Positions 1 to 64,000 of a stretch of DNA of 64,000 nucleotides are shown here, in pieces. The stretch lies in assembly GCF_004137085.1 (NCBI RefSeq), contig NZ_QYBC01000023.1, positions 1 through 64,000 on the forward strand, read 5' to 3'. The notes under the pieces are model-generated. The model worked only from the letters and a program-made list of their open reading frames with translations. It searched no databases and was not told where the DNA came from. This DNA comes from Lichenibacterium ramalinae. GTDB taxonomy: Bacteria; Pseudomonadota; Alphaproteobacteria; Rhizobiales; Beijerinckiaceae. Made by a program: the position numbers and the translations under genes. The number at the start of each line of letters is the position of its first letter. Position 1 is the first letter of the stretch.

Positions 1-2
1 CG

Positions 3-56
3 GCCCGCACGGCCTGGCTCCACGCCCTGCCGCCCGCCGGGGCCGCCGCCCGCTGA
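3..56 (+). CDS. 3' end of an unidentified gene cut by the left edge
   Basis: An open frame enters from the left edge and stops at TGA 54-56, giving a 17-residue alanine- and proline-rich tail (ARTAWLHALPPAGAAAR). Codon third positions are almost all G or C, as in neighbouring genes. Nothing identifies the protein, and in DNA this GC-rich so short an open frame can occur by chance. Confidence 0.25.
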   Translation, partial: ARTAWLHALPPAGAAAR

Positions 57-202
57 CGCACCGGCGCGGGGCCTTCGCCGCCGTGCCGGTGCGGCTCGGC
101 TCCAGCGTGACGGCGCAAGTCTTCGCAACCTCTGCGACGCATCGCCCACCCGTCGACGATGCCGCCCGTGACGGCCTCGTGCCAGTGCCGGCCCCTCCCT
201 CG

Positions 203-1288
203 TCACGGACGGGGCAGGACACGCCCGGCGATCTGCCTCTCGATGGCGCTCACCAGGGCCTGCGCCGGATCGACCGTCTCGGCGAAGCCGGCCCGGTGGA
301 TCTTGGTCATGTCGGACAGGACGTCGAAGGCCGAGCCGAAGACGAAGTCGCCGAAGCCCCAGCGGACCGCCCTGGCGAAGTCGGGTTCGACGAGCTGTCC
401 CGCGATGCGCCGCCAGACCGGCTCCAGAGCCGGCATGTGGGCGGCGAGCGAGAAGGGGATCGGCTCGCCCGCGTCGAGGCCGAAATGGCGCGCCACCGTG
501 TTCCACACCCGGCGCCAGCGAAAGGGCGCGTGGACGTAGTTGAAGGCCTGGCCCGACGCCGCATCGGCCGTCGCCGCCCACAGGCTGGCGCGGGCGAGCG
601 CATGCGCGTCGGTGAACTGGGCGAGACAGCGGTCGTAGACCGCGACGGAGCCGGGAAAGCGGAAGGCCGCGCCGTCGGCCTTGGTGATGGCGGCATAGGC
701 GCCGATCACGGTGGCGATGTTCATGGCATTGCCGGCGGCGTCGCCCACCACGACGTCGGGCCGCAGGATGGCCCAGGCCGGCCCACCCGCCTCGGCGCGG
801 CGGCGCAGTTCGGTCTCCTGGCTGAAGTAGAAGTTGGGGCCGATCGGGCGAGGATTGTCGTCCTCGTAGAACGGCGACGGAACCGGGCCGAGGTGGACGC
901 CGTAGACCTTGGCGCCCTGATAGAGCACCACGCGCTCCAAGGGCGCGCCGACTGCCACGAGACCGTCGAGCAGGTTGCGCAACATGGCGGAATTGACCGT
1001 GTCCTCTTCCGCCAACCCGCCGCCCGGCTTGTAGGCGGCATAGAAGAGGTGCGTCGCGTCGCGCGCCGCCGCCAACGCGGTCCGCGTCGCGGACGCATCG
1101 GTGAGGTCGGCCGACACGTCGCCGCCCTGGCGCGACAAGGCGAGGCCCCGCCAGCCCGGCGAGCGCGCGATCTCCTCGAGCAGCGCCTTGCCGATGATGC
1201 CGCCCGCGCCGGCCACGAGAGCGACCCGGCTCGCCGGCGCGTCGTCCCCGCGGGAGCCTTCGATCCGGTCGGGCTGGGCGATGGGCAT
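203..1288 (-). CDS. SDR-family NAD(P)-dependent reductase, PRISE-like
   Basis: 361-residue extended short-chain dehydrogenase. The Rossmann nucleotide site is GAGGIIGKAL (residues 27-36). Lys127 in YQGAKVYG and Tyr154 in NFYFSQE match the Lys and Tyr motifs of the PRISE group (progesterone 5-beta-reductase/iridoid synthase-like enzymes), which reduce activated C=C bonds of enones with NADPH in the cytoplasm. The start has a good AGGAGG ribosome site about 8 bases upstream. It follows a DeoR regulator on the same strand across a 215-bp gap, so co-regulation is possible but not shown. The substrate cannot be told from sequence; a general NAD-dependent epimerase is the alternative. Confidence 0.8.
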   Translation of the reverse strand: MPIAQPDRIEGSRGDDAPASRVALVAGAGGIIGKALLEEIARSPGWRGLALSRQGGDVSADLTDASATRTALAAARDATHLFYAAYKPGGGLAEEDTVNSAMLRNLLDGLVAVGAPLERVVLYQGAKVYGVHLGPVPSPFYEDDNPRPIGPNFYFSQETELRRRAEAGGPAWAILRPDVVVGDAAGNAMNIATVIGAYAAITKADGAAFRFPGSVAVYDRCLAQFTDAHALARASLWAATADAASGQAFNYVHAPFRWRRVWNTVARHFGLDAGEPIPFSLAAHMPALEPVWRRIAGQLVEPDFARAVRWGFGDFVFGSAFDVLSDMTKIHRAGFAETVDPAQALVSAIERQIAGRVLPRP

Positions 1289-1503
1289 CGGCGTGTCCTC
1301 CTGGCCGTCGGTCGGCGTCGCGCCACCTCGGCGTCGCCCACCCCGACTGTCAACGTCGTCGATCCGTCGTCGGACGCCTTCGGGACGCGATTCCGCGTGC
1401 CGCGATCACGTCGCCGCCAGGCCCGGCGCCAGGACGGTGGGGCGGACGTCGGCCTCGCGCATTCGCGTCGCGAGGCGCGCCGTTCGGCCCTTCCCCACCA
1501 GCC

Positions 1504-2316
1504 TCACCGGCAGACCAGCACCTGCACGCCGGCGGCGTCGAGCGCGGCCGCGACCGCGGCGGGGGGCGGCGCGTCGGTGACGAGGTGCTCGATGGCGTCG
1601 AGGGGCGCGATGCGGGCGAAGGCCGCGACGTCGAACTTGCTGGCGTCGGCCAGCACGATGGTGCGCCGGGCGGCGGCGATCATGGCGGCGGTCCCGGCGG
1701 CCTCCTCGAGGCGCCCCATGGTCAGGCCGGCCGCCGACAGTCCCGTGACGCCGATCACCGCCGTGTCGGCGTCGAATCCCGCGATGCCCGGCAGGCCGAG
1801 GGGCCCGATCGTCACCTGCGACACCGCCCAGTAGGTTCCGCCGAGCAGGTAGAGGGCCCGCACGGCCGCTTCCGGCGTGGCCGGCGGGACGCGCAGGTTG
1901 TTGGTCACCAGCGTGAGGTCGCGGCGCTCCGCCAGGGCCGCCGCGAAAGCCACCGTGGAGGAGCCGCCGTTGAGCACCAGCGTTTCGCCGTCGCGGACCA
2001 GGGCGGCGGCCGCGAGGCCGATGCGGCGCTTGCCCTCCGCATGGGCGTCCATGCGCAGGCCCAGCGTCGTGTCGACCCGCACCATCCGGTCGCGGTGGAC
2101 GGCGCCGCCGTGGGTGCGCACCAGCAGCCCGCGGGCGTCCAGCGCGTCGAGGTCGCGGCGCACCGTGTCGCGCGACACGTCGAGCAGGCTCACGAGTTCG
2201 GCGACGGTCGCCTGCCCCCGGTCCTGCAGCAGGGCCAGCAGGCGTTCCTGGCGGAGCGCGGGCAGCGCGGCACCCGCCTCGGGCGGCGGGACGGAGGGGG
2301 ATTCGCCGGGGCACAT
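1504..2316 (-). CDS. DeoR-family transcriptional regulator
   Basis: 270-residue cytoplasmic repressor type. An N-terminal winged helix-turn-helix covers about residues 22-75 (QATVAELVSLLDVSRDTVRR, then RTHGGAVH, the DeoR hallmark). The C-terminal DeoR sensor domain carries the sugar-phosphate-binding pattern of the isomerase-like fold (LNGGSSTVAF, LVTNN, LLGGTYW, LADASKFD). Members usually sense a phosphorylated sugar or glycolytic intermediate. It lies between the LacI regulator and the reductase, all on the minus strand, so it may control the reductase, the nearby sugar operon, or itself; the sequence does not decide. An AGGG ribosome site precedes the ATG. Confidence 0.88.
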   Translation of the reverse strand: MCPGESPSVPPPEAGAALPALRQERLLALLQDRGQATVAELVSLLDVSRDTVRRDLDALDARGLLVRTHGGAVHRDRMVRVDTTLGLRMDAHAEGKRRIGLAAAALVRDGETLVLNGGSSTVAFAAALAERRDLTLVTNNLRVPPATPEAAVRALYLLGGTYWAVSQVTIGPLGLPGIAGFDADTAVIGVTGLSAAGLTMGRLEEAAGTAAMIAAARRTIVLADASKFDVAAFARIAPLDAIEHLVTDAPPPAAVAAALDAAGVQVLVCR

Positions 2317-2379
2317 GCCGGAACCCTACCAGAGGCCGCGGGCCGGGGCGACGCGCGCCTTCGGGCGCGACGCGCGCCG

Positions 2380-3414
2380 TCAGGCCGAGGCGCGCATCAC
2401 GAGGCGAGCGTCGAGCCTCACCTGTCCGGCTTTCCGCTCCGCCTCGGGCCCGCCGTCGATCCGCGCCAGCAGGATGTCGAGCGCGGCCCCGGCGAGGCCG
2501 GCGAAGTCCTGCGCCACGGTGGTGAGCGGCGGGCAGGCGTAGCGGCTGAGCGGCTGGTCGTCGTGGCCCGCCACCCGCAGCCCGCAGCCGGGCTCCCGCC
2601 CGACCCGGATGCCGCGCCCGAAGGCCGCCGCCATCACGCCCGTGGCGATCCGGTCGTTGGCGCAGAGCAGGGTGCGGGTCGGGAAGCCCGTGGGACCGTC
2701 GAGCACGGCGGCGGCGGCCGTGAAGCCGACCTCCTCGAAGTTCCAGTCCCGCCCCGCCGGGACCGGGACGATCTCGGGCTGCAGCCCGAGCGCCTCCATG
2801 GTCGCCACATAGGCGGCCCGGCGCTCGGCGGCATTGTGGTTCACGGGCGGCATGTCGACGAAGGTCGGCCGCTCGCCCGTGCGGCACAGGTAGTCGGTGA
2901 TGAGGCCGATGCTTTGGCGGTTGTCGGTGCCGACGAAGGCGTCGGCCTCGTCGAGGCGCGAATCGACGAAGACCACCGGGATGCGCGCCTGCAGGCTCTG
3001 GATCAGCCCGCCCTTCGAACTGCGGCCGAGCGGCGCCAGCACGGCGCCGGCGATGTTGAAGGACAGCAGCGTCTCGACGGCCCGCGCCTCGAGCCCGGCC
3101 TCGCCGCCCGAACTCAGCACCATGAGGAACAGGCCCGCCGCGATGCAGCGCTTCTCGACGAGCCGCACCAGTTGCGCGAAGAACGGGTCGCCGAGGTCGG
3201 GCACGAGCAGGCCGATGATCTTCGGCTTGCGCTTGTTGAGGTTCACGGCGAACAGGTTCGGCCGGTAGTCGTAGCGCTTCAGCGCCTGCTCGATCTGGGC
3301 GCGCGTCGAGGCCCGCACGCTGGCGGGGTCGTTGAAATACTTCGACAGGGTCGGGCGCGAGATGCCGCTGAGGAGCGAGAACTCCTCCATGTTCCTGATC
3401 GTGTGGTCGTTCAT
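2380..3414 (-). CDS. LacI-family transcriptional regulator of the sugar ABC operon
   Basis: 344-residue repressor. The N-terminal helix-turn-helix (EEFSLLSGISRPTLSKYFND, then DYRPNLFAVNL, the hinge) is followed by a periplasmic-binding-protein-like effector domain with the usual KIIGLLVPDLGDPFF opening. It is divergent from the sugar transport operon, with 167 bp between the two start codons. That gap contains a palindrome of the LacI-operator kind overlapping the operon's -35 box, so autoregulation and sugar-induced release are the likely mode. The helix reads PTLSKYFN rather than the commoner VTVSRVLN, a variant also seen in some rhizobial LacI proteins. The ligand is probably the transported sugar or its phosphate (inference). 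Confidence 0.88.
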   Translation of the reverse strand: MNDHTIRNMEEFSLLSGISRPTLSKYFNDPASVRASTRAQIEQALKRYDYRPNLFAVNLNKRKPKIIGLLVPDLGDPFFAQLVRLVEKRCIAAGLFLMVLSSGGEAGLEARAVETLLSFNIAGAVLAPLGRSSKGGLIQSLQARIPVVFVDSRLDEADAFVGTDNRQSIGLITDYLCRTGERPTFVDMPPVNHNAAERRAAYVATMEALGLQPEIVPVPAGRDWNFEEVGFTAAAAVLDGPTGFPTRTLLCANDRIATGVMAAAFGRGIRVGREPGCGLRVAGHDDQPLSRYACPPLTTVAQDFAGLAGAALDILLARIDGGPEAERKAGQVRLDARLVMRASA

Positions 3415-3467
3415 CCCAGTCCCCGACCCGCCGGCGCGGCCAGCCCGATGGGCCGTGAAATTTTGCG

Positions 3468-3491
3468 CGCGTCAACATTTCCGTTGACGCG
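3468..3491. promoter_or_regulatory. Palindromic operator for the adjacent LacI regulator
   Basis: A perfect inverted repeat: CGCGTCAAC, six bases (ATTTCC), GTTGACGCG. Its even symmetry and size suit a LacI-family dimer. The right arm contains the TTGACG used as -35 of the sugar operon, so binding would block RNA polymerase. It is the only such palindrome seen in the divergent gap. Confidence 0.6.
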
Positions 3492-3512
3492 TCCCGGGGC
3501 CGGATCTAGCCT
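3484..3512 (+). promoter_or_regulatory. Sigma-70-type promoter of the sugar operon
   Basis: TTGACG at 3484-3489, 17 bases, then TAGCCT at 3507-3512. The -35 box matches the consensus in five of six positions; the -10 keeps TA at its start and the final T. The predicted transcript starts about 60 bases before the TTG start of the binding-protein gene, and the -35 box sits inside the operator arm. Confidence 0.45.
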
Positions 3513-3581
3513 CATGGGCACGACGGGACAAGCCTCAAGGGCGGCGTCGCACCATCGGCATAGAAGCTTCGGGAGGATGCT

Positions 3582-4562
3582 TTGAAGAAGAGTTTGACGG
3601 GCCTCGCGGCCCTGGCGCTGTCGACCCTCGCGCTTTCGGGCGTTTCGTCCGCTCAAGCGCAGAAGAAATACACGATCGCCCTGGTCCCGGGCCTCACGAC
3701 GGACGCCTTCTACATCACGATGCGCAAGGGCGCGGAAGCCGCCGCCAAGGCGGTGGGGGCCGACCTGGTGTTCCAGGGCGCGCCGGACTTCAACCCCGTG
3801 ACGCAGACGCCGGTGCTCGACGCCGTGATCGCCCGCCACCCCGACGCCATCCTGGTCGCCCCCACCGACAAGACGCAGATGGTCCAGCCCCTGAAGAAAG
3901 CCGCCGACGCCGGCATCCCGGTCATCACGGTCGACACGTTCATCGGCACCGGCACCTACCAGACGGGCTCCGGCAATGCCGACTTCCCGCTCGCCTATAT
4001 CGCGTCGGACAACCTGCTCGGCGGCAAGATGGCGGCGCGGGCCCTCGCCAAGGCCATCGGCGACAAGGGCAAGGTCTACGTCGCCAACGTCAAGCCCGGC
4101 ATCTCCACCACCGACCAGCGCGAGGAGGGCTTCACCGCCGAGATGAAGAACCACCCGGGCATCCAGGTCCTGCAGACGCAGTACAACGACGACGACGCCA
4201 ACAAGGCGGCCTCGCAGGTCCAGTCCGTCTACGCCCGCAACCCCGACCTGTCCGGCGTCTTCGGCGCCAACCTCTTCTCGGCGCTCGGCGCCGCCAACGG
4301 CGTGAAGCAGGGCGGCCTGTCCGGCAAGGTCAAGGTCGTGGGCTTCGACGCGCCGACCTCCGTCGTGGGCGACATCAAGTCGGGCCTCATCGACGCCGTC
4401 ATCGCCCAGCACCCGGCGGAGATCGGCTATTACGGCGTCATCTCGGCCTATGCCCACCTCACCGGCCAGTCGATCCCGGTGATGATCGGCACGGGCTTCA
4501 CCGAGATGGACAAGTCCAATATCGACCAGCCCGACGTGGCGAAGTTCGTCTACAAGGACTGA
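3582..4562 (+). CDS. Sugar ABC transporter substrate-binding protein (FrcB/RbsB type)
   Basis: 326-residue periplasmic protein. A Sec signal peptide (MKKSLTGLAALALSTLALS..., cleaved near AQA at 25-27) precedes a Peripla_BP_4-type sugar-binding fold (DAILVAPTDKTQMVQPLKKA, VITVDTFIG, DAVIAQHPAEIGYYG). The start is TTG: the nearby ATG at 3576 meets a stop at once, and GGGAGG lies about 6 bases before the TTG. It is first in the operon with permease and ATPase, the order of the rhizobial fructose system frcBCA. The ligand is probably a free hexose or pentose, perhaps a ketose given the downstream aldolase and kinases (inference). Confidence 0.88.
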   Translation: MKKSLTGLAALALSTLALSGVSSAQAQKKYTIALVPGLTTDAFYITMRKGAEAAAKAVGADLVFQGAPDFNPVTQTPVLDAVIARHPDAILVAPTDKTQMVQPLKKAADAGIPVITVDTFIGTGTYQTGSGNADFPLAYIASDNLLGGKMAARALAKAIGDKGKVYVANVKPGISTTDQREEGFTAEMKNHPGIQVLQTQYNDDDANKAASQVQSVYARNPDLSGVFGANLFSALGAANGVKQGGLSGKVKVVGFDAPTSVVGDIKSGLIDAVIAQHPAEIGYYGVISAYAHLTGQSIPVMIGTGFTEMDKSNIDQPDVAKFVYKD

Positions 4563-4578
4563 GCCGTCCCCGATGCGG

Positions 4579-4597
4579 GCCGCCCCGAAAGGGCGGC
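4579..4597 (+). other. Stem-loop between binding-protein and permease genes
   Basis: GCCGCCC, loop CGAAA, GGGCGGC: a perfect 7-bp stem in the 63-base gap after the binding-protein stop. No T-run follows, so it is more likely an mRNA-stabilising or attenuating hairpin than a full terminator. Such hairpins commonly make binding protein more abundant than its membrane partners. Confidence 0.5.
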
Positions 4598-4625
4598 TCT
4601 CCCAAACCCGCCATCGGAGCCGCGC

Positions 4626-5659
4626 ATGACCATCCACGACACGGCGCGCCTGCGCGCCACCCGCCGCCCGGCCGGAGCGCCGGCCTGGGTCGTCCGCCTG
4701 GCGTCGTTTCGCGCCTGGCTGTTCCTGGCCCTGCTGCTCGCCGTCTTCGAGGCCTGGGCCCGGGTCAGCTACGGCACGAGCTTCGTGCTCTCGTCCTACA
4801 ACGCCCAGTCCATCGCGGTCTTCGCCGTGGCGCCGCTGCTCCTGGCGCTCGGCGAAACCTTTGTCATCATCGCGGGCGGCATCGATCTGTCGGTCGGCTT
4901 CGTCATGGGGCTCTCGGCCGTCATCGCCGCCCAGGCCACCAACGCGGCCGGCACCGTCCTGCCGCCGTTCCCCGCCATGCTGGTCGGCATCGCGGCCGGC
5001 CTCGCCGTGGCGCTGGTGCCGGGCGCCGTCAACGGCTGGCTCATCTCCAAGCTCAAGGTGCCGCCCTTCATCGGCACGCTCGGCATGTTCGGCGTGGCCC
5101 GCGGCGCCGCCTTCCTGCTCGCCAACGGCACCACCGTGCCGGTGTCCAACGACTGGCTCGCCTCGCTCGGCAACGGCCGCCTGCTCGGCGTCCCGGTGGT
5201 GGTGGTGGTGACGGCGATCTTCGTCCTCGCCATGCACTACACCCTGAGCCAGACGCGCTTCGGCCAGCACACCTACGCGGTGGGGGCCAGCGAACAGGCC
5301 GCGCTGCGGGCCGGCATCGGCGTCGGGCGCCACACCCGCAAGCTGTACCTGCTGTCGGCCCTCTGCGCCGGCATCGGCGGCGTGCTCTACGCGGCCCGCT
5401 TCACGGCCGGCGCCGCCCAGGCCGGCGAGCCGCTGCTGCTCGACTCGATCGCCGCCGTGGTGATCGGCGGCGCCAGCCTCTTCGGCGGCTCGGGCACGAT
5501 CTTCGGCACGGTGGCGGGCTCGCTGGTCATCGCCGTCATCCAGTACGGCCTCGTCTTCATCGACGTCGCGCCCTTCTGGCAGTTCGTCTCGGTGGGCGTC
5601 GTCATCATCATCTCGGTCCTGGTGGACCAGACGCAACGCAAGCTCGGCGGAGAGCGCTG

Positions 5660-5660
<1 letters not shown>
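4626..5660 (+). CDS. Sugar ABC transporter permease (FrcC/RbsC type)
   Basis: 344-residue inner-membrane permease of the BPD_transp_2 family with about nine hydrophobic segments. It carries the family's GGIDLSVGFVMGLSAVIAA motif, the AVGASEQAALRAGI coupling region that contacts the ATPase, and the GAAQAGEPLLLDSIAAVVIGG segment. It works with the upstream binding protein and the downstream ATPase to import a sugar. Its TGA and the ATPase ATG overlap by one base (TGATG), so translation is probably coupled. Length is typical for the family. Confidence 0.9.
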
Positions 5661-6433
<773 letters not shown>

Positions 6434-6448
6434 GCCACGGCCGAAGCC

Positions 6449-6507
6449 CCTGCCAAGATTCCTGCCAAGACCCCTGCCAAGACCCTGCCAAGACCCCTGC
6501 CAAACCC
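6449..6507. repeat. Five tandem copies of an 11-12-bp unit (CCTGCCAAGAYY)
   Basis: Units begin at 6449, 6461, 6473, 6484 and 6496, all starting CCTGCCAA. They fill the gap between the ATPase stop and the aldolase ribosome site. Unit-length variation (one 11-mer among 12-mers) and near-identity suggest slippage. No coding role is seen on the plus strand; the array could affect spacing or mRNA structure between the two genes. Confidence 0.8.
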
Positions 6508-6564
6508 CCTGCAGCCCGGACGGCCGGGCCGAGGCAGGGCGGCGCGACACCGCGGAGCCATGAC

Positions 6565-7473
6565 ATGACCAGGATGACGACTGCGGAATTCCGCGGCTAC
6601 CAGCAGATCTGCGGGCGCGACGGCGCCATGATGGTGATCGCCGCCGACCAGCGCGGCGGCATGCGCAAGATCATGGCGGCGACGCCCGAGGACGAGGCCG
6701 CCATCTCGGAGGCGACGCTCGGCGAGACCAAGGCCGACCTCACCCGCTACCTCGCCAGCCAAGCCTCCTGCATCCTGCTCGACCCCGTCTGCGCGGTGCC
6801 GCAGGTGGTGGAGGACGGCGTTCTGGCGCGCGACACGGCCCTGCTCATCGGCCTCGACGCCTCGGGCTTCGACACCACGCCCGAAGGCTACCGGCTGTCC
6901 CGCCTCGTGCCGGGGATCGACGCCCGGCGCGTGCGCGCGCTCGGCGGCACGGGCGGCAAGATCATGGTCTACCTACGGCCGGACCGGCCGGGCGCGGACC
7001 GGCACAACATCGACATCCTCGAGCGCTGCATCGACGACTTCGCCGCCGAGGACCTGCTGCTCGTCGTCGAGTTCCTGACTTATGCGCTGCCCGGCGAGGG
7101 CAAGGCCGAGCACGCCGCCGCCGTCCCCGACCTCATCGTGGCCGGCACCCGCATCTGCCTCGACCTCGGCGCCAAGGTGCTGAAGCTGCCCTATCCCGGC
7201 ACGCCCGAGGCCTGCGCCGCCGTGACGGAACTCTGCGGCGCCGTGCCCTGGGCGGTGCTGTCGGCGGGCGTCGACCATGAAACCTTCATCGGCCAAGTCG
7301 AGACCGCCATGCGCAACGGCGCCTCGGGCGTCATCGCGGGTCGTTCGCTGTGGAAGGACTGCATCTCGCTCGACCGCGGCGTCACGCGGGACCGGCTGGA
7401 GCGCATCGCCGTGCCGCGCCTGCGCCAGATCCAGGACGTCATCGCGCGCAGCCGCGCCGGCCGCGGCGCCTGA
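6565..7473 (+). CDS. Class I tagatose-1,6-bisphosphate-type aldolase (LacD/YihT family)
   Basis: 302-residue TIM-barrel aldolase. AADQRGGMRKIM near residue 30 and AKVLKLPYPG (the Schiff-base lysine strand) match the LacD/YihT group, which cleaves tagatose-1,6-bisphosphate or 6-deoxy-6-sulfofructose-1-phosphate to dihydroxyacetone phosphate and a C3 aldehyde. An earlier ATG at 6560 stops at once; CGGAG lies 7-8 bases before the chosen ATG. It sits between a sugar importer and two kinase genes, fitting catabolism of the imported sugar. Whether the substrate is a bisphosphate or a sulfo-sugar phosphate cannot be told; no sulfoglycolysis partner genes are seen. Confidence 0.8.
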   Translation: MTRMTTAEFRGYQQICGRDGAMMVIAADQRGGMRKIMAATPEDEAAISEATLGETKADLTRYLASQASCILLDPVCAVPQVVEDGVLARDTALLIGLDASGFDTTPEGYRLSRLVPGIDARRVRALGGTGGKIMVYLRPDRPGADRHNIDILERCIDDFAAEDLLLVVEFLTYALPGEGKAEHAAAVPDLIVAGTRICLDLGAKVLKLPYPGTPEACAAVTELCGAVPWAVLSAGVDHETFIGQVETAMRNGASGVIAGRSLWKDCISLDRGVTRDRLERIAVPRLRQIQDVIARSRAGRGA

Positions 7474-7513
7474 CGCGACGCTTCCCATCCTCCCAGCGAA
7501 GGGCCAGCTCCCC

Positions 7514-8446
7514 ATGCGAAGCTCCGCGTCCGCTCTCGGCATCGACATCGGCGGCACGAACCTGCGCGCCGCCCGGGTTTCCCCCATCGGGGAGATCCTG
7601 GAGTTCCGGTCGGAGCCCATCACGCGCGACCCCGAGCGCGTTATGGAGCGCATCGCGGCGCTGTGCCGGGCGCTCGACGAACCCGGCGTCGCCGGGATCG
7701 GCATCGGCATCCCGGGCCGGGTGGACGTGAGGAGCCGCGCGGTCCTGTCGGGCGGCTACCTCGACCTCACCGGCAGCGACCTCGCCGCGCGACTGGAGGA
7801 CCGGCTCGGCAAGCCGGTGGCGCTCGACAACGACTGCAACATGGCCCTGGTGGGCGAGATGGCCAGCGGCGCCGCCCAGGGCTTCGACAACGTGGTCATG
7901 TTCACCATCGGCACGGGGATCGGCGGCGCCATCGCGGTCGACGGCAAGGTCCTGCGCGGCCGGGGCACCGGCGGCCAGCTCGGCCACGTCACCGTCCAGC
8001 TCCACGGGCGCACCTGTGCCTGCGGCCGCGCCGGATGCGTCGAGACCACGAGTTCGGGCACGGCGCTCGGGCGGCTCATCGCCGAGGCCGGCCTCCCGGC
8101 CGGCACGCTGGCCGAAACGCTGCTGGAGCGCGAGGCCGCGGGCGACGCCGTCGCCCTTCGCCTGCTCGACGCCTGGGTCTTGCCCCTGCGGGCCGCCATC
8201 GACAGCGTCGTGGCGGCGGTCGACCCCGAGATCGTGCTGCTGGGCGGCGGGCTCGGCACCCCGGCGCACCGCGCCCTGGCCCGCGCGCCCTCGGCCTCCG
8301 CCTGGTACCAGTGCCCGGTCGCGCCCGCGCAGCTCGGCGACGACGCCGGCGTGATCGGCGCCGCCGTCTCGGCGCTGGTGGACCACCTCGTCGAGCCCGA
8401 GCCGCCCCTCGCGGAGGCGCCCCGCACGGCGGGCCTGCCCGGATGA
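7514..8446 (+). CDS. ROK-family sugar kinase
   Basis: 310-residue kinase. GIDIGGTNLRAA is the phosphate-binding loop, LDNDCNMA holds the catalytic Asp, IGTGIGGAI the second ATP loop, and CACGRAGCVE the ROK zinc-binding cluster. It lacks an N-terminal helix-turn-helix, so it is a kinase rather than a ROK repressor. It would phosphorylate the imported sugar in the cytoplasm, probably at C6 as fructokinases and allokinases do. Its stop overlaps the start of the next gene by four bases (ATGA). Confidence 0.88.
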   Translation: MRSSASALGIDIGGTNLRAARVSPIGEILEFRSEPITRDPERVMERIAALCRALDEPGVAGIGIGIPGRVDVRSRAVLSGGYLDLTGSDLAARLEDRLGKPVALDNDCNMALVGEMASGAAQGFDNVVMFTIGTGIGGAIAVDGKVLRGRGTGGQLGHVTVQLHGRTCACGRAGCVETTSSGTALGRLIAEAGLPAGTLAETLLEREAAGDAVALRLLDAWVLPLRAAIDSVVAAVDPEIVLLGGGLGTPAHRALARAPSASAWYQCPVAPAQLGDDAGVIGAAVSALVDHLVEPEPPLAEAPRTAGLPG

Positions 8447-8988
8447 AGCGCGCCATCCTGGTCAACGGCATCCCGGCCAGCGGCAAGAGCACGGTGGCGC
8501 GGGGCATCGCCGAGCGTCTGAACTGCCCGCTGATGACGCTCGACACCGTCAAGGACCCGCTCTTCGCCGAATTCGGCATCGGCGACCGGGACCACAACCG
8601 CAAGCTCGGTCGCGCCAGCTACGCCATCATCTTCAATGCGATCGGCGACTGGCCGGACCCGTCCTGCGTGGTGATCGACGCCTGGTTCGGCTTCCAACCC
8701 CTCGACCTGCTCGACCGGCACATCGCCGCGGCCGGGCTGGAGGGCCTCGCCGAGGTCTGGTGCCATGCTCCCGCCGAGGTCCTGGCGGCGCGCTACCGGG
8801 CCCGCCTCGCCGAGCGCAGCGCCGGCCATCCGGGGGAGTCCTACATCCCGGAACTCGTCGCCCTGGCGGCCCGCGCGGCGCCGACCGGCCGCGCCCCGGC
8901 CTTCGACGTCGACACGACGGCACCACCGCCCTGGGACGCCCTGATGGCCTGGCTCGCCGCGACGCTGGGCGACCCCGGGACGGGCTGA
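8443..8988 (+). CDS. P-loop kinase of the AAA_33/gluconokinase-like group
   Basis: 181-residue protein with Walker A GIPASGKST at residues 9-17, then MTLDTVKDPLF and a C-terminal helix with RYRARLAERS, the lid-arginine pattern of small-molecule kinases such as gluconokinase and chloramphenicol phosphotransferase. It overlaps the ROK kinase by four bases and is the last gene of the sugar operon, so a second phosphorylation in the same pathway is plausible. Two kinases plus a bisphosphate-type aldolase would make a complete route from free ketose to triose phosphates (inference). Confidence 0.7.
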   Translation: MKRAILVNGIPASGKSTVARGIAERLNCPLMTLDTVKDPLFAEFGIGDRDHNRKLGRASYAIIFNAIGDWPDPSCVVIDAWFGFQPLDLLDRHIAAAGLEGLAEVWCHAPAEVLAARYRARLAERSAGHPGESYIPELVALAARAAPTGRAPAFDVDTTAPPPWDALMAWLAATLGDPGTG

Positions 8989-9355
8989 GGCCGGGGCGGA
9001 AGGACCGGGCGGGACGGCGCCACAACGCCCTTTCATCCCCGCCGATCCCCGCTATGGTCCGCCCGAGCCGGGCGGGCGCCTCGGCTCGGGTGGCCGCGGC
9101 AGAATCCCTCAGAGCGATCCGCGCCGCGGCCATTCCCCGCCCGACGGCACCGACGAGCCGTCGCGGCCGGGCGTGAGCCGCATCGCGGGGTGATTCGCCG
9201 CCCGGCCGGGCCGCGCGGGCCGGTGTCGGCTGCGGCCGGGCGCCGGCGCGCCCCCGGCAGCGGCGATCTCGCGGGCCTCGGTCGCATTTCACGGGCGGAA
9301 CGCTTTGCGGCCCGGGGAAGACGCCGTAGCGTGGCGGCCCCACACAGGAGCCTCC
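8989..9355. other. Intergenic region with a long inverted repeat
   Basis: No supported gene. CCCGAGCC at 9062-9069 and GGCTCGGG at 9083-9090 form a perfect 8-bp stem with a 13-base loop about 75 bases after the kinase stop. It lacks a T-run but could act with Rho to end the sugar operon. AGGAG at 9346-9350 is the ribosome site of the next gene. Confidence 0.45.
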
Positions 9356-9961
9356 ATGCGCCCCAGCCTCGTCGTCGCCTCCCTGGTCGGCCTGCTCGCC
9401 GTCTCAGCCTGTTCCAAGCCCGAACCCGGCCAGGTCGGCCCGGCAGGGCCTACCGGCCCCGCCGGTCCCGCCGGCGCCCAGGGGCCGGTCGGCCCGGCCG
9501 GCGCGATGGGCCAGGCCGGCCCGGCCGGTCCCGCGGGGCCGCAGGGCCCGCAGGGCGCACCCGGGGCCAAGGGCGACATCGGGCCGGCCGGCCAGGCGGG
9601 CGCCAAGGGCGACACCGGAGCCGACGGCCAGGCGGGGGCTCCCGGCATCCCGGGACCGAAGGGTGACGCGGGTCCGGCGGGCCCGGTCGGTCCGAGCGGG
9701 CCCGTGGGTGCCGTCGGCCCTGCCGGCGCCATCGGCCCGGCAGGCCCCGCCGGCCAAGCGGTCGGGAAGCTCGCCATCACGCTGCGGCGCACGACCGGCC
9801 AGCCCGGCCAGGCCGTCACCGGCACCTGCGAGGCGGGTGAGCAGATCATCGCGGCGACCTGCGCGACGGGCGCGACCCTCGGTGAGGACGGGACGGCTTC
9901 CTGCCCGGCCCCGGCCGCGGGGGCGCCGGCCGTCCAGCTCACGGTCAGCTGCGCCAAGTGA
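9356..9961 (+). CDS. Collagen-like lipoprotein
   Basis: 201 residues. A lipoprotein signal peptide ends in LLAVSAC, with Cys about 19. From about residue 25 to 136 runs an almost unbroken Gly-X-Y series rich in proline, alanine and lysine-aspartate pairs ([23 protein letters not shown]), the pattern of bacterial collagen-like proteins that form triple helices. A C-terminal domain of about 60 residues with four cysteines ([13 protein letters not shown]) follows. The start at 9356 has AGGAG six bases upstream. It should be exported and membrane-anchored; a role in surface structure or adhesion is inference. It stands alone between unrelated genes. Confidence 0.85.
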
Positions 9962-10095
9962 GGCGCGCGTGAGCCTGTGAGCAGGCTCGCGTTCTCGGCC
10001 TGGCGCGGTCCGGCAACGGCCCGCGTCAGGCCGGCGATACCGGCGACGGCGGCCCTACCGGCAGCCGTCTCGGGCCGCCGAGACGCGTCGCGGCG

Positions 10096-10323
10096 TCACG
10101 TCCCGACGGGCGGTGTCCCGGCCTCGATGCGCTCGGCCTCGATCCAGGCGGCGTCGAGCAGGTCGACGAGCCCGGCCAGTCCCGCGGCGTCGGCGGTGGC
10201 GATGACGGCCTGCAGGGCGCGCAGCACCGAGCGGGCCGCCCTCACGGGATCCCCCTCCGGCGCCGTGCAGGCCCCACGGCGGATGCGGGGCACCGAGCGC
10301 TCGTAGACGTGGGGGCGTCGCAT
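10096..10323 (-). CDS. Hypothetical 75-residue protein
   Basis: Small predicted soluble protein beginning MRRPHVYERSVPRIRRG, then a helical, alanine- and leucine-rich half (SVLRALQAVIATADAAGLAGL) and an acidic end (AAWIEAERIEAGT). Family not recognised. The start at 10323 is favoured because the upstream extension of the frame has no protein-like character. It lies alone between two small exported proteins. A chance frame remains possible. Confidence 0.4.
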   Translation of the reverse strand: MRRPHVYERSVPRIRRGACTAPEGDPVRAARSVLRALQAVIATADAAGLAGLVDLLDAAWIEAERIEAGTPPVGT

Positions 10324-10488
10324 GGCGTGATCCGGGGTCAAGCACGGGACCGGGACGCCGGGGCCGCCCACCGCCGACATCCTGGGGCGGTTCGTCGCTC
10401 TGGAGAGCGGCCCGCCGTCGCCGACAGGATCACGGAACGCCAGGGCGCGCAACGGCGCAGGGCGAAACCCCGGCGGCCGCGGCGCCCG

Positions 10489-10674
10489 TCAGAACGGCAC
10501 GCTCTTCGTCGTGAGATTGCCCAAGCCGTTGTTGGCGCCGACATAGCCCCCGGTGAAGCCGGCCGGGCCGGCGGGTTCGGAGTTTGCCGGAGACAGGCGC
10601 GGCCGCGAGCCGTCGGCGTTGGCGCAGCCGCCGAGGAGGGCCAGTGCGGCGAGGAGGAGGATCGATCGCGTCAT
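10489..10674 (-). CDS. Small predicted lipoprotein, 61 aa
   Basis: MTRSILLLAALALLGGCANADG is a clean lipoprotein signal peptide with lipobox LGGC (Cys17). The mature part is about 45 residues, rich in glycine, asparagine and proline, with no recognised domain. The mature protein would be tethered to the inner or outer membrane. Asp at mature position +4 does not create a clear inner-membrane retention signal. Function unknown. Confidence 0.6.
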   Translation of the reverse strand: MTRSILLLAALALLGGCANADGSRPRLSPANSEPAGPAGFTGGYVGANNGLGNLTTKSVPF

Positions 10675-10905
10675 CGTGGCGGCTGGAACCCGTCAGGCTG
10701 TCGTCGAGGGAGGTTCGATCGCCGCCTGCCGACAGGCTCGCGTTTTGCGAGCTGGAGCGTATCGGCGACGGCGTGACCCACGCTAGTCTGCCGTCTCGTC
10801 TCCGGTCAAATCGCGCGCTCGCGCGGGTTCGCCCCGACAGTTCCGCCTTGCTGGCGACATGAACGGCCGCGACGACATCGGCGACGTCTCACGGGAGCTT
10901 ATGCC

Positions 10906-11259
10906 ATGCAGCGGATCGGGGTCTTGGCCCTCTGTGCCACCCTTGCAGCCTCGACCTTCCTGCCCGTCGCGGCTTCGGCCGAGGACGCCGGGGCGGCGCC
11001 CGTCGCCAGGGCCGCGATGGCGAAGCCCGCCCCCAAGCCCCGGCGGCGCAAGCAGGCGGCCCCCGCCCAGGCCGCGGCGCCGGCCGCCGACAGCTACCAG
11101 TTGGTCCCCAGCAGGACGGGCTCGGCGCTGTCGCGGGCGCGCCAGAACAGCTTCGGCACGCCGGACGCCGACTCCGCGCCGTCGGGCGGGTCGCGCCGCA
11201 TCGGCGTCGGGCTCGGCGGCGCCAACGGCACGTCGCCCGGCATGGCCATCGGTTTCTGA
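10906..11259 (+). CDS. Small secreted protein of unknown function
   Basis: 117 residues. The Sec signal peptide (MQRIGVLALCATLAASTFLPVAASA, cut after ASA) is followed by an alanine/proline/lysine-rich stretch (KPAPKPRRRKQAAPAQAAAPAAD) and a glycine/serine tail ending GTSPGMAIGF. Low complexity, no domain recognised. Basic and proline-rich mature parts of this kind occur in periplasmic proteins of Hyphomicrobiales. It faces the PEBP gene convergently. Confidence 0.6.
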   Translation: MQRIGVLALCATLAASTFLPVAASAEDAGAAPVARAAMAKPAPKPRRRKQAAPAQAAAPAADSYQLVPSRTGSALSRARQNSFGTPDADSAPSGGSRRIGVGLGGANGTSPGMAIGF

Positions 11260-11284
11260 ACGGCCCCGGACGGAGCCGCAGCGG

Positions 11285-11854
11285 TCAGGCCCGCTCGTAG
11301 GTGCCGATCAGCAGTCCCTTGGCGACGACGTGGCCCGCCATGACGGCGACCACGGCGCCCCGCCCGGGCTCGGCTTTCAGCCCGGAGGGCGCGTCGAGCG
11401 CGAAGACCTGCACGGCATAGCGGTGCGGCCCGTGACCCGTCGGCGGATCGGGCGGCAGGTAGGCGGCCTTGAGATAGGACGACTTGCCGAGCCGCAGGGG
11501 CCCGGCACCGTCCTGCCCGCTGAGTTCGCCCTCCGCGACGGCGCCGTCACGGCCCGGCAGCCCATACACGATGGCGTGGACCAGCGGCGCCGGCGTCGGG
11601 CTGTCGGCATCCTCGATCACCACCACGACTTCGGCGCAGCCTGCCGGAACGCCGCGCCAGGCGAGCGGGGGCGATGTGCCGCTGCCATCCGCGGTGGCGT
11701 CGGCCGGCATGGGGCCGCCGTCGGCGAAGGCCGGGCTCGTCACCGCCAGGGTCGCGGCGACCTCGCCGAAATGCGCGTTGGTCACGAGCTTGTCGAGGCC
11801 GGGGCCGACCCCTCTCAGGGCCTCGCCGATCGCCTTGGGCATCTTCTCGAGCAT
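11285..11854 (-). CDS. YbhB/YbcL-family PEBP (Raf kinase inhibitor-like) protein
   Basis: 189-residue phosphatidylethanolamine-binding-protein fold. TSPPLAWRGVPAG, the IEDADSP segment (in place of the common DPDAP) and GPHRYAVQVFALD match bacterial YbhB/YbcL proteins. The first about 40 residues (MPKAIGEALRGVGPGLDKLV) are an extra helical leader rather than a signal peptide. Start 11854 is chosen because GGAGGTG lies just upstream; an in-frame start at 11881 has no such site. The bacterial family's function is not settled; ligand binding is likely. Confidence 0.8.
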   Translation of the reverse strand: MLEKMPKAIGEALRGVGPGLDKLVTNAHFGEVAATLAVTSPAFADGGPMPADATADGSGTSPPLAWRGVPAGCAEVVVVIEDADSPTPAPLVHAIVYGLPGRDGAVAEGELSGQDGAGPLRLGKSSYLKAAYLPPDPPTGHGPHRYAVQVFALDAPSGLKAEPGRGAVVAVMAGHVVAKGLLIGTYERA

Positions 11855-11994
11855 GGGGGGCACCTCCGTGTCGCAGGCCAACGCACCGGCAGGGCCGGGA
11901 GATGCGTGACGGGGAGGCGCGGTCGGCGCGGCTTCAGCCCGCGGGCGAAGGCTGGTAGGGTCGGGCGCAGCGCGGGAGCTTGGGCGGAAACATC

Positions 11995-12543
11995 ATGAGC
12001 AGGATCGACCCCGACCGGGCCTTCGTGCCCCTCGGCATCGCGGTCGTCACCGTGTCGGACACGCGCGACCGGGCCGGCGACCGCTCCGGCGACGCGCTGG
12101 AGGAGCGCATCACGGCGGCCGGCCACAGGATGGCGGGGCGCGGCATCGTGCGCGACGAGGTCGCCGACATCCGCGCCGCCGTTGAGGCCCTGGCGGCGGA
12201 TCCCGCCGTCGACGTCATCCTGACCACCGGCGGCACCGGGTTCACCGGGCGCGACGTGACGCCCGAAGCCGTCGAGCCGCTGTTCACCAAGCGGATGGAC
12301 GGCTTCTCGGCCGTCTTCCACCGCATCTCCTTCGACAAGATCGGCGTCTCGACCATCCAGTCGCGCGCGACGGCGGGGCTCGTCGGCACGACCTTCCTGT
12401 TCGCCCTGCCGGGCTCGCCCGGCGCCTGCCGGGATGCGTGGGACGGCATCCTGGCCCATCAGCTCGACTACCGCGCCCGGCCCTGCAACTTCGTCGAGAT
12501 CATGCCGCGGCTCGACGAGCACCTCCGCCGCAAGCCGTCCTGA
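11995..12543 (+). CDS. moaB: Molybdenum cofactor biosynthesis protein B
   Basis: 182-residue MoaB/MogA fold. TTGGTGFTGRDVTPEA is the molybdopterin-binding motif and LPGSPGACRDAW the second conserved loop. MoaB-type proteins adenylylate molybdopterin before molybdenum insertion. An in-frame TTG at 11980 would add five residues; the ATG at 11995 is preferred because homologues begin there. It converges on the BMP-type operon, with a strong shared hairpin between the genes. No other cofactor genes are nearby. Confidence 0.88.
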   Translation: MSRIDPDRAFVPLGIAVVTVSDTRDRAGDRSGDALEERITAAGHRMAGRGIVRDEVADIRAAVEALAADPAVDVILTTGGTGFTGRDVTPEAVEPLFTKRMDGFSAVFHRISFDKIGVSTIQSRATAGLVGTTFLFALPGSPGACRDAWDGILAHQLDYRARPCNFVEIMPRLDEHLRRKPS

Positions 12544-12579
12544 GCGTCCCGCCCCGGCGACGACACCGGGGCTGGACGC
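12544..12579. terminator. Bidirectional hairpin between moaB and the BMP operon
   Basis: Outer arms GCGTCC (12544-12549) and GGACGC (12574-12579), inner arms GCCCCGG (12551-12557) and CCGGGGC (12566-12572), and an 8-base loop: a 13-bp stem with one mismatch. It fills the gap between two convergent stops. No T-run, but position and strength suit termination in both directions. Confidence 0.55.
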
Positions 12580-12585
12580 CGCCGC

Positions 12586-13653
12586 TCACTGCGGCAGCTT
12601 GTCGTCGACGCCCTTCACGTACCAATTGAGGCCGAGGATCTCCTTGTCGGGCATGACCTCGCCCGGCTTGACGCCCACGGACCCGTCCTGCTTGGCGATC
12701 GGCCCGGCGAAAACCTTCACCTTGCCGGACTTGATGTCGGCCTCGGTCTGCTCGGCCATGGCCTTGACGTCGGCCGGCATGTTCTCGTAGGGGCCCATCA
12801 CGACCATGCCGGCGGCGAGGCCGCCCCAGGTGTCGTGCGACTTCCAGGTGCCGTCCATCACGGCCTTCACCTCGCCGACGTAATAGGGACCCCAATTGTC
12901 CTCGAGCGAGGTCAGGATCGCCTTGGGGGCGAACTTGGCCATGTCGGAGGACTGGCCGAACCCATGCACGCCGGCCTTCTCGGCCTCCTGCAGGGGCGCC
13001 GCCGAGTCGGTGTGCTGGGCGATGACGTCGGCACCCTGGGCGATGAGGGCCTTGGCGGCATCGGCCTCCTTGCCGGGGTCGAACCAGGAGTTCACCCAGA
13101 CGATCTTGATCTTGAAGTTGGGGTCGACCTTCTGGGCGCCCAGCATGAAGGCGTCGATGCCCGACACGACCTCGGGGATCGGGAAGGAGGCGATGTAGCC
13201 GACCGTGTGGTTCTTGGACACCTTGGCGGCGATCTCGCCCATGATGTAGCGGCCCTCGTAGAAACGGGCCGAATAGGTCGACAGGTTGGGGGCGAGCTTG
13301 TAGCCGGTGGCGTGCTCGAACTTGACGCCCGGGAACTGCTTGGCGACCTTCAGCTCGGGGTCCATGAAGCCGAACGAGGTGCCGAAGATCAGCTTGTGGC
13401 CGGAGCGCGCCAACTGCTCGAAGGCGCGCTGGGAATCGTTCTCGGCGACGTTCTCCAGGAAGGTGGTCTCGACCTTGTCGCCGAACTGCTTCTGCAGGAA
13501 CTGCCGGCCCTGGTCGTGCTGGTAGGAATAGCCGAAGTCGCCGACCGGGCCGACGTAGACGAAGCCGACTTTCAGCTTGTCCTCGGCGCGCGCCGCCGAG
13601 CCCGCCATGGCGGCCAGCGCCACGACGGCCGCACCCTTCACCCAGTCACGCAT
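12586..13653 (-). CDS. BMP-family ABC transporter substrate-binding protein (PnrA type)
   Basis: 355 residues with a Sec signal (MRDWVKGAAVVALAAMAGSAARA). The mature protein starts EDKLKVGFVYVGPVGDFGY, the opening of the basic-membrane-protein/PnrA family, which binds purine nucleosides in the periplasm. IAQHTDSAAPLQEAEKAG and VHGFGQSSDMA follow the family's ligand-site pattern. The ATG at 13653 starts the signal peptide; a longer frame upstream is not protein-like. It is the last gene of the operon qor-ATPase-permease-permease-binding protein. Confidence 0.88.
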   Translation of the reverse strand: MRDWVKGAAVVALAAMAGSAARAEDKLKVGFVYVGPVGDFGYSYQHDQGRQFLQKQFGDKVETTFLENVAENDSQRAFEQLARSGHKLIFGTSFGFMDPELKVAKQFPGVKFEHATGYKLAPNLSTYSARFYEGRYIMGEIAAKVSKNHTVGYIASFPIPEVVSGIDAFMLGAQKVDPNFKIKIVWVNSWFDPGKEADAAKALIAQGADVIAQHTDSAAPLQEAEKAGVHGFGQSSDMAKFAPKAILTSLEDNWGPYYVGEVKAVMDGTWKSHDTWGGLAAGMVVMGPYENMPADVKAMAEQTEADIKSGKVKVFAGPIAKQDGSVGVKPGEVMPDKEILGLNWYVKGVDDKLPQ

Positions 13654-13722
13654 CGTCCATTCCTTCCATAGCGGCGCCCAGCGGGCACACATGCCTGTTT
13701 TTGATGCAATCACCGTGCCGGA

Positions 13723-14646
13723 TCAGCGGTCCGGCACGAAGGCGGTCCCCAGCATGGCGGGCGCCACGGAGCCGGCCCGCCTCCTGAGCGAGAGCAGCAC
13801 CAGCGCCAGCACCGTGGCGAGGTAGGGGATGGCGGACATGAACTGTCCGGGCAGGCCGATGCCGAAGGCCTGGGCATGGAGCTGCAGCACGGTCGCGCCG
13901 CCGAACAGGACGGCGCCCCCCAGGGCACGCCACGGGCGCCACGAGGCGAAGACCACCAGCGCCAGCGCGATCCATCCGCGGCCGGCCGTCATCTCGGGCG
14001 ACCAGAAGGGCGTGTAGGCGAGCGACAGGTAGGCGCCGCCGAGCCCCGCGCAGGCGCCGCCGAACAGGACCGCCAGGATCCGCACGCGGCGCACCGGCAC
14101 GCCCAGGGCATGGGCCGAGCCGTGATTGTCGCCGACCGCCCGGAGCACGAGGCCGGCCCGGGTCCGGCCGAGGACGAAGGACACCAGCACCGCCAGGGCC
14201 AGCGCCGCGTAGACGAAATAGTCCTCGCCGAAGACGAGCCGGCCGACGCCCGGCAGGTCGGTGAGGCCCGGGATGGAGAGGTGGGGCGCCGGGTCGCGCT
14301 TCAGCCCGACGAAACCGCTGCCGACGAGGCCCGACAGGCCGAGGCCGAAGATCGTGAGGGCGAGGCCCGACGCGACCTGGCTGACGGCGAACACCACCGT
14401 GAGCAGGGCGAAGAGCAGCGCCATCAGGGCTCCGAGGGCGATGCCGGCCAGAGCGCCGACGAGCGTCGAGCCCGTCACATAGGCGGCGGCGAAGCCCCCG
14501 GCCGCCCCCATCACCATCATGCCCTCGACGCCGAGGTTCAGCACGCCGGACCGTTCCGCCACGAGTTCGCCGAGCGCGGCGAGGAAGAGCGGCGTCGCCG
14601 CCGTCACCACGGTGACGAGGATGAGCTGCGCCATCTCGCCGTTCAT
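13723..14646 (-). CDS. ABC transporter permease 2 of the BMP/nucleoside operon
   Basis: 307-residue inner-membrane permease, BPD_transp_2 family, eight to nine hydrophobic segments. It opens with TPLFLAALGELVAERSGVLNLGVEGMM, the hallmark of the YufQ/NupC class, and AVGDNHGSAHALGV is the ATPase-contact loop. Its start overlaps the stop of permease 1 by four bases (ATGA), so the two permeases are co-translated and probably form a heterodimer. Confidence 0.9.
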   Translation of the reverse strand: MNGEMAQLILVTVVTAATPLFLAALGELVAERSGVLNLGVEGMMVMGAAGGFAAAYVTGSTLVGALAGIALGALMALLFALLTVVFAVSQVASGLALTIFGLGLSGLVGSGFVGLKRDPAPHLSIPGLTDLPGVGRLVFGEDYFVYAALALAVLVSFVLGRTRAGLVLRAVGDNHGSAHALGVPVRRVRILAVLFGGACAGLGGAYLSLAYTPFWSPEMTAGRGWIALALVVFASWRPWRALGGAVLFGGATVLQLHAQAFGIGLPGQFMSAIPYLATVLALVLLSLRRRAGSVAPAMLGTAFVPDR

Positions 14647-15720
14647 GCGAGCACCCGCCCGACGAGGCGCACGCGGTAGCGGGTCACGACGTCGGCCCCG
14701 AGCACGCAGATGAGCAGGATGCCCTGGAAGGCGGTCGTGACGTCGAGCGGCAGCTTGAGGGCGATCTGCGCGCCCTCGCCGCCGACATAGGTGAGGGCCA
14801 GGACGAGGCCGGCGACCAGGATGCCCACCGGCTGCAACCGGCCGAGGAAGGCCACGATGATGGCGGTGAAGCCGTAACCGGGCGAGATCGACGGCTGCAG
14901 CTGCCCGATCTGCCCCGACACTTCCATGATGCCGGCGAGCCCGGCGAGCCCGCCCGACAGCGCGAAGGCCGCCAGGGCGAGCTTGCGCTCGCTGAACCCG
15001 GCGAAGCGCGCGGCGCGCGGCGCCGCCCCGACGATGCGGATCTCGTAGCCCAGCATGGTCCGGCCGAAGACCACCGCGGCCAGCACCACCACCGCCAGCG
15101 TGACGAGCACGCCGGCATGCAGCGAGGCGCCCTCGACGAGGCTCGGCAGCGTCGCGTCGGGGTCGAAGTTGACCGAGACGGGGAAGTTGAAGCCCTGGGG
15201 GTCGCGCCAGGGGCCGCGGACGAGGTAGTCGAGCGCCAGCCGCGCCACATAGACCAGCATGAGGCTGGTGAGGATCTCGCTCACGCCGAGCGTCACCAGC
15301 AGCACGGCCGGGATCAGCGCGTAGAGCGCCCCGCCGACGACCCCGAGGGCCAGCATGGCGGGCAGGATCCAGGAGCCGCCGAGCGGCCCGTCGTGGGGGA
15401 CGCCGTGGGTGGCGAGCGCCAGGGCACCGCCGAGCGCACCGCCGGCGATGAACTGCCCCTCGGCCCCGATATTCCACAGGTTGGCCCGGAAGCAGAAGCA
15501 CAGGCCGACCGCGATGAGGACCAGCGGCGACGCCTTCACGGCCAGGGCTTCGAGCGACCAGTCCTGCGTCAGCGGGTCGACGAAATACACCCGGAAGGCG
15601 TCGAGCGGCGATTTGCCGAGCAGCGCCACGATGAGCCCGCCGATGAGCAGCGCCACCGCGAAGGCCGCGACGGGTGCCGCCACGCCGAGCCATCGGGGTG
15701 GGTCAAGCCTGGGTTGAAGT

Positions 15721-15731
<11 letters not shown>
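14643..15731 (-). CDS. ABC transporter permease 1 of the BMP/nucleoside operon
   Basis: 362-residue permease. The start is placed at ATG 15731 (MHIELQPRLD), which overlaps the ATPase end by 11 bases; a TTG at 15749 is an alternative. Motifs: NLWNIGAEGQFIAGGALGGA in the first half and RIVGAAPRAARFAGF for coupling to the ATPase, as in YufP-type nucleoside permeases. It pairs with permease 2 downstream. Confidence 0.9.
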
Positions 15732-17292
<1,561 letters not shown>

Positions 17293-17293
17293 G

Positions 17294-18265
17294 TCAGGGC
17301 ACCAGGATCGTGCTGCCGGTGGTTTCGCGGGCTTCGAGCGCGCGGTGCGCCTCCGCCACCTCGGCGAGCGGGGTGCGGGCGTGGATCTCGGGGCGGACGG
17401 CGCCGCTGCCGATGGCGGTGGTGAGGTCCTCCGTCATGGCGACGAGGGCTTCGCGCTTGGCCGCGTAGGCGAAGAGCGAGGGCCGGGTGGCGAAGAGCGA
17501 GCCCTTGCGCGCCAGGAGGTTGATGTCGAAGGCCTCGATGGCGCCCGACGCGGCGCCGTAGGAGGCGAACATGCCCATCGGCCGCAGGCAGTCGAGCGAG
17601 GCCGGGAAGGTGGCCTTGCCGATGGCGTCGTAGACGACGTGGCAGAGCGCCCCGTCGGTGATCTCCTTCACGCGCGCGGCGAAATCCTCGCGCCGGTAGT
17701 CGATGCAATGGTCGGCGCCGTGCTGGCGGGCGAGATCGCACTTCTCCGGCGAGCCCGCCGTCCCGATCACGGTGGCGCCGAGCGCGTGGCCCCACTGGCA
17801 CAGGAACAGCCCGACGCCGCCGGCGGCGGCATGCACCAGGATCGTGTCGCCCGGCTTCACCGGGTAGGTTTGGCGCAGCAGGTACTGGGCGGTGAGGCCC
17901 TTGAGCATCATGACGGCGCCGACCTCGTAGGAGACGGCCTCCGGCAGGTGCACGAGCAGCCGGGCCGGGACGTTGCGCTCCTCGGCATAGGCGCCGAGCG
18001 CCGTGCCGTAGGCGACGCGGTCGCCCGGGGCGAATTCCGTCACGTCGGGACCGATCGCCACGACGTCGCCGGCCGCCTCGTTGCCGAGCACCAGCGGCAG
18101 TGCGTTGGGGTAGACGCCCTGGCGCTGGTAGACGTCGATGAAGTTGAGACCCACGGCACGTTGGCGGATGCGGACTTCGCCGGGCCTGGGCGCGGCGAGG
18201 TCGAGGTCCTCCACGGTGAGCACCTCGGGACCCCCGAAGGCGTGAATGCGGATCGTCTTGGCCAT
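17294..18265 (-). CDS. qor: NADPH:quinone oxidoreductase
   Basis: 323-residue zinc-independent medium-chain dehydrogenase of the QorA group. It has the NFIDVYQRQGVYP segment near residue 47, the nucleotide site VHAAAGGVGLFLCQ (about residues 148-161) and CIDYRREDF. It reduces quinones one electron at a time with NADPH. The start at 18265 is an ATG opening MAKTIRIHAFGGPEVL, typical for the family. It is immediately upstream of the nucleoside ABC ATPase, apparently first in that operon; the functional link is unclear. Confidence 0.88.
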   Translation of the reverse strand: MAKTIRIHAFGGPEVLTVEDLDLAAPRPGEVRIRQRAVGLNFIDVYQRQGVYPNALPLVLGNEAAGDVVAIGPDVTEFAPGDRVAYGTALGAYAEERNVPARLLVHLPEAVSYEVGAVMMLKGLTAQYLLRQTYPVKPGDTILVHAAAGGVGLFLCQWGHALGATVIGTAGSPEKCDLARQHGADHCIDYRREDFAARVKEITDGALCHVVYDAIGKATFPASLDCLRPMGMFASYGAASGAIEAFDINLLARKGSLFATRPSLFAYAAKREALVAMTEDLTTAIGSGAVRPEIHARTPLAEVAEAHRALEARETTGSTILVP

Positions 18266-18353
18266 GAGTCGCTCCGGTGCCGTTCCCCCATCATAGGAAC
18301 CGCGACGCCCATCCGGCAACGGGTCCCGCCGAATCCGCGGCGGGCGCCGCGCG

Positions 18354-18932
18354 TCATACCCGGCGCAGGACGTCGAGCCGGTAGTCCGGGTTGCGGTCCT
18401 GCCGCAGCACCCGCAGCGCGGGGCCCGCCGCCGCGACGAACCGGTCGCTGGCCTCGTCGCCCGTCGGCGGCCCGCGCTTCTTGCCGACCCAGTGGACCAT
18501 GACGACGTCGCCGCCGGGCGCCAGGGTGGCGAGGACGCGCCCCGCCAGCGCCTCCACGTCGTCGGCGCCGAGATAGTCGATCACCTCGGACAGGACGACG
18601 AGGTCGAAGGGTTCCGCCGGCCATTGCCCCGGCACGAACATCCCGGCGAAGCGGATGTGGGGCTGGCCGGCGTTGCGGGCCCGGGCTTCGGCGAGCGCCG
18701 CCGCCACCGGTTCCACGGCGAGCAGGTCCGCGCAGCGCCGGCCGAGTTCGGCCGTCAGGATGCCGATGGCGCAGCCGACCTCGAAGCCGCGGGCGTAGCG
18801 ATGCCGCGGCAGGGCCGCCAGGGTGGCGGCGTATTTCGCCCGCTCGTAGTCGCTGCTGGCGAGGCACCAGGGGTCGGGCCGGGCGGCGTAGAGCGCCTCG
18901 AAATGGTCGGGCCCGAGCGTGTCGCGTCGCAA
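18354..18932 (-). CDS. NodS-family SAM-dependent methyltransferase
   Basis: 192-residue class I methyltransferase. FEVGCAIGILTAEL is the SAM motif I, LLAVEPVAAAL motif post-I, FDLVVLSEVIDYL motif II, and LAPGGDVVMVHWVG motif III. The opening DTLGPDHFEALYAARPDPW resembles NodS proteins, first known as N-methyltransferases of Nod-factor precursors; most relatives outside nod clusters have unknown small-molecule targets. No nod genes are present here. It is followed by a tiny membrane-protein frame on the same strand. Confidence 0.82.
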   Translation of the reverse strand: MRRDTLGPDHFEALYAARPDPWCLASSDYERAKYAATLAALPRHRYARGFEVGCAIGILTAELGRRCADLLAVEPVAAALAEARARNAGQPHIRFAGMFVPGQWPAEPFDLVVLSEVIDYLGADDVEALAGRVLATLAPGGDVVMVHWVGKKRGPPTGDEASDRFVAAAGPALRVLRQDRNPDYRLDVLRRV

Positions 18933-18958
18933 AGCGCCCTCCCCGCGCCGCGGGCGCG

Positions 18959-19054
18959 TCAGCCGATGTGCAGCACGCCCGCCGTGGCGAGGCTGGCGAC
19001 GCTGAGGATGCCGGCGAGGACGAAAGCCTCGACCGTGCCGATGATCATGTCCAT
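18959..19054 (-). CDS. Possible 31-residue single-span membrane protein
   Basis: ATG at 19054 with GGAG eight bases upstream opens a frame that is hydrophobic almost throughout (IIGTVEAFVLAGILSVASLA, ending TAGVLHIG). It would make one membrane span. It lies between the coiled-coil membrane protein and the methyltransferase on the same strand. Too short for firm support from sequence alone. Confidence 0.4.
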   Translation of the reverse strand: MDMIIGTVEAFVLAGILSVASLATAGVLHIG

Positions 19055-19145
19055 GTGGGATACTCCGACGCGGATGGAAACACCCACGCCCCCGGACCTT
19101 CGGGCCGGGGGCGGAGGCATCGGAAGCTCGAAAGAGCCGGCGCGC

Positions 19146-20357
19146 CTACCAGCGGGCGTCGGCCTGGATCAGGCCGCGGCTCGTCACCACGACCCAGCCG
19201 CGACCGCGCCGCTCGATGGAGCGGATCTCGCCGACGCCGGGCACGAACTCACCGGGGGCGACCTCGCGCAGGCCGCCGTGGCGGCCTTCGAGCAGGGCCA
19301 CGCCGCCGTAGACGTCGCGCAGCATCCAGCCCTCGACGGTGGCGACCCGCGCCGGCCCATCCCCCTTGTCGGCGACGTCGGGCTTGGCGGGCGCGAACTT
19401 GGCGGGCTCGGACTTGGCGGGCTCGGACTTGGCGGGTTCGGATCTGGCGGGCTCGGCTTTGGCGACGGCGTCGGGCTTGGCAGGCTCCGATCTGGCGGGC
19501 TCCGATCTGGCAGGCTCGGATCTGGCGGGCTCGAGCTTCGCCGTCTCGAGCTTGGCCGGGTCGGGCTTGGGAGTCTCGGCGCGGACCGGCTCGGGCCGCA
19601 CCGGGGGCACGGCCGTCACGGCCGCGGGGGCGGCGCGCTGGGGCGGGATGGGCGGCTTCGGCGCCGCGGTCGCCTGGGGCGGCAGCGAGCCCGTGGTCTC
19701 GCCCGACGCCACCTGGCGCTCGATCCGCTCGAGCCGCGCCGTGACGTCGGCGAGCTTGCTGGTGGGGTCGAGCCGATCGAGGCGGGCCGTGACGTCGGAC
19801 AGCTTGGTGGTGGGGTCGCGGTCGAGCCGGTCGAGGCGGGCGGCGATCTCGGCGAGCTTGGGGCCGGGGTCGCGGTCCAGCCGGTCGAGCTTGGCGCCGA
19901 TCTGGCCGACGGCGGCGCTGGAGGCCGACCGGACGCCGTCGAGGTCGCCCTTCAGCGTGTCGACGCTGCGCTTCAGGCCGCGGATCGTGTCCTCCTGGCG
20001 GGTGTTCTCGGCCGTGGCCTTGAGCCCGTCGAGGCTGGACTTCAGCGCCCTGACCTCGCCCTGCACCCGCACCAGCACGTCCATGGTGGTGTCGGCCGGT
20101 GGCCCGGCCTTGGCGACCGCGACCGGCCGGGGCCGCGACGCGAAGACTTCCGTGCCGGCCACGAAGCCGAACCCCATCACGACGGCGACGCCGGCCGCGA
20201 CGAGGCCGTGCGAGCGGCCGAGGCCGGCGAAGGTGGAGGCGGTCGGCGGGGGCGTCGGCACCGGCACCAGGGCGCGACCCTTGCCGAGCGAGATGCGGGG
20301 CGCCCCGGCGGTGACGTCCTCGCCGGTCTCGTCGGGCTCGGGGGCGGCGCTGTTCAT
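19146..20357 (-). CDS. Membrane-anchored coiled-coil protein with SEPA repeats
   Basis: 403 residues. A cytoplasmic N-terminus leads to one membrane span at about 51-68 (GLVAAGVAVVMGFGFVAG). Then comes a long coiled coil with heptad-like repeats (AARLDRLDRDP, TARLDRLDP; residues about 90-215), a low-complexity stretch of repeated SEPA(K/R) units (about 270-320), and a globular C-terminus (VEGWMLRDVYGGVALLE ... GRGWVVVTSRGLIQADARW). The C-terminal block resembles a domain seen after such linkers in Hyphomicrobiales membrane proteins; function unknown. The repeats make the antisense strand look coding. Confidence 0.75.
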   Translation of the reverse strand: MNSAAPEPDETGEDVTAGAPRISLGKGRALVPVPTPPPTASTFAGLGRSHGLVAAGVAVVMGFGFVAGTEVFASRPRPVAVAKAGPPADTTMDVLVRVQGEVRALKSSLDGLKATAENTRQEDTIRGLKRSVDTLKGDLDGVRSASSAAVGQIGAKLDRLDRDPGPKLAEIAARLDRLDRDPTTKLSDVTARLDRLDPTSKLADVTARLERIERQVASGETTGSLPPQATAAPKPPIPPQRAAPAAVTAVPPVRPEPVRAETPKPDPAKLETAKLEPARSEPARSEPARSEPAKPDAVAKAEPARSEPAKSEPAKSEPAKFAPAKPDVADKGDGPARVATVEGWMLRDVYGGVALLEGRHGGLREVAPGEFVPGVGEIRSIERRGRGWVVVTSRGLIQADARW

Positions 20358-20558
20358 CGAATCCGGACTCCGGTCGTCATGCTTCGGTAACCAACCTCGC
20401 CCGCGAAGGTGAAGGGACCTTCAACCGCCGCCCCGGTCCCGCGTATCGAAACGGCACAGATGGCGGGGTCGGACTTTTCCGCTTGCGCGCGGCGGCCGCC
20501 GGAGCCTTACTCCCGGCCAAGGCCGCGCGCCCGCATGCGCCGCTGCGAGGGGGAAACG

Positions 20559-21491
20559 ATGTTCACCGAGAGCCTGGAAATCCGAGATCCGCGCTTCAGG
20601 AAGCTGGTCTTCGGCAATGTCCACCTCGAGAAGCTGTGGACCGGCGGCCGCTGGACGGAGGGCCCGGCCTATTTCCCGGCGGGGCGCTACCTCGTCTGGT
20701 CCGACATCCCGAACGACCGCGTCATGCGCCTCGACGAGACGGACGGATCGGTCTCGACGTTCCTGCAGCCGGCCCGGCACCAGAACGGCCACACGGTCGA
20801 CCGCCAGGGCCGCCTCGTGTGCTGCGAGCACGAGGGGCGCTGCGTGTCGCGCATCGAGCACGACGGCTCGACGACGATCCTGGCGTCCGAGATCGACGGC
20901 AAGCGGTTCAACTCGCCCAACGACGTCGTGGTGAAATCGGACGATTCGATCTGGTTTTCCGACCCCACCTACGGCATCGACAGCGAATACGAGGGCTCCG
21001 CCGCCCCCTCCGAGATCGGCGGCAGCCACGTCTACCGCATCGACCCGCGCGACGGGCGCGTCCACGCCGTCGCGCAGGACTTCCACAAGCCGAACGGCCT
21101 GTGCTTCTCGCCGGACGAATCGCTGCTCTACGTCGCCGACACGGGCGCCACGCACAGCGAGGACGGGCCGCGCCACATCCGCGTGTTCCGCGTCGGGGCG
21201 GACGGCTACACCCTCACCGAGGGGCGGGTCTTCGCGAGCCTGGACGACGGCCTGTTCGACGGCTTCCGCTGCGACACCGCCGGCAACGTCTGGACGTCGG
21301 CCCATGACGGCGTGCGCTGCTACGCGCCGGACGGGACGCTGCTCGGCATCGTGCGCGTGCCGGAGGTGGTGGCCAACCTCTGCTTCGGCGGACGCAAGCG
21401 CAACCGGCTGTACATCTGCGGGACCACGTCGCTCTACGCCATCTACGTCAACGCCCACGGCGCCACCTGGCCGGACGCGGCCCGCAGCTGA
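20559..21491 (+). CDS. SMP-30/gluconolactonase-family protein
   Basis: 310-residue six-bladed beta-propeller. TEGPAYFPAGRYLVWSDIP holds the first metal-binding Glu, RFNSPNDVVVKSDDSIWFSDPTYG the Asn/Asp site, and HKPNGLCFSPDESLLYVADT the second. The family hydrolyses sugar lactones with a divalent metal. No signal peptide is evident at the chosen ATG (GAGGGGG lies just upstream), so it is probably cytoplasmic. It may share a transcript with the following EamA exporter, 14 bases downstream. Confidence 0.85.
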   Translation: MFTESLEIRDPRFRKLVFGNVHLEKLWTGGRWTEGPAYFPAGRYLVWSDIPNDRVMRLDETDGSVSTFLQPARHQNGHTVDRQGRLVCCEHEGRCVSRIEHDGSTTILASEIDGKRFNSPNDVVVKSDDSIWFSDPTYGIDSEYEGSAAPSEIGGSHVYRIDPRDGRVHAVAQDFHKPNGLCFSPDESLLYVADTGATHSEDGPRHIRVFRVGADGYTLTEGRVFASLDDGLFDGFRCDTAGNVWTSAHDGVRCYAPDGTLLGIVRVPEVVANLCFGGRKRNRLYICGTTSLYAIYVNAHGATWPDAARS

Positions 21492-21504
21492 CCGGGGCGG
21501 GAGG

Positions 21505-22410
21505 GTGACGGGCGACGAGGCTGCGCGGGGCCGCTCCCACGCAGCTCCCACGGCCCGTCCCGCCGCCGCGGCAGCCGCCCACCCCGTCCTGCTCCCCGTC
21601 GCAGCCGTCGTGGCCGGGATCCTGTCGATCGCGGTCGGCACCTCGCTGTCCAAGGGCCTGTTCCCGCGCGTCGGCGCCGAAGGTACCACGGCTCTGCGGG
21701 TCGGCTTCGCCACGCTGCTGCTGCTGGCGGCCTGGCGTCCGTGGCGGCGGGCCCTGACGCGGCGGGACGCCGCCGCCGTGGCGCTCTACGGCATCGCGCT
21801 CGGCACCATGAACCTCGTGTTCTACCTGGCGCTGCGCACCATCCCGTTCGGGATCGCCGTCGCGATCGAATTCGCCGGGCCGCTCTGCGTGGCGGCCCTG
21901 TCGTCGCGGCGGGCGCTCGACCTCGTGTGGATCGGCCTGGCGGTGGTGGGCCTCGGCCTGCTGCTGCCGCTCGGCGACGCGTCGCGCGGCCTCGACCCCG
22001 CCGGGCTCGCGCTCGCGGCCGCGGCCGGCATCGGCTGGGCGCTCTACATCGTGTTCGGCCAGCGGGCCGGCCGGTTGCGGGGGCCCGACAGCGTGGCGCT
22101 CGGGTCGGCCATCGCCGCCGCCCTGGTGATCCCCTTCGGCGTCGCCAAGGCCGGCACGGCCCTGCTGGCGCCCGCCACGCTGATGGCCGGGCTCGGCGTG
22201 GCGCTGCTGTCGAGCGCCGTTCCCTATTCCTTGGAGATGTATGCCCTGCAGCGCTTGCCGCGCCAAACCTTCGGCGTCCTGCTCAGCATCGAGCCGGCGG
22301 TCGCGGCGCTGGCCGGGATGGCGTTCCTGGGCGAGTCCCTCGTGCCGCTGCAATGGCTGGCGATCGGCTGCGTGGTGGCGGCCTCGATCGGCAGCGCGGC
22401 CAGCGCATGA
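21505..22410 (+). CDS. EamA/RhtA-type inner-membrane exporter
   Basis: About 301 residues with ten hydrophobic segments in two EamA repeats. SKGLFPRVGAEGTTALRVGFA and FYLALRTIPFGIAVAIEFAGPL match RhtA, the threonine/homoserine exporter, and its relatives. GTG 21505 is the first in-frame start after the upstream stop, but its ribosome site (GGGAGG) is almost touching, so translation could begin later. The alanine-rich first 25 residues are unlikely to be essential. Substrate unknown. Confidence 0.8.
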   Translation: MTGDEAARGRSHAAPTARPAAAAAAHPVLLPVAAVVAGILSIAVGTSLSKGLFPRVGAEGTTALRVGFATLLLLAAWRPWRRALTRRDAAAVALYGIALGTMNLVFYLALRTIPFGIAVAIEFAGPLCVAALSSRRALDLVWIGLAVVGLGLLLPLGDASRGLDPAGLALAAAAGIGWALYIVFGQRAGRLRGPDSVALGSAIAAALVIPFGVAKAGTALLAPATLMAGLGVALLSSAVPYSLEMYALQRLPRQTFGVLLSIEPAVAALAGMAFLGESLVPLQWLAIGCVVAASIGSAASA

Positions 22411-22428
22411 GCCCGGGCCGCGCGCCCG

Positions 22429-23442
22429 TCAGGCGGTGACCGGGAAAGCCGCCGCGAAGGCGGCGCGGTCCGCCACGAGGTCGCGCGGGGCGGGGGCGGT
22501 GCGGCGGGCGAGTGCCGCGTCGGCCCGCTCGGCGGCGCGGCCGGCCAGGGCAGGCGCGGCGGCCGCCACGGCCCGGGCCTCCTCCATGATGCCGTTGCAG
22601 TGGAGCAGGATGTCGCAGCCCGCCGCGGCGGCGGCGGCGGCCCGCTCGCCGAGCGTGCCGCGCAGGGCCTGCATGGACAGGTCGTCGGACAGCAGCAACC
22701 CGTCGAAGCCGATCTCGCCGCGCACGATGTCGCGGATGACGCTCGGCGACGTCGTGGCCGGCCGGTCGGGGTCGAGCGCCGTGAACACGACGTGGGCCGT
22801 CATCGCCATCGGCAGGTCGGCCAGAGCCCGGAAGGGCGCGAAGTCGCGCGCGAGCGCGGAACGCTCGGCCGTCACGACCGGCAGCTCGTGGTGGCTGTCG
22901 ACCGCGGCGCGGCCGTGGCCGGGCACGTGCTTCATGACCGGCAACACGCCGCCGGCCGCGAGGCCGTCGGCGAAGGCCCGGGCCAGGGCCGCCACCGTGC
23001 CGGGCTCGCCGCCGAAGGCCCGGTCGCCGACGACGGGGCTGCTGCCCGGGACCGGCAGGTCGAGCACGGGCGCGCAATCCACCGTGATGCCGCAATCCGA
23101 CAGGTCGCGGGCCAGGAGTTCGCCGCCGAGGCGGGCGAGCCGCGCGGCGCCCGCGGGGTCGGCGGCGTGGAGCGCGGCGAAACGCGCCGCCGCCGGGTAG
23201 CGCGGCCAGTGGGGCTGGGTGAGGCGCTGCACCCGGCCGCCCTCCTGGTCGACCAGCACGGGGGCGTCGGCACGACCCACCGCCGCGCGGAAGGACGCGG
23301 CGAGGGCGCGGAGCTGGTCCGGCGTGTCGACGTTGCGGCGGAACAGGATCAGGCCCCAGGGCCGGGTCTCGGCCATGAAGGCCAGCTCGGCGTCGTCGAG
23401 CGCCGTCCCGGCGCAGCCGCAGACGAAGGCTTTCGCGGTCAA
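22429..23442 (-). CDS. nagZ: Beta-N-acetylhexosaminidase NagZ
   Basis: 337-residue family-3 glycoside hydrolase. KHVPGHGRAAVDSHHELPVV holds the conserved His general acid/base loop, and SDDLSM the catalytic Asp nucleophile. NagZ removes GlcNAc from anhydromuropeptides in cytoplasmic peptidoglycan recycling. The start is TTG 23440-23442, overlapping the SPOR gene stop by four bases (TTGA); the next residues TAKAFVCGCAG match the usual N-terminus (MTAKAF). Translation is probably coupled to the SPOR gene. Confidence 0.9.
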   Translation of the reverse strand: MTAKAFVCGCAGTALDDAELAFMAETRPWGLILFRRNVDTPDQLRALAASFRAAVGRADAPVLVDQEGGRVQRLTQPHWPRYPAAARFAALHAADPAGAARLARLGGELLARDLSDCGITVDCAPVLDLPVPGSSPVVGDRAFGGEPGTVAALARAFADGLAAGGVLPVMKHVPGHGRAAVDSHHELPVVTAERSALARDFAPFRALADLPMAMTAHVVFTALDPDRPATTSPSVIRDIVRGEIGFDGLLLSDDLSMQALRGTLGERAAAAAAAGCDILLHCNGIMEEARAVAAAAPALAGRAAERADAALARRTAPAPRDLVADRAAFAAAFPVTA

Positions 23443-24986
23443 TTGTGCATCACCAGGCAGGCCCCGCCGGCGCTCTGCAGCTGCGTGCACAGCCCCTTGG
23501 CCTCGTCCTGCGTCATGCCGCCGACCCGCACCCGGTACACCGGTTTGTCGCCGGTCTCGGCCTTGTGCACGGTGGCGGTGTAGGGGCCGAGCTGCGCCGG
23601 GAAGCGCTTCTTCAGCTTGGCGAAGGCCGCGTTGGCGTCGGCCTCGACCGGCGAGGACGCGAGCTGGACGCCGTAGGACGCCGGCCCCTTGACCGGCGCG
23701 GACTGGCGGGTCGCCGGGACGGCGGCCGTGGTGGCGGGGTCGGCCAGGGCGGGATCGGCCGACAGGCTGGCGATGGTCGCCATCGGGGCGGCCGGCGTGG
23801 CGGCGGAGCTCTTCGGCGTGGTGCCGCCACGGACGCCCGTCGCCGGCGTGGCCGGCAGGGGCGAGGCGGCGGCGTCGCCCGGCGTCGACGGCGCCGGGGC
23901 GGCCGTCGAGGTGCGGCCGGGCGCGGCAGCCGCGCTGTCGCCCGACAGCATGGTGCCGTCCGGGTGGACCACGAAGGTCTTCACCTTCTTGGGCTCGGGG
24001 AAGGGGCTCGGCACCGGTGCGGGCAGCGGGCGTGCGCCCTCGGCGAGGTCGGACTTCGGCAGCTGGCCGAGGTCGGCCGGCTGCTCCTGGCTCGACACGA
24101 TCTTGACCGGCCCGTTGGGCAGGATGCCGCCCTTGTTGAGCAGCGCCACATCCTGGTCCTCGGGGGCGGTCGTGCTGCCGTCGTCGGCCTTGACCTTCGT
24201 GGGACCCGTCGCCGCCAGGATGGTCGGGGCGCCGCGGCCGCCGGAGGTCGCCACCGCCCCCGACGTCGCGGGGCTTTTGGCCAGGAACGAGGCCGCGAGC
24301 CCGCCGCCGGTCAGCACCAGGACGGCCGCCAGGACCGCGATGGGACGCCGGGCGGCGGATTTCGACGCATGATCGTTCAGGCGCACCGGGCCTCCGGCGC
24401 GTTCCGCCGCGACGCCGTCCTGCGCCCAGTCACCGTCCTGCGCCCAAGTGTCCGGAAGAGCGGCGGGATCGTAGCCGGGCGCGAAATGCTCGTCGGCCAG
24501 GCCGGCTTCGTCGGGATGGGCCGCCTGTTCGGCGGCATAGTGCTGCTCGTCCGCGTGGGGCTCCGCGTAGCCGTCGTGTTCGGCATGGTGGGCCGGGTCG
24601 TCGTCGTAGTAGGCCCCGTCCGCATAGGCCCCGTCCTGGTGGTGGCGGTCAGGATCGTGACCATCCTCGCCGTGGGCCGCCTCCGCATGACCCGCCTCGT
24701 CGTAGACGGCACTGTCGTCGTAGCCCGCCACGGCGCCATGGTGGCCGCCGTCCCGGGGGTCGTGGTGGACGTCGGGCGCCAGGCCGGCGTCCCGCGGGTT
24801 GCGGAAGCCGGGCTCCGGCGCGGTCGCCGGGGCGGCCGGGCGGAAGACGTTGCGGAACGGGTCGTCCTGGCCGACGAGCCGGGCCAGTTCGGCCAGGGGA
24901 TCGGAGGGCGCGGACCCGCGGCCCGGCACGGCCACCTGGGGCTCGTAGCGGCCATCGTCCCGGCGCGATCTCGCGGCTTCACTCAT
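23439..24986 (-). CDS. SPOR-domain membrane protein
   Basis: 515 residues. The N-terminal cytoplasmic part is unusually rich in His, Asp, Tyr and Ala (for example DGHDPDRHHQDGAYADGAYY, residues about 95-114). A span at about 211-230 (PIAVLAAVLVLTGGGLAASF), a proline/alanine-rich periplasmic linker, and a C-terminal SPOR domain (YGVQLASSPVEADANAAFAK ... KGLCTQLQSAGGACLVMHN) follow. SPOR domains bind denuded peptidoglycan at division sites. It lies between the argS-position gene and nagZ, a conserved order in this bacterial group. Confidence 0.85.
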   Translation of the reverse strand: MSEAARSRRDDGRYEPQVAVPGRGSAPSDPLAELARLVGQDDPFRNVFRPAAPATAPEPGFRNPRDAGLAPDVHHDPRDGGHHGAVAGYDDSAVYDEAGHAEAAHGEDGHDPDRHHQDGAYADGAYYDDDPAHHAEHDGYAEPHADEQHYAAEQAAHPDEAGLADEHFAPGYDPAALPDTWAQDGDWAQDGVAAERAGGPVRLNDHASKSAARRPIAVLAAVLVLTGGGLAASFLAKSPATSGAVATSGGRGAPTILAATGPTKVKADDGSTTAPEDQDVALLNKGGILPNGPVKIVSSQEQPADLGQLPKSDLAEGARPLPAPVPSPFPEPKKVKTFVVHPDGTMLSGDSAAAAPGRTSTAAPAPSTPGDAAASPLPATPATGVRGGTTPKSSAATPAAPMATIASLSADPALADPATTAAVPATRQSAPVKGPASYGVQLASSPVEADANAAFAKLKKRFPAQLGPYTATVHKAETGDKPVYRVRVGGMTQDEAKGLCTQLQSAGGACLVMHN

Positions 24987-25113
24987 CGAACACCTCGCCT
25001 CACAATGGCACTCGGGCCGGGCCGTGCGTCGTGACGCATCGCGCAGCTCCCTTCCGGTCGCGACGGGCGCGCCGGACGTCGTCCAGCCCCGCAGGTCGGT
25101 CCTGGCGCCGCCG

Positions 25114-26364
25114 TCACCGCATCTCGTCGGGTGCCGCGATGCCGAACAGACGGAGACCGGACTTCAGGACGATGGCGGATGCCATCATCAATCCCTGCCG
25201 AGCTTTGGTCAAATCTCTCTGTTCTTCATTAACAAAGCGTAATTGTGGCTGATCTTTGCTTCTGTTCCATTGGCGATGCACGGCGGCGGCGAGGTCGCGC
25301 AACAGCCCGGCGAGGCGTTGCGGCTCGTGTTCGGCCACCGCCCGCCCCACGGCATGCGGGAACAGCGCGACAGGCCGGAGCAGGTCGCGGTCCCGGTCGC
25401 CGACGAGGCCGGGGCGCGACAGCGCGTCCCGCCAGGACGGGCGATCCGCCTCAGGGCCTGCGACCCCGCGCAGGGTGCGGACCGCGCGGGCGTGGGCATA
25501 GCCGACGTCGAACAACGGCCCGGCATGCGACCGGTCCCGCGCGGCCGCGGGGTCGAAGTCCAGGCCCGACGACCGCTCCCGGCACAGGAGGGCGAAGCGC
25601 AGCGCGTCGACCGCGTCGGCGTCGAAGCCGTCCGCCGAGGCGGGGACGCCCGTGTTGGCGGCGAGGCGACACCGCGCCACCGGCACCACGATGGTGCCCG
25701 CCGCCTCGGACACGCGGCCGGCGTACCCCGGCCGCACTTCGATCCGCGCCGCTGCGGCCTCGCCGGCGGGCTGGTGCGCCGCGACGCTCGCCCAGGGCAA
25801 GGCGACGCCGAGCCACGGCAGGCCGTGCCGGTCCCAGGGCCTGTCGCCCGCGCACCGCACCGCGACACCGTGGCCGGTGCCGGCCAGCAGGCGCCCGAGC
25901 GCGTCGCCCACGACGACGGCGCGGAGGTGGTCCAAGTTCGCCGGGCCGCGCGGCCCCGGGCCGGGCGCCGCCACGGTGACGTCGACGACCGCGCCGGGCC
26001 GGGCCAGCGTCGGCACGGGATCGCCGGCCAGCACGCCGGCGGCCGCCTCCGCCAGGCGCCGGGTCGCCAGGGTGACGTTGAGGAAGCCGGCGCCTGCCAC
26101 GGCCACGTCGGCGACGCCGGGCTCCCGCGCGATCTCGCCCGCCAAGGCCTCGGCGAGGCGCCGGGTCCCCTGCCCCGCGCCCGGTCCGGTCCAGGCGGGC
26201 CCGAAGGCCAGGGCGGCATTGGTGACGAGGTCGGCCCGGGCCGCGTCGCGGCTGGGCTCCACGGCGAGGCGGGACAGCTCCGGTCCGCGCTCCAGCAGGC
26301 CGCGGGCCGCCATGCCGCTCAGAGCCCGGGCGAGACAGCCCCGCAGTTCGGCCACGACATCCAT
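25114..26364 (-). CDS. ArgS-like protein lacking the HIGH motif, at the argS locus
   Basis: 416 residues against about 580 for arginyl-tRNA synthetase. The N-terminal Add-1-type domain is recognisable (RLAVEPSRDAARADLVTNAAL ..., then VADVAVAGAGFLNVTL), as is the C-terminal DALR anticodon-binding domain (GYAHARAVRTLRGV, then ALFPHAVGRAVAEHEPQRLA, VHRQWNRSKDQPQLRFV). Between them the catalytic core is shortened: where ArgS has a GPxHxGH signature, this reads GPRGPANLDH, followed by VVVGDALGRLLAGTGH, and no KMSKS-like motif is seen. The frame is open throughout. A true ArgS must exist elsewhere, or this one is repurposed. The last 100 coding bases are noticeably AT-richer. Confidence 0.75.
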   Translation of the reverse strand: MDVVAELRGCLARALSGMAARGLLERGPELSRLAVEPSRDAARADLVTNAALAFGPAWTGPGAGQGTRRLAEALAGEIAREPGVADVAVAGAGFLNVTLATRRLAEAAAGVLAGDPVPTLARPGAVVDVTVAAPGPGPRGPANLDHLRAVVVGDALGRLLAGTGHGVAVRCAGDRPWDRHGLPWLGVALPWASVAAHQPAGEAAAARIEVRPGYAGRVSEAAGTIVVPVARCRLAANTGVPASADGFDADAVDALRFALLCRERSSGLDFDPAAARDRSHAGPLFDVGYAHARAVRTLRGVAGPEADRPSWRDALSRPGLVGDRDRDLLRPVALFPHAVGRAVAEHEPQRLAGLLRDLAAAVHRQWNRSKDQPQLRFVNEEQRDLTKARQGLMMASAIVLKSGLRLFGIAAPDEMR

Positions 26365-26567
26365 GGATCGGCTTCAACGCCTCCGGCCGCCGATGCGTGC
26401 CGGGACGACGCCGGGCTCGACCGCCGAGAGGCATGCCGCGCGGCCGCTGCCGCCGCAAGGGGGCCGGGCGGCCATTGCGGCACCCGGCGAGGCCTCCTAC
26501 TTTCGGGACGTGGCGTGCCCGCCGCGTTCGGGCAATGCCGGAGGCGAGTCCGCAGGAGAAGCCGACG

Positions 26568-26912
26568 ATGAGCGAGACCGATGTCCTGTCACCCGTGGCG
26601 CTGTCGTCCTCGGCGGCCAGGCGCGTGAAGAAGGTGCTGTCGAGCGAGGCGCCCGGCGCGGTGCTGCGTGTCGCCGTCGACGGCGGCGGATGTTCCGGGT
26701 TCCAGTACGCCTTCACGATCGTGGACGGGCCCGCGCCCGACGACCTCGTGCTCGAGCGGGACGGCGCGACGGTGGTGATCGACCCGATGTCGATCGACTA
26801 CATGCGGGGGTCGGAGATCGATTTCGTCGACGACCTGATCGGACAATCGTTCAAGATCCACAATCCCAACGCCACCGCTTCCTGCGGCTGTGGAACGAGC
26901 TTCGCGCTCTGA
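26568..26912 (+). CDS. erpA: Iron-sulfur cluster insertion protein ErpA
   Basis: 114-residue A-type carrier. The three cluster cysteines are in GGGCSGFQY and ASCGCGTSF near the C-terminus. It accepts Fe-S clusters from the assembly machinery and passes them to target enzymes. It is divergent from the ArgS-like gene, a position near argS that is common in Hyphomicrobiales. ATG 26568 has GCAGGAG about 10 bases upstream. Confidence 0.9.
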   Translation: MSETDVLSPVALSSSAARRVKKVLSSEAPGAVLRVAVDGGGCSGFQYAFTIVDGPAPDDLVLERDGATVVIDPMSIDYMRGSEIDFVDDLIGQSFKIHNPNATASCGCGTSFAL

Positions 26913-27477
26913 GGGACAGAACCCGGCCGCCCGCTCGGAGCCGGGACCGCCTCCGGCGCCGCGAGGCCGCCTCGAGCGCGCCGGGGCCGGAGCGGCGCCG
27001 AGCAGACCGGCGCTGAAGCGCGGTGCGAGGGTCGCGCCACCGAGCCCGCGTCCGGCACCGAGCAGGTCCGCACCGGGTCCGTGCTCCTGTCCGCGCCTGC
27101 CCGGGCGTTGCCTTCGATCCTGCCGCGACGCGATCCGGTCGACGCATGGCGAGGCCGCAGTCCGTCGGCGAGGCTGACGCCGTTCCACTGTCGCGCCGGG
27201 CTTCCCGGCACCGCCATGACCGCCGTGGTGTCATGTTCAAGGCTTCGCCGACGGCTCGGAGCCGTCCGGGACGTGCCGCGCCGGTGCCGCGCAAATCGCC
27301 CGACGAATCGCTCCGCTTAACTTATGTCGTAATATCCGGCTTCGGACTCACTAACCCTCCGCAGTGTTATCCAGGATTCGCATCGCGGGTCTTCGCCAAA
27401 AGCAGGGATTAATCGTCGTTTGACGGGTCGGTCGCGGTTGAAGAAAACGATTTCTGGTCCATCTCAATCGCAACCCC
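26913..27477. other. 565-base region without a recognised gene
   Basis: Frames here are short and low in protein character. The left part is GC-rich; from about 27,310 composition falls sharply towards the promoter of the XRE gene. A dgt (dGTPase) gene often lies in this neighbourhood in relatives, but no dGTPase motif was seen. Confidence 0.5.
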
Positions 27478-27506
27478 TTGGTTCACTCTCGGCATCCGTG
27501 TTAGGA
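27478..27506 (+). promoter_or_regulatory. Sigma-70-type promoter of the XRE regulator
   Basis: TTGGTT at 27478-27483, 17 bases, TTAGGA at 27501-27506, in a locally AT-richer stretch, about 30 bases before the start codon. Spacing is ideal and the boxes are moderate matches. Confidence 0.45.
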
Positions 27507-27537
27507 TCGAGCACCACAGCGCTCAAAAGAGGACATG

Positions 27538-28005
27538 ATGGCGCGGAAAAATCATGCGGTCGATCGGCACCTCGGAGCGCGCGTTCGCTTCGCTCGGATC
27601 GAAAAGCGAATCTCCCAAGGCGCGCTCGGGGAGCAACTCGGCATCTCGTTTCAGCAGGTGCAAAAGTATGAACTCGGCAAGGACCGTATCAGCGCCAGCC
27701 AGCTCATGAATATCGCCAGGATCCTCGAGAAGGACATCTCGTTCTTCTTCGAAGACATCACTCCGGAAGGCGAGACCTCGGGTGGCATCGAACTGGCCGA
27801 CATCGTCGACCGCCGCAAGCGCTCGCGCGCCAGCGCGACCTACGACGTCAAGATCATCCGCATCCTGCATGCGATCGATGACGAGCGTGTGAAGCTGAAG
27901 CTGTACAATCTCATGGAGGCGATCGTCGCCTCCAAGACCCCGGCCACTCCGGAAGTCGCTCCTGCCGCCGTGGCTCCCGCCGAAACGGCCGCGCTCGTCC
28001 AATAA
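27538..28005 (+). CDS. XRE-family helix-turn-helix regulator
   Basis: 155 residues (156 if the ATG at 27535 is used; AAGAGGA favours the second ATG). An HTH_XRE domain spans about residues 12-66 (LGARVRFARIEKRISQGALG, then GISFQQVQKYELGKDRISAS). A conserved helical segment (DVKIIRILHAIDDERVKLKL) and an alanine/proline-rich tail follow. Proteins with this arrangement are common single regulators in Hyphomicrobiales (PhrR-like). It is monocistronic with its own promoter. Targets unknown. Confidence 0.85.
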   Translation: MARKNHAVDRHLGARVRFARIEKRISQGALGEQLGISFQQVQKYELGKDRISASQLMNIARILEKDISFFFEDITPEGETSGGIELADIVDRRKRSRASATYDVKIIRILHAIDDERVKLKLYNLMEAIVASKTPATPEVAPAAVAPAETAALVQ

Positions 28006-28326
28006 CGACGTGCCGACGGGAAGCTTCGAGCTCCCCGTCGCGCTGGGCTGGAAGCGTCAAAGCGCGTTCAGCCGCCCTGATCCTGCACGGGCCGCCATCG
28101 TCCGATGACGGATCGCCTTCGAGGCCCGCGGCCGGGACTGGCAGCCGGGCCGACGCAGACTCGGATTTCGGGCCGTGAGCGCCCCCTCCCATCATGCCGG
28201 AGGCCTCAAGCGGTCGTTCGACGTTCCGCTGACCGTTGGACGGGATAACCCGGTCGGCGATGGATCGGTCTGGGGATCGATGCACCACCGGTGCCGCCGA
28301 ATGTTTCTGGCTGGCTGTGGTCGACA
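28006..28326. other. 321-base region without a gene before tRNA-Met
   Basis: No frame with protein-like features, tRNA or strong hairpin was seen. It separates the XRE gene from the 3' end of the minus-strand tRNA-Met gene, so it may carry termination signals for both. Confidence 0.4.
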
Positions 28327-28403
28327 TGGTAGCGGGAGAGGGACTCGAACCCCCGACACGCGGATTATGATTCCGCTGCTCTAACCAGCTGAGCTACCCC
28401 GCC
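28327..28403 (-). tRNA. tRNA-Met (CAU), elongator type
   Basis: 77 bases including the encoded CCA. On the minus strand: acceptor GGCGGGG pairing with TCCCGCT through two G-U pairs, D arm GCTCAGCTGGTTAGAGC, anticodon stem GCGGA/TCCGC with loop ATCATAA (anticodon CAT), and T arm GGGGG-TTCGAGT-CCCTC. The elongator tRNA-Met of alphaproteobacteria has this form; tRNA-Ile2, which also has CAU, is the less likely alternative. Confidence 0.93.
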
Positions 28404-28544
28404 ATGCACCGTGTCGTTCGGCGTGGCCGCTGTATAGGTGCCGATCACCCCGCCTGTCAACTGCATCGGCGGCTGTCCGTCGACCGCGCCGTAGGGGAGC
28501 GAAGGCTCCTGCGCAGTGGCATGCTGCCATCGTCCAAACGGCGA

Positions 28545-28570
28545 AAGGGCCCGCGTCGCCGCGGGCCCTT
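28545..28570 (-). terminator. Intrinsic-type terminator of the CsbD gene
   Basis: Perfect 11-bp stem AAGGGCCCGCG/CGCGGGCCCTT with a 4-base loop, 43 bases after the CsbD stop on the minus strand. The transcript continues TCGCCGTTT, giving a short T-rich tail. Confidence 0.7.
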
Positions 28571-28613
28571 CGAAAGGAATCGTCGAACGCGCGCGGCCGA
28601 AGCCGCCGGCGGT

Positions 28614-28835
28614 TCAGCGGTTGAGCGCGTCGTGGGCCTTGTCGGCGACGTTGTTGGCGGTGTCCTTGACGGCGCCCTTGGCGTCACCGACGGCCCGCTG
28701 AGCATCGCCCTTGGCTTCCTGGGCGGCGCCCTCGGCCTGGGTCTTCTCCGAGCCGGTCAACTCGCCGATGCCCTGCTTGGTCTTGCCGATAGCTTCGTTG
28801 GCGAGGCCCTTGGCCTTGTCGGTGAACTCGCTCAT
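28614..28835 (-). CDS. CsbD-family stress protein
   Basis: 73 residues, hydrophilic and helical: [17 protein letters not shown], then [19 protein letters not shown] and [17 protein letters not shown]. This matches the CsbD family, small abundant general-stress proteins with no known activity. ATG 28835 is chosen as the family start; a longer frame upstream adds non-homologous residues. A strong terminator follows. Confidence 0.85.
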
Positions 28836-29051
28836 TGTGCTCGTCTCCCATGGACCGCGCCATTTCGGCTGCAGGTGGAAAGTCAACGCTGCCGGGGTCT
28901 CCTTGTTCCTCGCCGCACGGTGCGATCGCCCAAGGCGTCATCACCATGGCGCATCCTTCGGCAGCCCGCTCCGAGGCCGGGACGGTTCCCACGGTCCCAT
29001 CCAGCCTTTAAGATGCGGCCGGGCCGATTCCGCAGGCAGGACGAGCGATCC

Positions 29052-29294
29052 ATGACGAGATGGGACAGGACGATGCAGGTCGCGCTGGGGGCGGCCATCG
29101 CGCTGGCGCTGGCGACCGCCGGTTGCGAGTCGACCAAGAACCCCTACGACCCTGACAAGCCCCTCGACAAGATGACCAAGGAAGAATGGTGCGCCTACTA
29201 CGCCTTCTACCTGACCAACCCGAACATCGGCGAAGGGACGCGCGCCAGCGCCACCAAGCAGATGCGCAACCGCGGCTGCCCGGGGGTCGCCTGA
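29052..29294 (+). CDS. Small lipoprotein with conserved Cys and aromatic motif
   Basis: 80 residues. The signal peptide ends ALALATAGC (lipobox TAGC). The mature part has KMTKEEWCAYYAFYLTNPNIG and MRNRGCPG, a Trp-Cys-Ala-Tyr-Tyr segment plus a second cysteine that could form a disulfide in the periplasm. ATG 29052 or an in-frame ATG eight residues later could start it; the second gives a tighter signal peptide. No family name is recognised. Confidence 0.65.
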   Translation: MTRWDRTMQVALGAAIALALATAGCESTKNPYDPDKPLDKMTKEEWCAYYAFYLTNPNIGEGTRASATKQMRNRGCPGVA

Positions 29295-29355
29295 CGGCAC
29301 CGGAGCGCCGCGCGGCCTCGCCGAGCGGAACGCGGTCGAGGCGCGGGCCGCTCCG

Positions 29356-30972
29356 TCAGCCGGCGCGGGCCGGCGCATCCAACACCGCCCGGACCGTCCG
29401 GGCGAGGTTCGCGCGCCGGTAGGGCTTGGCGATCGTGGCGAAGTCGGCACCGCCCGAATCGGTGCGGTCGATGCCGGATTCGGCGAAGCCCGTGGTCAGC
29501 AGCACCTTCAGGCCCGGATAGCGCCGCTGCGCTTCCCGGGCGAGGCTGACGCCGTTCAGGCTGCCGGGCATGATGAGGTCCGAGAAGAGCAGGTCGAACC
29601 CACCCGCCAGCTTGGCGAGGGCGTCCTCGCCGTCGCGGGCGACCTCCACGGTGTAGCCGCCGTCCTCCAGCATGGTGCGGGCGAGTTCGGCGACCTCGGC
29701 CCGGTCGTCCACGACGAGGATCCGCTCGCCGCCGCCCGGGCCGGCGTCGGGCCGGGCGGCGGGCGCCGGGGGCTCAGCGTCGGTTTCGGCCGCCGGGAGG
29801 TAGAGCCGCACCGTCGTGCCGGTGCCGAGGGCGCTCTCGATCCGCACCGCCCCGCCGCTCTGCCGGGCGAAGCCGTAGACCATGGACAGGCCGAGCCCCG
29901 AGCCCCTGCCCTCCGGCTTGGTGGTGAAGAACGGGTCCATGACCCGCTTCAGGACGGATTCGGGCATGCCCGATCCGGTGTCCGACAGGGACAGCGCGCC
30001 GTAGCGGCCCGGCGCCAGGCTGCCCGACAGCGGGTCGCCGGCCCCGACGTCGCAGTTCGCCGTGCCGATCGTCAGCGTGCCGCCGTCCGGCATGGCGTCG
30101 CGCGCATTGGCCACGAGGGCGAGGATCGCCGCCTCGGCCTGGCTTGGGTCGAGGCGGGAGTTCCACAGCGCCGGGTCGAGGCGGGTGACGATCGTCGCGC
30201 CGTCCCCCAGGGCGCGGCCCAGGCGCTCGCCCATTCCGGCCACGAGGTCGTTGAGGCTCACGGCACGGCCCCGGAGCGTCTGCTTGCGCGAAAAGGCGAG
30301 CAGTTGCTGGGTCAAGGCCGTCGCACGGCCGGCGGCCTCCGCCATGGCGCCCACCTGCCGGATCAGCCGCGGGTCGCCGGATGCTGCGACATGGTCCTTC
30401 ACCCCGTCCATGTAGCCGGTGACGACCTGGAGGAGGTTGTTGAAGTCATGCGCGATGCCGCCCGTGAGCTGGCCCACGGCCTCCATCCGCTGCGCCTGAT
30501 GGACCGCCTCCTCGGCATCGCGGCGGCGGGACACGTCGAGCTGCGAGGCGAAGAAGAAGGCGAGCCTGCCATCCCGGTCGAGCACCGGCGAGATGAACAG
30601 CGCGTTCCAGAAGGCCGTGCCGTCCCGGCGGTAGTTCAGCATTTCCGTCGCGATGTCGGTCCGGGTCCGGACCGCATGCCGGATCCGCTCCACGGTTTCG
30701 GGGTCGGTCTCGGGCCCCTGCAGGAAGCGGCAGTTGCGCCCGACGACCTCGGCTCGGTCGTAGCCCGTCAGGGACAGGAAGGCGTCGTTGGCGAAGACGA
30801 TGGGATTGTCGGGCCGGTTGGGGTCGGACAGCACCATGGGCATGCGGCTCGTGCCGATGGCGGCGAAGAACAGGCCGTCGTCGGCCATGCCGGCATCGGG
30901 TCGGCCGGTGCCGCGCAAGCCGGGGCCGGGGGTCGCCCCGCCCCGCGACGGCGCGTCGGAATCCGATGGCAT
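29356..30972 (-). CDS. LOV-domain hybrid histidine kinase (blue-light sensor)
   Basis: 538 residues. A LOV-type PAS domain spans about residues 35-145 with the flavin-binding GRNCRFLQG motif; Cys81 is the residue that forms the photo-adduct. Then come a HisKA phosphoacceptor (GGIAHDFNNLLQVV, His175), a HATPase domain (NARDAM, DTGSGMP, GRGSGLGLSMVYG), and a C-terminal receiver domain with Asp in FSDLIMPG. Such LOV-HK-REC proteins sense blue light with FMN and signal to stress or lifestyle pathways. It is divergent from the SulP transporter, sharing a 324-base gap. No cognate regulator gene is adjacent. Confidence 0.88.
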   Translation of the reverse strand: MPSDSDAPSRGGATPGPGLRGTGRPDAGMADDGLFFAAIGTSRMPMVLSDPNRPDNPIVFANDAFLSLTGYDRAEVVGRNCRFLQGPETDPETVERIRHAVRTRTDIATEMLNYRRDGTAFWNALFISPVLDRDGRLAFFFASQLDVSRRRDAEEAVHQAQRMEAVGQLTGGIAHDFNNLLQVVTGYMDGVKDHVAASGDPRLIRQVGAMAEAAGRATALTQQLLAFSRKQTLRGRAVSLNDLVAGMGERLGRALGDGATIVTRLDPALWNSRLDPSQAEAAILALVANARDAMPDGGTLTIGTANCDVGAGDPLSGSLAPGRYGALSLSDTGSGMPESVLKRVMDPFFTTKPEGRGSGLGLSMVYGFARQSGGAVRIESALGTGTTVRLYLPAAETDAEPPAPAARPDAGPGGGERILVVDDRAEVAELARTMLEDGGYTVEVARDGEDALAKLAGGFDLLFSDLIMPGSLNGVSLAREAQRRYPGLKVLLTTGFAESGIDRTDSGGADFATIAKPYRRANLARTVRAVLDAPARAG

Positions 30973-31122
30973 CGCGCGCCTCCCCTGCCTCGCACCGGGC
31001 CGCGCCGGTGCATCGGCCTCGTCAAGCCGCGAAGCCGCCCCCGGGATCCATGCCCGGCGGCGCGCCACGGCCGGCAAAGCGCAGCGGCGGGCCGCCGGCC
31101 GCCGCTTCCGCGCGGAGTTCCT

Positions 31123-31233
31123 TGTTGCATCGCAACAGGCAACGGCGTTAAGCTGCGCCATTCGACTGGACCCGGTGCAAATCCGGGTGGCTCTTCCGGC
31201 CGCCGATCCGCCGGACCACGCAACAGACCTGCC
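31123..31233 (+). promoter_or_regulatory. Structured 5' leader before the SulP gene, possible riboswitch-like element
   Basis: Two perfect hairpins: TGTTGC-ATC-GCAACA (31123-31137) and ACCCGG-TGCAAAT-CCGGGT (31170-31188). The second contains GGTGCAAATCC, and AGACCTGCC follows at 31225-31233; both strings recall conserved pieces of cobalamin riboswitches in the right order. Other core elements of that riboswitch were not found and SulP is not its usual target, so the class is open. Confidence 0.35.
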
Positions 31234-31296
31234 CGTCCTGCGGCCCGCCTTCGCGCGGAAGCCGCCCGAGGCCGTCCCTTGCGGGAATTTCCATCC

Positions 31297-32766
31297 ATGT
31301 CCTCCTCCACCATCCGTCGGGAGTGGTTCACACGCCCGATCCGAGAGATGCTCGCCGGCGCCGTCGCGACCTTCGCGCTGATCCCCGAAGTCATCGCCTT
31401 CTCCTTCGCGGCCGGCGTCGATCCCGAGGTCGGGCTCTACGCCTCCTTCGTGATCTGCGCCGTCATCGCCGTCACGGGCGGCCGCCCCGCCATGATCTCG
31501 GCGGCGGCGGGCTCGGTCGCCCTGGTGGCGGCGCCGCTGGTCCACGCGCACGGCCTGCCCTACCTGCTGGCGGCCGGCCTCCTCGCCGCGCTCATGCAGG
31601 TCGCCTTCGGCGCGCTGCGCCTGGGCGTGCTGATGCGCTTCGTGTCGAAATCGGTGCGCACCGGCTTCGTCGACGCGCTCGCCATCCTGATCTTCTCCGC
31701 CCAGGTCCCGCAGGTGCTCGGGGGCGGTTGGATGACCTATGCGGTGCTGGCGGCCGGGCTCGCCATCATCTACCTCGTGCCCCGCATCACCACCGCCGTC
31801 CCCTCGCCGCTGATCGCCATCCTGGCGCTCACCGCCGCCGCGATCGCGTTCCACCTGCCGGTGCGGACGGTGGCGGATCTCGGCCACCTGCCGGACGGGT
31901 TGCCGCGCTTCGCCTGGCCCTCCGTGCCCTTCACGCTCGACACGCTGCGCATCGTCGCCGGGCCGGCCCTCGCCATCGCCATGGTGGGCCTGCTCGAATC
32001 CCTCATGACGGCGAGCGTGGTCGACGACCTCACCGGCACGCCGAGCGACAAGAACCGGGAATGCGCCGGCCTCGGCCTCGCCAACCTCGCCGCCAGCCTG
32101 TTCGGCGGCATCGCGGGCTGCGGCATGATCGGGCAGACGGTCAGCAACGTGAAATACGGCGGCCGCGGCCGGCTCTCGACGCTCTTCGCCGGCGTGCTCC
32201 TGCTCGTCCTCACCGTGGCGCTGAAGCCCTGGATGGCGCAGGTGCCGGTCGCCGTGCTGGTGTCCGTCATGGTGATGGTGTCGATCGACACCTTCGACTG
32301 GTCCTCGCTCCGCACCCTCGTCACCCACCCGAAGGTGTCGAGCGCCGTGATGCTGGCGACGGTCGCCGTCACGGTCGCGACCGCCAACCTCGCCATGGGC
32401 GTCGCCGTCGGCGTGCTGCTCAGCGGCGTGTTCTTCACCTTCAAGGTCGCGGGCCTGCTCGGCGTCGTGTCGAGCGTCGAGCCGGGCACGGGCCGCCTCG
32501 TCTACCGCGTCACCGGCCAGGTGTTCTTCGCCTCCGCCGACGCCTTCGTGGACGCCTTCGACACGGGCGCGGCGGCCGGCGCGCCCGGCGTGCTGATCGA
32601 CGTTTCGGGCGCCCATTTCTGGGACGTCACCGCCATCGCGGCGCTCGACAAGGTCGTCGGCCGGTTCAAGGCCCAGGGGGTCGCGGTGGACCTCGACGGC
32701 GTCAACCGCGCCAGCGCCACGCTGATCGAGCGGCTGGACAAGACGGAAGCGCTGGGCGGGGCGTGA
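31297..32766 (+). CDS. SulP-family anion transporter with STAS domain
   Basis: 489 residues. About ten to twelve membrane segments (EMLAGAVATFALIPEVIAF near the start; TGGRPAMISAAAGSVALV is the conserved pore region; ESLMTASVVDDLTGTPSDKN is the family signature) precede a C-terminal cytoplasmic STAS domain (VLIDVSGAHFWDVTAIAAL). SulP proteins carry sulfate, bicarbonate or related anions across the inner membrane. The leader is long and structured, which suggests control at the RNA level. It converges on livF. Confidence 0.88.
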   Translation: MSSSTIRREWFTRPIREMLAGAVATFALIPEVIAFSFAAGVDPEVGLYASFVICAVIAVTGGRPAMISAAAGSVALVAAPLVHAHGLPYLLAAGLLAALMQVAFGALRLGVLMRFVSKSVRTGFVDALAILIFSAQVPQVLGGGWMTYAVLAAGLAIIYLVPRITTAVPSPLIAILALTAAAIAFHLPVRTVADLGHLPDGLPRFAWPSVPFTLDTLRIVAGPALAIAMVGLLESLMTASVVDDLTGTPSDKNRECAGLGLANLAASLFGGIAGCGMIGQTVSNVKYGGRGRLSTLFAGVLLLVLTVALKPWMAQVPVAVLVSVMVMVSIDTFDWSSLRTLVTHPKVSSAVMLATVAVTVATANLAMGVAVGVLLSGVFFTFKVAGLLGVVSSVEPGTGRLVYRVTGQVFFASADAFVDAFDTGAAAGAPGVLIDVSGAHFWDVTAIAALDKVVGRFKAQGVAVDLDGVNRASATLIERLDKTEALGGA

Positions 32767-32848
32767 CGTCCCGCCCGGCCCCACGACTGCGTTTGCCGCC
32801 GCGGTGCCGCCGCACTGCGGCGCGGTCGCCCTGCCCGGGCCCGGCGCG

Positions 32849-33589
32849 TCAGCCGGCCGCCGACACGGCCCGACTGCCGCCGAGATAGGCGGCGGAGATG
32901 TCGTCGTTGGCCCACAGGGCCTCTGGCGTGCCGCTCAGCGCCAGGCGGCCCGATTCCAGCACGTAGCCGCGGTCGGCCACCGAAAGGCCCATGCGGGCGT
33001 TCTGCTCGATGAGGAACACCGTGGTGCCGCGGCGACGCACCTCGGCGATGATGCGGAACACCGCCTGGACGATGACGGGGGCGAGGCCCAGCGAGGGCTC
33101 GTCGAGCAGCAGCAGGCGCGGCTTGGCCATGAGGCCCCGGGCCAGCGCCACCATCTGGAGCTGCCCGCCCGACAGCGTCCAGCCGAGGGCGTCGCCGAAG
33201 CGGGCGATATCGGGGAACAGCTCGAACATGGCGTCGGCCTCGGCGCGGATCTGCCGCTTCGACAGGCCCGACCGGTTCGACGCCCCCAGCATGATGTTCT
33301 CGCGCGCCGTCAGCCCCGGGAACACCCGGCGCCCTTCGGGCACATGGGCGACGCCGCGACGCACGATCTCCTCGGGCCGGCAGCCCATGAGCGAGCGCCC
33401 CTCGAACAGGATCTGCCCGGCCCGCGGCCGCACCAGGCCCGAGATCGCCTTCAGCGTGGTCGATTTGCCGGCGCCGTTGGACCCCAGCAGCGTCACGACC
33501 TCGCCGGGCTCCACCGTGAGCGACAGCCCTTCCACGGCCCTGACCTCGCCGTAGCTGACGGAAAGATCGCGGAGTTCGAGCAGCGCCAC
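32849..33589 (-). CDS. livF: Branched-chain amino-acid ABC transporter ATPase LivF
   Basis: 246 residues. Walker A GSNGAGKST, signature LSGGQLQMVALARGL, Walker B LLLLDEPSLGLAP, and the LivF-type end IEQNARMGLSVADRGYVLESG. It drives branched-chain amino-acid or related import together with the ATPase half of the upstream LivMG fusion. It lies 12 bases after that gene and ends the operon. Confidence 0.92.
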   Translation of the reverse strand: MALLELRDLSVSYGEVRAVEGLSLTVEPGEVVTLLGSNGAGKSTTLKAISGLVRPRAGQILFEGRSLMGCRPEEIVRRGVAHVPEGRRVFPGLTARENIMLGASNRSGLSKRQIRAEADAMFELFPDIARFGDALGWTLSGGQLQMVALARGLMAKPRLLLLDEPSLGLAPVIVQAVFRIIAEVRRRGTTVFLIEQNARMGLSVADRGYVLESGRLALSGTPEALWANDDISAAYLGGSRAVSAAG

Positions 33590-33601
33590 GGGAAGCTCCT
33601 G

Positions 33602-35416
33602 TCAGACCGGGGCGAGGTCGGGCCGGGGGCTCGCCGCCTCGGCGCGGCCCGCGCCCCCCTGCCCGGCATCCTCGCCGAGATAGGCCGCGATGACGTCGGG
33701 TTCGCGCAGCACCGCGGCGGCGTCGCCGTCGGCGATCCGCCGGCCGAAGTTCAACACGGTGATGCGGTCGGCGACGTCGCGCACCAGGGTCATGTCGTGG
33801 TCGATGATCAGGATCGTCAGGCCCTTCGCCGTCATGCGCCGCAGCAGCGCCGTCAGCGCGACCTTCTCGCTGGCGTTGAGGCCGGCGGCGGGCTCGTCGA
33901 GCAGCAGCAGCACCGGGTTGCCGGCGAGGGCCCGGGCGATCTCGACGAGGCGCTGGTGGCCGTAGGAGAAGCTCGCGACGGGCTCGTCCGCCCGGTCCTC
34001 CAGGCCCACGAAGGCGAGGGCCGCCCGGGCACGGGCCTCGAGCGCCCCCGCGTCGGCGAGGCCGGCCGGGTTGTCGGGCCGCTCGGCCCCGACGATCACG
34101 TTGTCGAGCGCCGTCATGGACCGGAACAGCCGGATGTTCTGGAAGGTGCGGCCGAGGCCGACCGCGGCCCGGGCGTGGGGCGGCAGACCCGTCACGTCGC
34201 GGCCGTCGATGCGGATGCGGCCCGCCGTGGGCACGTAGAGGCCCGACAGCAGGTTCAGCGTGGTGGTCTTGCCGGAACCGTTCGGGCCGATCAGCGCGTG
34301 GACGCCGCCGCGCGCCACCGCGAAGTCGATGGCGTCGACCGCCTTCAGCCCGCCGAAATGCTTGGCGAGGCCGACGACCTCGAGCGCCGGGTGCGGGCCG
34401 GGCGCCGCCCGCGCCAGCACGAGGTCGCCGGCCCGGTCCGGGGCCGGGGCAGCCTTGCGGAACCGGGCGAGACGCGCCCCGACGAACCCCCAGATGCCGA
34501 CCGGCATGAAGATGATGATGAGGATGACGGCGAGGCCGTAGAGCGCGAGGTAGAGCCCCGGGATCTCCTTCATGAAGCGGAGCCATTCGGGCAGCAGGAT
34601 GAGCAGGGCCGTGCCGATCACGGCGCCGGCCGGCGAGCCCACGCCGCCGAGCAGCGCCATGGTGAGGAAGACGACGGATTCGGCGAAGGTGAACTGGTCC
34701 GGGCTGATATAGGCGAAGCCGCCCGCGAAGAGGCCGCCGCCGAGGCCCGCCAGCAGGGCGCCGATGGCGAAGGCCAGGATCTTGGTGCGGTACACGTCCA
34801 CCCCGACGACGCCGGCGGCGAGCTCGTTGTCCCGCACGGCGCGCATGGCCCGGCCGAGCCGCGTGTCGGGCATCCGCCAGACCGCGTAGGCCACGGCCGC
34901 GAGGGCCAGGATGCAGAAGGCGAGGTAGCGCTGCCCGTCGGCCAGGCCGGCGGGCCGCAGGATGCCGGGCACGCCGTCCGGCCCGCGCGTGACCGGGATC
35001 CAGTTGACCAGCACCAGGGTGAGGATCTGCTGGAAGCTGATCGTCACCATGGCGAGGTAGTGGCCGCCGAGGCGCAGCGTGGAGGCGCCGAGGGCGCCCC
35101 CGAGCACCAGGGCGGCGCCGAGGCCGAGCCCAAGGCAGAGCCAGAAGTCGAGCCCCCAGGCCGTGGTGCCGAGGCCGACCGCGTAGGCGCCGATGCCGAA
35201 GAAGGCCGCCTGCGCCAGGTTGATCTGGCCGCAGAGCCCCAGCACCACGGTGAGGCCGATGACCGAAACCGCGTAGGTGGTGGCCTGCATGAGGATGTTG
35301 AGGGCGTAGCCGCTGAGCGGCAGCGCCCCGGCCAGCACGGCCGCCAGCAGGGCGAAGGCCGCATAGGCCAGGGTGCCGCCCAAACGGTGGGGGACCGCGG
35401 AGGCGCGGGGCGCCAT
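33602..35416 (-). CDS. LivM-LivG fusion: ABC permease joined to ATPase
   Basis: 604 residues. Residues about 1-330 are a LivM permease with roughly ten spans (LCGQINLAQAAFFGIGAYAV, and AVRDNELAAGVVGVDVYRTK as coupling loop). After a short linker, residues about 350-600 are a LivG ATPase (GPNGSGKTT, FSYGHQRLVEIARAL, LLLLDEPAAGLN, IDHDMTLVRDVADRI). The usual arrangement is two genes; no start with a ribosome site is needed at the junction and the frame is unbroken. The start overlaps the livH stop by one base. Such fusions are known in some alphaproteobacteria. Confidence 0.88.
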   Translation of the reverse strand: MAPRASAVPHRLGGTLAYAAFALLAAVLAGALPLSGYALNILMQATTYAVSVIGLTVVLGLCGQINLAQAAFFGIGAYAVGLGTTAWGLDFWLCLGLGLGAALVLGGALGASTLRLGGHYLAMVTISFQQILTLVLVNWIPVTRGPDGVPGILRPAGLADGQRYLAFCILALAAVAYAVWRMPDTRLGRAMRAVRDNELAAGVVGVDVYRTKILAFAIGALLAGLGGGLFAGGFAYISPDQFTFAESVVFLTMALLGGVGSPAGAVIGTALLILLPEWLRFMKEIPGLYLALYGLAVILIIIFMPVGIWGFVGARLARFRKAAPAPDRAGDLVLARAAPGPHPALEVVGLAKHFGGLKAVDAIDFAVARGGVHALIGPNGSGKTTTLNLLSGLYVPTAGRIRIDGRDVTGLPPHARAAVGLGRTFQNIRLFRSMTALDNVIVGAERPDNPAGLADAGALEARARAALAFVGLEDRADEPVASFSYGHQRLVEIARALAGNPVLLLLDEPAAGLNASEKVALTALLRRMTAKGLTILIIDHDMTLVRDVADRITVLNFGRRIADGDAAAVLREPDVIAAYLGEDAGQGGAGRAEAASPRPDLAPV

Positions 35417-36291
35417 CACGCCTTCTCCGCCACGCGTTCGCCGAACAGCCCCTGCGGCCGCACGACGAGGAAGACGACGAGGACCAGGAAGCCTAAGGCG
35501 TCCTTGTACGGCACCGAGATGTAGGCGGCCCCGAAGGTTTCGATGACGCCGAGCGCCAGGCCGCCCACGATGGCGCCGGTGACGTCGCCGAAGCCCCCGA
35601 TGATGGTGGCGGCGAAGGCCTTCAGCGCGATCGTCGACCCCATGCCGATCGACACGAAGAGCACGGGCGCCACCAGGATGCCGGCGATGCCGCCGAGGAC
35701 GGCGCTGTACACGAAAGTCAGCATGATCATGCCGGCCACCGGGATGCCGAGCAGCGACGCCATCTCCTTGTCCTGGGACGTCGCCTGCAGCTTCTTGCCG
35801 ACGAGCGTGTGTTCGAAGAACCAGTATTGGAAGGCGACCAGCACGGCCGTGACGCCGATGATGAGCAGGTATTGGCTGTCGAAGAACACGCCGCCGGCCA
35901 GGATGCCCTGCGTCTCGAACCAGCCCGGCAGCACCTGGGGCTGCGGCCCGTAGAGCGCCAGCGTGGTGTTGGCGAGCAGGATCGAGGCGCCGATGGTCGA
36001 GATGATCACCGGCAGGTAGGAGCGGTGGCGGAGCGGATAGTAGACGCCGAGGTTGAACAGCGCCCCCAGCACCGCCATGCCGCCGAGGGCGGCGAGGAAG
36101 GACAGCCAGTAGGGCCAGCCGAGGTCGACGGCGAAGACCACCATGAGGAAGGCCGCCACCATGGAGAACTCGCCCTGGGCGAAGTTCACGACGTTGGTGG
36201 CGCGGAAGATCAGCACGAAGCCGAGCGCCACCAGCGCATAGACGGCCCCGATGCCGATGCCCGTGAACAGGAGCTGGGGGACGAGGTCCAA
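35416..36291 (-). CDS. livH: Branched-chain amino-acid ABC permease LivH
   Basis: 291-residue inner-membrane permease with about eight spans. FRATNVVNFAQGEFSMVAAF is the LivH hallmark, and GKKLQATSQDKEMASLLGIP is the ATPase-contact loop. It forms the pore with the LivM half of the fusion protein. It follows the binding-protein gene by six bases and overlaps the fusion gene by one, so the four genes form one operon. Confidence 0.92.
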   Translation of the reverse strand: MDLVPQLLFTGIGIGAVYALVALGFVLIFRATNVVNFAQGEFSMVAAFLMVVFAVDLGWPYWLSFLAALGGMAVLGALFNLGVYYPLRHRSYLPVIISTIGASILLANTTLALYGPQPQVLPGWFETQGILAGGVFFDSQYLLIIGVTAVLVAFQYWFFEHTLVGKKLQATSQDKEMASLLGIPVAGMIMLTFVYSAVLGGIAGILVAPVLFVSIGMGSTIALKAFAATIIGGFGDVTGAIVGGLALGVIETFGAAYISVPYKDALGFLVLVVFLVVRPQGLFGERVAEKA

Positions 36292-36297
36292 GGCGGG

Positions 36298-37455
36298 TCA
36301 GTCCTGGAAGTCGACGCGCTTGGCGAAGCTCATCTTGCCCTTGTCGTTCCTGACGACGTTGTAGCCGTGCAGCCCGTCGCCGTTGCCGTCGAAACTGTAG
36401 GTGCCCTCGGCCCCGGGTACGCCCTTGACGGCCAGCAACGCTTCGCGGATCGCGCCCGGTTCCGTCTTGCCGGCGGCGTTGATGGCCCGGGCCAGCACCG
36501 TGACGGCGTCGAAGGTCCAGGAGGACTGGTTGTCGGGCTCGAGCTTGTAGGCATCGCGGTAGAGCTTGCTGAAGGCCCGCGACGCGTCGCTGGCGTCCTC
36601 GGCGTAATCGGCGACGCCGAACGTGCCGTAGAGGGCCGGGCCGGCGAGCTTCAGGGCCGTGACGTTGGTGATCGACGGCGAGCCGACCCAGGGCACGGCG
36701 ACGCCGAGCTGGCGGAGCTGGCGGGCGAAGATGCCGAGGTCGTTCTCGAAGGTGAAATAGGAGCCGATCACCTCGACGCCGGCCTGGCGGATCGCCAGCA
36801 CCACCGGCGTGAAGTCCTGGCTCTGGTTGGCGTAGCCCTGGTCGAGCGCCACGGTCGCGCCGGCCTTGCCGAGCGCCTCGGTCAGCGCCTTGGCGCCGCT
36901 GGTGCCGAAGGCGTCGGTGGAATGCACCACGGCCCACTTCTTCTTGCCGAGCGTGCCGATGCCGTAGTCGGCGATGACGCGCGCCGAATAGGTGTCGTTC
37001 GGCCGGAAGCGGAACAGCCAGGGATTGCCGAGATGGGTCAGGGTCGGGTCCGTGCCGCCGAAGCAGACCGGCTTGGCCGCCTTGAGGATGTCGGGCGCCA
37101 TGGCGTGGTTCTGGGTCGAGCGGATCGAGCCCAGGAAGGCCACGATGTCGGGCTGGGACGCCAGCTTGGAGAAGGCCAGCACGGCCCCGGGATTGGTGGT
37201 CTGGTCGTCCTCGGTGACGAGTTCCAAAGGCTTGCCGAGCACGCCCCCGGCCTTGTTGACGGCGTCGAGCGCCAGCTTGGCACCGCCGAGGGCGAAACGC
37301 CCGGCATCGGCGCCCGGCCCCGTCACGGGCAGCACCATGCCGACCCTGACGGTGGCGTCACCCGCCGCGAAGGCAGCCCGCGTCGGCGCCAACCCCGCGA
37401 TCCCTGCCATCGACAGGCCGGCCCCGCGCAGGACCGCGCGCCGCGTCACGTTCAT
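36298..37455 (-). CDS. Branched-chain amino-acid-type ABC substrate-binding protein
   Basis: 385 residues. The N-terminus MNVTRRAVLRGAGLSMAG ... AAFA has a twin-arginine-like signal (TRRAVLRG) rather than a plain Sec signal. The mature protein is Peripla_BP_6 type (VRVGMVLPVTGPGADAG, VAFLGSIRSTQNHAMAPDIL). It binds an amino acid or amide in the periplasm and is first in the liv operon. The longer upstream frame is not protein-like. This is the last gene before the tRNA-Gly scar. Confidence 0.88.
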   Translation of the reverse strand: MNVTRRAVLRGAGLSMAGIAGLAPTRAAFAAGDATVRVGMVLPVTGPGADAGRFALGGAKLALDAVNKAGGVLGKPLELVTEDDQTTNPGAVLAFSKLASQPDIVAFLGSIRSTQNHAMAPDILKAAKPVCFGGTDPTLTHLGNPWLFRFRPNDTYSARVIADYGIGTLGKKKWAVVHSTDAFGTSGAKALTEALGKAGATVALDQGYANQSQDFTPVVLAIRQAGVEVIGSYFTFENDLGIFARQLRQLGVAVPWVGSPSITNVTALKLAGPALYGTFGVADYAEDASDASRAFSKLYRDAYKLEPDNQSSWTFDAVTVLARAINAAGKTEPGAIREALLAVKGVPGAEGTYSFDGNGDGLHGYNVVRNDKGKMSFAKRVDFQD

Positions 37456-37663
37456 GGTCACGTCTCCACCCGTGGCCCGTCTTGGATCGGGCCTTGACGG
37501 GAGTGGACACCACGGCGCCCGTCCTGTCCAGGGCGGAAAAGCCGTCGGCCGCGAGCCGGCGCGGCCCCGCGTGGGCCGGCGGCGCGCATCACGGGTCGGG
37601 ACAGAAACCAGGAGAACGCCAGCCGATCGACCTCGGCCATGAGGCCCGGCGGATGCGGCGGTC

Positions 37664-37707
37664 TGGAGCGGATGGAAGGAGTCGAACCCTCGTCTGCAGT
37701 TTGGGAA
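37664..37707 (-). other. 3' fragment of tRNA-Gly(CCC); probable island attachment site
   Basis: On the minus strand the sequence from TTCCCAA (anticodon loop, CCC) through anticodon 3' stem ACTGC, T arm GAGGG-TTCGACT-CCTTC, acceptor CATCCGC and TCCA matches tRNA-Gly. The 5' half is missing: the base pairs expected for ACTGC (GCAGT) and the acceptor partner GCGGATG are absent, and the match stops at the loop edge. Integrases commonly recombine in the anticodon loop and leave such a 3' copy at the far end of an island. By orientation, the intact tRNA should lie to the right, beyond the window. Confidence 0.75.
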
Positions 37708-37808
37708 GCAGATCGGGCGCACGATAATCGTTGAGCGCCGTTGGATAAGTCGGACCGCCCTGCCTTGCCCCATCGGGCGCCTGATAACTGCCCTTCCCGG
37801 GCGCCCAA

Positions 37809-38150
37809 TCACACGCCTTTGAAGCGCCCAGGGCGGGCCGTGGTCAGCATGGCCGTGGTGTCACCGTCCGCGATGTACCAGACGGTGAGGATCGTCGGTT
37901 TTGTGCCGTCTGGACAGGCGATCGGCCCCGTGATGCGGTGCTTCACCGCGTCCGGCACGGTGAGCGAATCGCCGGGCCATCCAGCGAACGCTTGCCGCAC
38001 CAAGGCGAGAGCAAACTCCTCCGGCCGATCACGGCTGAAACCCCGAGCGAGAAAGAACGTGGCCTTTCCTCGACCCTGCGGTGAAGTGAGGTCGAGCAGG
38101 TAGTGTGTGACTTTGGGCGGATCGATGCCGAGGTGTGTGACGACCGCCAC
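37809..38150 (-). CDS. DUF6883-family protein
   Basis: 113 residues. KVTHYLLDLTSPQGRGKATF, then FARGF-like FLARGFSRDRPEEFALAL and ITGPIACPDGTKPTILTVWYI, follows the DUF6883 pattern. GTG 38148-38150 is the start, placed three bases after the stop of the DUF4926 gene, with AAGG in its end as ribosome site. DUF6883 and DUF4926 genes are often neighbours; the pair is suspected, not shown, to act as a toxin-antitoxin-like unit or polymorphic-toxin remnant. Confidence 0.7.
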   Translation of the reverse strand: MAVVTHLGIDPPKVTHYLLDLTSPQGRGKATFFLARGFSRDRPEEFALALVRQAFAGWPGDSLTVPDAVKHRITGPIACPDGTKPTILTVWYIADGDTTAMLTTARPGRFKGV

Positions 38151-38153
38151 GCA

Positions 38154-38381
38154 TCAGGCCTTGACGAGATCTGCCGCATAAATCGTGGCGAGCCCGACCT
38201 CGAACTCGACCTCATACGCTTTGCCAGCCCCGTAGACTGCCACGACGGTGCCCAGGCTGCCGGAGATGACGACCTCCTCCTCGTCGGTCACCACGGCATG
38301 CAGCACGCGAACGAGGTCGAGATTGGCGAAGGTAGCAGGCTCGGCTTCCTTGAAGGGGTAGGTGAAGACGGGTGCGTTCAT
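38154..38381 (-). CDS. DUF4926-family protein
   Basis: 75 residues. LDLVRVLHAVVTDEEEVVIS, then GSLGTVVAVYGAGKAYEVEF, matches DUF4926, a small SH3-like beta-barrel. ATG 38381 starts the conserved part; the frame is open further upstream without homology. It is coupled to the DUF6883 gene by a three-base gap. Proposed as the partner (perhaps immunity or antitoxin) of that protein by neighbourhood only. Confidence 0.7.
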   Translation of the reverse strand: MNAPVFTYPFKEAEPATFANLDLVRVLHAVVTDEEEVVISGSLGTVVAVYGAGKAYEVEFEVGLATIYAADLVKA

Positions 38382-38647
38382 CGTGTCGGCCTCCCGGCTT
38401 GCGTGGCTCGCAGGATAACCGCTGCGGTTATGAAAATGTCCTTCACACGAGGCTTCGTCAACGTGCGGCGTGTCACGCTCAGCGTGTGACGAACGATCGC
38501 CGTTCAACGTGGTTTCCGCGTGTCACAGGGAATGAGCATCGTACGCGAGACGCGCGGCATGACGACTGAACGCAAAAAACCGCCCGCCACTCTCTCGGGC
38601 AGCGGGGCGGATCCTCGGCTGTGACCACAGTCTGGCCGGGTTGGTGG

Positions 38648-39763
38648 TCACAGCGTCCGGAACGAGACCACGCTCGCGACCCTGTAGCCTCCCCGGCTTG
38701 GCTCCACCACACCGGTCACCGTCACATCGCGCCCGCGCCGGTGGGCCTCCAATGCTTCGGCATAGGCCACTGGCGTGAGGCGCAACCGAACCGTCACGTC
38801 CCCAAAGTCGTCGCTGGCCCACCTCACGCCGATCTCGCGGCCGCCGGGATGGAGCAGGTCGTCGGGCGCGTAGGGCGACGCAAGCTCAACGACGCGGCCG
38901 CTGACCGTCGCGACGGTCTCGGGCGGCTTGGCCCGGAGTTGGTTCCCGGCCTCGCGGATCAGCTTGACGGCGCCGGTCTTCAGCATGACGGGCTTCCGGC
39001 CGACCATGTCTTCGGGGAGGGTCCAGGCTGGCGAGAAGGTGAAGTCGAAGGTGACGCGGTCGGCCTCCGAGCGGTCGAGCAGGCGCGCTAAGACGAAGCA
39101 GGATTCTGCGTTCAACCCGCGAGACGCGGCACGGACGATGGGCGAGGGCTCGGCAACTTCGACCGCCTCCCGGATTGCTTGCAGGCCCACGGCGATCCGT
39201 TGAACGATTCTGCGGGCCGGAGGGGCCGGGCTGTTTGGCTGCTCTAGTCTGCGCTCGGGCTGTGGGCCTACGTAGGACATGACGCGGAAGCCGAAGCTGC
39301 CTTCGAACGTGTGGGCGAAGCGGCACGCTTCCGCATAATCGTGAGCCGATGGGCCGGGCTTAGAGGATGCGACGGCCTCGAACTCGGCGTAGGCTGCGCT
39401 GTACATCAGGGTGCGGGTCTGGTGGAGAAGGCTGTCGGCCACCTTAAGCGGGATGCTGCCGCGGAACTCGCTGCTATCGGGCAGCGCCGCGTCGAACAGG
39501 TCGTAGCCCAGGCCGCGCACCTCCTCGGCGATCGTCGCGATCGGCCGCTCGTTGATGTCGGACAGGGTACGCAGCGCCTGATCGACGAAGCCCTCAGCGC
39601 CCGAGGTCGCGAGGTCGCGGGGGACTAGGAGCTCGAATTCGCCATAGGCCCCGACCTCGCGGACGTAGAGGCTATAGTCCTCGTCGTCGATCGGTTCCAG
39701 CATCCAGCCTTGGCGCTCGAGATAACCGCGAAGCAGGCTGGGATCGGGCAGTGCGATGGTCAT
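38648..39763 (-). CDS. Hypothetical 371-residue protein, partner of the DUF4365 gene
   Basis: Family not recognised. The N-terminal part (MTIALPDPSLLRGYLERQGW, then EFELLVPRDLATSGAEGFVD) looks like a globular domain; the C-terminal 90 residues (VATVSGRVVELASPYAPDDL ... RDVTVTGVVEPSRGGYRVAS) look like an OB-fold-type beta domain. No signal peptide or membrane span. Its ATG overlaps the DUF4365 stop by four bases (ATGA), so the two are made together. A two-gene cassette of nuclease-like plus unknown protein at an island edge fits a defence role, but this is inference. Confidence 0.7.
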   Translation of the reverse strand: MTIALPDPSLLRGYLERQGWMLEPIDDEDYSLYVREVGAYGEFELLVPRDLATSGAEGFVDQALRTLSDINERPIATIAEEVRGLGYDLFDAALPDSSEFRGSIPLKVADSLLHQTRTLMYSAAYAEFEAVASSKPGPSAHDYAEACRFAHTFEGSFGFRVMSYVGPQPERRLEQPNSPAPPARRIVQRIAVGLQAIREAVEVAEPSPIVRAASRGLNAESCFVLARLLDRSEADRVTFDFTFSPAWTLPEDMVGRKPVMLKTGAVKLIREAGNQLRAKPPETVATVSGRVVELASPYAPDDLLHPGGREIGVRWASDDFGDVTVRLRLTPVAYAEALEAHRRGRDVTVTGVVEPSRGGYRVASVVSFRTL

Positions 39764-40284
39764 TCGCGCCTCCGCCGCGATGGCATGCCGCGGGCGAGGC
39801 CCATCAGCGTCTTTAGCCCGTCCGGCGTGAGCAGGTTCCGCCTCGGGATATCGATCGTCTGCGTGGTCGGGTTGGTCGTCCGCTGGTCCTTTCGCGCGTC
39901 GTACCAATAGCAGCAGTGACGAAGCGTGGTGTCCTCCTCGGCGGAGTCCAGCCAAGCCGCCTCGTCACGCGGGAGGCAAAGCAGGGTCAGGAACATCGGG
40001 GCGAGCCGGTGCCGACCGATCATTGCGTTCAGCGTTCCCGCGTCGAGAGCGTAGACCACGGACTCCCCCCTGAAACGCCAGTCCACCGTGCTCTTGAGCT
40101 GCAGGTCGAACTTGAACCCGTCTTCCTTACGCTTGCCTGTCTCTGGGTCGATGCCCACGCTGTGGACCGTGTAGTCCACGCCGTAGTCGAACTCCCGGTA
40201 GGACACGTTGTAGCCCGCCTTGGCGGCCGAGGCGAACAAATGTGCGCGGCTGAGTAGTTCCTGCGTGTGCTGCCGAGTGATCAA
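39760..40284 (-). CDS. DUF4365 domain protein (PD-(D/E)XK-like)
   Basis: 174 residues. EFDYGVDYTVHSVG places Asp37, and DGFKFDLQLKSTVDWRF places Asp60, Gln62 and Lys64, the D...(D)xQxK arrangement of DUF4365, a family related to restriction-type nucleases. It would cut or bind nucleic acid in the cytoplasm. It is first in a two-gene unit with the 371-residue protein. DUF4365 genes are frequent in mobile islands. Catalytic activity is not proven. Confidence 0.72.
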   Translation of the reverse strand: MITRQHTQELLSRAHLFASAAKAGYNVSYREFDYGVDYTVHSVGIDPETGKRKEDGFKFDLQLKSTVDWRFRGESVVYALDAGTLNAMIGRHRLAPMFLTLLCLPRDEAAWLDSAEEDTTLRHCCYWYDARKDQRTTNPTTQTIDIPRRNLLTPDGLKTLMGLARGMPSRRRRE

Positions 40285-40451
40285 CTCCCTCGCCCCATTG
40301 ATGTCGCCCGCCGGGTGATTCGTTCCGGCGATTGAATCAACGCCACCCCGAGTTGTCTAGGGGGACGACGGACGGTGATGAACGGATCACCACCGCAGCA
40401 AGTGTCGCGGTTTCAGTTCGCCATCTCGGGATCATCGGCGGTGCAGGCGCG

Positions 40452-41038
40452 TCAGGTCGGGGGCGCCCCGCCCTCCACGAGGCTCCGCCCCGGCACCACG
40501 CTCCGGTCGTGCGGCGGGTGTAGCCACTGGAGCGCCGCCGCGATGTCGTGCAGGTAGGTCAGCATGATGGCGAGCAGCACGCCGATGCGACCCAAGCCCC
40601 GATCTTGACCCAGCGCTTCGGGGGCACCTGCTTGTCGAGCGCGCTCGGCGCCAGCAAGTGGAACAGCGCGCCGGCGCCGATGACGAACAGGATGTAGCTC
40701 GTGATGTCGGTGTTGGCGAACCAGTCCGGCATGCCGAGGGCACGCCGGGCTATGGACCAGCCCGAGCGGATCGCATTGCCCTCCAGCCGCAGAAGATGCC
40801 AAGCGTCAGGAACACCGTCTTGTCGGCCGGCTGTTCCTGGAACACGGCTTCGACGGGGGACGGCAGGAACGCGATGCAGACCGCGACGCTGAGCGCGATG
40901 TCGACCGATCTCAGGACAGCGATGAGCGGGGGAGCGTCCGTCATCCAGGCGACGGTGAAGAAGGCGACATGGGGGAGAACGACCCAGCGCAGGAAACGCG
41001 GGGCGGTGAGGCGAAGGGCGATGCGGTGGACCGTGCTC
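40452..41038 (-). pseudogene. Broken membrane-protein gene truncated by an IS3-type element
   Basis: Three consecutive frames on the minus strand join into one plausible protein: RIALRLTAPRFLRWVVLPHV ... VFLTLGIFC, then RRALGMPDWFANTDITSYIL ... KRWVKIGAW, then VLLAIMLTYLHDIAAALQWL to a stop at 40,452. Shifts occur near 40,790 and 40,590. At least three hydrophobic spans are visible. The 5' end is lost exactly where the IS left end begins. Resembles a small integral membrane protein of unknown function. Confidence 0.6.
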
Positions 41039-41099
41039 TGAGGTGGCTCCGCTTGTTTGAACAGCGTGCGTCGCTTCGTTGGGTGGATTCCTGCCGGGT

Positions 41100-41927
41100 T
41101 CAAGCCGCCGCGATCTGCGGTTGCCTGTCGAAATAAGCTTGATCCGGCGTCCTCCGGTCAAGGCTCGCGTGCGGCCTGCGGCCGTTGTAGAGGGTCAGGT
41201 CGCGGCCGATCGAGGCCCGGGCTTCGCCGACTGAGCCATAGCCCGGAGGTCGATCTCCTCGTATTTGATCGAGCGCCAGAGCCGTTCGACGGAGACGTTG
41301 TCCCTCCAGGCGCCCTTGCCGTCCATGCCGATGGCGGTCCCAGCCCCGAGCAGCACGGCAGTGAACTCCCGGCTGGTGAACTGCGAGCCCTGATCCGTGT
41401 TGAAAATGCCCGGCCTGTCATGCCGGGCGAGCGCCTCATCCAACGCTTCGACGCAGAAGTCCGCCTCCATGGTGATGGAGAGCCTCCAGGCGAGGACCCG
41501 GCGCGAGTACCCATCGACCACCGCCGCCAGATAGACGAAGCCGCGGGCCATGGGCACGTCGGTGATGTCCCATCACCCAGGCCTGGTCGGGGCGGTCCAC
41601 CGCCACGCCGCGCAGCAGGTCGGGATAGATCTTGTGACCCGGTGCCGGCTTCGACGTGCTCGGAGTCCGGTACAGCGCCTCGATCCGCATCCGCTTCATC
41701 AGCGTCGCAACGTGCCGGCGCCCGACCTCGAAGCCCTCCCGGTTCAGGAGATCACGCAACATCCGGCTCCCCGCGAAAGGGAACTCAAGATGGAGTTCGT
41801 CCATCCGCCGCATGACGGCGAGGTCCGTCGGCGACACGGGATGGGAAAGGTCGTAGACACTGCCCCGGCTGATCCCGAGCGCCTCCGCCTGCTTGGTGAT
41901 CGGCAGCCCATGATGGCGATCGATCAT
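41100..41927 (-). pseudogene. IS3-family transposase OrfB, frameshifted
   Basis: DDE integrase-core transposase. Readable parts: AVMRRMDELHLEFPFAGSRM, then KPAPGHKIYPDLLRGVAVDR, RGFVYLAAVVDGYSRRVLAW, IFNTDQGSQFTS (catalytic Asp) and GKGAWRDNVSVERLWRSIKY (catalytic Glu), then YNGRRPHASLDRRTPDQAYF. An extra G near 41,568 breaks the frame before the first catalytic block, and another shift near 41,235 breaks it before the end. Not functional as it stands. Confidence 0.8.
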
Positions 41928-41937
41928 CGCTTTGCGC

Positions 41938-42234
41938 TCAGAAGGCCGGCCTTGCCGAGCGCGCCGGACAAAAATCGTTGGTCAACGTCAGTTCGCCGAT
42001 CTTGGCGTGGAGCGTCTTCACATCGATGGCCGGCGCCGCCAAGCCTGCCTTCGGCTCCGATCCGAAGACCTCGGCGGCGCCATCTACGAGCCGGGCCTTC
42101 CACGTCGTGATCTGGTTCGGGTGCACGTCGAAGTGCTGGGCCAACTCGGCCAGCGTCTTCTCTCCCTTCACGGCTGCCAGGGCCACCTTCGCCTTGAAGG
42201 CCGGAGCGTGATTGCGGCGCGTTCGCTTGCTCAT
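41938..42234 (-). pseudogene. IS3-family transposase OrfA, altered C-terminus
   Basis: 98 residues with a helix-turn-helix (LAAVKGEKTLAELAQHFDVH, then PNQITTWKARLVDGA) as in IS3 OrfA proteins. The last residues after LTLTNDF read CPARSARPAF instead of the expected LSGALGKAGLL, which is present one frame over; a base seems lost at a run of T, or the run is a ribosomal slip site linking to OrfB. Confidence 0.75.
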
Positions 42235-42319
42235 CGTCTCTCCCGAGCCGCCGCCACTCTGCCGCCGTCAGGCCGGCAATCCAATCAGCCAGCCTGTTCA
42301 GATGTCCTGAACCACCTCA

Positions 42320-43085
42320 GTCCGCCCGAACAAGGGCGGTGCGCCTCGCATCTACTGGCGCGTCTCAAAGGAAGCCAGGGCCGCCGGCTTTACGCCGGTG
42401 ACGGTCCGGATCCACGAAACCGACGACGACGCTATCGCGGCCCGCTGTCGTGTTCTGCAAGCCGAGACGGCGCAGTGGTGGGAGTTCCGCCACGTCGAGG
42501 CGTTCATCGCCAGGCTCAGGAGATGGATCGACCGTCGCTCGCCCTCGGTACGGCGCTGCAATGGGAGACGCTGCTCCGCCAGCGCGACGTCATCGGCGAG
42601 TGGGAGCCCTACAGGGCTGGCGACAAACCGCCGGGAGGCTGGGCGCTCAACGGCCGCGCCTGTGTCAACGGCCTCTTGTGGGAGCACATCGCCCCGGACT
42701 GGACCATGAGCAAGCGCACCACGAAAACGGGAGCCGTGGTCACCTTCGACCTGACAGCCCTGCCCCTGGCTCTGACCTAACTGCAGCGCGTGAAGCTCGC
42801 CACGGCGCCATCATCGACGACGAGGCGGTCGGTCGCCCCTATGCGGAGAACCGCTATCAGCAGGAGTGGCGGAAGGTGGCTGATGCCGCGGGGATCACGC
42901 GCGGGGTGTGGAACATGGACGCGAGGTCAGGAGGAGCGACGGAAGCCGACGAAGCGGGCGCGGCGAGCTCCGACATCCAGCGCGTCATGGCCCATAGCGA
43001 TCCGAAGACGACGTCGCGCTGCGTCAGCGGCAATGCCCTGGAACAGAGCCGGCGGGTCGCCGCTCAGCGCCAAACTTTGCGGTCT
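42320..43085 (+). pseudogene. Decayed tyrosine recombinase (phage-type integrase)
   Basis: Fragments in successive frames: RPNKGGAPRIYWRVSKEARA begins right at the IS right end, then AARCRVLQAETAQWWEF, then LGTALQWETLLRQRDVIGEW and TKTGAVVTFDLTALPL up to a stop near 42,780, then GRPYAENRYQQEWRKVADAA ... WNMDARSGGATEADEAGA ... RVMAHSDPKTTSRCVSGN. The last part is where the active Tyr should be (usual TTARYxR); here Cys replaces it. Frameshifts, an internal stop and this change make it dead. It may be the island's former integrase. Confidence 0.75.
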
Positions 43086-43379
43086 CGGAAGAGCGGCTGC
43101 TCCGCGTTGGAACTCATTTTCCAACGAACAGGGCTAAGTGCTGTGCGGCGACGCATCTTGTTGGATGCGAATACAGGGCGTCAGCGCACAAGCGACACAT
43201 CGGTTGGACGAACCGACGCAAGCCGATGGATAATCCGGCTCCAGCGACACATCCCGATTTACCACGGCCTAGTTGCGGCTGTCCCTTTATTCTACCATCA
43301 CGCTTTGCTCGCGACACGACGCCGTTCGGCATGGCTGTTCAGTCATGGCTTGGGGGTTGTGGTCGGGGCTTGGTCGCGA
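43086..43379. other. Region of about 300 bases without a gene
   Basis: AT-richer than neighbours. An 11-base direct repeat AGCGACACATC occurs at 43,191-43,201 and 43,243-43,253, with a small hairpin CGGTT-GGACG-AACCG between them. No frame is convincing. Confidence 0.4.
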
Positions 43380-43937
43380 TCAGCGACGGTAGGTGCAGAA
43401 CCCCGGGTCGCCCTGTAGCGCTTCAAGCGCGGCCGGGTCGCCTTCCAAGGCCTTTCGGGTCACGGCGGCGCACTTCGACTGCGGCCTTTCCAGGTACATC
43501 ATCGCCACGTTGCCGGCGCAGGCGCTGCAGAGGCCCATGGACAGCAGCTTGTTGTCGAGGTCGTCGTAGCGCAGGTCCCTGGCGGGCACCGCCGAGCGTA
43601 TGACGTCGAGTTCATACGTCTTCATCCCCTCCTCGAAGGCGTAGGCCTTCGTGCCCGGTTTGCAGTTCGTGAGGCGCAGGGCCTCGACCCGCTTGCCACC
43701 GATCGTCACGTGCATCGGGTAACAGTATCCACCGTGAGAGCAGATCGAGTCGTCCCCGGTCGCCGTCTCGACGCGGTATTGGGTCACGGCCGTGTCGTAC
43801 TGCCCCTTGGCCAGCATGGATGACGGGCTTTCGATCGCGGCGACGTCTCTCAGCGCGATCGCCTTGCAGACGTCCGCGGCCTGTGCGGCATCGACCGATA
43901 GGACCGCCAGCGCCATCGCGCAGAACCACTTCGTCAT
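43380..43937 (-). CDS. Cysteine-rich exported protein of unknown function
   Basis: 185 residues. Sec signal MTKWFCAMALAVLSVDAAQAA, cut near AQA. The mature part has about eight cysteines (DVCKAI, ICSHGGYCYP, LTNCKPG, GLCSACAGN, SKCAAV, GFCTYRR), suggesting disulfide bonds in the periplasm. It lies 28 bases after the ADP-ribosylglycohydrolase-domain gene on the same strand, so the two may be co-transcribed. Not recognised; a periplasmic partner or inhibitor is one guess. Confidence 0.6.
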   Translation of the reverse strand: MTKWFCAMALAVLSVDAAQAADVCKAIALRDVAAIESPSSMLAKGQYDTAVTQYRVETATGDDSICSHGGYCYPMHVTIGGKRVEALRLTNCKPGTKAYAFEEGMKTYELDVIRSAVPARDLRYDDLDNKLLSMGLCSACAGNVAMMYLERPQSKCAAVTRKALEGDPAALEALQGDPGFCTYRR

Positions 43938-43965
43938 GCCCTCTGTCCTTCTTTGGTAGGCATCT

Positions 43966-46107
43966 TCAGGACAACAGCTCGATCTGACTGCCGCCTGTGC
44001 CCGATTTCGCGCGCCTCGCCCGTCGTGCGGCCCAGGCCCGCACCTTCGCGGCAACCTTGGGAAGGTCGGGAGCGAACGCGCCGATCGCGCCCTCAAGGCT
44101 CATCCCGTCCTTCACGGCATCTCGGATCGCGTGTTCGGCGTCTCGCGCGTCATCCTCGGGCGTCAACATCTCGTCCTCTCCGATCTCGCCGATCTGGCCC
44201 TCGTGCCAGGGCGGAAGACCGGTGCACATGGCGAGGTCGGCCGCGATGGCGACGATGGCGTCACGCCCCTCCACGCCCCGCAGCAGGTCCAGCGGAATGC
44301 CGTTCGTGCCATACAGCGCGCCGGCGATGGCGCCGGTGATGGCGCCTGTGGCGTCGCTGTCCCCCGAGTGGTTCACGGCGGCCGTGACGGCGGCGTGGAA
44401 GTCCGAGGTGGACAGGACGCAGTAGACGGCGATCGCCAACGCCTCAGAAGCGACGAAGCCTTTCCCGATCGTCTCCACCGTCTTCCAAGACGGCGGACCG
44501 CCGCGTGCGAGGGCCTGTGCCCTTTCGGCGAGGGACCTCACCTCACGGCCGGCATGATCGTCGGGTGCCATGCTGAGGGCATAGCCGACGGCCTCGGCCA
44601 GTCTTTGCCCGCACGTCAGACGCGACAGGATCGTCGCCAGGACGCCGGCCGCGGCTTTTGCGACAGGGTGGCCGTGCGTCAACCCTGCTACCGCCGAGGC
44701 CCTGGCGAACACGTCCTCGGGCATCATGATGGGGTGGGCGAGGCCGATCGGGACGACGCGGAGCATGCAACCGTTGCCCTTGCTGTCGTTGACGGCCACC
44801 TCGCCCCCGGCGGCCAGCGCGCGGGCCGTCGTCTGACCGTGCGGTCGCCTCTCGCGCAGGAAGGCGTGCTCGGTGACAGCACAGGGCTGCATCGCCTCGA
44901 CGCACCCCGTCTGCCCCAAGCGCCACTCGAGGCAGGCTACCCTGACCCTGTCGAACTCGACGGCGACGTCGAACAGCATCATGGACCCGTCCGGCGTCCC
45001 GGCATCCTCTTGGTCGTCGGCGATCTCCACGGAGGCCAGGCCCGCCGCGACGCAGATCATGATCTGCGCCTCGCCGGACAGCGTGCCGATCCTCCCGGAC
45101 GCCTCGGCAAAGCCGGTGAGGCCGTCGGCGCCGAACCGCTTGCGGATGTCTGCCGCGCTCAGACCCTCGACGGGCAGGCCGAGCGCGTCCCCGATGGCGG
45201 CCCCCATCAGGGAGCCCGTGATGCGCTCGGCGAGGACCGGTTCGTTCAGCACGCGAGCCTCGGCGGCCAGCATGCCCGCTCGGATGGTGATGGACCGCAG
45301 CAGGCCTTTCCTCGCCGCTCCCGCATACCAGCCCCCGGCGAACTTCTCCCCGCTGTTGACGTAGCATAGGACGGCGTCGAGCCGTCTGGCGCAGGCCTTC
45401 CTCAACCTCAGCCATCCGTCATCGTGCGCGGAGGCGATCCGGCCTGCCCTCTGATCGTAGCCGACCGTCATCCAGCCGCTTATGGCGCACAGTTCGATGA
45501 AGCTGGCGACGGCGTCGTCCAAGCCTTGGGCATCGTCGTCGCCACCACCGGCGAAGTTCCTCGGCTCGAGGGCCTGCTGCAAGCAGGCGAGCAGCGCGAC
45601 GTTCCACGGCGTAGGGGTGCCCGTCCGCAACTCGAGCGGAGGCCAACTCTCGAAGGGGCGAAGTACGTAGTCGTCGAACTCGTAGACCTTGGCGAGTTCG
45701 AGAGCTCCGAGATCGACCGGTTCCGAACCTCCGCTCGGACGATCGGTCGATCCGCCTACGACGATGCGATGGATCGCCCCATCGGGCGCGACGTGCCACA
45801 GACCGGCCGCCGCGAAGGCGATCCACTGCTCCCCGCCTTCGAGCGCGTCGGCGGCCGACCAGGTCTGCCGCAGGATGACGGGCCGGAGCACGGCGTCCTC
45901 CCTCCGCGTCAGGATCACGTGGATATCGCCGGCGCAGACCGGCAGGTAGGGATGGTATCCGGCTTCGAGGGCCGCGTTTACGAACGCGTTACGCGTGATG
46001 ACACCTCTGGCAACGTTGGTGAAGTCGTCGCTGCCCACGTTCTTCTCCGAATCGCTCGATCCGGCCGATCGTACCGTCATCCCCGAATGATGACCTAGTC
46101 CCATCAT
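43966..46107 (-). CDS. Large protein with ADP-ribosylglycohydrolase domain and N-terminal extension
   Basis: 713 residues. The C-terminal two-thirds is a DraG/ADP-ribosylglycohydrolase-like domain: ITGSLMGAAIGDALGLPVEG opens it and NHSGDSDATGAITGAIAGAL is the second metal motif. The first metal motif, normally (T/S)DDT, reads LSGEAQIM, so metal binding is doubtful. The first about 130 residues (FVNAALEAGYHPYLPVCAGD, then RPVILRQTWSAADAL) resemble a small nuclease-like beta-alpha domain with the usual lysine replaced, a tentative view. Start uncertain (46,107 or 46,080). It could reverse ADP-ribosylation or have lost catalysis and act as a sensor. Confidence 0.7.
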   Translation of the reverse strand: MMGLGHHSGMTVRSAGSSDSEKNVGSDDFTNVARGVITRNAFVNAALEAGYHPYLPVCAGDIHVILTRREDAVLRPVILRQTWSAADALEGGEQWIAFAAAGLWHVAPDGAIHRIVVGGSTDRPSGGSEPVDLGALELAKVYEFDDYVLRPFESWPPLELRTGTPTPWNVALLACLQQALEPRNFAGGGDDDAQGLDDAVASFIELCAISGWMTVGYDQRAGRIASAHDDGWLRLRKACARRLDAVLCYVNSGEKFAGGWYAGAARKGLLRSITIRAGMLAAEARVLNEPVLAERITGSLMGAAIGDALGLPVEGLSAADIRKRFGADGLTGFAEASGRIGTLSGEAQIMICVAAGLASVEIADDQEDAGTPDGSMMLFDVAVEFDRVRVACLEWRLGQTGCVEAMQPCAVTEHAFLRERRPHGQTTARALAAGGEVAVNDSKGNGCMLRVVPIGLAHPIMMPEDVFARASAVAGLTHGHPVAKAAAGVLATILSRLTCGQRLAEAVGYALSMAPDDHAGREVRSLAERAQALARGGPPSWKTVETIGKGFVASEALAIAVYCVLSTSDFHAAVTAAVNHSGDSDATGAITGAIAGALYGTNGIPLDLLRGVEGRDAIVAIAADLAMCTGLPPWHEGQIGEIGEDEMLTPEDDARDAEHAIRDAVKDGMSLEGAIGAFAPDLPKVAAKVRAWAARRARRAKSGTGGSQIELLS

Positions 46108-46318
46108 CGTACCCTGATCGCTCAGACCTCGACCGTGTTCCGTAGCTCTGCCCTGACGTCGAGAGGGTCGGCTTGAGAGCAGCGGTTCACAATTTCACGC
46201 TGCGATGTCTTTCAGGCCATAGCGACGAGCATCCGAATCGCAGAAGCTTCCTCTTGTTAGTCGAACGCTTCAGCCGCCCTGCGAGCACCCTGTCAACTTC
46301 GTTTGTTCTGGACCCCAG

Positions 46319-46747
46319 ATGATCGCACCTAGGTCAACAATGCTAGTCGCTCTGGCTCCAGCCCTCACAGTACTACTCACTGGGTGCTCCTCTCTCGACA
46401 CATCGAAAATGGCTCGGAACCAGGATAGCATGTGCTCATCCCTTCAGAGGACCCAGACAGTCGAGACAGAGCGTGCGGGCCTTTCGATGAAATCAGCCTC
46501 GCACTTCCTGGAGCAATCCAAGGATTACGGTTCTCGATCTGATATCGCATCGTTGCGGACAACTAGAGCCTTGCTAGGCGCTGCGAAGAGAGACCTGGAA
46601 GAAGCGAAGACAGCAGCTCAATATAGGTATATCGATGGATGTTTCGTCGAGGGAGGAATGAACGACATCGCGCGTATCGACGGCGCACTGATCGATGTGT
46701 CTCAGTACGAGAAGCAGATTGCTTCGATGCTTGAGCCTTATAGCTGA
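46319..46747 (+). CDS. Small lipoprotein in an AT-richer segment
   Basis: 142 residues. The signal ends LTVLLTGC (lipobox TGC), then SSLDTSKMARNQDSMCSSLQ and a helical body (LSMKSASHFLEQSKDYGSRS, RDLEEAKTAAQYRYIDGCF) with three more cysteines. The gene is clearly AT-richer than its neighbours, a sign of separate transfer. It converges on tniQ with only 64 bases between stops. Family not recognised. Confidence 0.6.
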   Translation: MIAPRSTMLVALAPALTVLLTGCSSLDTSKMARNQDSMCSSLQRTQTVETERAGLSMKSASHFLEQSKDYGSRSDIASLRTTRALLGAAKRDLEEAKTAAQYRYIDGCFVEGGMNDIARIDGALIDVSQYEKQIASMLEPYS

Positions 46748-46811
46748 TTCCTGTTTTCGATTTCGCCTTGGCCACGCTTGCGGCGGACTGCCGCCCATCT
46801 TCTGGATCTCA

Positions 46812-49367
46812 TCAAACCATCTTGAAGCTATCGTTGGGCCTGACGAACTCGACCCGATGCTCGTCCTCGGCCCACGGCCGGTGTCGTACGGGCTCCCAGG
46901 CCCCGAACGTCCTCAGGTCGAAGGGTCGGTCGCTCGGCTCGAGCCCGCCCTTCAGCATGTGGAGCATCCTCTCGATGAGGTCGACCTCGTCGGCCCCGTA
47001 TCGGGCCACGAAGTCCATGCCCGTCTCCTTCGGTCCGCGCGGGCCTACGGGAACGCCGAAGTGGACGATCTTCGCCGTGATCCGGGCCACCAGGCCCGTC
47101 GCGTCGATCTCCACCTCCATCTCGGGCCATAGGGCCCGCTCCCGCACGACGGCGAGGAGCTGGTCGCGCCGGTTCGCGAAGTTCGCCCCCTCGATGGCAA
47201 GCTGCGCGCTGATCGAATACCCGTAGGTGTTCCTCAGGCTGGAGTGACGACGCTCGCCGTCGAAGTCGTAGCGGACGTCGACGGGCCACAGCCTGTTGAA
47301 GGTCGAGAAGAACGCCGACTGTCCCTTGATCTGCCACAGGCTGAAGGCGCCCTGGTTCTGGCCCAGGAAGGCGGACATCCTCTTCCACACGATCCGGGCG
47401 CCGTCCGACGCCTCCGGGTCGGCGGCGAGCCCGAGGGCCGCCCCGACCTGGGCGCGGTCGAAGAAGTAGGCCAGGTTTTGCTTCCCCTGCGCCATCTTCG
47501 GATCCGTCACCGTGATGGCGGGGGCGATCCCGCGCTTGCGCAGGAGGTGGACGGCCTCTGCGTTCGTGCAGCCGAGCGCCCCGGCGTAGACCTTGGCGAC
47601 GGCGTAGCGCCGGAAGAAGGCGATCACGGCGTCCCGGTCGAGCCGGTTCTGGCTGGTGTCGTCGAGATCCCCGCCGAAGTGGCCCGCGGTCGACAGGATC
47701 TTCAACGCGGAGGTCTCGATCTCGAGAAGCGCCGTGGCCTCGCGCACGGGCATGCCGTCCGACCCGCGCTTGCCGCGGGTCGCCATGCCGGACAGGCAGC
47801 GCTTGGTGAAGCCGTGCCACAGCGGCTGGAAGTTCGGCCAGACCTCGAAGTCGCCGAGCCCCCGGTCGCGCCCGACCCTCTGGACGCGGATCTCGCCGGC
47901 GAAGACGGCCCGGAAGAACTCGGGCACGTCGAAGCGGGTCACGTCGAGCAGCTCGGGGATCGTGATCGACTCCGGCCACGGCGCGGGCATGTCGGCGAGC
48001 TCGAGGTCGAGCAGGGGCTCGGTGGGGATCGAGTCGAGGAAGGCTCGGAGGACCTCCCGCTCGAAGCGGTCCTGGTATCCGACCTTGCGGCCGTCCTCGC
48101 GCTGGCCCCAACGCGAGCCGACCTTCGGGATGTCACACGCCCGGGCCACGTCGAGGAAGACGTCGTATCCGACGCCGAGCATCTCGGCGGCCTCGGCCCG
48201 CGGCACCGACCGCTCGAGCGCCGCCGCGACGTCGGGCACCATGGCCCGGGGCATCAGGAACGGCGCCCCGGTCCCGCCCTTGTGGGGGAGCAGGAGCCCG
48301 AGCTCCCCGGCGATGGACGTGACGACGTCCACGGTTTGGCCCACCTCGGCCGCCACCTCCGCCATCGTCATGGCCGCGCTGGTGGCCGTGGCCTCCCGCG
48401 TCGCCTCGCGCCTGGCGTGGCGCCCGAGTTCGACCGCCACCTCGCCCATGGCGTCGACGATCTCGCGGCAGAGGCCGCCGCGTTGCAGGAGGTTCGGCAG
48501 GGCCCATCCGAAGAGCGTTTTGGCGCCGAAGGTCGCCGGCGGCGCCTCGGCTGCCACGTCGCGCAGCAGATCCTTCAACGCCGTGCGCCCGGCGGACAGC
48601 ACGGCGAAGCCGGCGGCCTTCGTCGAAGCGGCAGCGGCCGAATCGAGGCCGAGCGGTCGCGGCGTGGCGGCCTGCCACCCCGTCTGCCTCAGGCGGCCGA
48701 CAACCTCGCAGGCCTCGACGGCTTGGCCGAGCGTGGCTTCGTCGAGGAAGGGCACCTCGCGCCGGGGCACCAGCCCGAGGCGGCCGAGCGCGTAGGCCTC
48801 GAGCGTATCGGGCATCCGCTCGAGCCGGGGCGAGCGTTGCGCGATCTGGACGCCTCCCGGCGTGTAGGTCATCTCCGCCGTGTGGAAGTAGGCGCGCGTG
48901 CCGTCGGGGAGCCTGTCCGACACCGGCAGGCCGTGGAACGGGCAGACGTGGACGAACGTCAGGTCCCACCAGGTCCTATGGTAGGCGTCCTCGGCGAGGC
49001 AGGCCCGGCAGTGCTTCCGGTACCGACTGGACCAGTCGTCCCGGCGGATCGTCTCGCCGGCCAGGACGCCGGTCGAGCCTTCGAAGCGGGGCGTCCAGTG
49101 CCTCAACGATTCGATGTGTCCCTTGGGCAGCCTCTCGTAGCCCGACAGGGCGACCAGACATCCCTCGACGTCGTCGGAGTCGTTCAGGCCCAGCTGGCGC
49201 GCGAAGGCGGCGGCGCTCTCCAGATGGTTCCTCGATGTGACCCTGAGGAAGAAGCCGTGGGCGGGCTCGCCCACCTTCGGCTTCGTCCACCGCATGATGT
49301 ACCTGCGGCCGCGCCTCCTCTCGAGCGGGACGGCGGTCGCCGTCCGATCCTCCACCGGGCTGGTCAT
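46812..49367 (-). CDS. tniQ: TniQ/TnsD-family target-site selector, unusually large
   Basis: 851 residues; most TniQ proteins have 300-600. The N-terminal TniQ zinc finger is clear: Cys120 and Cys123 (KHCRACLAED), Cys142 and His145 (HVCPFHGLPV). Two or more helix-turn-helix segments follow (TMAEVAAEVGQTVDVVTSIA near 335-355; AAEMLGVGYDVFLDVARACD near 395-415), then a long C-terminus (YAVAKVYAGALGCTNAEAVH ... RRHSSLRNTYGYSISAQLAI) that would read a specific DNA site. It recruits TnsC and transposase to that site. Its start overlaps the tnsC stop by four bases. The target is not known. Confidence 0.88.
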   Translation of the reverse strand: MTSPVEDRTATAVPLERRRGRRYIMRWTKPKVGEPAHGFFLRVTSRNHLESAAAFARQLGLNDSDDVEGCLVALSGYERLPKGHIESLRHWTPRFEGSTGVLAGETIRRDDWSSRYRKHCRACLAEDAYHRTWWDLTFVHVCPFHGLPVSDRLPDGTRAYFHTAEMTYTPGGVQIAQRSPRLERMPDTLEAYALGRLGLVPRREVPFLDEATLGQAVEACEVVGRLRQTGWQAATPRPLGLDSAAAASTKAAGFAVLSAGRTALKDLLRDVAAEAPPATFGAKTLFGWALPNLLQRGGLCREIVDAMGEVAVELGRHARREATREATATSAAMTMAEVAAEVGQTVDVVTSIAGELGLLLPHKGGTGAPFLMPRAMVPDVAAALERSVPRAEAAEMLGVGYDVFLDVARACDIPKVGSRWGQREDGRKVGYQDRFEREVLRAFLDSIPTEPLLDLELADMPAPWPESITIPELLDVTRFDVPEFFRAVFAGEIRVQRVGRDRGLGDFEVWPNFQPLWHGFTKRCLSGMATRGKRGSDGMPVREATALLEIETSALKILSTAGHFGGDLDDTSQNRLDRDAVIAFFRRYAVAKVYAGALGCTNAEAVHLLRKRGIAPAITVTDPKMAQGKQNLAYFFDRAQVGAALGLAADPEASDGARIVWKRMSAFLGQNQGAFSLWQIKGQSAFFSTFNRLWPVDVRYDFDGERRHSSLRNTYGYSISAQLAIEGANFANRRDQLLAVVRERALWPEMEVEIDATGLVARITAKIVHFGVPVGPRGPKETGMDFVARYGADEVDLIERMLHMLKGGLEPSDRPFDLRTFGAWEPVRHRPWAEDEHRVEFVRPNDSFKMV

Positions 49368-50476
49368 CGCCGCCTCTTGGTGAGGGTCGCCTTGGTTTCG
49401 GCCCCGCGGTTGGCGCCTCCCCGGCTCCCCGTCCTCGGTGGGCCCTTGTCCACCTCCAGCATGTCCCGGATGCGCCCCGCAGCCTCATCGTCGTCGTCGT
49501 CGAAGTCGCTCCGCGCCGTCCCGGGGTCCCGCACGTCGATCGCGGATTCGAAGGGGTCCCACGCATCCCCGCGTCGGCGTCGAGACTGCGCCGCCGCGTG
49601 GAAGTCGTCCATGGTGACGCTCGCGGCGCCGTTCGACATGGCGATGTTCGTCGCGTCGATGAGGTAGTTCATCGCCAGGCCGAGCTTGCCGGCCGACACG
49701 TGGTAGAGATGCGCGGCCAGGACGGGCGCATCGAGCTTCGAGCGCTGCCGGAAGGGCAGCATCCTGTCGATCGTGCCCAGGGCGAGGTGGAACTCGCCCG
49801 GCCCCGTGCCGTCACGCCACGCCGACGGTTCCAGCCACAAGGTAGGGAACTGTCCTCGTCCGACGAGGGATTCCTCCGACCTCACCACGAGGTCGATCGG
49901 TTCTGTTCCGACCAGGACCACGTTGCAGGAGCGCGCCTCGGCGAGGCCGATGAGGAAGCCCTTGACCTGATCGGCGGCGCTCGGGTTCGCGAACATCCAT
50001 TGGGCGTCGTCGATCACGACGAGCTCCACCCCGTACTCGACGACGTCGCCCCTCACGAGGTCGAGGAGGGCCGCAGCGCTCGCCCGCCCCTTTCGCCTGA
50101 CGCCGGCGGCGTCGGCCAGGGCCTGGGCGAAGACCAGAGGCGTCCATCGCTTGTTGCAGTCGACGTAGACCGCCCTCGCCATGACGGCCTCGTCCCCGTC
50201 CACCTCCCCGAGCGAGTTGCAGTAGGCCTTGACGGCCCAGGACTTCCCCACCCGCGACGGCCCGAGGATGCCGCACACGCTGCCGCGGCTGTGGCGGCCG
50301 CCGGGCACCGGCATGTGCTGAGATTGGAGGAACTTGACCGTCCGTTGGAACGTGGGCGTCGGCGCCAGCAGCTGCATGACCATGCGCTGCCGCTCGGCCA
50401 CGGGCTGGGACGCGGCCCACTCCCGTTCCTTCGCCGTCTCGAACGCGTCCACGTGGAAGTCGGGGAACGCCACCAT
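49364..50476 (-). CDS. tnsC: TnsC/TniB-type AAA+ transposition regulator
   Basis: 370 residues. Walker A GPSRVGKS at 72-79, Walker B VVIDDAQWMF at about 153-162, and Arg-rich sensor regions (VLVGTEPIDLVVRSEESLVG, then GRGQFPTLWLEP). TnsC forms ATP-dependent filaments on DNA and bridges TniQ and TnsB. The acidic/basic C-terminal tail (RSDFDDDDDEAAGRIRDMLE) is probably the TnsAB contact region. It begins one base after the tnsB stop. Confidence 0.9.
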   Translation of the reverse strand: MVAFPDFHVDAFETAKEREWAASQPVAERQRMVMQLLAPTPTFQRTVKFLQSQHMPVPGGRHSRGSVCGILGPSRVGKSWAVKAYCNSLGEVDGDEAVMARAVYVDCNKRWTPLVFAQALADAAGVRRKGRASAAALLDLVRGDVVEYGVELVVIDDAQWMFANPSAADQVKGFLIGLAEARSCNVVLVGTEPIDLVVRSEESLVGRGQFPTLWLEPSAWRDGTGPGEFHLALGTIDRMLPFRQRSKLDAPVLAAHLYHVSAGKLGLAMNYLIDATNIAMSNGAASVTMDDFHAAAQSRRRRGDAWDPFESAIDVRDPGTARSDFDDDDDEAAGRIRDMLEVDKGPPRTGSRGGANRGAETKATLTKRRR

Positions 50477-50477
50477 G

Positions 50478-53159
50478 CTATTGGTCCTTGGTCTCTGGTT
50501 CGGGATCGCCGGGTCCGGGCTCGGGCTTTGCCGGCTCGTTCGCGGGCGCCGGATGCACCGACCTGTGCCGCTGCGCCGCGCGGAGGCGGCTGAAGACGTC
50601 GGTCTCGTCGCGGGGCCCCGGGGGTGGCACCGGCCTCGTGGCGGTGGGGGGCGTCGGCGCGGCCTCGCCGACCGGCTTCGTCCTGGTCTCCCCCGCGGAC
50701 GGTTTCGCCGCGTCGCTCGTGACCTTCGGGTTCGGGCTCGACCGGAACGCGCCCATGTCGAGCGTGCCCCAGCCCCGCCGGTCCCTGATCGCCTCCATGT
50801 CCTCAGTCGTGAGGGGATCGGCGTCCGGTTGCGGTCGACGCTCCGCCTCGGCCTCGGCTTCGGCCGCCAGGCGGCGCGCCTCGATCCGGGCGGCCACCTT
50901 CGCGCCGCGGTCGACGCGCTCCGGCAGGGGTTGCGACGTGTCGAAGGTGTCGCGCTCGGTCCCGGCCGCGGCCGGCCCCGCGGCCGTCGCCGCCACGGTG
51001 TCGATCGACCCGGGCGGCGGCGGGTCGATGCCCGCGGGGGCCGTCGGGTCCACGAAGGCGGCCGACAGGGCCGGGGAGAACGCCGGGCGCGACACGGTCG
51101 AGGCCTCCTCCCGGCGACGCCCGTGCTCGAGCCAGCGCGCCAGCCTCTTGTCGTGGCCGTCCTGCCTGCGCTGCTGGAACAACAGCTCGACGTAGCGGTC
51201 GACCTCCTTGCGGGCCCTCATCAGCACGTCGACCGGGTCCCGGTCCGCCGCCCGCCTCAGATCGGCATCGGCGTTCGCCTTGATGACGTTGTGCTGGTGC
51301 AGCGTCAGCCCGCCCGCGTAGTCCATCCGCGTGGCCCCCACCTTGATGACGCGCCCGCCGTCGAAGGGGTTGGTGACGTAGACGTGGCCGATGTCGAAGG
51401 GGTCGCGCCTGACGAGGTACTTGCTCCCCTCGTGCTCCCTGCCCTGCCATTCCTTCTTGTCCCTGCCGGACTTATGCCCCGCCTTCCCGGTGATCGCGGC
51501 CAGGGCGATGGACTGGTACTGGATGTGATCCCAGTAGATCCCGCCGTCCTCGGTCACGTGGCAGCGCTTGCTGTCACCGGCGAGCCAGACGAACGTCTCC
51601 TCGCGCGGCAGCGGGGCCATCTCGACCTGGCCGATCTTCTCGTCCCACAGCACCTCGGGGATGCCCTTCAGCCTCTTCATGAAGCCGAGCCCCTCGTGTT
51701 GCCCGGGGTTGTGCTTGTCCGTGATCCAGCTCGTGACGAAGGCTCGCAGCCGGTCGATCGTCACGGTCGGCTTACCCGCCAGGTCGGCGTACCTCTTGCG
51801 CTCCTCGGCGTTGGAGAAGGTGGCCGCCGGCAGCTTGTGCATCGCCGCGTTGATGACGCCGATCAGGCGCTCCGTGCCGCCCTTCAGGCTCGGCTCGGCC
51901 GGGAGGAACTCACGGATCTCGAAGCCGAGCGCCGCCGACGTGCGCTCGATGTTGTTCCCGACGAAGTGGAGGGCCTTGTCGACGTAGAGCCTGGTCGGTC
52001 TGCCGAACATGGGCCAGGGGCGCAGGCTGGGGTACTCCGACATGTCCTTCGGATACATGGCGTGGCGCAGGCCGTTCACGAACGAGGCGAAGCTCGGCGC
52101 CTCGAAGCCGATCGACACCCCGAGGAACGCGCCGGTCGCCCGGTCGCGGAAGGCGATCAGGTCCGGGCGGCCGAAGATGACCTTCCTGACGTCGTCGACG
52201 ACGATCACGTCGCAGGGCGTGTGGTCGCATTCGACCTCGGACAGCGGCAGCTCCGGCAGCGGCCTCTCGTAGGACCTGGCGTGCTTGCGCCGCCCCCTCC
52301 GCTCGCCGAAGCGGGAATCGTCGCGGAGGAACGCATCGACCTCCTTCATGCGCCTCTGGAAGGTCCGCAGGGTCGGCATCGTGACCTCGGCGAGGGTCGG
52401 CTCCTCGTCGAGTTTGGTCCCGAGCAGCGCGAGGGCGAGCTTCTCGTGCCCCAGCAGGTCGGAACGTCCGAGCTCCTCGAGCCGGACCTTGAGTGCGGCG
52501 GCGGCGAAGCCCCGGGCGTCCTCGCCCGTGCCCTTCGCCAGCCCGAGCGCGTTCTTGACGCCTATGTCCACCATCTCGTCGACGAGCTCGGAACTCACCT
52601 TCCAGTCCCGGTTGCCGGTGTTCGGGGCGAAGTGGAGGCATTCGAGCGGGAACAGCTCACCCTGCTCCTCCCAGACGTCGACCCAGTTGAGCACGCTCTG
52701 GTAGCAGGGCGCCTTGGTGCCGCCGACCTTCTCGAAGGTGCGCGCGATCTTGGCTCCGACGTCGGGGCGCGACCGGGACGCGGGGTGCGGTTCGGCGTAG
52801 AAGGCGTCGACGAACGCCCGCCGCCATCGGCAGAGGGCGAGCTGCTCGGCAGACAGGTCGAGCAGGGTCGGCCGCGGGGTCACCGCCCTTCCCTCGGCGT
52901 CGAACACGACCCGGAACCGCCCCTGGCGGCACAGGAGGGCGATCTGCTCGTCCGTGAGCGTGGTCGGGCGGCCGAGGTCGTCCTCGAACTGGACGCGGCT
53001 CGCCACGCCGTCGTGGCGAGGCCACCTCTTCACCACGCTGAGGCGCCGGAGCGTCCGTTCGGCGAGGGCGCCCACCTCGACGATGATCCCCTTCGGCAGG
53101 AGGATCGTCGGGGCCGCGGCCTCGTGGGGGAGCGACCGCGTCGCGAGCGCCGCCTTCAA
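50478..53159 (-). CDS. tnsB: TnsB-type DDE transposase
   Basis: 893 residues. The retroviral-integrase-like catalytic core has Asp312 (EVECDHTPCDVIVVD), Asp394 (RLYVDKALHFVGNN) and Glu430 (SLKGGTERLIGVINAAMHKL), a DD35E spacing typical of TnsB/MuA. N-terminal helix-turn-helix domains (residues about 95-280) bind the transposon ends. A Mu-C-like beta-barrel follows the core, and the last 200 residues are disordered and rich in Ala/Pro, the TnsC-contact tail. It joins 3' ends to the target. Overlaps tnsA by four bases. Confidence 0.92.
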   Translation of the reverse strand: MKAALATRSLPHEAAAPTILLPKGIIVEVGALAERTLRRLSVVKRWPRHDGVASRVQFEDDLGRPTTLTDEQIALLCRQGRFRVVFDAEGRAVTPRPTLLDLSAEQLALCRWRRAFVDAFYAEPHPASRSRPDVGAKIARTFEKVGGTKAPCYQSVLNWVDVWEEQGELFPLECLHFAPNTGNRDWKVSSELVDEMVDIGVKNALGLAKGTGEDARGFAAAALKVRLEELGRSDLLGHEKLALALLGTKLDEEPTLAEVTMPTLRTFQRRMKEVDAFLRDDSRFGERRGRRKHARSYERPLPELPLSEVECDHTPCDVIVVDDVRKVIFGRPDLIAFRDRATGAFLGVSIGFEAPSFASFVNGLRHAMYPKDMSEYPSLRPWPMFGRPTRLYVDKALHFVGNNIERTSAALGFEIREFLPAEPSLKGGTERLIGVINAAMHKLPAATFSNAEERKRYADLAGKPTVTIDRLRAFVTSWITDKHNPGQHEGLGFMKRLKGIPEVLWDEKIGQVEMAPLPREETFVWLAGDSKRCHVTEDGGIYWDHIQYQSIALAAITGKAGHKSGRDKKEWQGREHEGSKYLVRRDPFDIGHVYVTNPFDGGRVIKVGATRMDYAGGLTLHQHNVIKANADADLRRAADRDPVDVLMRARKEVDRYVELLFQQRRQDGHDKRLARWLEHGRRREEASTVSRPAFSPALSAAFVDPTAPAGIDPPPPGSIDTVAATAAGPAAAGTERDTFDTSQPLPERVDRGAKVAARIEARRLAAEAEAEAERRPQPDADPLTTEDMEAIRDRRGWGTLDMGAFRSSPNPKVTSDAAKPSAGETRTKPVGEAAPTPPTATRPVPPPGPRDETDVFSRLRAAQRHRSVHPAPANEPAKPEPGPGDPEPETKDQ

Positions 53160-53893
53160 GGAAGCGGCGCCCTGGCCGGAGCCGAACCGACGACCGTCCC
53201 GGGGCCGAGGCGCTTATCGAGCTCCAGTGTCACCAGGCCCAGGATCGCCATCTCGACGATGCGGCTGAAGGCGCGGTCGGTGTGCGGGTGGGGCTGCGAC
53301 AGGGCCGCCTTCGCCGCGATGGCCGCCACGGTGGCGGGCAGCCCGAGGATGGCGATCGCCGCGTCGACGGCGGCCTCGGCCTCGGCATCCATATGCCAGG
53401 GACGCCGTTGCAGCATCACCCTCACGTTGCTCGCGCGCGGCTCGATGCGGAGGACGTCGCTGGTCACGGTCGAGAACACGGCCCCGCGGTCGGCGTAGCA
53501 CCGGGTCAGGACGTCGGCCCGAGCCTTCCACTTCGGCAGCATCGCGTACTTGGCGAGCTTGAAGTCCACGACGGCCACGCGGCCGTCGTCCATGCGGATC
53601 GCGAGGTCGGGGACGTAGGTCCGGATCTTGGTCCCGCGCCCGGGCACGTGCTCCTCGAAGTGGAGCCGGTGCGGCTGGGCCGCCATGAGCCGGCACCGCG
53701 GGTTCACCTCGAAGTGGCCGAAGCCGTCCATCTCGAGGTTGGTCTCGCCGCGAAGGGAGTCGAGCGTGCCCTTCTTGGTCGGGAACCGGCCCGGCATGGT
53801 CGGCCGTCCCGACCTGCGCGGGATGACACGCACGGGCAAGGCGCCCTTGCTGAGGCCGAAGTCCGGTGGGAACACCTCTGAATAGAGCGCCAT
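53156..53893 (-). CDS. tnsA: TnsA-type transposon-end nuclease
   Basis: 245 residues. Acidic residues near SLRGETNLEMDGFGHFEVNP, then TYVPDLAIR (Asp96) and VAVVDFKLAKY (Asp110, Lys112), form the restriction-enzyme-like E...D...DxK site of TnsA, which cuts the 5' strands so the element leaves by cut and paste. The C-terminal half (about 120-245) resembles the TnsA winged helix contacting TnsC. It is the first gene of the tns operon, preceded by a hairpin-separated gap. Confidence 0.85.
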   Translation of the reverse strand: MALYSEVFPPDFGLSKGALPVRVIPRRSGRPTMPGRFPTKKGTLDSLRGETNLEMDGFGHFEVNPRCRLMAAQPHRLHFEEHVPGRGTKIRTYVPDLAIRMDDGRVAVVDFKLAKYAMLPKWKARADVLTRCYADRGAVFSTVTSDVLRIEPRASNVRVMLQRRPWHMDAEAEAAVDAAIAILGLPATVAAIAAKAALSQPHPHTDRAFSRIVEMAILGLVTLELDKRLGPGTVVGSAPARAPLP

Positions 53894-53995
53894 TCGCGAT
53901 CGCCTGTTGGTAGGGTCACGATGACGCCACGAGTCTTACCGAGCGTTTCCGCTTCGGGGTTAACGTGAGTCGAGGTGACCGGAAGGTTGACGGGG

Positions 53996-54017
53996 CGACC
54001 CGCCCGGAGGCGGGTCG
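53996..54017 (-). terminator. GC-rich hairpin between the Lon-type ATPase gene and tnsA
   Basis: Perfect 9-bp stem CGACCCGCC/GGCGGGTCG with loop CGGA, ten bases after the ATPase stop. No T-run. It would end or slow the upstream transcript, leaving about 100 bases for a separate tnsA promoter; no convincing promoter boxes were found there. Confidence 0.5.
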
Positions 54018-54026
54018 GGCACGCTC

Positions 54027-55073
54027 TCAGTGCATCCGGCGCGTCTTCGGCGTCGGTGACGGCGCGGGGGCATGCGCCAGGGCGTCGGAAGCCTCGACCG
54101 ACCGGCGACCCTCGGCGGCAGCGCGACTCATCGCGTCGTCGAGGACCAGCTTGGCGCGCCGGGGCGGCAGCGCGGCGAGGCGCTCGAGGAGGTCTCGCCC
54201 TGGCTGCGGGTCGAAGAAGTCTAGGTAGACCTTGTTCAGGTCGGCGTAGACGCTGCGGACCACGGCGACGCGGTCGTCGTGCGCCATCGCCCCGACCTCG
54301 ACGACCGTGAGCCGGTCGACGATCGGCGCCGGGATGCCTTCGATGTCGTTCGCCGCGGCGATCCACATGACCCGGGAGGCGTCGATCGGGATCCCGAGAT
54401 GATCGTCGACGAAGCTGCGGGAGCCCTCGGGTTCGAGGAGGCCGTAGAACGGACGGTAGAGGTCGCCGCCGACGTGGTGCGGGGGCGGCTTGTCGATCTC
54501 GTCGACGAGGATCAGCGGGTTCGCCACCGCTTCGGTCAGAAGCGCCTTGGCGACCAAGCCCGGCGCCCCGGCCCGCCAGAGCGGGTGACTGCCGGTGAGC
54601 GAATCGCCCAGGGTGGCGAGGTTCATCGCGAAGGCCCTGAACGGCACGGCGAGCGCCGCGGCGAGCCGTGCCAGCAGCCAGGTCTTACCGATCCCCGGCG
54701 GCCCGAGCAGCAGCAGCGGCGGCAGGCCCGTGGGCACCCCGATCGTCTGCGCCGCCCGCAGGCGGCGGACGACCAAGTCGATGACGGGGCTCATGTGCGG
54801 GGCGCGGGCGGCGAGACGCTGCACGTCCGTGACGGCGGCCGCCGTGGGGTGGGCGAGGGTGCGCCACCTGCCGGCCTCGCCGGCTTCGAGCAGCGCCTCG
54901 AGCGCCGCGTGGCGGATGTCCAGCCCGCTCCCCTCGCTGACTTCGGGATCCCCTTGAAAGGGCCTTCGACCCCGTCCGAGGGCAGCCTCGACGTCGCGGA
55001 GACCGTAGAGCGCGTGAGGCGTCAGCTTTGCCGGCGGGGTCGTCTCTGGTCTCGGTCTCGCCTTCGACGCCAT
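54027..55073 (-). CDS. Lon-type AAA+ ATPase without protease domain
   Basis: 348 residues. Walker A GPPGIGKT (124-131), Walker B PLILVDEIDKPPP (about 186-198), sensor-1 Asn in IAAANDIEGIP (Asn242), Arg finger in PIVDRLTVVEV (Arg254). The sequence VDEIDK ... GLLEPEGSRSFVDDHLGIPI is the Lon AAA+ pattern, but no Lon peptidase Ser-Lys dyad domain follows. All ATPase residues look intact. Start 55,073 (MASKARPR) is one of several near an ATG-rich GGGGG site. It lies just upstream of tnsA, same strand; a DNA or protein remodeller for the transposon is inference. Confidence 0.85.
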   Translation of the reverse strand: MASKARPRPETTPPAKLTPHALYGLRDVEAALGRGRRPFQGDPEVSEGSGLDIRHAALEALLEAGEAGRWRTLAHPTAAAVTDVQRLAARAPHMSPVIDLVVRRLRAAQTIGVPTGLPPLLLLGPPGIGKTWLLARLAAALAVPFRAFAMNLATLGDSLTGSHPLWRAGAPGLVAKALLTEAVANPLILVDEIDKPPPHHVGGDLYRPFYGLLEPEGSRSFVDDHLGIPIDASRVMWIAAANDIEGIPAPIVDRLTVVEVGAMAHDDRVAVVRSVYADLNKVYLDFFDPQPGRDLLERLAALPPRRAKLVLDDAMSRAAAEGRRSVEASDALAHAPAPSPTPKTRRMH

Positions 55074-55224
55074 GGCCCATCCCCCGTGCCGGTTCGGCTC
55101 GAGGGTCACGAGACCCTCGGGGACCATGGCGAACGGACGGCGAGATCTTCGGGCGTGGTCGGCCGGCAGGGACGTCGGTCAGGGGTGGGGGGTGAGAGAC
55201 GGGGCGGGGTTCCGCAGCCCGGCG

Positions 55225-55980
55225 TCACATCGCGAAGTGGCCGAGCATGGCGGTCGCGTGTCCCCGGACGGCGTCGTGGTCCGCGGCCGCCCAGATGGCG
55301 ATGACGTCACGCCAGGTCCCATGGACGAAGTCCACCTCGTCACCGGCGACTGCGGTTGCGAACAGGTCGATCTCCCGTCGATGGCGGGCGTGGGCGGCAG
55401 CCGTCACCGCGCGCCCGTCAGGCCACGTAGGCGGCTCGCAGAAGAGATACAGCAGGGTCGCTCGCTTGCGGGCGCGGGCCCCGGCTGTCCGCAGGCCGAA
55501 GCCATGCTTCACGAGCTGCGCCGCGTCCAGGTGCTCGAAGGTCAGGCTTGCGTCCCGTAAGCCGTCGCGGACGCGTTCGAAGCCTCGCATGCGGTCACCC
55601 CAGACCGGGCGCCAGTACGCCTCCGAGAGGCTGGGTGCCCCGTGCGATCTGAACGGCTCGTACCTCTTCGACTCGATCCCCACGACGGCGTCGGGGGTGT
55701 CGACGAGGACGTCGAGGCATGGGTGGCGACCGCCCGCCCACGGGAACCGCGCGACCCCCTCGAGCTTCATGGACCGAGCCGGCCAGGCCGCGCCGACGCC
55801 CGGCAACGGCGGGAGAAGCTCCGGCGTCCGCAGGAAGAAGCCGAAGCCGTTGGCGACGAGTGCCGACGAGGATTCGGCGCTGGCGATCTTGCCGCTGTCC
55901 ACCTCGTTGCCCGGCGCGGATCGGTAGACCTCGAGGATCGCTCCCGCGTCGAGGTGTGGAAGCAGCACGTCGTCCAGCAT
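55225..55980 (-). CDS. PD-(D/E)XK nuclease-like protein
   Basis: 251 residues. HPCLDVLVDTPDAVVGIESKRYEPF gives Asp90 or Asp94, Glu103 and Lys105, the core of PD-(D/E)XK nucleases; the IESK-Y-E context recalls the PGN_0703 group of putative restriction endonucleases. Later segments (LTFEHLDAAQLVKHGFGLRT, ATLLYLFCEPPTWPDGR) are globular. Start 55,980 is favoured because GAGGAGG lies seven bases upstream. It sits between the two AAA+ ATPase genes on the same strand. It could nick or cut target or foreign DNA; activity is inferred. Confidence 0.7.
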   Translation of the reverse strand: MLDDVLLPHLDAGAILEVYRSAPGNEVDSGKIASAESSSALVANGFGFFLRTPELLPPLPGVGAAWPARSMKLEGVARFPWAGGRHPCLDVLVDTPDAVVGIESKRYEPFRSHGAPSLSEAYWRPVWGDRMRGFERVRDGLRDASLTFEHLDAAQLVKHGFGLRTAGARARKRATLLYLFCEPPTWPDGRAVTAAAHARHRREIDLFATAVAGDEVDFVHGTWRDVIAIWAAADHDAVRGHATAMLGHFAM

Positions 55981-56152
55981 CTGATCGCCTCCTCGCCGCA
56001 ACCGAGGGTCCTACCAGTCGCACAACGAATGATGAAGATGGGCGAGCCGCCGATCGCTGCAGCGAGCCGACAACCCGTCATCCTCCTCCCCGGTCGTCAG
56101 CGACGCCCCGGTGACGGATGGGGTGCCGGCGCCTTCCGCGGCCTCGCAGCCG

Positions 56153-57076
56153 TCACCGAGACGTCGCGTCGGGCGCGGGCAGCGCCGGCAGCGTGACGAT
56201 CTCCTCGGGCCGGAGCGCGTACGGGGGCTCGAGCCCCCGCATGCGCGCGATGTGGGTGAGCGCTCCCATCCGGCCGCCGGACGCCCGATGCAGGTCGGCG
56301 ACCTCGGCGGGATCGCGCGTGCCGAAGAGCATGCCGACGACGGTCGCGAAGGCCGCGTCGTCCTCCAAGGGGTCGAGCCGGATGACCTGCGTCGACATGC
56401 AGGCGGCCACCACTTCCGCCAGCTCGGGCGAGCCGATCAGCACGGTCGACACGGCGTGCGCGACCATCCTCGCAGGATAATCCAGTAGCTGCTCCAGTGC
56501 GTCCCGCCGGCGCGACGACGTGACCCCCAGGAGCCGATCCGCGTCGTCGACGAAGCAGACCGAGGTCCGACGCGTCGGATGACCCGCGATGTTGCCCGGG
56601 CTGTGCCACGCGGGAGACCCCATGGTCCCACCGTGTTTGTCCGGGCGTGGCACCATGGTCACGGCGACCGTGGGATGGGTCACCGACGTCTCGCGCAGCG
56701 CCCGGTCCACGACCGACCCGGAGACCCAGGTCGCGGGCTGGCACATCTCGGGACAGGCCCCGTAGTGTCGGACCATCGCCTGTTCCCAGCTCGATCCCCG
56801 CGCCGGATCGGCCCAGACGCGGTTCGCCGGCCCATTCGTGAGCAGGTCGCAGGCTACCTCCCTCCGCGCGGCGTGTCCGAAGCGTCGGGCGATGGCGCTC
56901 TTCCCGGTCCCGTGTTCGCCGCACAGCACCGTGAGGGGCAGCCAGGGGCGCGGCTCCTGGCGCGAGACGCGCAGCAGCGCCCAGAGCGCGGCCGTGGCCC
57001 GTGCCGTCACCGACGTCTCGACGAAGAGCTCGCCGTCCACCATGTCCGCCCGCGGCGTGAAACCGTCCCGACCCAT
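56153..57076 (-). CDS. Second TniB/TnsC-like AAA+ ATPase
   Basis: 307 residues. Walker A GEHGTGKS (53-60), Walker B SVCFVDDADRLL (Asp177, Asp178), sensor in TVLIGSPELAEVV and helical lid (LHRASGGRMGALTHIARMRG). This layout is that of TniB/IstB-like transposition ATPases rather than the Lon type. It is separate from, and only distantly like, the TnsC at 49.4-50.5 kb. ATG 57,076 has GGGGAG about nine bases upstream; a GTG at 57,109 is the alternative. A second regulator for alternative targets is one idea. Confidence 0.8.
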   Translation of the reverse strand: MGRDGFTPRADMVDGELFVETSVTARATAALWALLRVSRQEPRPWLPLTVLCGEHGTGKSAIARRFGHAARREVACDLLTNGPANRVWADPARGSSWEQAMVRHYGACPEMCQPATWVSGSVVDRALRETSVTHPTVAVTMVPRPDKHGGTMGSPAWHSPGNIAGHPTRRTSVCFVDDADRLLGVTSSRRRDALEQLLDYPARMVAHAVSTVLIGSPELAEVVAACMSTQVIRLDPLEDDAAFATVVGMLFGTRDPAEVADLHRASGGRMGALTHIARMRGLEPPYALRPEEIVTLPALPAPDATSR

Positions 57077-57216
57077 GTCCCTGCTCCCCGTTCGACGAGG
57101 TGTGACCACCCCTCACGAGCAAGGCGATCCGTCGCGGTCTTCGTCGGGAGTGGGCGCACGACGCCGTGCCAGGGTCGATGGACAAGCGCAAGCGCCCTGG
57201 GGCGGCGCCCCGTCGG

Positions 57217-57594
57217 TCAGGCCGACCGCCTCGTGCCGACGTGCGCGTCGCACCGCGTCGTCGGCCAAGCCGCCCGGTCCCGGCGCAGGTGACCGGGTCC
57301 ACCGCAGCGGACGCACGTCGACGCGGCGCGGCGCCGGGCGCCCTCGACGGCTGCCTCGACAGCGCTATCGACTGCCGTGTCGTGCACGCCGTGGACGACG
57401 AGGTCGCAGCGCAACGCGCCGTCTCGTTCCGTGATGTCGAGCACGTCGACGCTGGCCGTGGGGTATGCTGCCACCGCTCTGCCTATGTCGCGCAGCAGGT
57501 CGGCGACGATGTCGGACCAACCGGCCTCGACGTAGCCGATCGGTGCGGGGGTGAGCCAGGCGAGGTCACCGGCGATGTCGTTCACGAAGGGCAT
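57217..57594 (-). CDS. GLRFY/C2CH zinc-binding protein, module copy B
   Basis: 125 residues. A GW...I...D helical start (AGWSDIVADLLRDIGRAV), a beta region (RDGALRCDLVVHG), a helix (AVEGARRRAASTC), then CVRCGGPG ... WPTTRCDAH, a C-x2-C ... C-x2-H zinc ribbon. The same domain is fused to the exonuclease in module copy A. Similar domains (KFGGLRFY ... CE-CG-PG ... LCDxH) occur in phage and plasmid proteins of unknown role. Start 57,594 has GAGGGG seven bases upstream, 11 bases after the exonuclease stop. Confidence 0.72.
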   Translation of the reverse strand: MPFVNDIAGDLAWLTPAPIGYVEAGWSDIVADLLRDIGRAVAAYPTASVDVLDITERDGALRCDLVVHGVHDTAVDSAVEAAVEGARRRAASTCVRCGGPGHLRRDRAAWPTTRCDAHVGTRRSA

Positions 57595-57605
57595 GGCGGC
57601 GCCCC

Positions 57606-58523
57606 TCAGCGGCACGGCGCGTCGGCGCGCACCGAGAAGCGTTCGCGAGCGGTGACGCGGCGCAGGAGCGGCTGCGCGCCCGGGTCACCATAGACGTGAT
57701 CTCGGAGGTGCGACACTTCGGCGTCGACGTTGGCCTCCGGCACGTCCCGCCACCACGCCCGCGGTGTCCGGCCGTCGCCGCTGGCCCACCTGTAGCCGCG
57801 GGCCTTCAGCACGTCCTTGCGCTCGAACGGTGAGGCGGTCGCCCAGACCCGCACGGTGACCTGGGCTGCCGTTCCCATCATCAGCTCGAAGCCCGTGGCG
57901 CCGAGGGTGAGCGGAAGCTGTAGGAGGTGGAGGAGCGCGGCGCAGTCGTCCAGCGCCCTATGACCGTCGTGGTACGACCGGCGCTCGGCGAGGAGCTGGC
58001 CGAGCCTCCGCCCCTCGAAGCCTTCGGCCCGCCAGTCGACCTGGGTCAGCGAGCACGCCCAGGGGAGCTCCGCGAACCACGGCCAGGCGCGCTCGACCAC
58101 GGGCCGGTCGAAGCCCGCGTTGTGGGCGATGACGATCGAGGCGCCCGCCACGAAGCGGGTCACCGCGTCGTCGTCGATGGTCCGGCCCGCGACGTCGTTG
58201 TCCGTGATCCCGGTGAGCCTGACGACGTCGGGCGGGATGGGGCGGCTCGGCTGCCGGAGCGCGGAGAAGCCGTCGACGACATGGGCGACTCTGATCTGCA
58301 CCGGGTCGAAGGCAAAGCGCAGCATGCCGAGTTCGATCACCTCGTCGGCGTCGCCGAGGCCCGTCGTCTCGGTGTCCAGCACGATCCCGACGGCGAGGCC
58401 GGCGGCCGCGCGTTCCGCGTCGGTCATCGTCGACGGCTCGGGCCGCGGCACGCGCCTGAGGATCCGGTAGTTCCCGGTCCTGTCGAGGATCCGGGCCAAC
58501 GTCTCGCTGACCTCGTCCACCAT
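57606..58523 (-). CDS. DnaQ-like DEDDh 3'-5' exonuclease, module copy B
   Basis: 305 residues. Exo I LDTETTG (Asp50, Glu52), Exo II HNAGFD (Asp139), Exo III HRALDD (His188, Asp193): a complete DEDDh site. A C-terminal domain with KDVLKARGYRWASGDGRTPR AWW follows from about residue 224, as in a known group of exonuclease proteins. It should degrade single DNA or RNA strands 3' to 5'. AGGAGG seven bases before ATG. Same strand as, and directly before, the zinc-domain gene. About nine residues in ten match copy A over the first 220. Confidence 0.85.
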   Translation of the reverse strand: MVDEVSETLARILDRTGNYRILRRVPRPEPSTMTDAERAAAGLAVGIVLDTETTGLGDADEVIELGMLRFAFDPVQIRVAHVVDGFSALRQPSRPIPPDVVRLTGITDNDVAGRTIDDDAVTRFVAGASIVIAHNAGFDRPVVERAWPWFAELPWACSLTQVDWRAEGFEGRRLGQLLAERRSYHDGHRALDDCAALLHLLQLPLTLGATGFELMMGTAAQVTVRVWATASPFERKDVLKARGYRWASGDGRTPRAWWRDVPEANVDAEVSHLRDHVYGDPGAQPLLRRVTARERFSVRADAPCR

Positions 58524-58620
58524 GCTCCGCCTCCTGCCGACCCGGCGACGGCTCGGCCGTCACGGTGAAGGCGACCACGGGGACGGGTTTTCGGGAGCTT
58601 GGCGGACGGATCCTCCGTTC

Positions 58621-58998
58621 TCAGAAGACCAGGTCGTCGGGCGCGCCGTGGGCGTCGACGCCGGCGACGGCCGCCGCGACGAGCGCCGTGGCGACGGCGT
58701 GATGGAGGTCCGCGCGGGCCTCGCCGCGGTGGTGGCGCGGCATGCTCTCGATCAGCAGCCATCTGGCCTCCCAGGCGGACACCACCTCGGCGGCCCGGTC
58801 CTCCCAGGTGGCGAACGCCGCCGCGGGGACGCACACGACGGCGTCCGGTTCCTCGCCGGACGGCGGCACCGACACCACGAGCGCCAGGCGCATCATGCCA
58901 GGCGAGGCCCGGCCGGCGATGAAGCGTTGGCACGCCCCGAGGCCTCCCTCGAAGAGGGCTCGTGTCCGACGCGGCAGCTCGACGACGTAGGTGCGCAT
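58621..58998 (-). CDS. Small conserved module protein, copy B
   Basis: 125 residues; family not recognised. It shares with the proteins at 63,332 and 61,724 a core: D(A)VVCVP, then W(E)..A.E...AWE.RWLLI.S.P, R...RADLHH, and a hydrophobic end AAAVAGVD. A small alpha/beta fold is likely; no signal peptide. It stands 97 bases upstream of the exonuclease gene, the same relative place as copy A's small gene, so the pair was duplicated together. Confidence 0.65.
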   Translation of the reverse strand: MRTYVVELPRRTRALFEGGLGACQRFIAGRASPGMMRLALVVSVPPSGEEPDAVVCVPAAAFATWEDRAAEVVSAWEARWLLIESMPRHHRGEARADLHHAVATALVAAAVAGVDAHGAPDDLVF

Positions 58999-59251
58999 CG
59001 ACGATCCTCGGCCGAAGGGCCACGCGACGTGCGGGGCTGCCTCGGTCCGAAGGCGACGAGTGGGACGACTTGTCGGGAACCGATCCGGCCCCGTCCGAGG
59101 GGCTCGGGGGACGCTCTGTCTGCGAAGGCCCCAGGCTGCGCCTCGACCCTTGCGCACCCTCTGCAACCCTGGGCCTTTCCAGCCTCGACACAACGGTCCG
59201 TTAGCTCTGGCGTGCGACCTATGACCTTCCCGTCGTCCCGGTGAGGTCGTT

Positions 59252-61672
59252 ATGCTGAAGGTCCTGGGTTGCGTCGTGCACGAGCACGACCTTCGGCTCG
59301 TGGCCATGTCGGCCGTGATCTGCGTTCTGGGCTGCCTCACGACGACCACGCTGCTGGCGAGGGCCGGCGAGACGGCGAGGCGAGACGGGCGCCCCTGGCT
59401 CGTGGCGGCGGCAGCGGTGCTGGGCTGCAGCGTGTGGTCGCTCCACTTCGTCGCCATGCTGGCCTTCATGCCCGGTCTGGAGATGGCCTACGGCCTGGGC
59501 CTGACGGCGCTCTCGATCCTCGTCGCCGTCGGCGGGGCCCTGATGGCCCTCTTCGCCTGGAAAGCGCCTGCCACTCGTACGGCCCGTGTCGCCCTCTCCG
59601 GAGCGCTGCTCGGGCTCGCGATCTCGGGCATGCACTACGTCGGCGTCGCAGCCATGACGTTCTCGGGCTTCCTCATGTTCGACCGCAACTACGTGGTGGC
59701 TTCCGTCGTGGTCAGCGTCGTCTGCTCCACGCTCGCCATGGCGAGGGCGGAGAACCTGACCTCGACGGGCCGGCGGCTCGAGGTCGGCGGCTGGCTGACG
59801 CTCGCGATCTGCGGGCTGCACTTCACCGGCATGACGGCGATCACCGTCGCACCTGGCACGGCGGAGGTGACCAAGGGCACGATCCTCGGTACGAGCACCC
59901 TCGCCATCGCGGTGGGTGGCGTGAGCGTTGCCATCCTGATCGCGAGCCTGATGGCGATCATCGTCGAGCGGCATCTGGCACGGCGCTCCCTCCGAGACCT
60001 TGGCCGCATGCGCCTCATGAGCAACCTCGCCCAGGAGGTGCTCTTCATTCACCGCGACGGCGTCGTGATCGAGGTGAACAACGCCGGGGAGCGCCTGTTC
60101 AAGGCCTCGGCCGAGGACATCATCGGCCGGCCCGTGCTGAGCCTCTTCACCAAGGACAGCGCGCCGGCGATGATCCGGCGGGAGCGGTGTCCGCCCATCG
60201 ACCGACATCCCGAGGAGATGGACTTCCAGGCCGTCGACGGCAGCCATGTCGCCGTCGAGCTGTCTTGCCAGCCGATCGAGTACCTCGGCAAGTCGGCCAC
60301 GGTGGTCGCGCTCCGCGACATCACCGATCGCAAGCGCGACGAGGCCCGCATCCGGCACCTCGCGCGCCACGACGCGCTGACCAACCTACCGAACCGCTAC
60401 AACCTCCGTGAGCGGCTCGACATCGCGCTCGACACGGCGGCGCAGGACAGGAGCGCCGTAGCCGTCGTCTACATCGACCTCGATCGCTTCAAGCCGGTCA
60501 ACGACCTCCACGGCCACGCCGCCGGCGACGCGGTGTTGATCCAGGCGTCGAAGCGCATCCTCGCGGAGATCCGTTCGACCGATACGCTGGCCAGAATCGG
60601 CGGGGATGAGTTCGTGATGATCCTGACGAGCCAGCCTCAGCCCGAGAAGGCCTCGATCGTCGCGACGCGCATCATCGAGGCGCTTCGTCGGCCGTTCCAG
60701 GTCGAAGGGCATCGGATCGAGATCGGCGCCTCGGTCGGCGTCTCCCTCTATCCCGAGGATGGGGCCGACGCCGACGCCCTGATGCGCGCCGCCGACGCCG
60801 CCATGTACCGGGCCAAGGAGGAGGGTCGCGGCGCGGTCCGCTTCTACGAGGCCGTCATGAACGCCCAGCTCCAGGCGAGGCTGCAGCTCGAGCAGGAGCT
60901 GGCCGGGGCTACCGAACGGGGCGAGCTGGTGCTCCACTACCAGCCGATCGTGAACGGCGTCACGGGCGAGGTGGAGACCTTCGAGGCCCTGATCCGGTGG
61001 ATGCATCCCACGCGGGGCATGGTGCCCCCGATGGAGTTCATTCCCATGGCGGAGGAGTGCGGCCTGATCGACGGGATCGGACGGTGGGTGATCGAAGCGG
61101 CCTGTCGCGAGGCGGCCGGGTGGTCCCACCCCTGGCGCGTCTCGTTCAACGTGTCCCCGCGCCAGTTTCAGCACACGGACATCTGCGCCGTGCTCGGCGA
61201 CGCTCTGCGGACCCACGGGATCGCCCCGGCCCGGGTCGTCGTCGAGGTGACCGAGGGCATCCTGATCGAGGACGCCGACGAGGCGGTCGCGACCCTCAAC
61301 CGCCTGCGCGAGATGGGCGTGCGGATCGCCCTCGACGACTTCGGCACCGGCTACTCGAGCCTGAGCTACCTGCAGCTCTTCCAGTTCGACAAGTTCAAGA
61401 TCGACAAGTCGTTCGTGAGGACGCTCGGCCAGAGCGACCGTGCGCTGACGCTCACCCGGACGATCGTCAACCTCGGCCACAACCTCGGCCTCCAGGTCAC
61501 GGCGGAGGGGGTGGAGACCCAGGCCCAGCTCGACATCCTCCGATCGCTCGGCTGCGACCAGATCCAAGGCTACCTCGTGGCGCGCCCGGCTCCGATCGAT
61601 GCCTTCACCGACCTGGATCGGCTTCGGACCAAGGCCTTGTTCGGGCGGGATCGGCCACGGTTGTCCGCGTAG
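59252..61672 (+). CDS. MHYT-PAS-GGDEF-EAL cyclic-di-GMP enzyme
   Basis: 806 residues. The N-terminal seven-span MHYT domain has SLHFVAML, SGMHYVGVA and CGLHFTGMT, thought to bind a gas or redox ligand through copper. A PAS domain follows (about 260-380; QEVLFIHRDGVVIEVNNAGE). GGDEF is at 450-454 (RIGGDEFVMI) and EAL at 578-580, with DDFGTGYSSLSYLQ later; both enzyme motifs are intact, so it may make and break c-di-GMP. It is the only plus-strand gene between 54 and 64 kb and separates the two modules. Probably cargo. Confidence 0.93.
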   Translation: MLKVLGCVVHEHDLRLVAMSAVICVLGCLTTTTLLARAGETARRDGRPWLVAAAAVLGCSVWSLHFVAMLAFMPGLEMAYGLGLTALSILVAVGGALMALFAWKAPATRTARVALSGALLGLAISGMHYVGVAAMTFSGFLMFDRNYVVASVVVSVVCSTLAMARAENLTSTGRRLEVGGWLTLAICGLHFTGMTAITVAPGTAEVTKGTILGTSTLAIAVGGVSVAILIASLMAIIVERHLARRSLRDLGRMRLMSNLAQEVLFIHRDGVVIEVNNAGERLFKASAEDIIGRPVLSLFTKDSAPAMIRRERCPPIDRHPEEMDFQAVDGSHVAVELSCQPIEYLGKSATVVALRDITDRKRDEARIRHLARHDALTNLPNRYNLRERLDIALDTAAQDRSAVAVVYIDLDRFKPVNDLHGHAAGDAVLIQASKRILAEIRSTDTLARIGGDEFVMILTSQPQPEKASIVATRIIEALRRPFQVEGHRIEIGASVGVSLYPEDGADADALMRAADAAMYRAKEEGRGAVRFYEAVMNAQLQARLQLEQELAGATERGELVLHYQPIVNGVTGEVETFEALIRWMHPTRGMVPPMEFIPMAEECGLIDGIGRWVIEAACREAAGWSHPWRVSFNVSPRQFQHTDICAVLGDALRTHGIAPARVVVEVTEGILIEDADEAVATLNRLREMGVRIALDDFGTGYSSLSYLQLFQFDKFKIDKSFVRTLGQSDRALTLTRTIVNLGHNLGLQVTAEGVETQAQLDILRSLGCDQIQGYLVARPAPIDAFTDLDRLRTKALFGRDRPRLSA

Positions 61673-61723
61673 CGGAGGGGGCCGGGCATGGTCTTCGTCC
61701 TACGACGTCGGTCGTAGGGGCGG

Positions 61724-62104
61724 TCAGATCCCGACGTGGTCGCCGGCCTCGTCGAGACCGGTCACGGCGGCGGAGATCATCGCTATAACGACGGCGCCGA
61801 CAAGGTCTCCGCGCACCGCCTCGCGCTGGCTGGCGGGGGTCGAGTCGATGAGGAGCCAGGACCGGTCCCAGGCCTCGACCAGCTCGTCGGCCAGGGTCTC
61901 GACTTTCTGGTAGAGCCTGAGCGGCACCGCGACCATGACGTCCGGCCCTGGGTCTGAGGGCACGTCGGGCCACCACAGCACTAGGCGGGTCGAAGGCGAC
62001 CCGACGTGCCGCTCGACGAAGTCGAGCGCGAGGGCGAGCCCGTCGGCCTGGAGGAGCGTCCGGCTATGGCGGCGCGGGGTCTCGGTCACGACGAAGTCCG
62101 GCAT
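61724..62104 (-). CDS. Small conserved module protein, divergent third copy
   Basis: 126 residues. Shares the core of the other two copies (DVMVAVP, ELVEAWDRSWLLIDSTP, REAVRGDLVGAV, ISAAVTGLD) but differs in its first 60 residues. It follows the fused exonuclease gene by 42 bases on the same strand, where copy B has the zinc-domain gene instead. No recognised family or signal peptide. Confidence 0.6.
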   Translation of the reverse strand: MPDFVVTETPRRHSRTLLQADGLALALDFVERHVGSPSTRLVLWWPDVPSDPGPDVMVAVPLRLYQKVETLADELVEAWDRSWLLIDSTPASQREAVRGDLVGAVVIAMISAAVTGLDEAGDHVGI

Positions 62105-62146
62105 GGGGGTCCCCTCAAGATCGCGGGGCCTCGTGCCCCATGTCGA

Positions 62147-63253
62147 TCAGGCGCTCCGTGCCGCGCGTTTTCGGGCGTCCGACCTCAGCGTCCCCCCGTC
62201 CTCGGTCGCGTGTCTGTCGCAGAGCGTCGTCAGCCAACCGTCGACGTCCCGCGTCCGTCCGGGGGCGCCGCAGCGCTCGCAGGTCCGGGCGGATCGCTCC
62301 TCGGCTCGGTCGATCATCGCCCGCACCACGCGCCACACGGCGTCCAGGGGGCCCGGCACCCCGGCGAGCGCGAAGAAGACGCGCAGAGATCCGAACTTGG
62401 ATTTCGTCGTGAAGCCGGTCACGCCCACCCGGGCGTCCGGGTGGTCTGCGGCGACCTCGTCCATGACGATCTCGAGGGCGTCGATCATGTCGACGAAGAT
62501 TCCCACCCATCCTCGGCTGAGGCTGGCGTAGGGGTCGACGGATCGGATCCAGGCGTGGCCTCGCAGGAGCAGGTCGTACTCGGCCTGCGTGACCTGGGCC
62601 GCCTCGCGCATCATCAGCTCGAAGCCCGTGACACCGAGCGTGAGCGGAAGTTGCAGGAGATGGAGGAGCGCGGCGCAGTCGTCGAGCGCCCTGTGGCCGT
62701 CGTGGTACGAGCGGCGCTCGGCCAGGAGCTGGCCCAGCTTTCTGCCCTCGAAGCCTTCGGACCTCCAGTCGACTTGCGTCAGCGAACAGGCCCAGGGCAG
62801 CTCCGCGAACCACGGCCAGGCGCGCTCGACCACGCACCTATCGAACGCCGCGTTGTGGGCGATGACGATCGAGGCGCCCGCCACGAAGCGCCCCACGGCG
62901 TCGCTGTCGATGGTCTGGCCCGAGACGTCCTTGTCGGTAATGCCCGTGAGCCGGGTGACGTCGGGCGGGATCGACCTCCTCGGCTGACGGAGCGCGGAGA
63001 AGCCGCCGACGACATGCGCGACCCTGATCTGCACCGGGTCGAAGGCGAAGCGCAGCATCCCGAGTTCGATCACCTCGTCGTCGACGCCGAGGCCCGTCGT
63101 CTCGGTGTCCAGTACGATCCCGACGGCGAGTCCCGCCGCCGTGCGTTCCGCGTCGGTCATCGTGGATGCCGTCGGCGACGGCACGCGCCTGAGGATGCGG
63201 TAGTTCCCGGTCCTATCCAGGATCCGCGCCAGGGTCTCGCTGACCTCGTCCAT
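62147..63253 (-). CDS. DEDDh exonuclease fused to a GLRFY/C2CH zinc domain, module copy A
   Basis: 368 residues. Residues 1 to about 221 match copy B closely, with LDTETTG, HNAAFD and HRALDD intact. After AAQVT the sequence departs: the KARGYRW domain of copy B is absent and a GW...KSKFGSLRVFF ... CERCGAPG ... CDRH zinc domain is attached instead. So one polypeptide here holds what copy B makes from two genes. GGGAG precedes the ATG. Predicted 3'-5' exonuclease with added nucleic-acid or protein contact. Confidence 0.85.
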   Translation of the reverse strand: MDEVSETLARILDRTGNYRILRRVPSPTASTMTDAERTAAGLAVGIVLDTETTGLGVDDEVIELGMLRFAFDPVQIRVAHVVGGFSALRQPRRSIPPDVTRLTGITDKDVSGQTIDSDAVGRFVAGASIVIAHNAAFDRCVVERAWPWFAELPWACSLTQVDWRSEGFEGRKLGQLLAERRSYHDGHRALDDCAALLHLLQLPLTLGVTGFELMMREAAQVTQAEYDLLLRGHAWIRSVDPYASLSRGWVGIFVDMIDALEIVMDEVAADHPDARVGVTGFTTKSKFGSLRVFFALAGVPGPLDAVWRVVRAMIDRAEERSARTCERCGAPGRTRDVDGWLTTLCDRHATEDGGTLRSDARKRAARSA

Positions 63254-63331
63254 GCCTGTCTCCCACGATTAGCCTGACCGTCAGGTGAAAGGCGACCGGG
63301 GCTGTGGATTTTCGGGAGCGCTCGGCGAGGT

Positions 63332-63703
63332 CTAGAAGTCGTCGTCGATCGGCCGACCGTTCCGGTCGGCGCCGGTGATGGCCGCCGCGATCAGGGCGAT
63401 GGCGATGACGTGATGGAGGTCGGCGCGGACCTCGTCCCGGTGGCGCCGCGGCGCGCTGTCGATCAGCAGCCACCGGCTTTCCCAGGCGGCGATCGCCTCG
63501 GTCGCACGAGCCTCCCAGTCGCCGACGACGTCCGCGGGCACGCACACGACGGCGTCTGGACCTGCGACGGGCGGCGGCGCCTCGACGACGAGCCCGAGGC
63601 GCGTCAGCGCGGTCTTGCGCCGGATGAAGGCGAGGCACTGTACCCGCTCGCCCTCGAACAGGGGCCGCGCCTCGCGCGGCAGCTCGACCACGCAGGCCTT
63701 CAT
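63332..63703 (-). CDS. Small conserved module protein, copy A
   Basis: 123 residues. Very like the 58,621 protein: CVVELPREARPLFEGE at the start, then DAVVCVPADVVGDWEARATE, AWESRWLLIDSAPRRHR and RADLHHVIAIALIAAAITGA. It lies 78 bases upstream of the fused exonuclease gene. Both small-to-exonuclease gaps share an AAGGCGACC...TTTTCGGGAGC-like block, further evidence of duplication. Function unknown. Confidence 0.65.
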   Translation of the reverse strand: MKACVVELPREARPLFEGERVQCLAFIRRKTALTRLGLVVEAPPPVAGPDAVVCVPADVVGDWEARATEAIAAWESRWLLIDSAPRRHRDEVRADLHHVIAIALIAAAITGADRNGRPIDDDF

Positions 63704-63928
63704 GGGGAGGTCTCCGAAAGGTCTGGGTCGGACTGGATGCTGTTCGATGTCGGCATGGCCCTTCTCCGTCGGCCCGTGGGCCTCATCGGTGAGGGCGATG
63801 GCGGGACCTTGTTATCGGGAGGCCTTCGCTCGAGGTCAGGCGGTCGACGACGCGAGCGATGGACCTGCGCTTCGACAGTCTTGGTGGTCCCGACGTATCG
63901 ACGGCCTGGATCCGCTCCCCTGTCGGGG

Positions 63929-64000
63929 TCAGCGGCCTCGTCGGATCATCGCTTCGAACAGCAGGATTTCGGGATCGGCTTCTCGAGACGGCGCGGCCGG
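63929..64000 (-). CDS. 3' end of a gene cut by the right edge
   Basis: A minus-strand frame enters from the right edge and stops at TGA (63,929-63,931). Its readable end is SREADPEILLFEAMIRRGR, which looks protein-like. It continues the run of minus-strand genes. Too short to identify. Confidence 0.4.
   Translation of the reverse strand, partial: PAAPSREADPEILLFEAMIRRGR

Follow-up and report, generated by a model that had tools for sequence, protein, structure and literature searches.

The 64,000-nt stretch of Lichenibacterium ramalinae DNA analysed here (the window) carries two related modules, copies A and B, each built around a gene for a predicted exonuclease derived from the PRK09182 family. 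The reading favoured here, with a probability of about 0.4, is that they belong to a genus-restricted mobile-island cassette, the core of which comprises the PRK09182-type exonuclease, a Cys/His domain family for which the label GW-zinc was coined in the present analysis and a Lon-like AAA ATPase, with a fast-evolving small protein, SP1, encoded alongside. The cassette plausibly serves in defence or in the processing of foreign DNA, local duplication having plausibly given rise to its chimeric exonuclease.

Organization of the duplicated modules

All three genes of copy A lie on the minus strand. The gene for the 132-aa GW-zinc protein A (znA, 57217..57615) stands alone and overlaps by 10 nt with exoA (57606..58523), which encodes a predicted full-length PRK09182-type DEDDh 3'-5' exonuclease of 305 aa, including the C-terminal domain of the family; SP1-A (58621..58998, 125 aa), from a family seen only in the genus according to alignments, is separated from exoA by 97 nt. 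The exoA product scored 331 bits against NF006615, the PRK09182 model (cut-off 207), and covered model positions 16–306 of 307, hence it is assigned to the family over nearly the whole model, with catalytic residues present; it also matched RNase_T (E=1e-13). For znA there is a Pfam zinc-knuckle hint (E=0.0096), which lies under the cut-off.

Copy B, on the same strand, consists of SP2-B (61724..62104, 126 aa), exoB (62147..63253, 368 aa) and SP1-B (63332..63703, 123 aa), the last with a gap of 78 nt to exoB. SP2-B represents a second small-protein branch, additional to those counted in the initial annotation, with 38% identity to SP1-B and 67% to SP2-3, located beyond the window. Residues 1–222 of exoB are exonuclease, followed by a GW-zinc domain (about 62147–62593). 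Against the PRK09182 model exoB scored 229 bits, which exceeds the cut-off; however, it matched positions 16–226 of 307 only, that is, a part of the model rather than its whole length. The C-terminal part shares 71% identity (131 aa) with the stand-alone gene GW-3. Judged from these matches, exoB is a chimera derived from the PRK09182 family, in which GW-zinc replaces the usual C-terminal domain; it differs from the family further in that several copies occur with SP genes. The chimera is in frame and SP2 comes next to it, the arrangement being that of the free-standing GW-3/SP2-3 pair. Among the proteins examined, fusion of GW-zinc to a DEDDh exonuclease was found in exoB alone. AlphaFold models were of low confidence (mean pLDDT 60.8 for SP1-B and 50.7 for exoB).

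The initial annotation had estimated the two exonucleases to be about 90% identical over some 220 residues, and the alignment agrees (199/222, 90%, E=1e-132). It had also described a homologous small gene ahead of each exonuclease at a similar distance, as is borne out by the SP1 gaps given above; SP1-A and SP1-B are 55% identical. A homologous zinc domain does accompany each exonuclease, znA and the C-terminal part of exoB being related (37% identity, E=3e-12, with Cys/His positions common to both in the alignment), but in copy B it is fused to the exonuclease and there is no separate gene. At the DNA level the SP1-exonuclease segments of A and B are 80% similar across 1141 aligned columns (E=0), far above chance.

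Similar DNA runs past the window to about C58:72.85 kb and includes a third SP1, a third GW-zinc gene (GW-3) and a second SP2 (SP2-3), while a third exonuclease gene straddles the window end (minus strand, 63929..64000 and on to C58:64078 outside the window). The latter is an N-terminal remnant of 49 codons plus stop, and 63987–64140 matches the start of exoA and its upstream spacer at 78%. Sequence comparison thereby shows that one locus holds three members each of the SP1 and the exonuclease families, the third exonuclease gene in truncated form. The array is split by a 7-kb block, whose counterpart lies elsewhere in another genome, continuous apart from a small gap and 90–95% identical. Between copies A and B lies an 806-aa open reading frame (59252..61672, plus strand), not a member of the module, whose product we take to be a regulator of the MHYT-GGDEF-EAL-like type; the initial 749 nt find a 78% match in C74, also of this genome. 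With the word sizes used, neither the 7-kb block nor the GGDEF-type gene was seen to be flanked by exact shared words in direct orientation that might mark target-site duplication. We infer copying in place, an order of events and a mechanism.

Divergence and constraint

The two exonucleases have diverged under a pairwise dN/dS of 0.17 (bootstrap 0.10–0.27), whereas the value for SP1 is 0.68, its bootstrap range showing no overlap with that of the exonucleases; as 68 of 1000 bootstraps reach a dN/dS of 1, the SP1 value is compatible with relaxed constraint. The dS values of the A/B pair are similar (0.40 for the exonuclease and 0.48 for SP1, with overlapping ranges) and the dN of SP1 is about five times that of the exonuclease. 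Gene conversion is therefore not needed as a cause of the higher exonuclease identity, since the difference lies in dN. Between copies B and 3, dS was 0.68 for SP1, 0.63 for SP2 and 0.58 for GW. Similar dS among the genes of one copy pair fits block-wise copying. A change of specificity, as had been proposed for the duplicated module, would fit both the fast divergence of SP1 and the exchanged C-terminal domain.

The set of five DEDDh residues is complete in each of the two copies, as it is in 25 of 26 aligned sequences; D and E are present in 26/26 and the other three in 25/26, the exception being L134, which is cut by a contig end. Conservation of the catalytic residues, the lack of which in relatives the initial annotation had named as speaking against its proposal, supports selection on the exonuclease core together with the low dN/dS.

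Distribution and relatives

The SP family was detected in 3 of 298 genomes of the bacterial family, all of them from the genus Lichenibacterium. It occurs beside a PRK09182-type exonuclease at the C58 locus only (0/4 SP loci outside C58), and neither SP nor GW-zinc was near any of the 26 other exonuclease loci examined. Co-occurrence of the three families is rare, which largely corresponds to an outcome that the initial annotation had named as speaking against its proposal; on this distribution, the module of SP, exonuclease and GW-zinc is not widespread. The SP family gave no match in Pfam (SP1-B), PHROGs (SP1-A, SP1-B and SP2-B), PADLOC (SP1-B), plasmids (SP1-B), viral contigs or solved structures (best E 1.2).

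A different combination may recur as a cassette. The exonuclease, GW-zinc and the Lon-like AAA protein are found together in two genomes only, at the window locus and in G111 of the same genus, where the exonuclease G111_exo1 clusters with a GW-zinc gene and a GW-zinc::AAA fusion gene. In a third genome, G013, a fused GW-zinc::AAA gene occurs with SP, the exonuclease being absent from that stretch; a second locus of this genome (L152) has an exonuclease of another branch and, 5 kb away, a more divergent AAA match, without GW-zinc. The best matches of the window AAA protein among 199 genomes searched were in G111, G013 and G127 (48–53%), and the G111 and G013 proteins (48% and 50% identity, respectively) carry an N-terminal GW-zinc domain. 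In the tree, exoA pairs with exoB (local support 0.999), G111_exo1 is next (0.961) and a phage protein of viral contig L155 follows (0.893), while the second exonuclease of G111 belongs to a different branch (39% identity to exoA).

GW-zinc itself matches phrog_8013 weakly (E 0.0003–0.006), and the G111 GW-zinc protein has matches in 10 of 50,697 phage records. A similar pattern, GW...KEKFGxLR...CxxCGxxG...CxxH, is seen in plasmid proteins of Ensifer, Agrobacterium, Methylobacterium and Methylocystis. Solved structures gave nothing convincing for this domain (best E 0.14), and in viral contigs no match was confirmed.

Genomic setting and possible role

The neighbour of the cassette, on the strand of copy A, is a Tn7-like core of TniQ, TnsC, TnsB and TnsA (46812..53893, minus strand). 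The gene for the Lon-like AAA+ ATPase (54027..55127, minus; Lon model 3e-26, far under the cut-off) is separated from znA by two unrelated genes, both on the minus strand: a 258-aa gene (55225..56001; Pfam REase-ARP E=0.034, very weak and under the cut-off) and a TniB/AAA_22-like ATPase gene (56153..57109; AAA_22 E=7e-8, TniB E=0.013, the latter under the cut-off). The defence setting suggested earlier is supported by position: genes of a type I restriction-modification system and of Druantia III are located ~5–23 kb past the last GW-zinc gene and 14–32 kb past exoB, and a UvrD/PD-(D/E)XK protein is also encoded in the island. By neighbourhood, defence is the most likely setting of the cassette. 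No known anti-phage system was recognized by PADLOC for SP1-B, the G111 GW-zinc protein and the Methylocystis GW-zinc protein, the three scanned, and the exonuclease obtained a generic DEDDh profile and the weak candidate PDC-S48 only.

Processing of transposition intermediates had been proposed as a function, and copy A, the AAA genes and TnsA–TniQ do form a series on one strand within ~12 kb. However, the related exonuclease/GW-zinc/AAA cluster of G111 lies on a 15.3-kb contig without any Tns match, and TnsA is essentially limited to the present genome among the six genus genomes searched (no match in four of the five others and 27%, E=1e-4, in the fifth). The transposition role was therefore set aside, nothing having been found that supports it for the cassette, and an exonuclease acting as part of the Tn7-like element is very improbable. 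A clustered-repeat scan gave no convincing element ends, and for this reason the cassette is a candidate cargo only. It is scarcely credible that the duplication reflects an assembly error: the assembly consists of 76 contigs and the region contains repeats, but the copies are ~10–28% apart in DNA and therefore not a single copy assembled twice, and the 7-kb block is found in another genome.

An accessory function in the recombination or repair of mobile DNA, in which the exonuclease would trim ends for recombination on phages, plasmids and islands and the duplicates would be by-products of island turnover, is possible though rather unlikely. Alphaproteobacterial plasmids commonly carry PRK09182-type genes, exoA matching 431 of 72,556 PLSDB records, and the L155 phage protein is, as described, a near relative. 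In L155 the exonuclease gene sits after what we take, from translations, to be PD-(D/E)XK-, RecT- and SMC-type genes. Such a function has no need of a chimera or of GW-zinc/AAA linkage, however, and neither was present at four plasmid exonuclease loci examined of the 431. Neutral debris of an unstable island with recombining repeats, in which copy B and the SP genes decay without selected function, is unlikely. It would agree with the truncated exonuclease, the high dN/dS of SP1 and an array broken by intervening blocks, but not with the dN/dS of the exonuclease pair nor with the open frames of SP1-B, SP2-B, exoA, exoB and znA, in which third-position GC is high (0.86–0.93).

Under the favoured reading of a mobile-island cassette, the exonuclease would act on foreign or damaged DNA by trimming its 3' ends, guided to its substrate or partner by the zinc domain (in copy A, by the usual C-terminal domain); remodelling or licensing of the complex would fall to the AAA ATPase, and SP1 would be a partner that confers specificity or holds the nuclease in check. 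A more specific proposal, which we regard as doubtful, is that lichen-associated alphaproteobacteria possess an as yet undescribed defence system, with a DEDDh exonuclease, a GW-zinc adaptor, a Lon-like AAA protein and SP as variable sensor or restrainer, that would diversify through in-place copying of SP and exonuclease and a swap of the C-terminal targeting domain to GW-zinc. If the cassette reading is true, a nuclease cassette diversifies in place with a constant catalytic core, a fast-changing small partner and a swapped targeting domain; the comparison of copy A with chimera B would then offer an experimental handle on how a DnaQ-like exonuclease of mobile islands chooses its target, and the GW-zinc/AAA/exonuclease set would join the candidate defence systems. 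If not, the locus is an example of gene chimeras made by island turnover.

Tn7-like transposons are reported to carry defence genes as cargo (PMC8649781); the present locus resembles them in having a Tn7-like core beside candidate defence genes and differs in the ends, which were not found here. DEDD-superfamily nucleases concentrated in mobile islands close to defence systems are described for the diDNases (PMC11706625), and the DEDD-superfamily nuclease of the present island shares this setting; the diDNases belong to another DEDD branch, the NrnC-like DEDDy dinucleases of Gram-positives.

Two related exonucleases with different C-terminal parts

The initial annotation had described two exonuclease genes, the small genes preceding them and their zinc domains, and all of these were confirmed where it had placed them. 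The products of exoA (57606–58523) and exoB (62147–63253) are identical at 199 of 222 residues, and the SP1 genes (one of two branches, SP1 and SP2, of a small-protein family, SP) end 97 nt upstream of exoA and 78 nt upstream of exoB. The accompanying Cys/His zinc domains, here called GW-zinc, are homologous in both copies (37% identity, E = 3e-12). Copy A encodes the domain separately, in znA (57217–57615), a gene that shares 10 nt with exoA, whereas copy B carries it as a fusion within the exonuclease protein. By model match ExoA is a PRK09182-type 3'-5' exonuclease of full length (331 bits, cut-off 207), and in ExoB only the nuclease part matched this model. At the level of sequence ExoB is a chimera, the GW-zinc domain occupying the place of the family C-terminal part found in ExoA.

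The catalytic residues, whose loss in relatives would have counted against the module, proved to be conserved: the ExoI aspartate and glutamate were kept in all 26 aligned sequences, and the ExoII aspartate and the ExoIII histidine and aspartate in 25, the exception (L134) being cut by a contig end. Two scored C-terminal tryptophan positions were present in 24/24 aligned sequences, leaving out L134 and ExoB, whose letters aligned there stem from its other domain.

The array beyond the window and its history

Contig self-comparison and reading frames demonstrated that the array extends past the window. Read from right to left on the minus strand, its right-most item encodes a single protein of 1092 aa in which an IrrE-like peptidase domain, a UvrD helicase and a PD-(D/E)XK nuclease are combined (72875–76153 of the contig, C58, equal to L009:15875–19153), located directly upstream of the free-standing GW-zinc gene GW-3 (72447–72878), which is followed by SP2-3 (71989–72369), SP1-3 (71490–71867), a block at about 64.36–71.47 kb and a truncated exo N-terminus (63929–64078), all these genes being on the minus strand. 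Further leftward are found SP1-B, exoB with its fused GW-zinc domain, SP2-B, a GGDEF-type gene on the opposite strand, SP1-A, exoA and znA. The truncated exo retains 62 nt of the SP1–exo spacer, and about 20 nt lie between the end of SP1-3 and the block; in a simple account, SP1-3 and exo-3 would thus once have formed a pair, which the block has come to divide. A target-site duplication was looked for, and none was found. The block matches a stretch of contig C119 in another genome of the genus (G086) as two neighbouring pieces with 95% and 90% identity, and no array part matched in the 39 kb of C119 compared. Its flanks are quite different in G086, and partial copies (about 77–88%) occur in contig C11 of the window's own genome and in the genus genome G111. 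The block has the sequence relationships of a frequently moved or copied segment.

Simple pairwise estimates of Nei-Gojobori type, made without a tree, gave dS values between copies A and B of 0.40 (0.29–0.52) for exo and 0.48 (0.33–0.68) for SP1, and between copies B and 3 of 0.68, 0.63 and 0.58 for SP1, SP2 and GW-zinc, respectively; the ages of neighbouring genes thus match, within wide ranges. Selection differs between the parts: dN/dS of the exo pair was 0.17 (0.10–0.27) and that of SP1 A/B 0.68 (0.41–1.10), reaching at least 1 in 68 of 1000 bootstraps, with the remaining SP and GW pairs at 0.29–0.42. As znA is far removed (37%) from the other two GW domains, copy A probably retains an older exo-zinc pair. 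ExoB probably originated when a GW-SP2 pair became linked to a unit of SP1 and exo codons 1–222, an order of events that we infer.

Distribution of the components

The SP family was found in three of 298 genomes of the bacterial family, every one of this genus (six matches in the own genome, two loci in G013 and one in G086), and in one of 397 genomes of an order-wide draw, again the own genome; in a genome collection one locus was matched, in Lichenibacterium minor RmlP026. Three of nine SP genes adjoin an exo gene, all at the C58 locus. The four SP loci elsewhere had no exo of this family, one having GW-zinc and two an exonuclease VII-like gene. One G013 SP gene (L054:8543–8904) is split over two frames, by a frameshift or a sequencing error. 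Outside C58 and the G111 cluster, 26 exo loci were compared, comprising 20 strong matches (E up to 1e-15; weaker ones, mostly other DnaQ-like proteins, were left out), two viral contigs and four of 431 plasmid records. Co-occurrence of the three families was not borne out, as none of the 26 had SP or GW-zinc within the stretch covered, although some stretches were short (L058, L127 and L134, below 8 kb).

The Lon-like AAA ATPase of the window (54027–55127) has a partial connection with these families. G111, outside the genome draw that gave the 20 strong exo matches, carries the series exo, exo, GW-zinc and a GW-zinc::AAA fusion, and its AAA protein is among those nearest to that of the window (48%). 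The first G111 exo is the nearest relative of ExoA and ExoB (51%; support 0.961, FastTree, 25 sequences); the second belongs to another branch and is merely 39% identical to ExoA, so the two are not a recent copy pair. A G013 stretch contains GW-zinc::AAA, a 224-aa gene and SP, and at the G013 exo locus L152, one of the 26, a more distant AAA match lies 5 kb off. An AAA gene of this type is likewise found close to a GW-zinc gene on Methylobacterium plasmid pLVM1, and G083 has one adjacent to a weaker GW match. The GW models gave no match in 20 AAA and other regions, and the GW-AAA link is therefore confined to part of the AAA family.

Genomic setting and possible role

TniQ, TnsC, TnsB and TnsA lie left of the module, and PADLOC profiles place type I restriction-modification and Druantia III (DruH, DruE) genes to its right (C58:77845–84208 and 86079–95742). 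This exo was absent from the four plasmid GW-zinc loci viewed, which were taken from 30 records with a match to the G111 protein. At one of the four, on a Methylocystis parvus plasmid, the GW-zinc gene (L160:4935–5357) is flanked by a ZacC-type helicase gene on one side and a PD-(D/E)XK/UvrD pair on the other, its protein matching no PADLOC profile. These observations speak for an island-type, defence-like neighbourhood, and not for a function.

From established knowledge of the families, the exonuclease would degrade DNA ends 3'-5', the zinc or C-terminal domain may bind substrate or a partner, the AAA protein may perform ATP-driven remodelling, and SP1 could provide control or specificity. 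Confidence in a defence-type use of the cassette is moderate at best. No paper on PRK09182 was found among the open-licence papers searched, nor any description of this gene set among those on DEDDh/DnaQ proteins, Tn7-like cargo and defence islands, an absence that is not proof.

Several other genes were observed. Beside the Tn7-like core, a 713-aa protein is encoded (window 43966–46107); in its C-terminal part it shows similarity, with scores short of either cut-off, to ADP-ribosyl-dinitrogen-reductase hydrolase and to Tri1, an ADP-ribosylarginine hydrolase. Agrobacterium fabrum plasmid pAt12D13c has three GW-zinc-matching frames within 6 kb (L158:4950–5895 and 9369–10271). A Lon-like AAA gene, a gene of about 320 aa and an exonuclease VII large-subunit-like gene (Pfam E = 1e-49 in L054 and 7e-45 in L052) recur together in G013 and G111 (L054:3059–8292, L120:7837–12878, L115, L116 and L117); G086 has only the latter two within the stretch covered (L052:4586–7350), and the AAA and 320-aa pair recurs in further genera of the family (L138, L144, L146, L147, L149 and L151). 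A protein family of about 195–260 aa also recurs in these islands (L055:8902–9576, L068:13600–14391 and L053:16388–16975), near genes for what we take, from their translations, to be XRE-like regulators.
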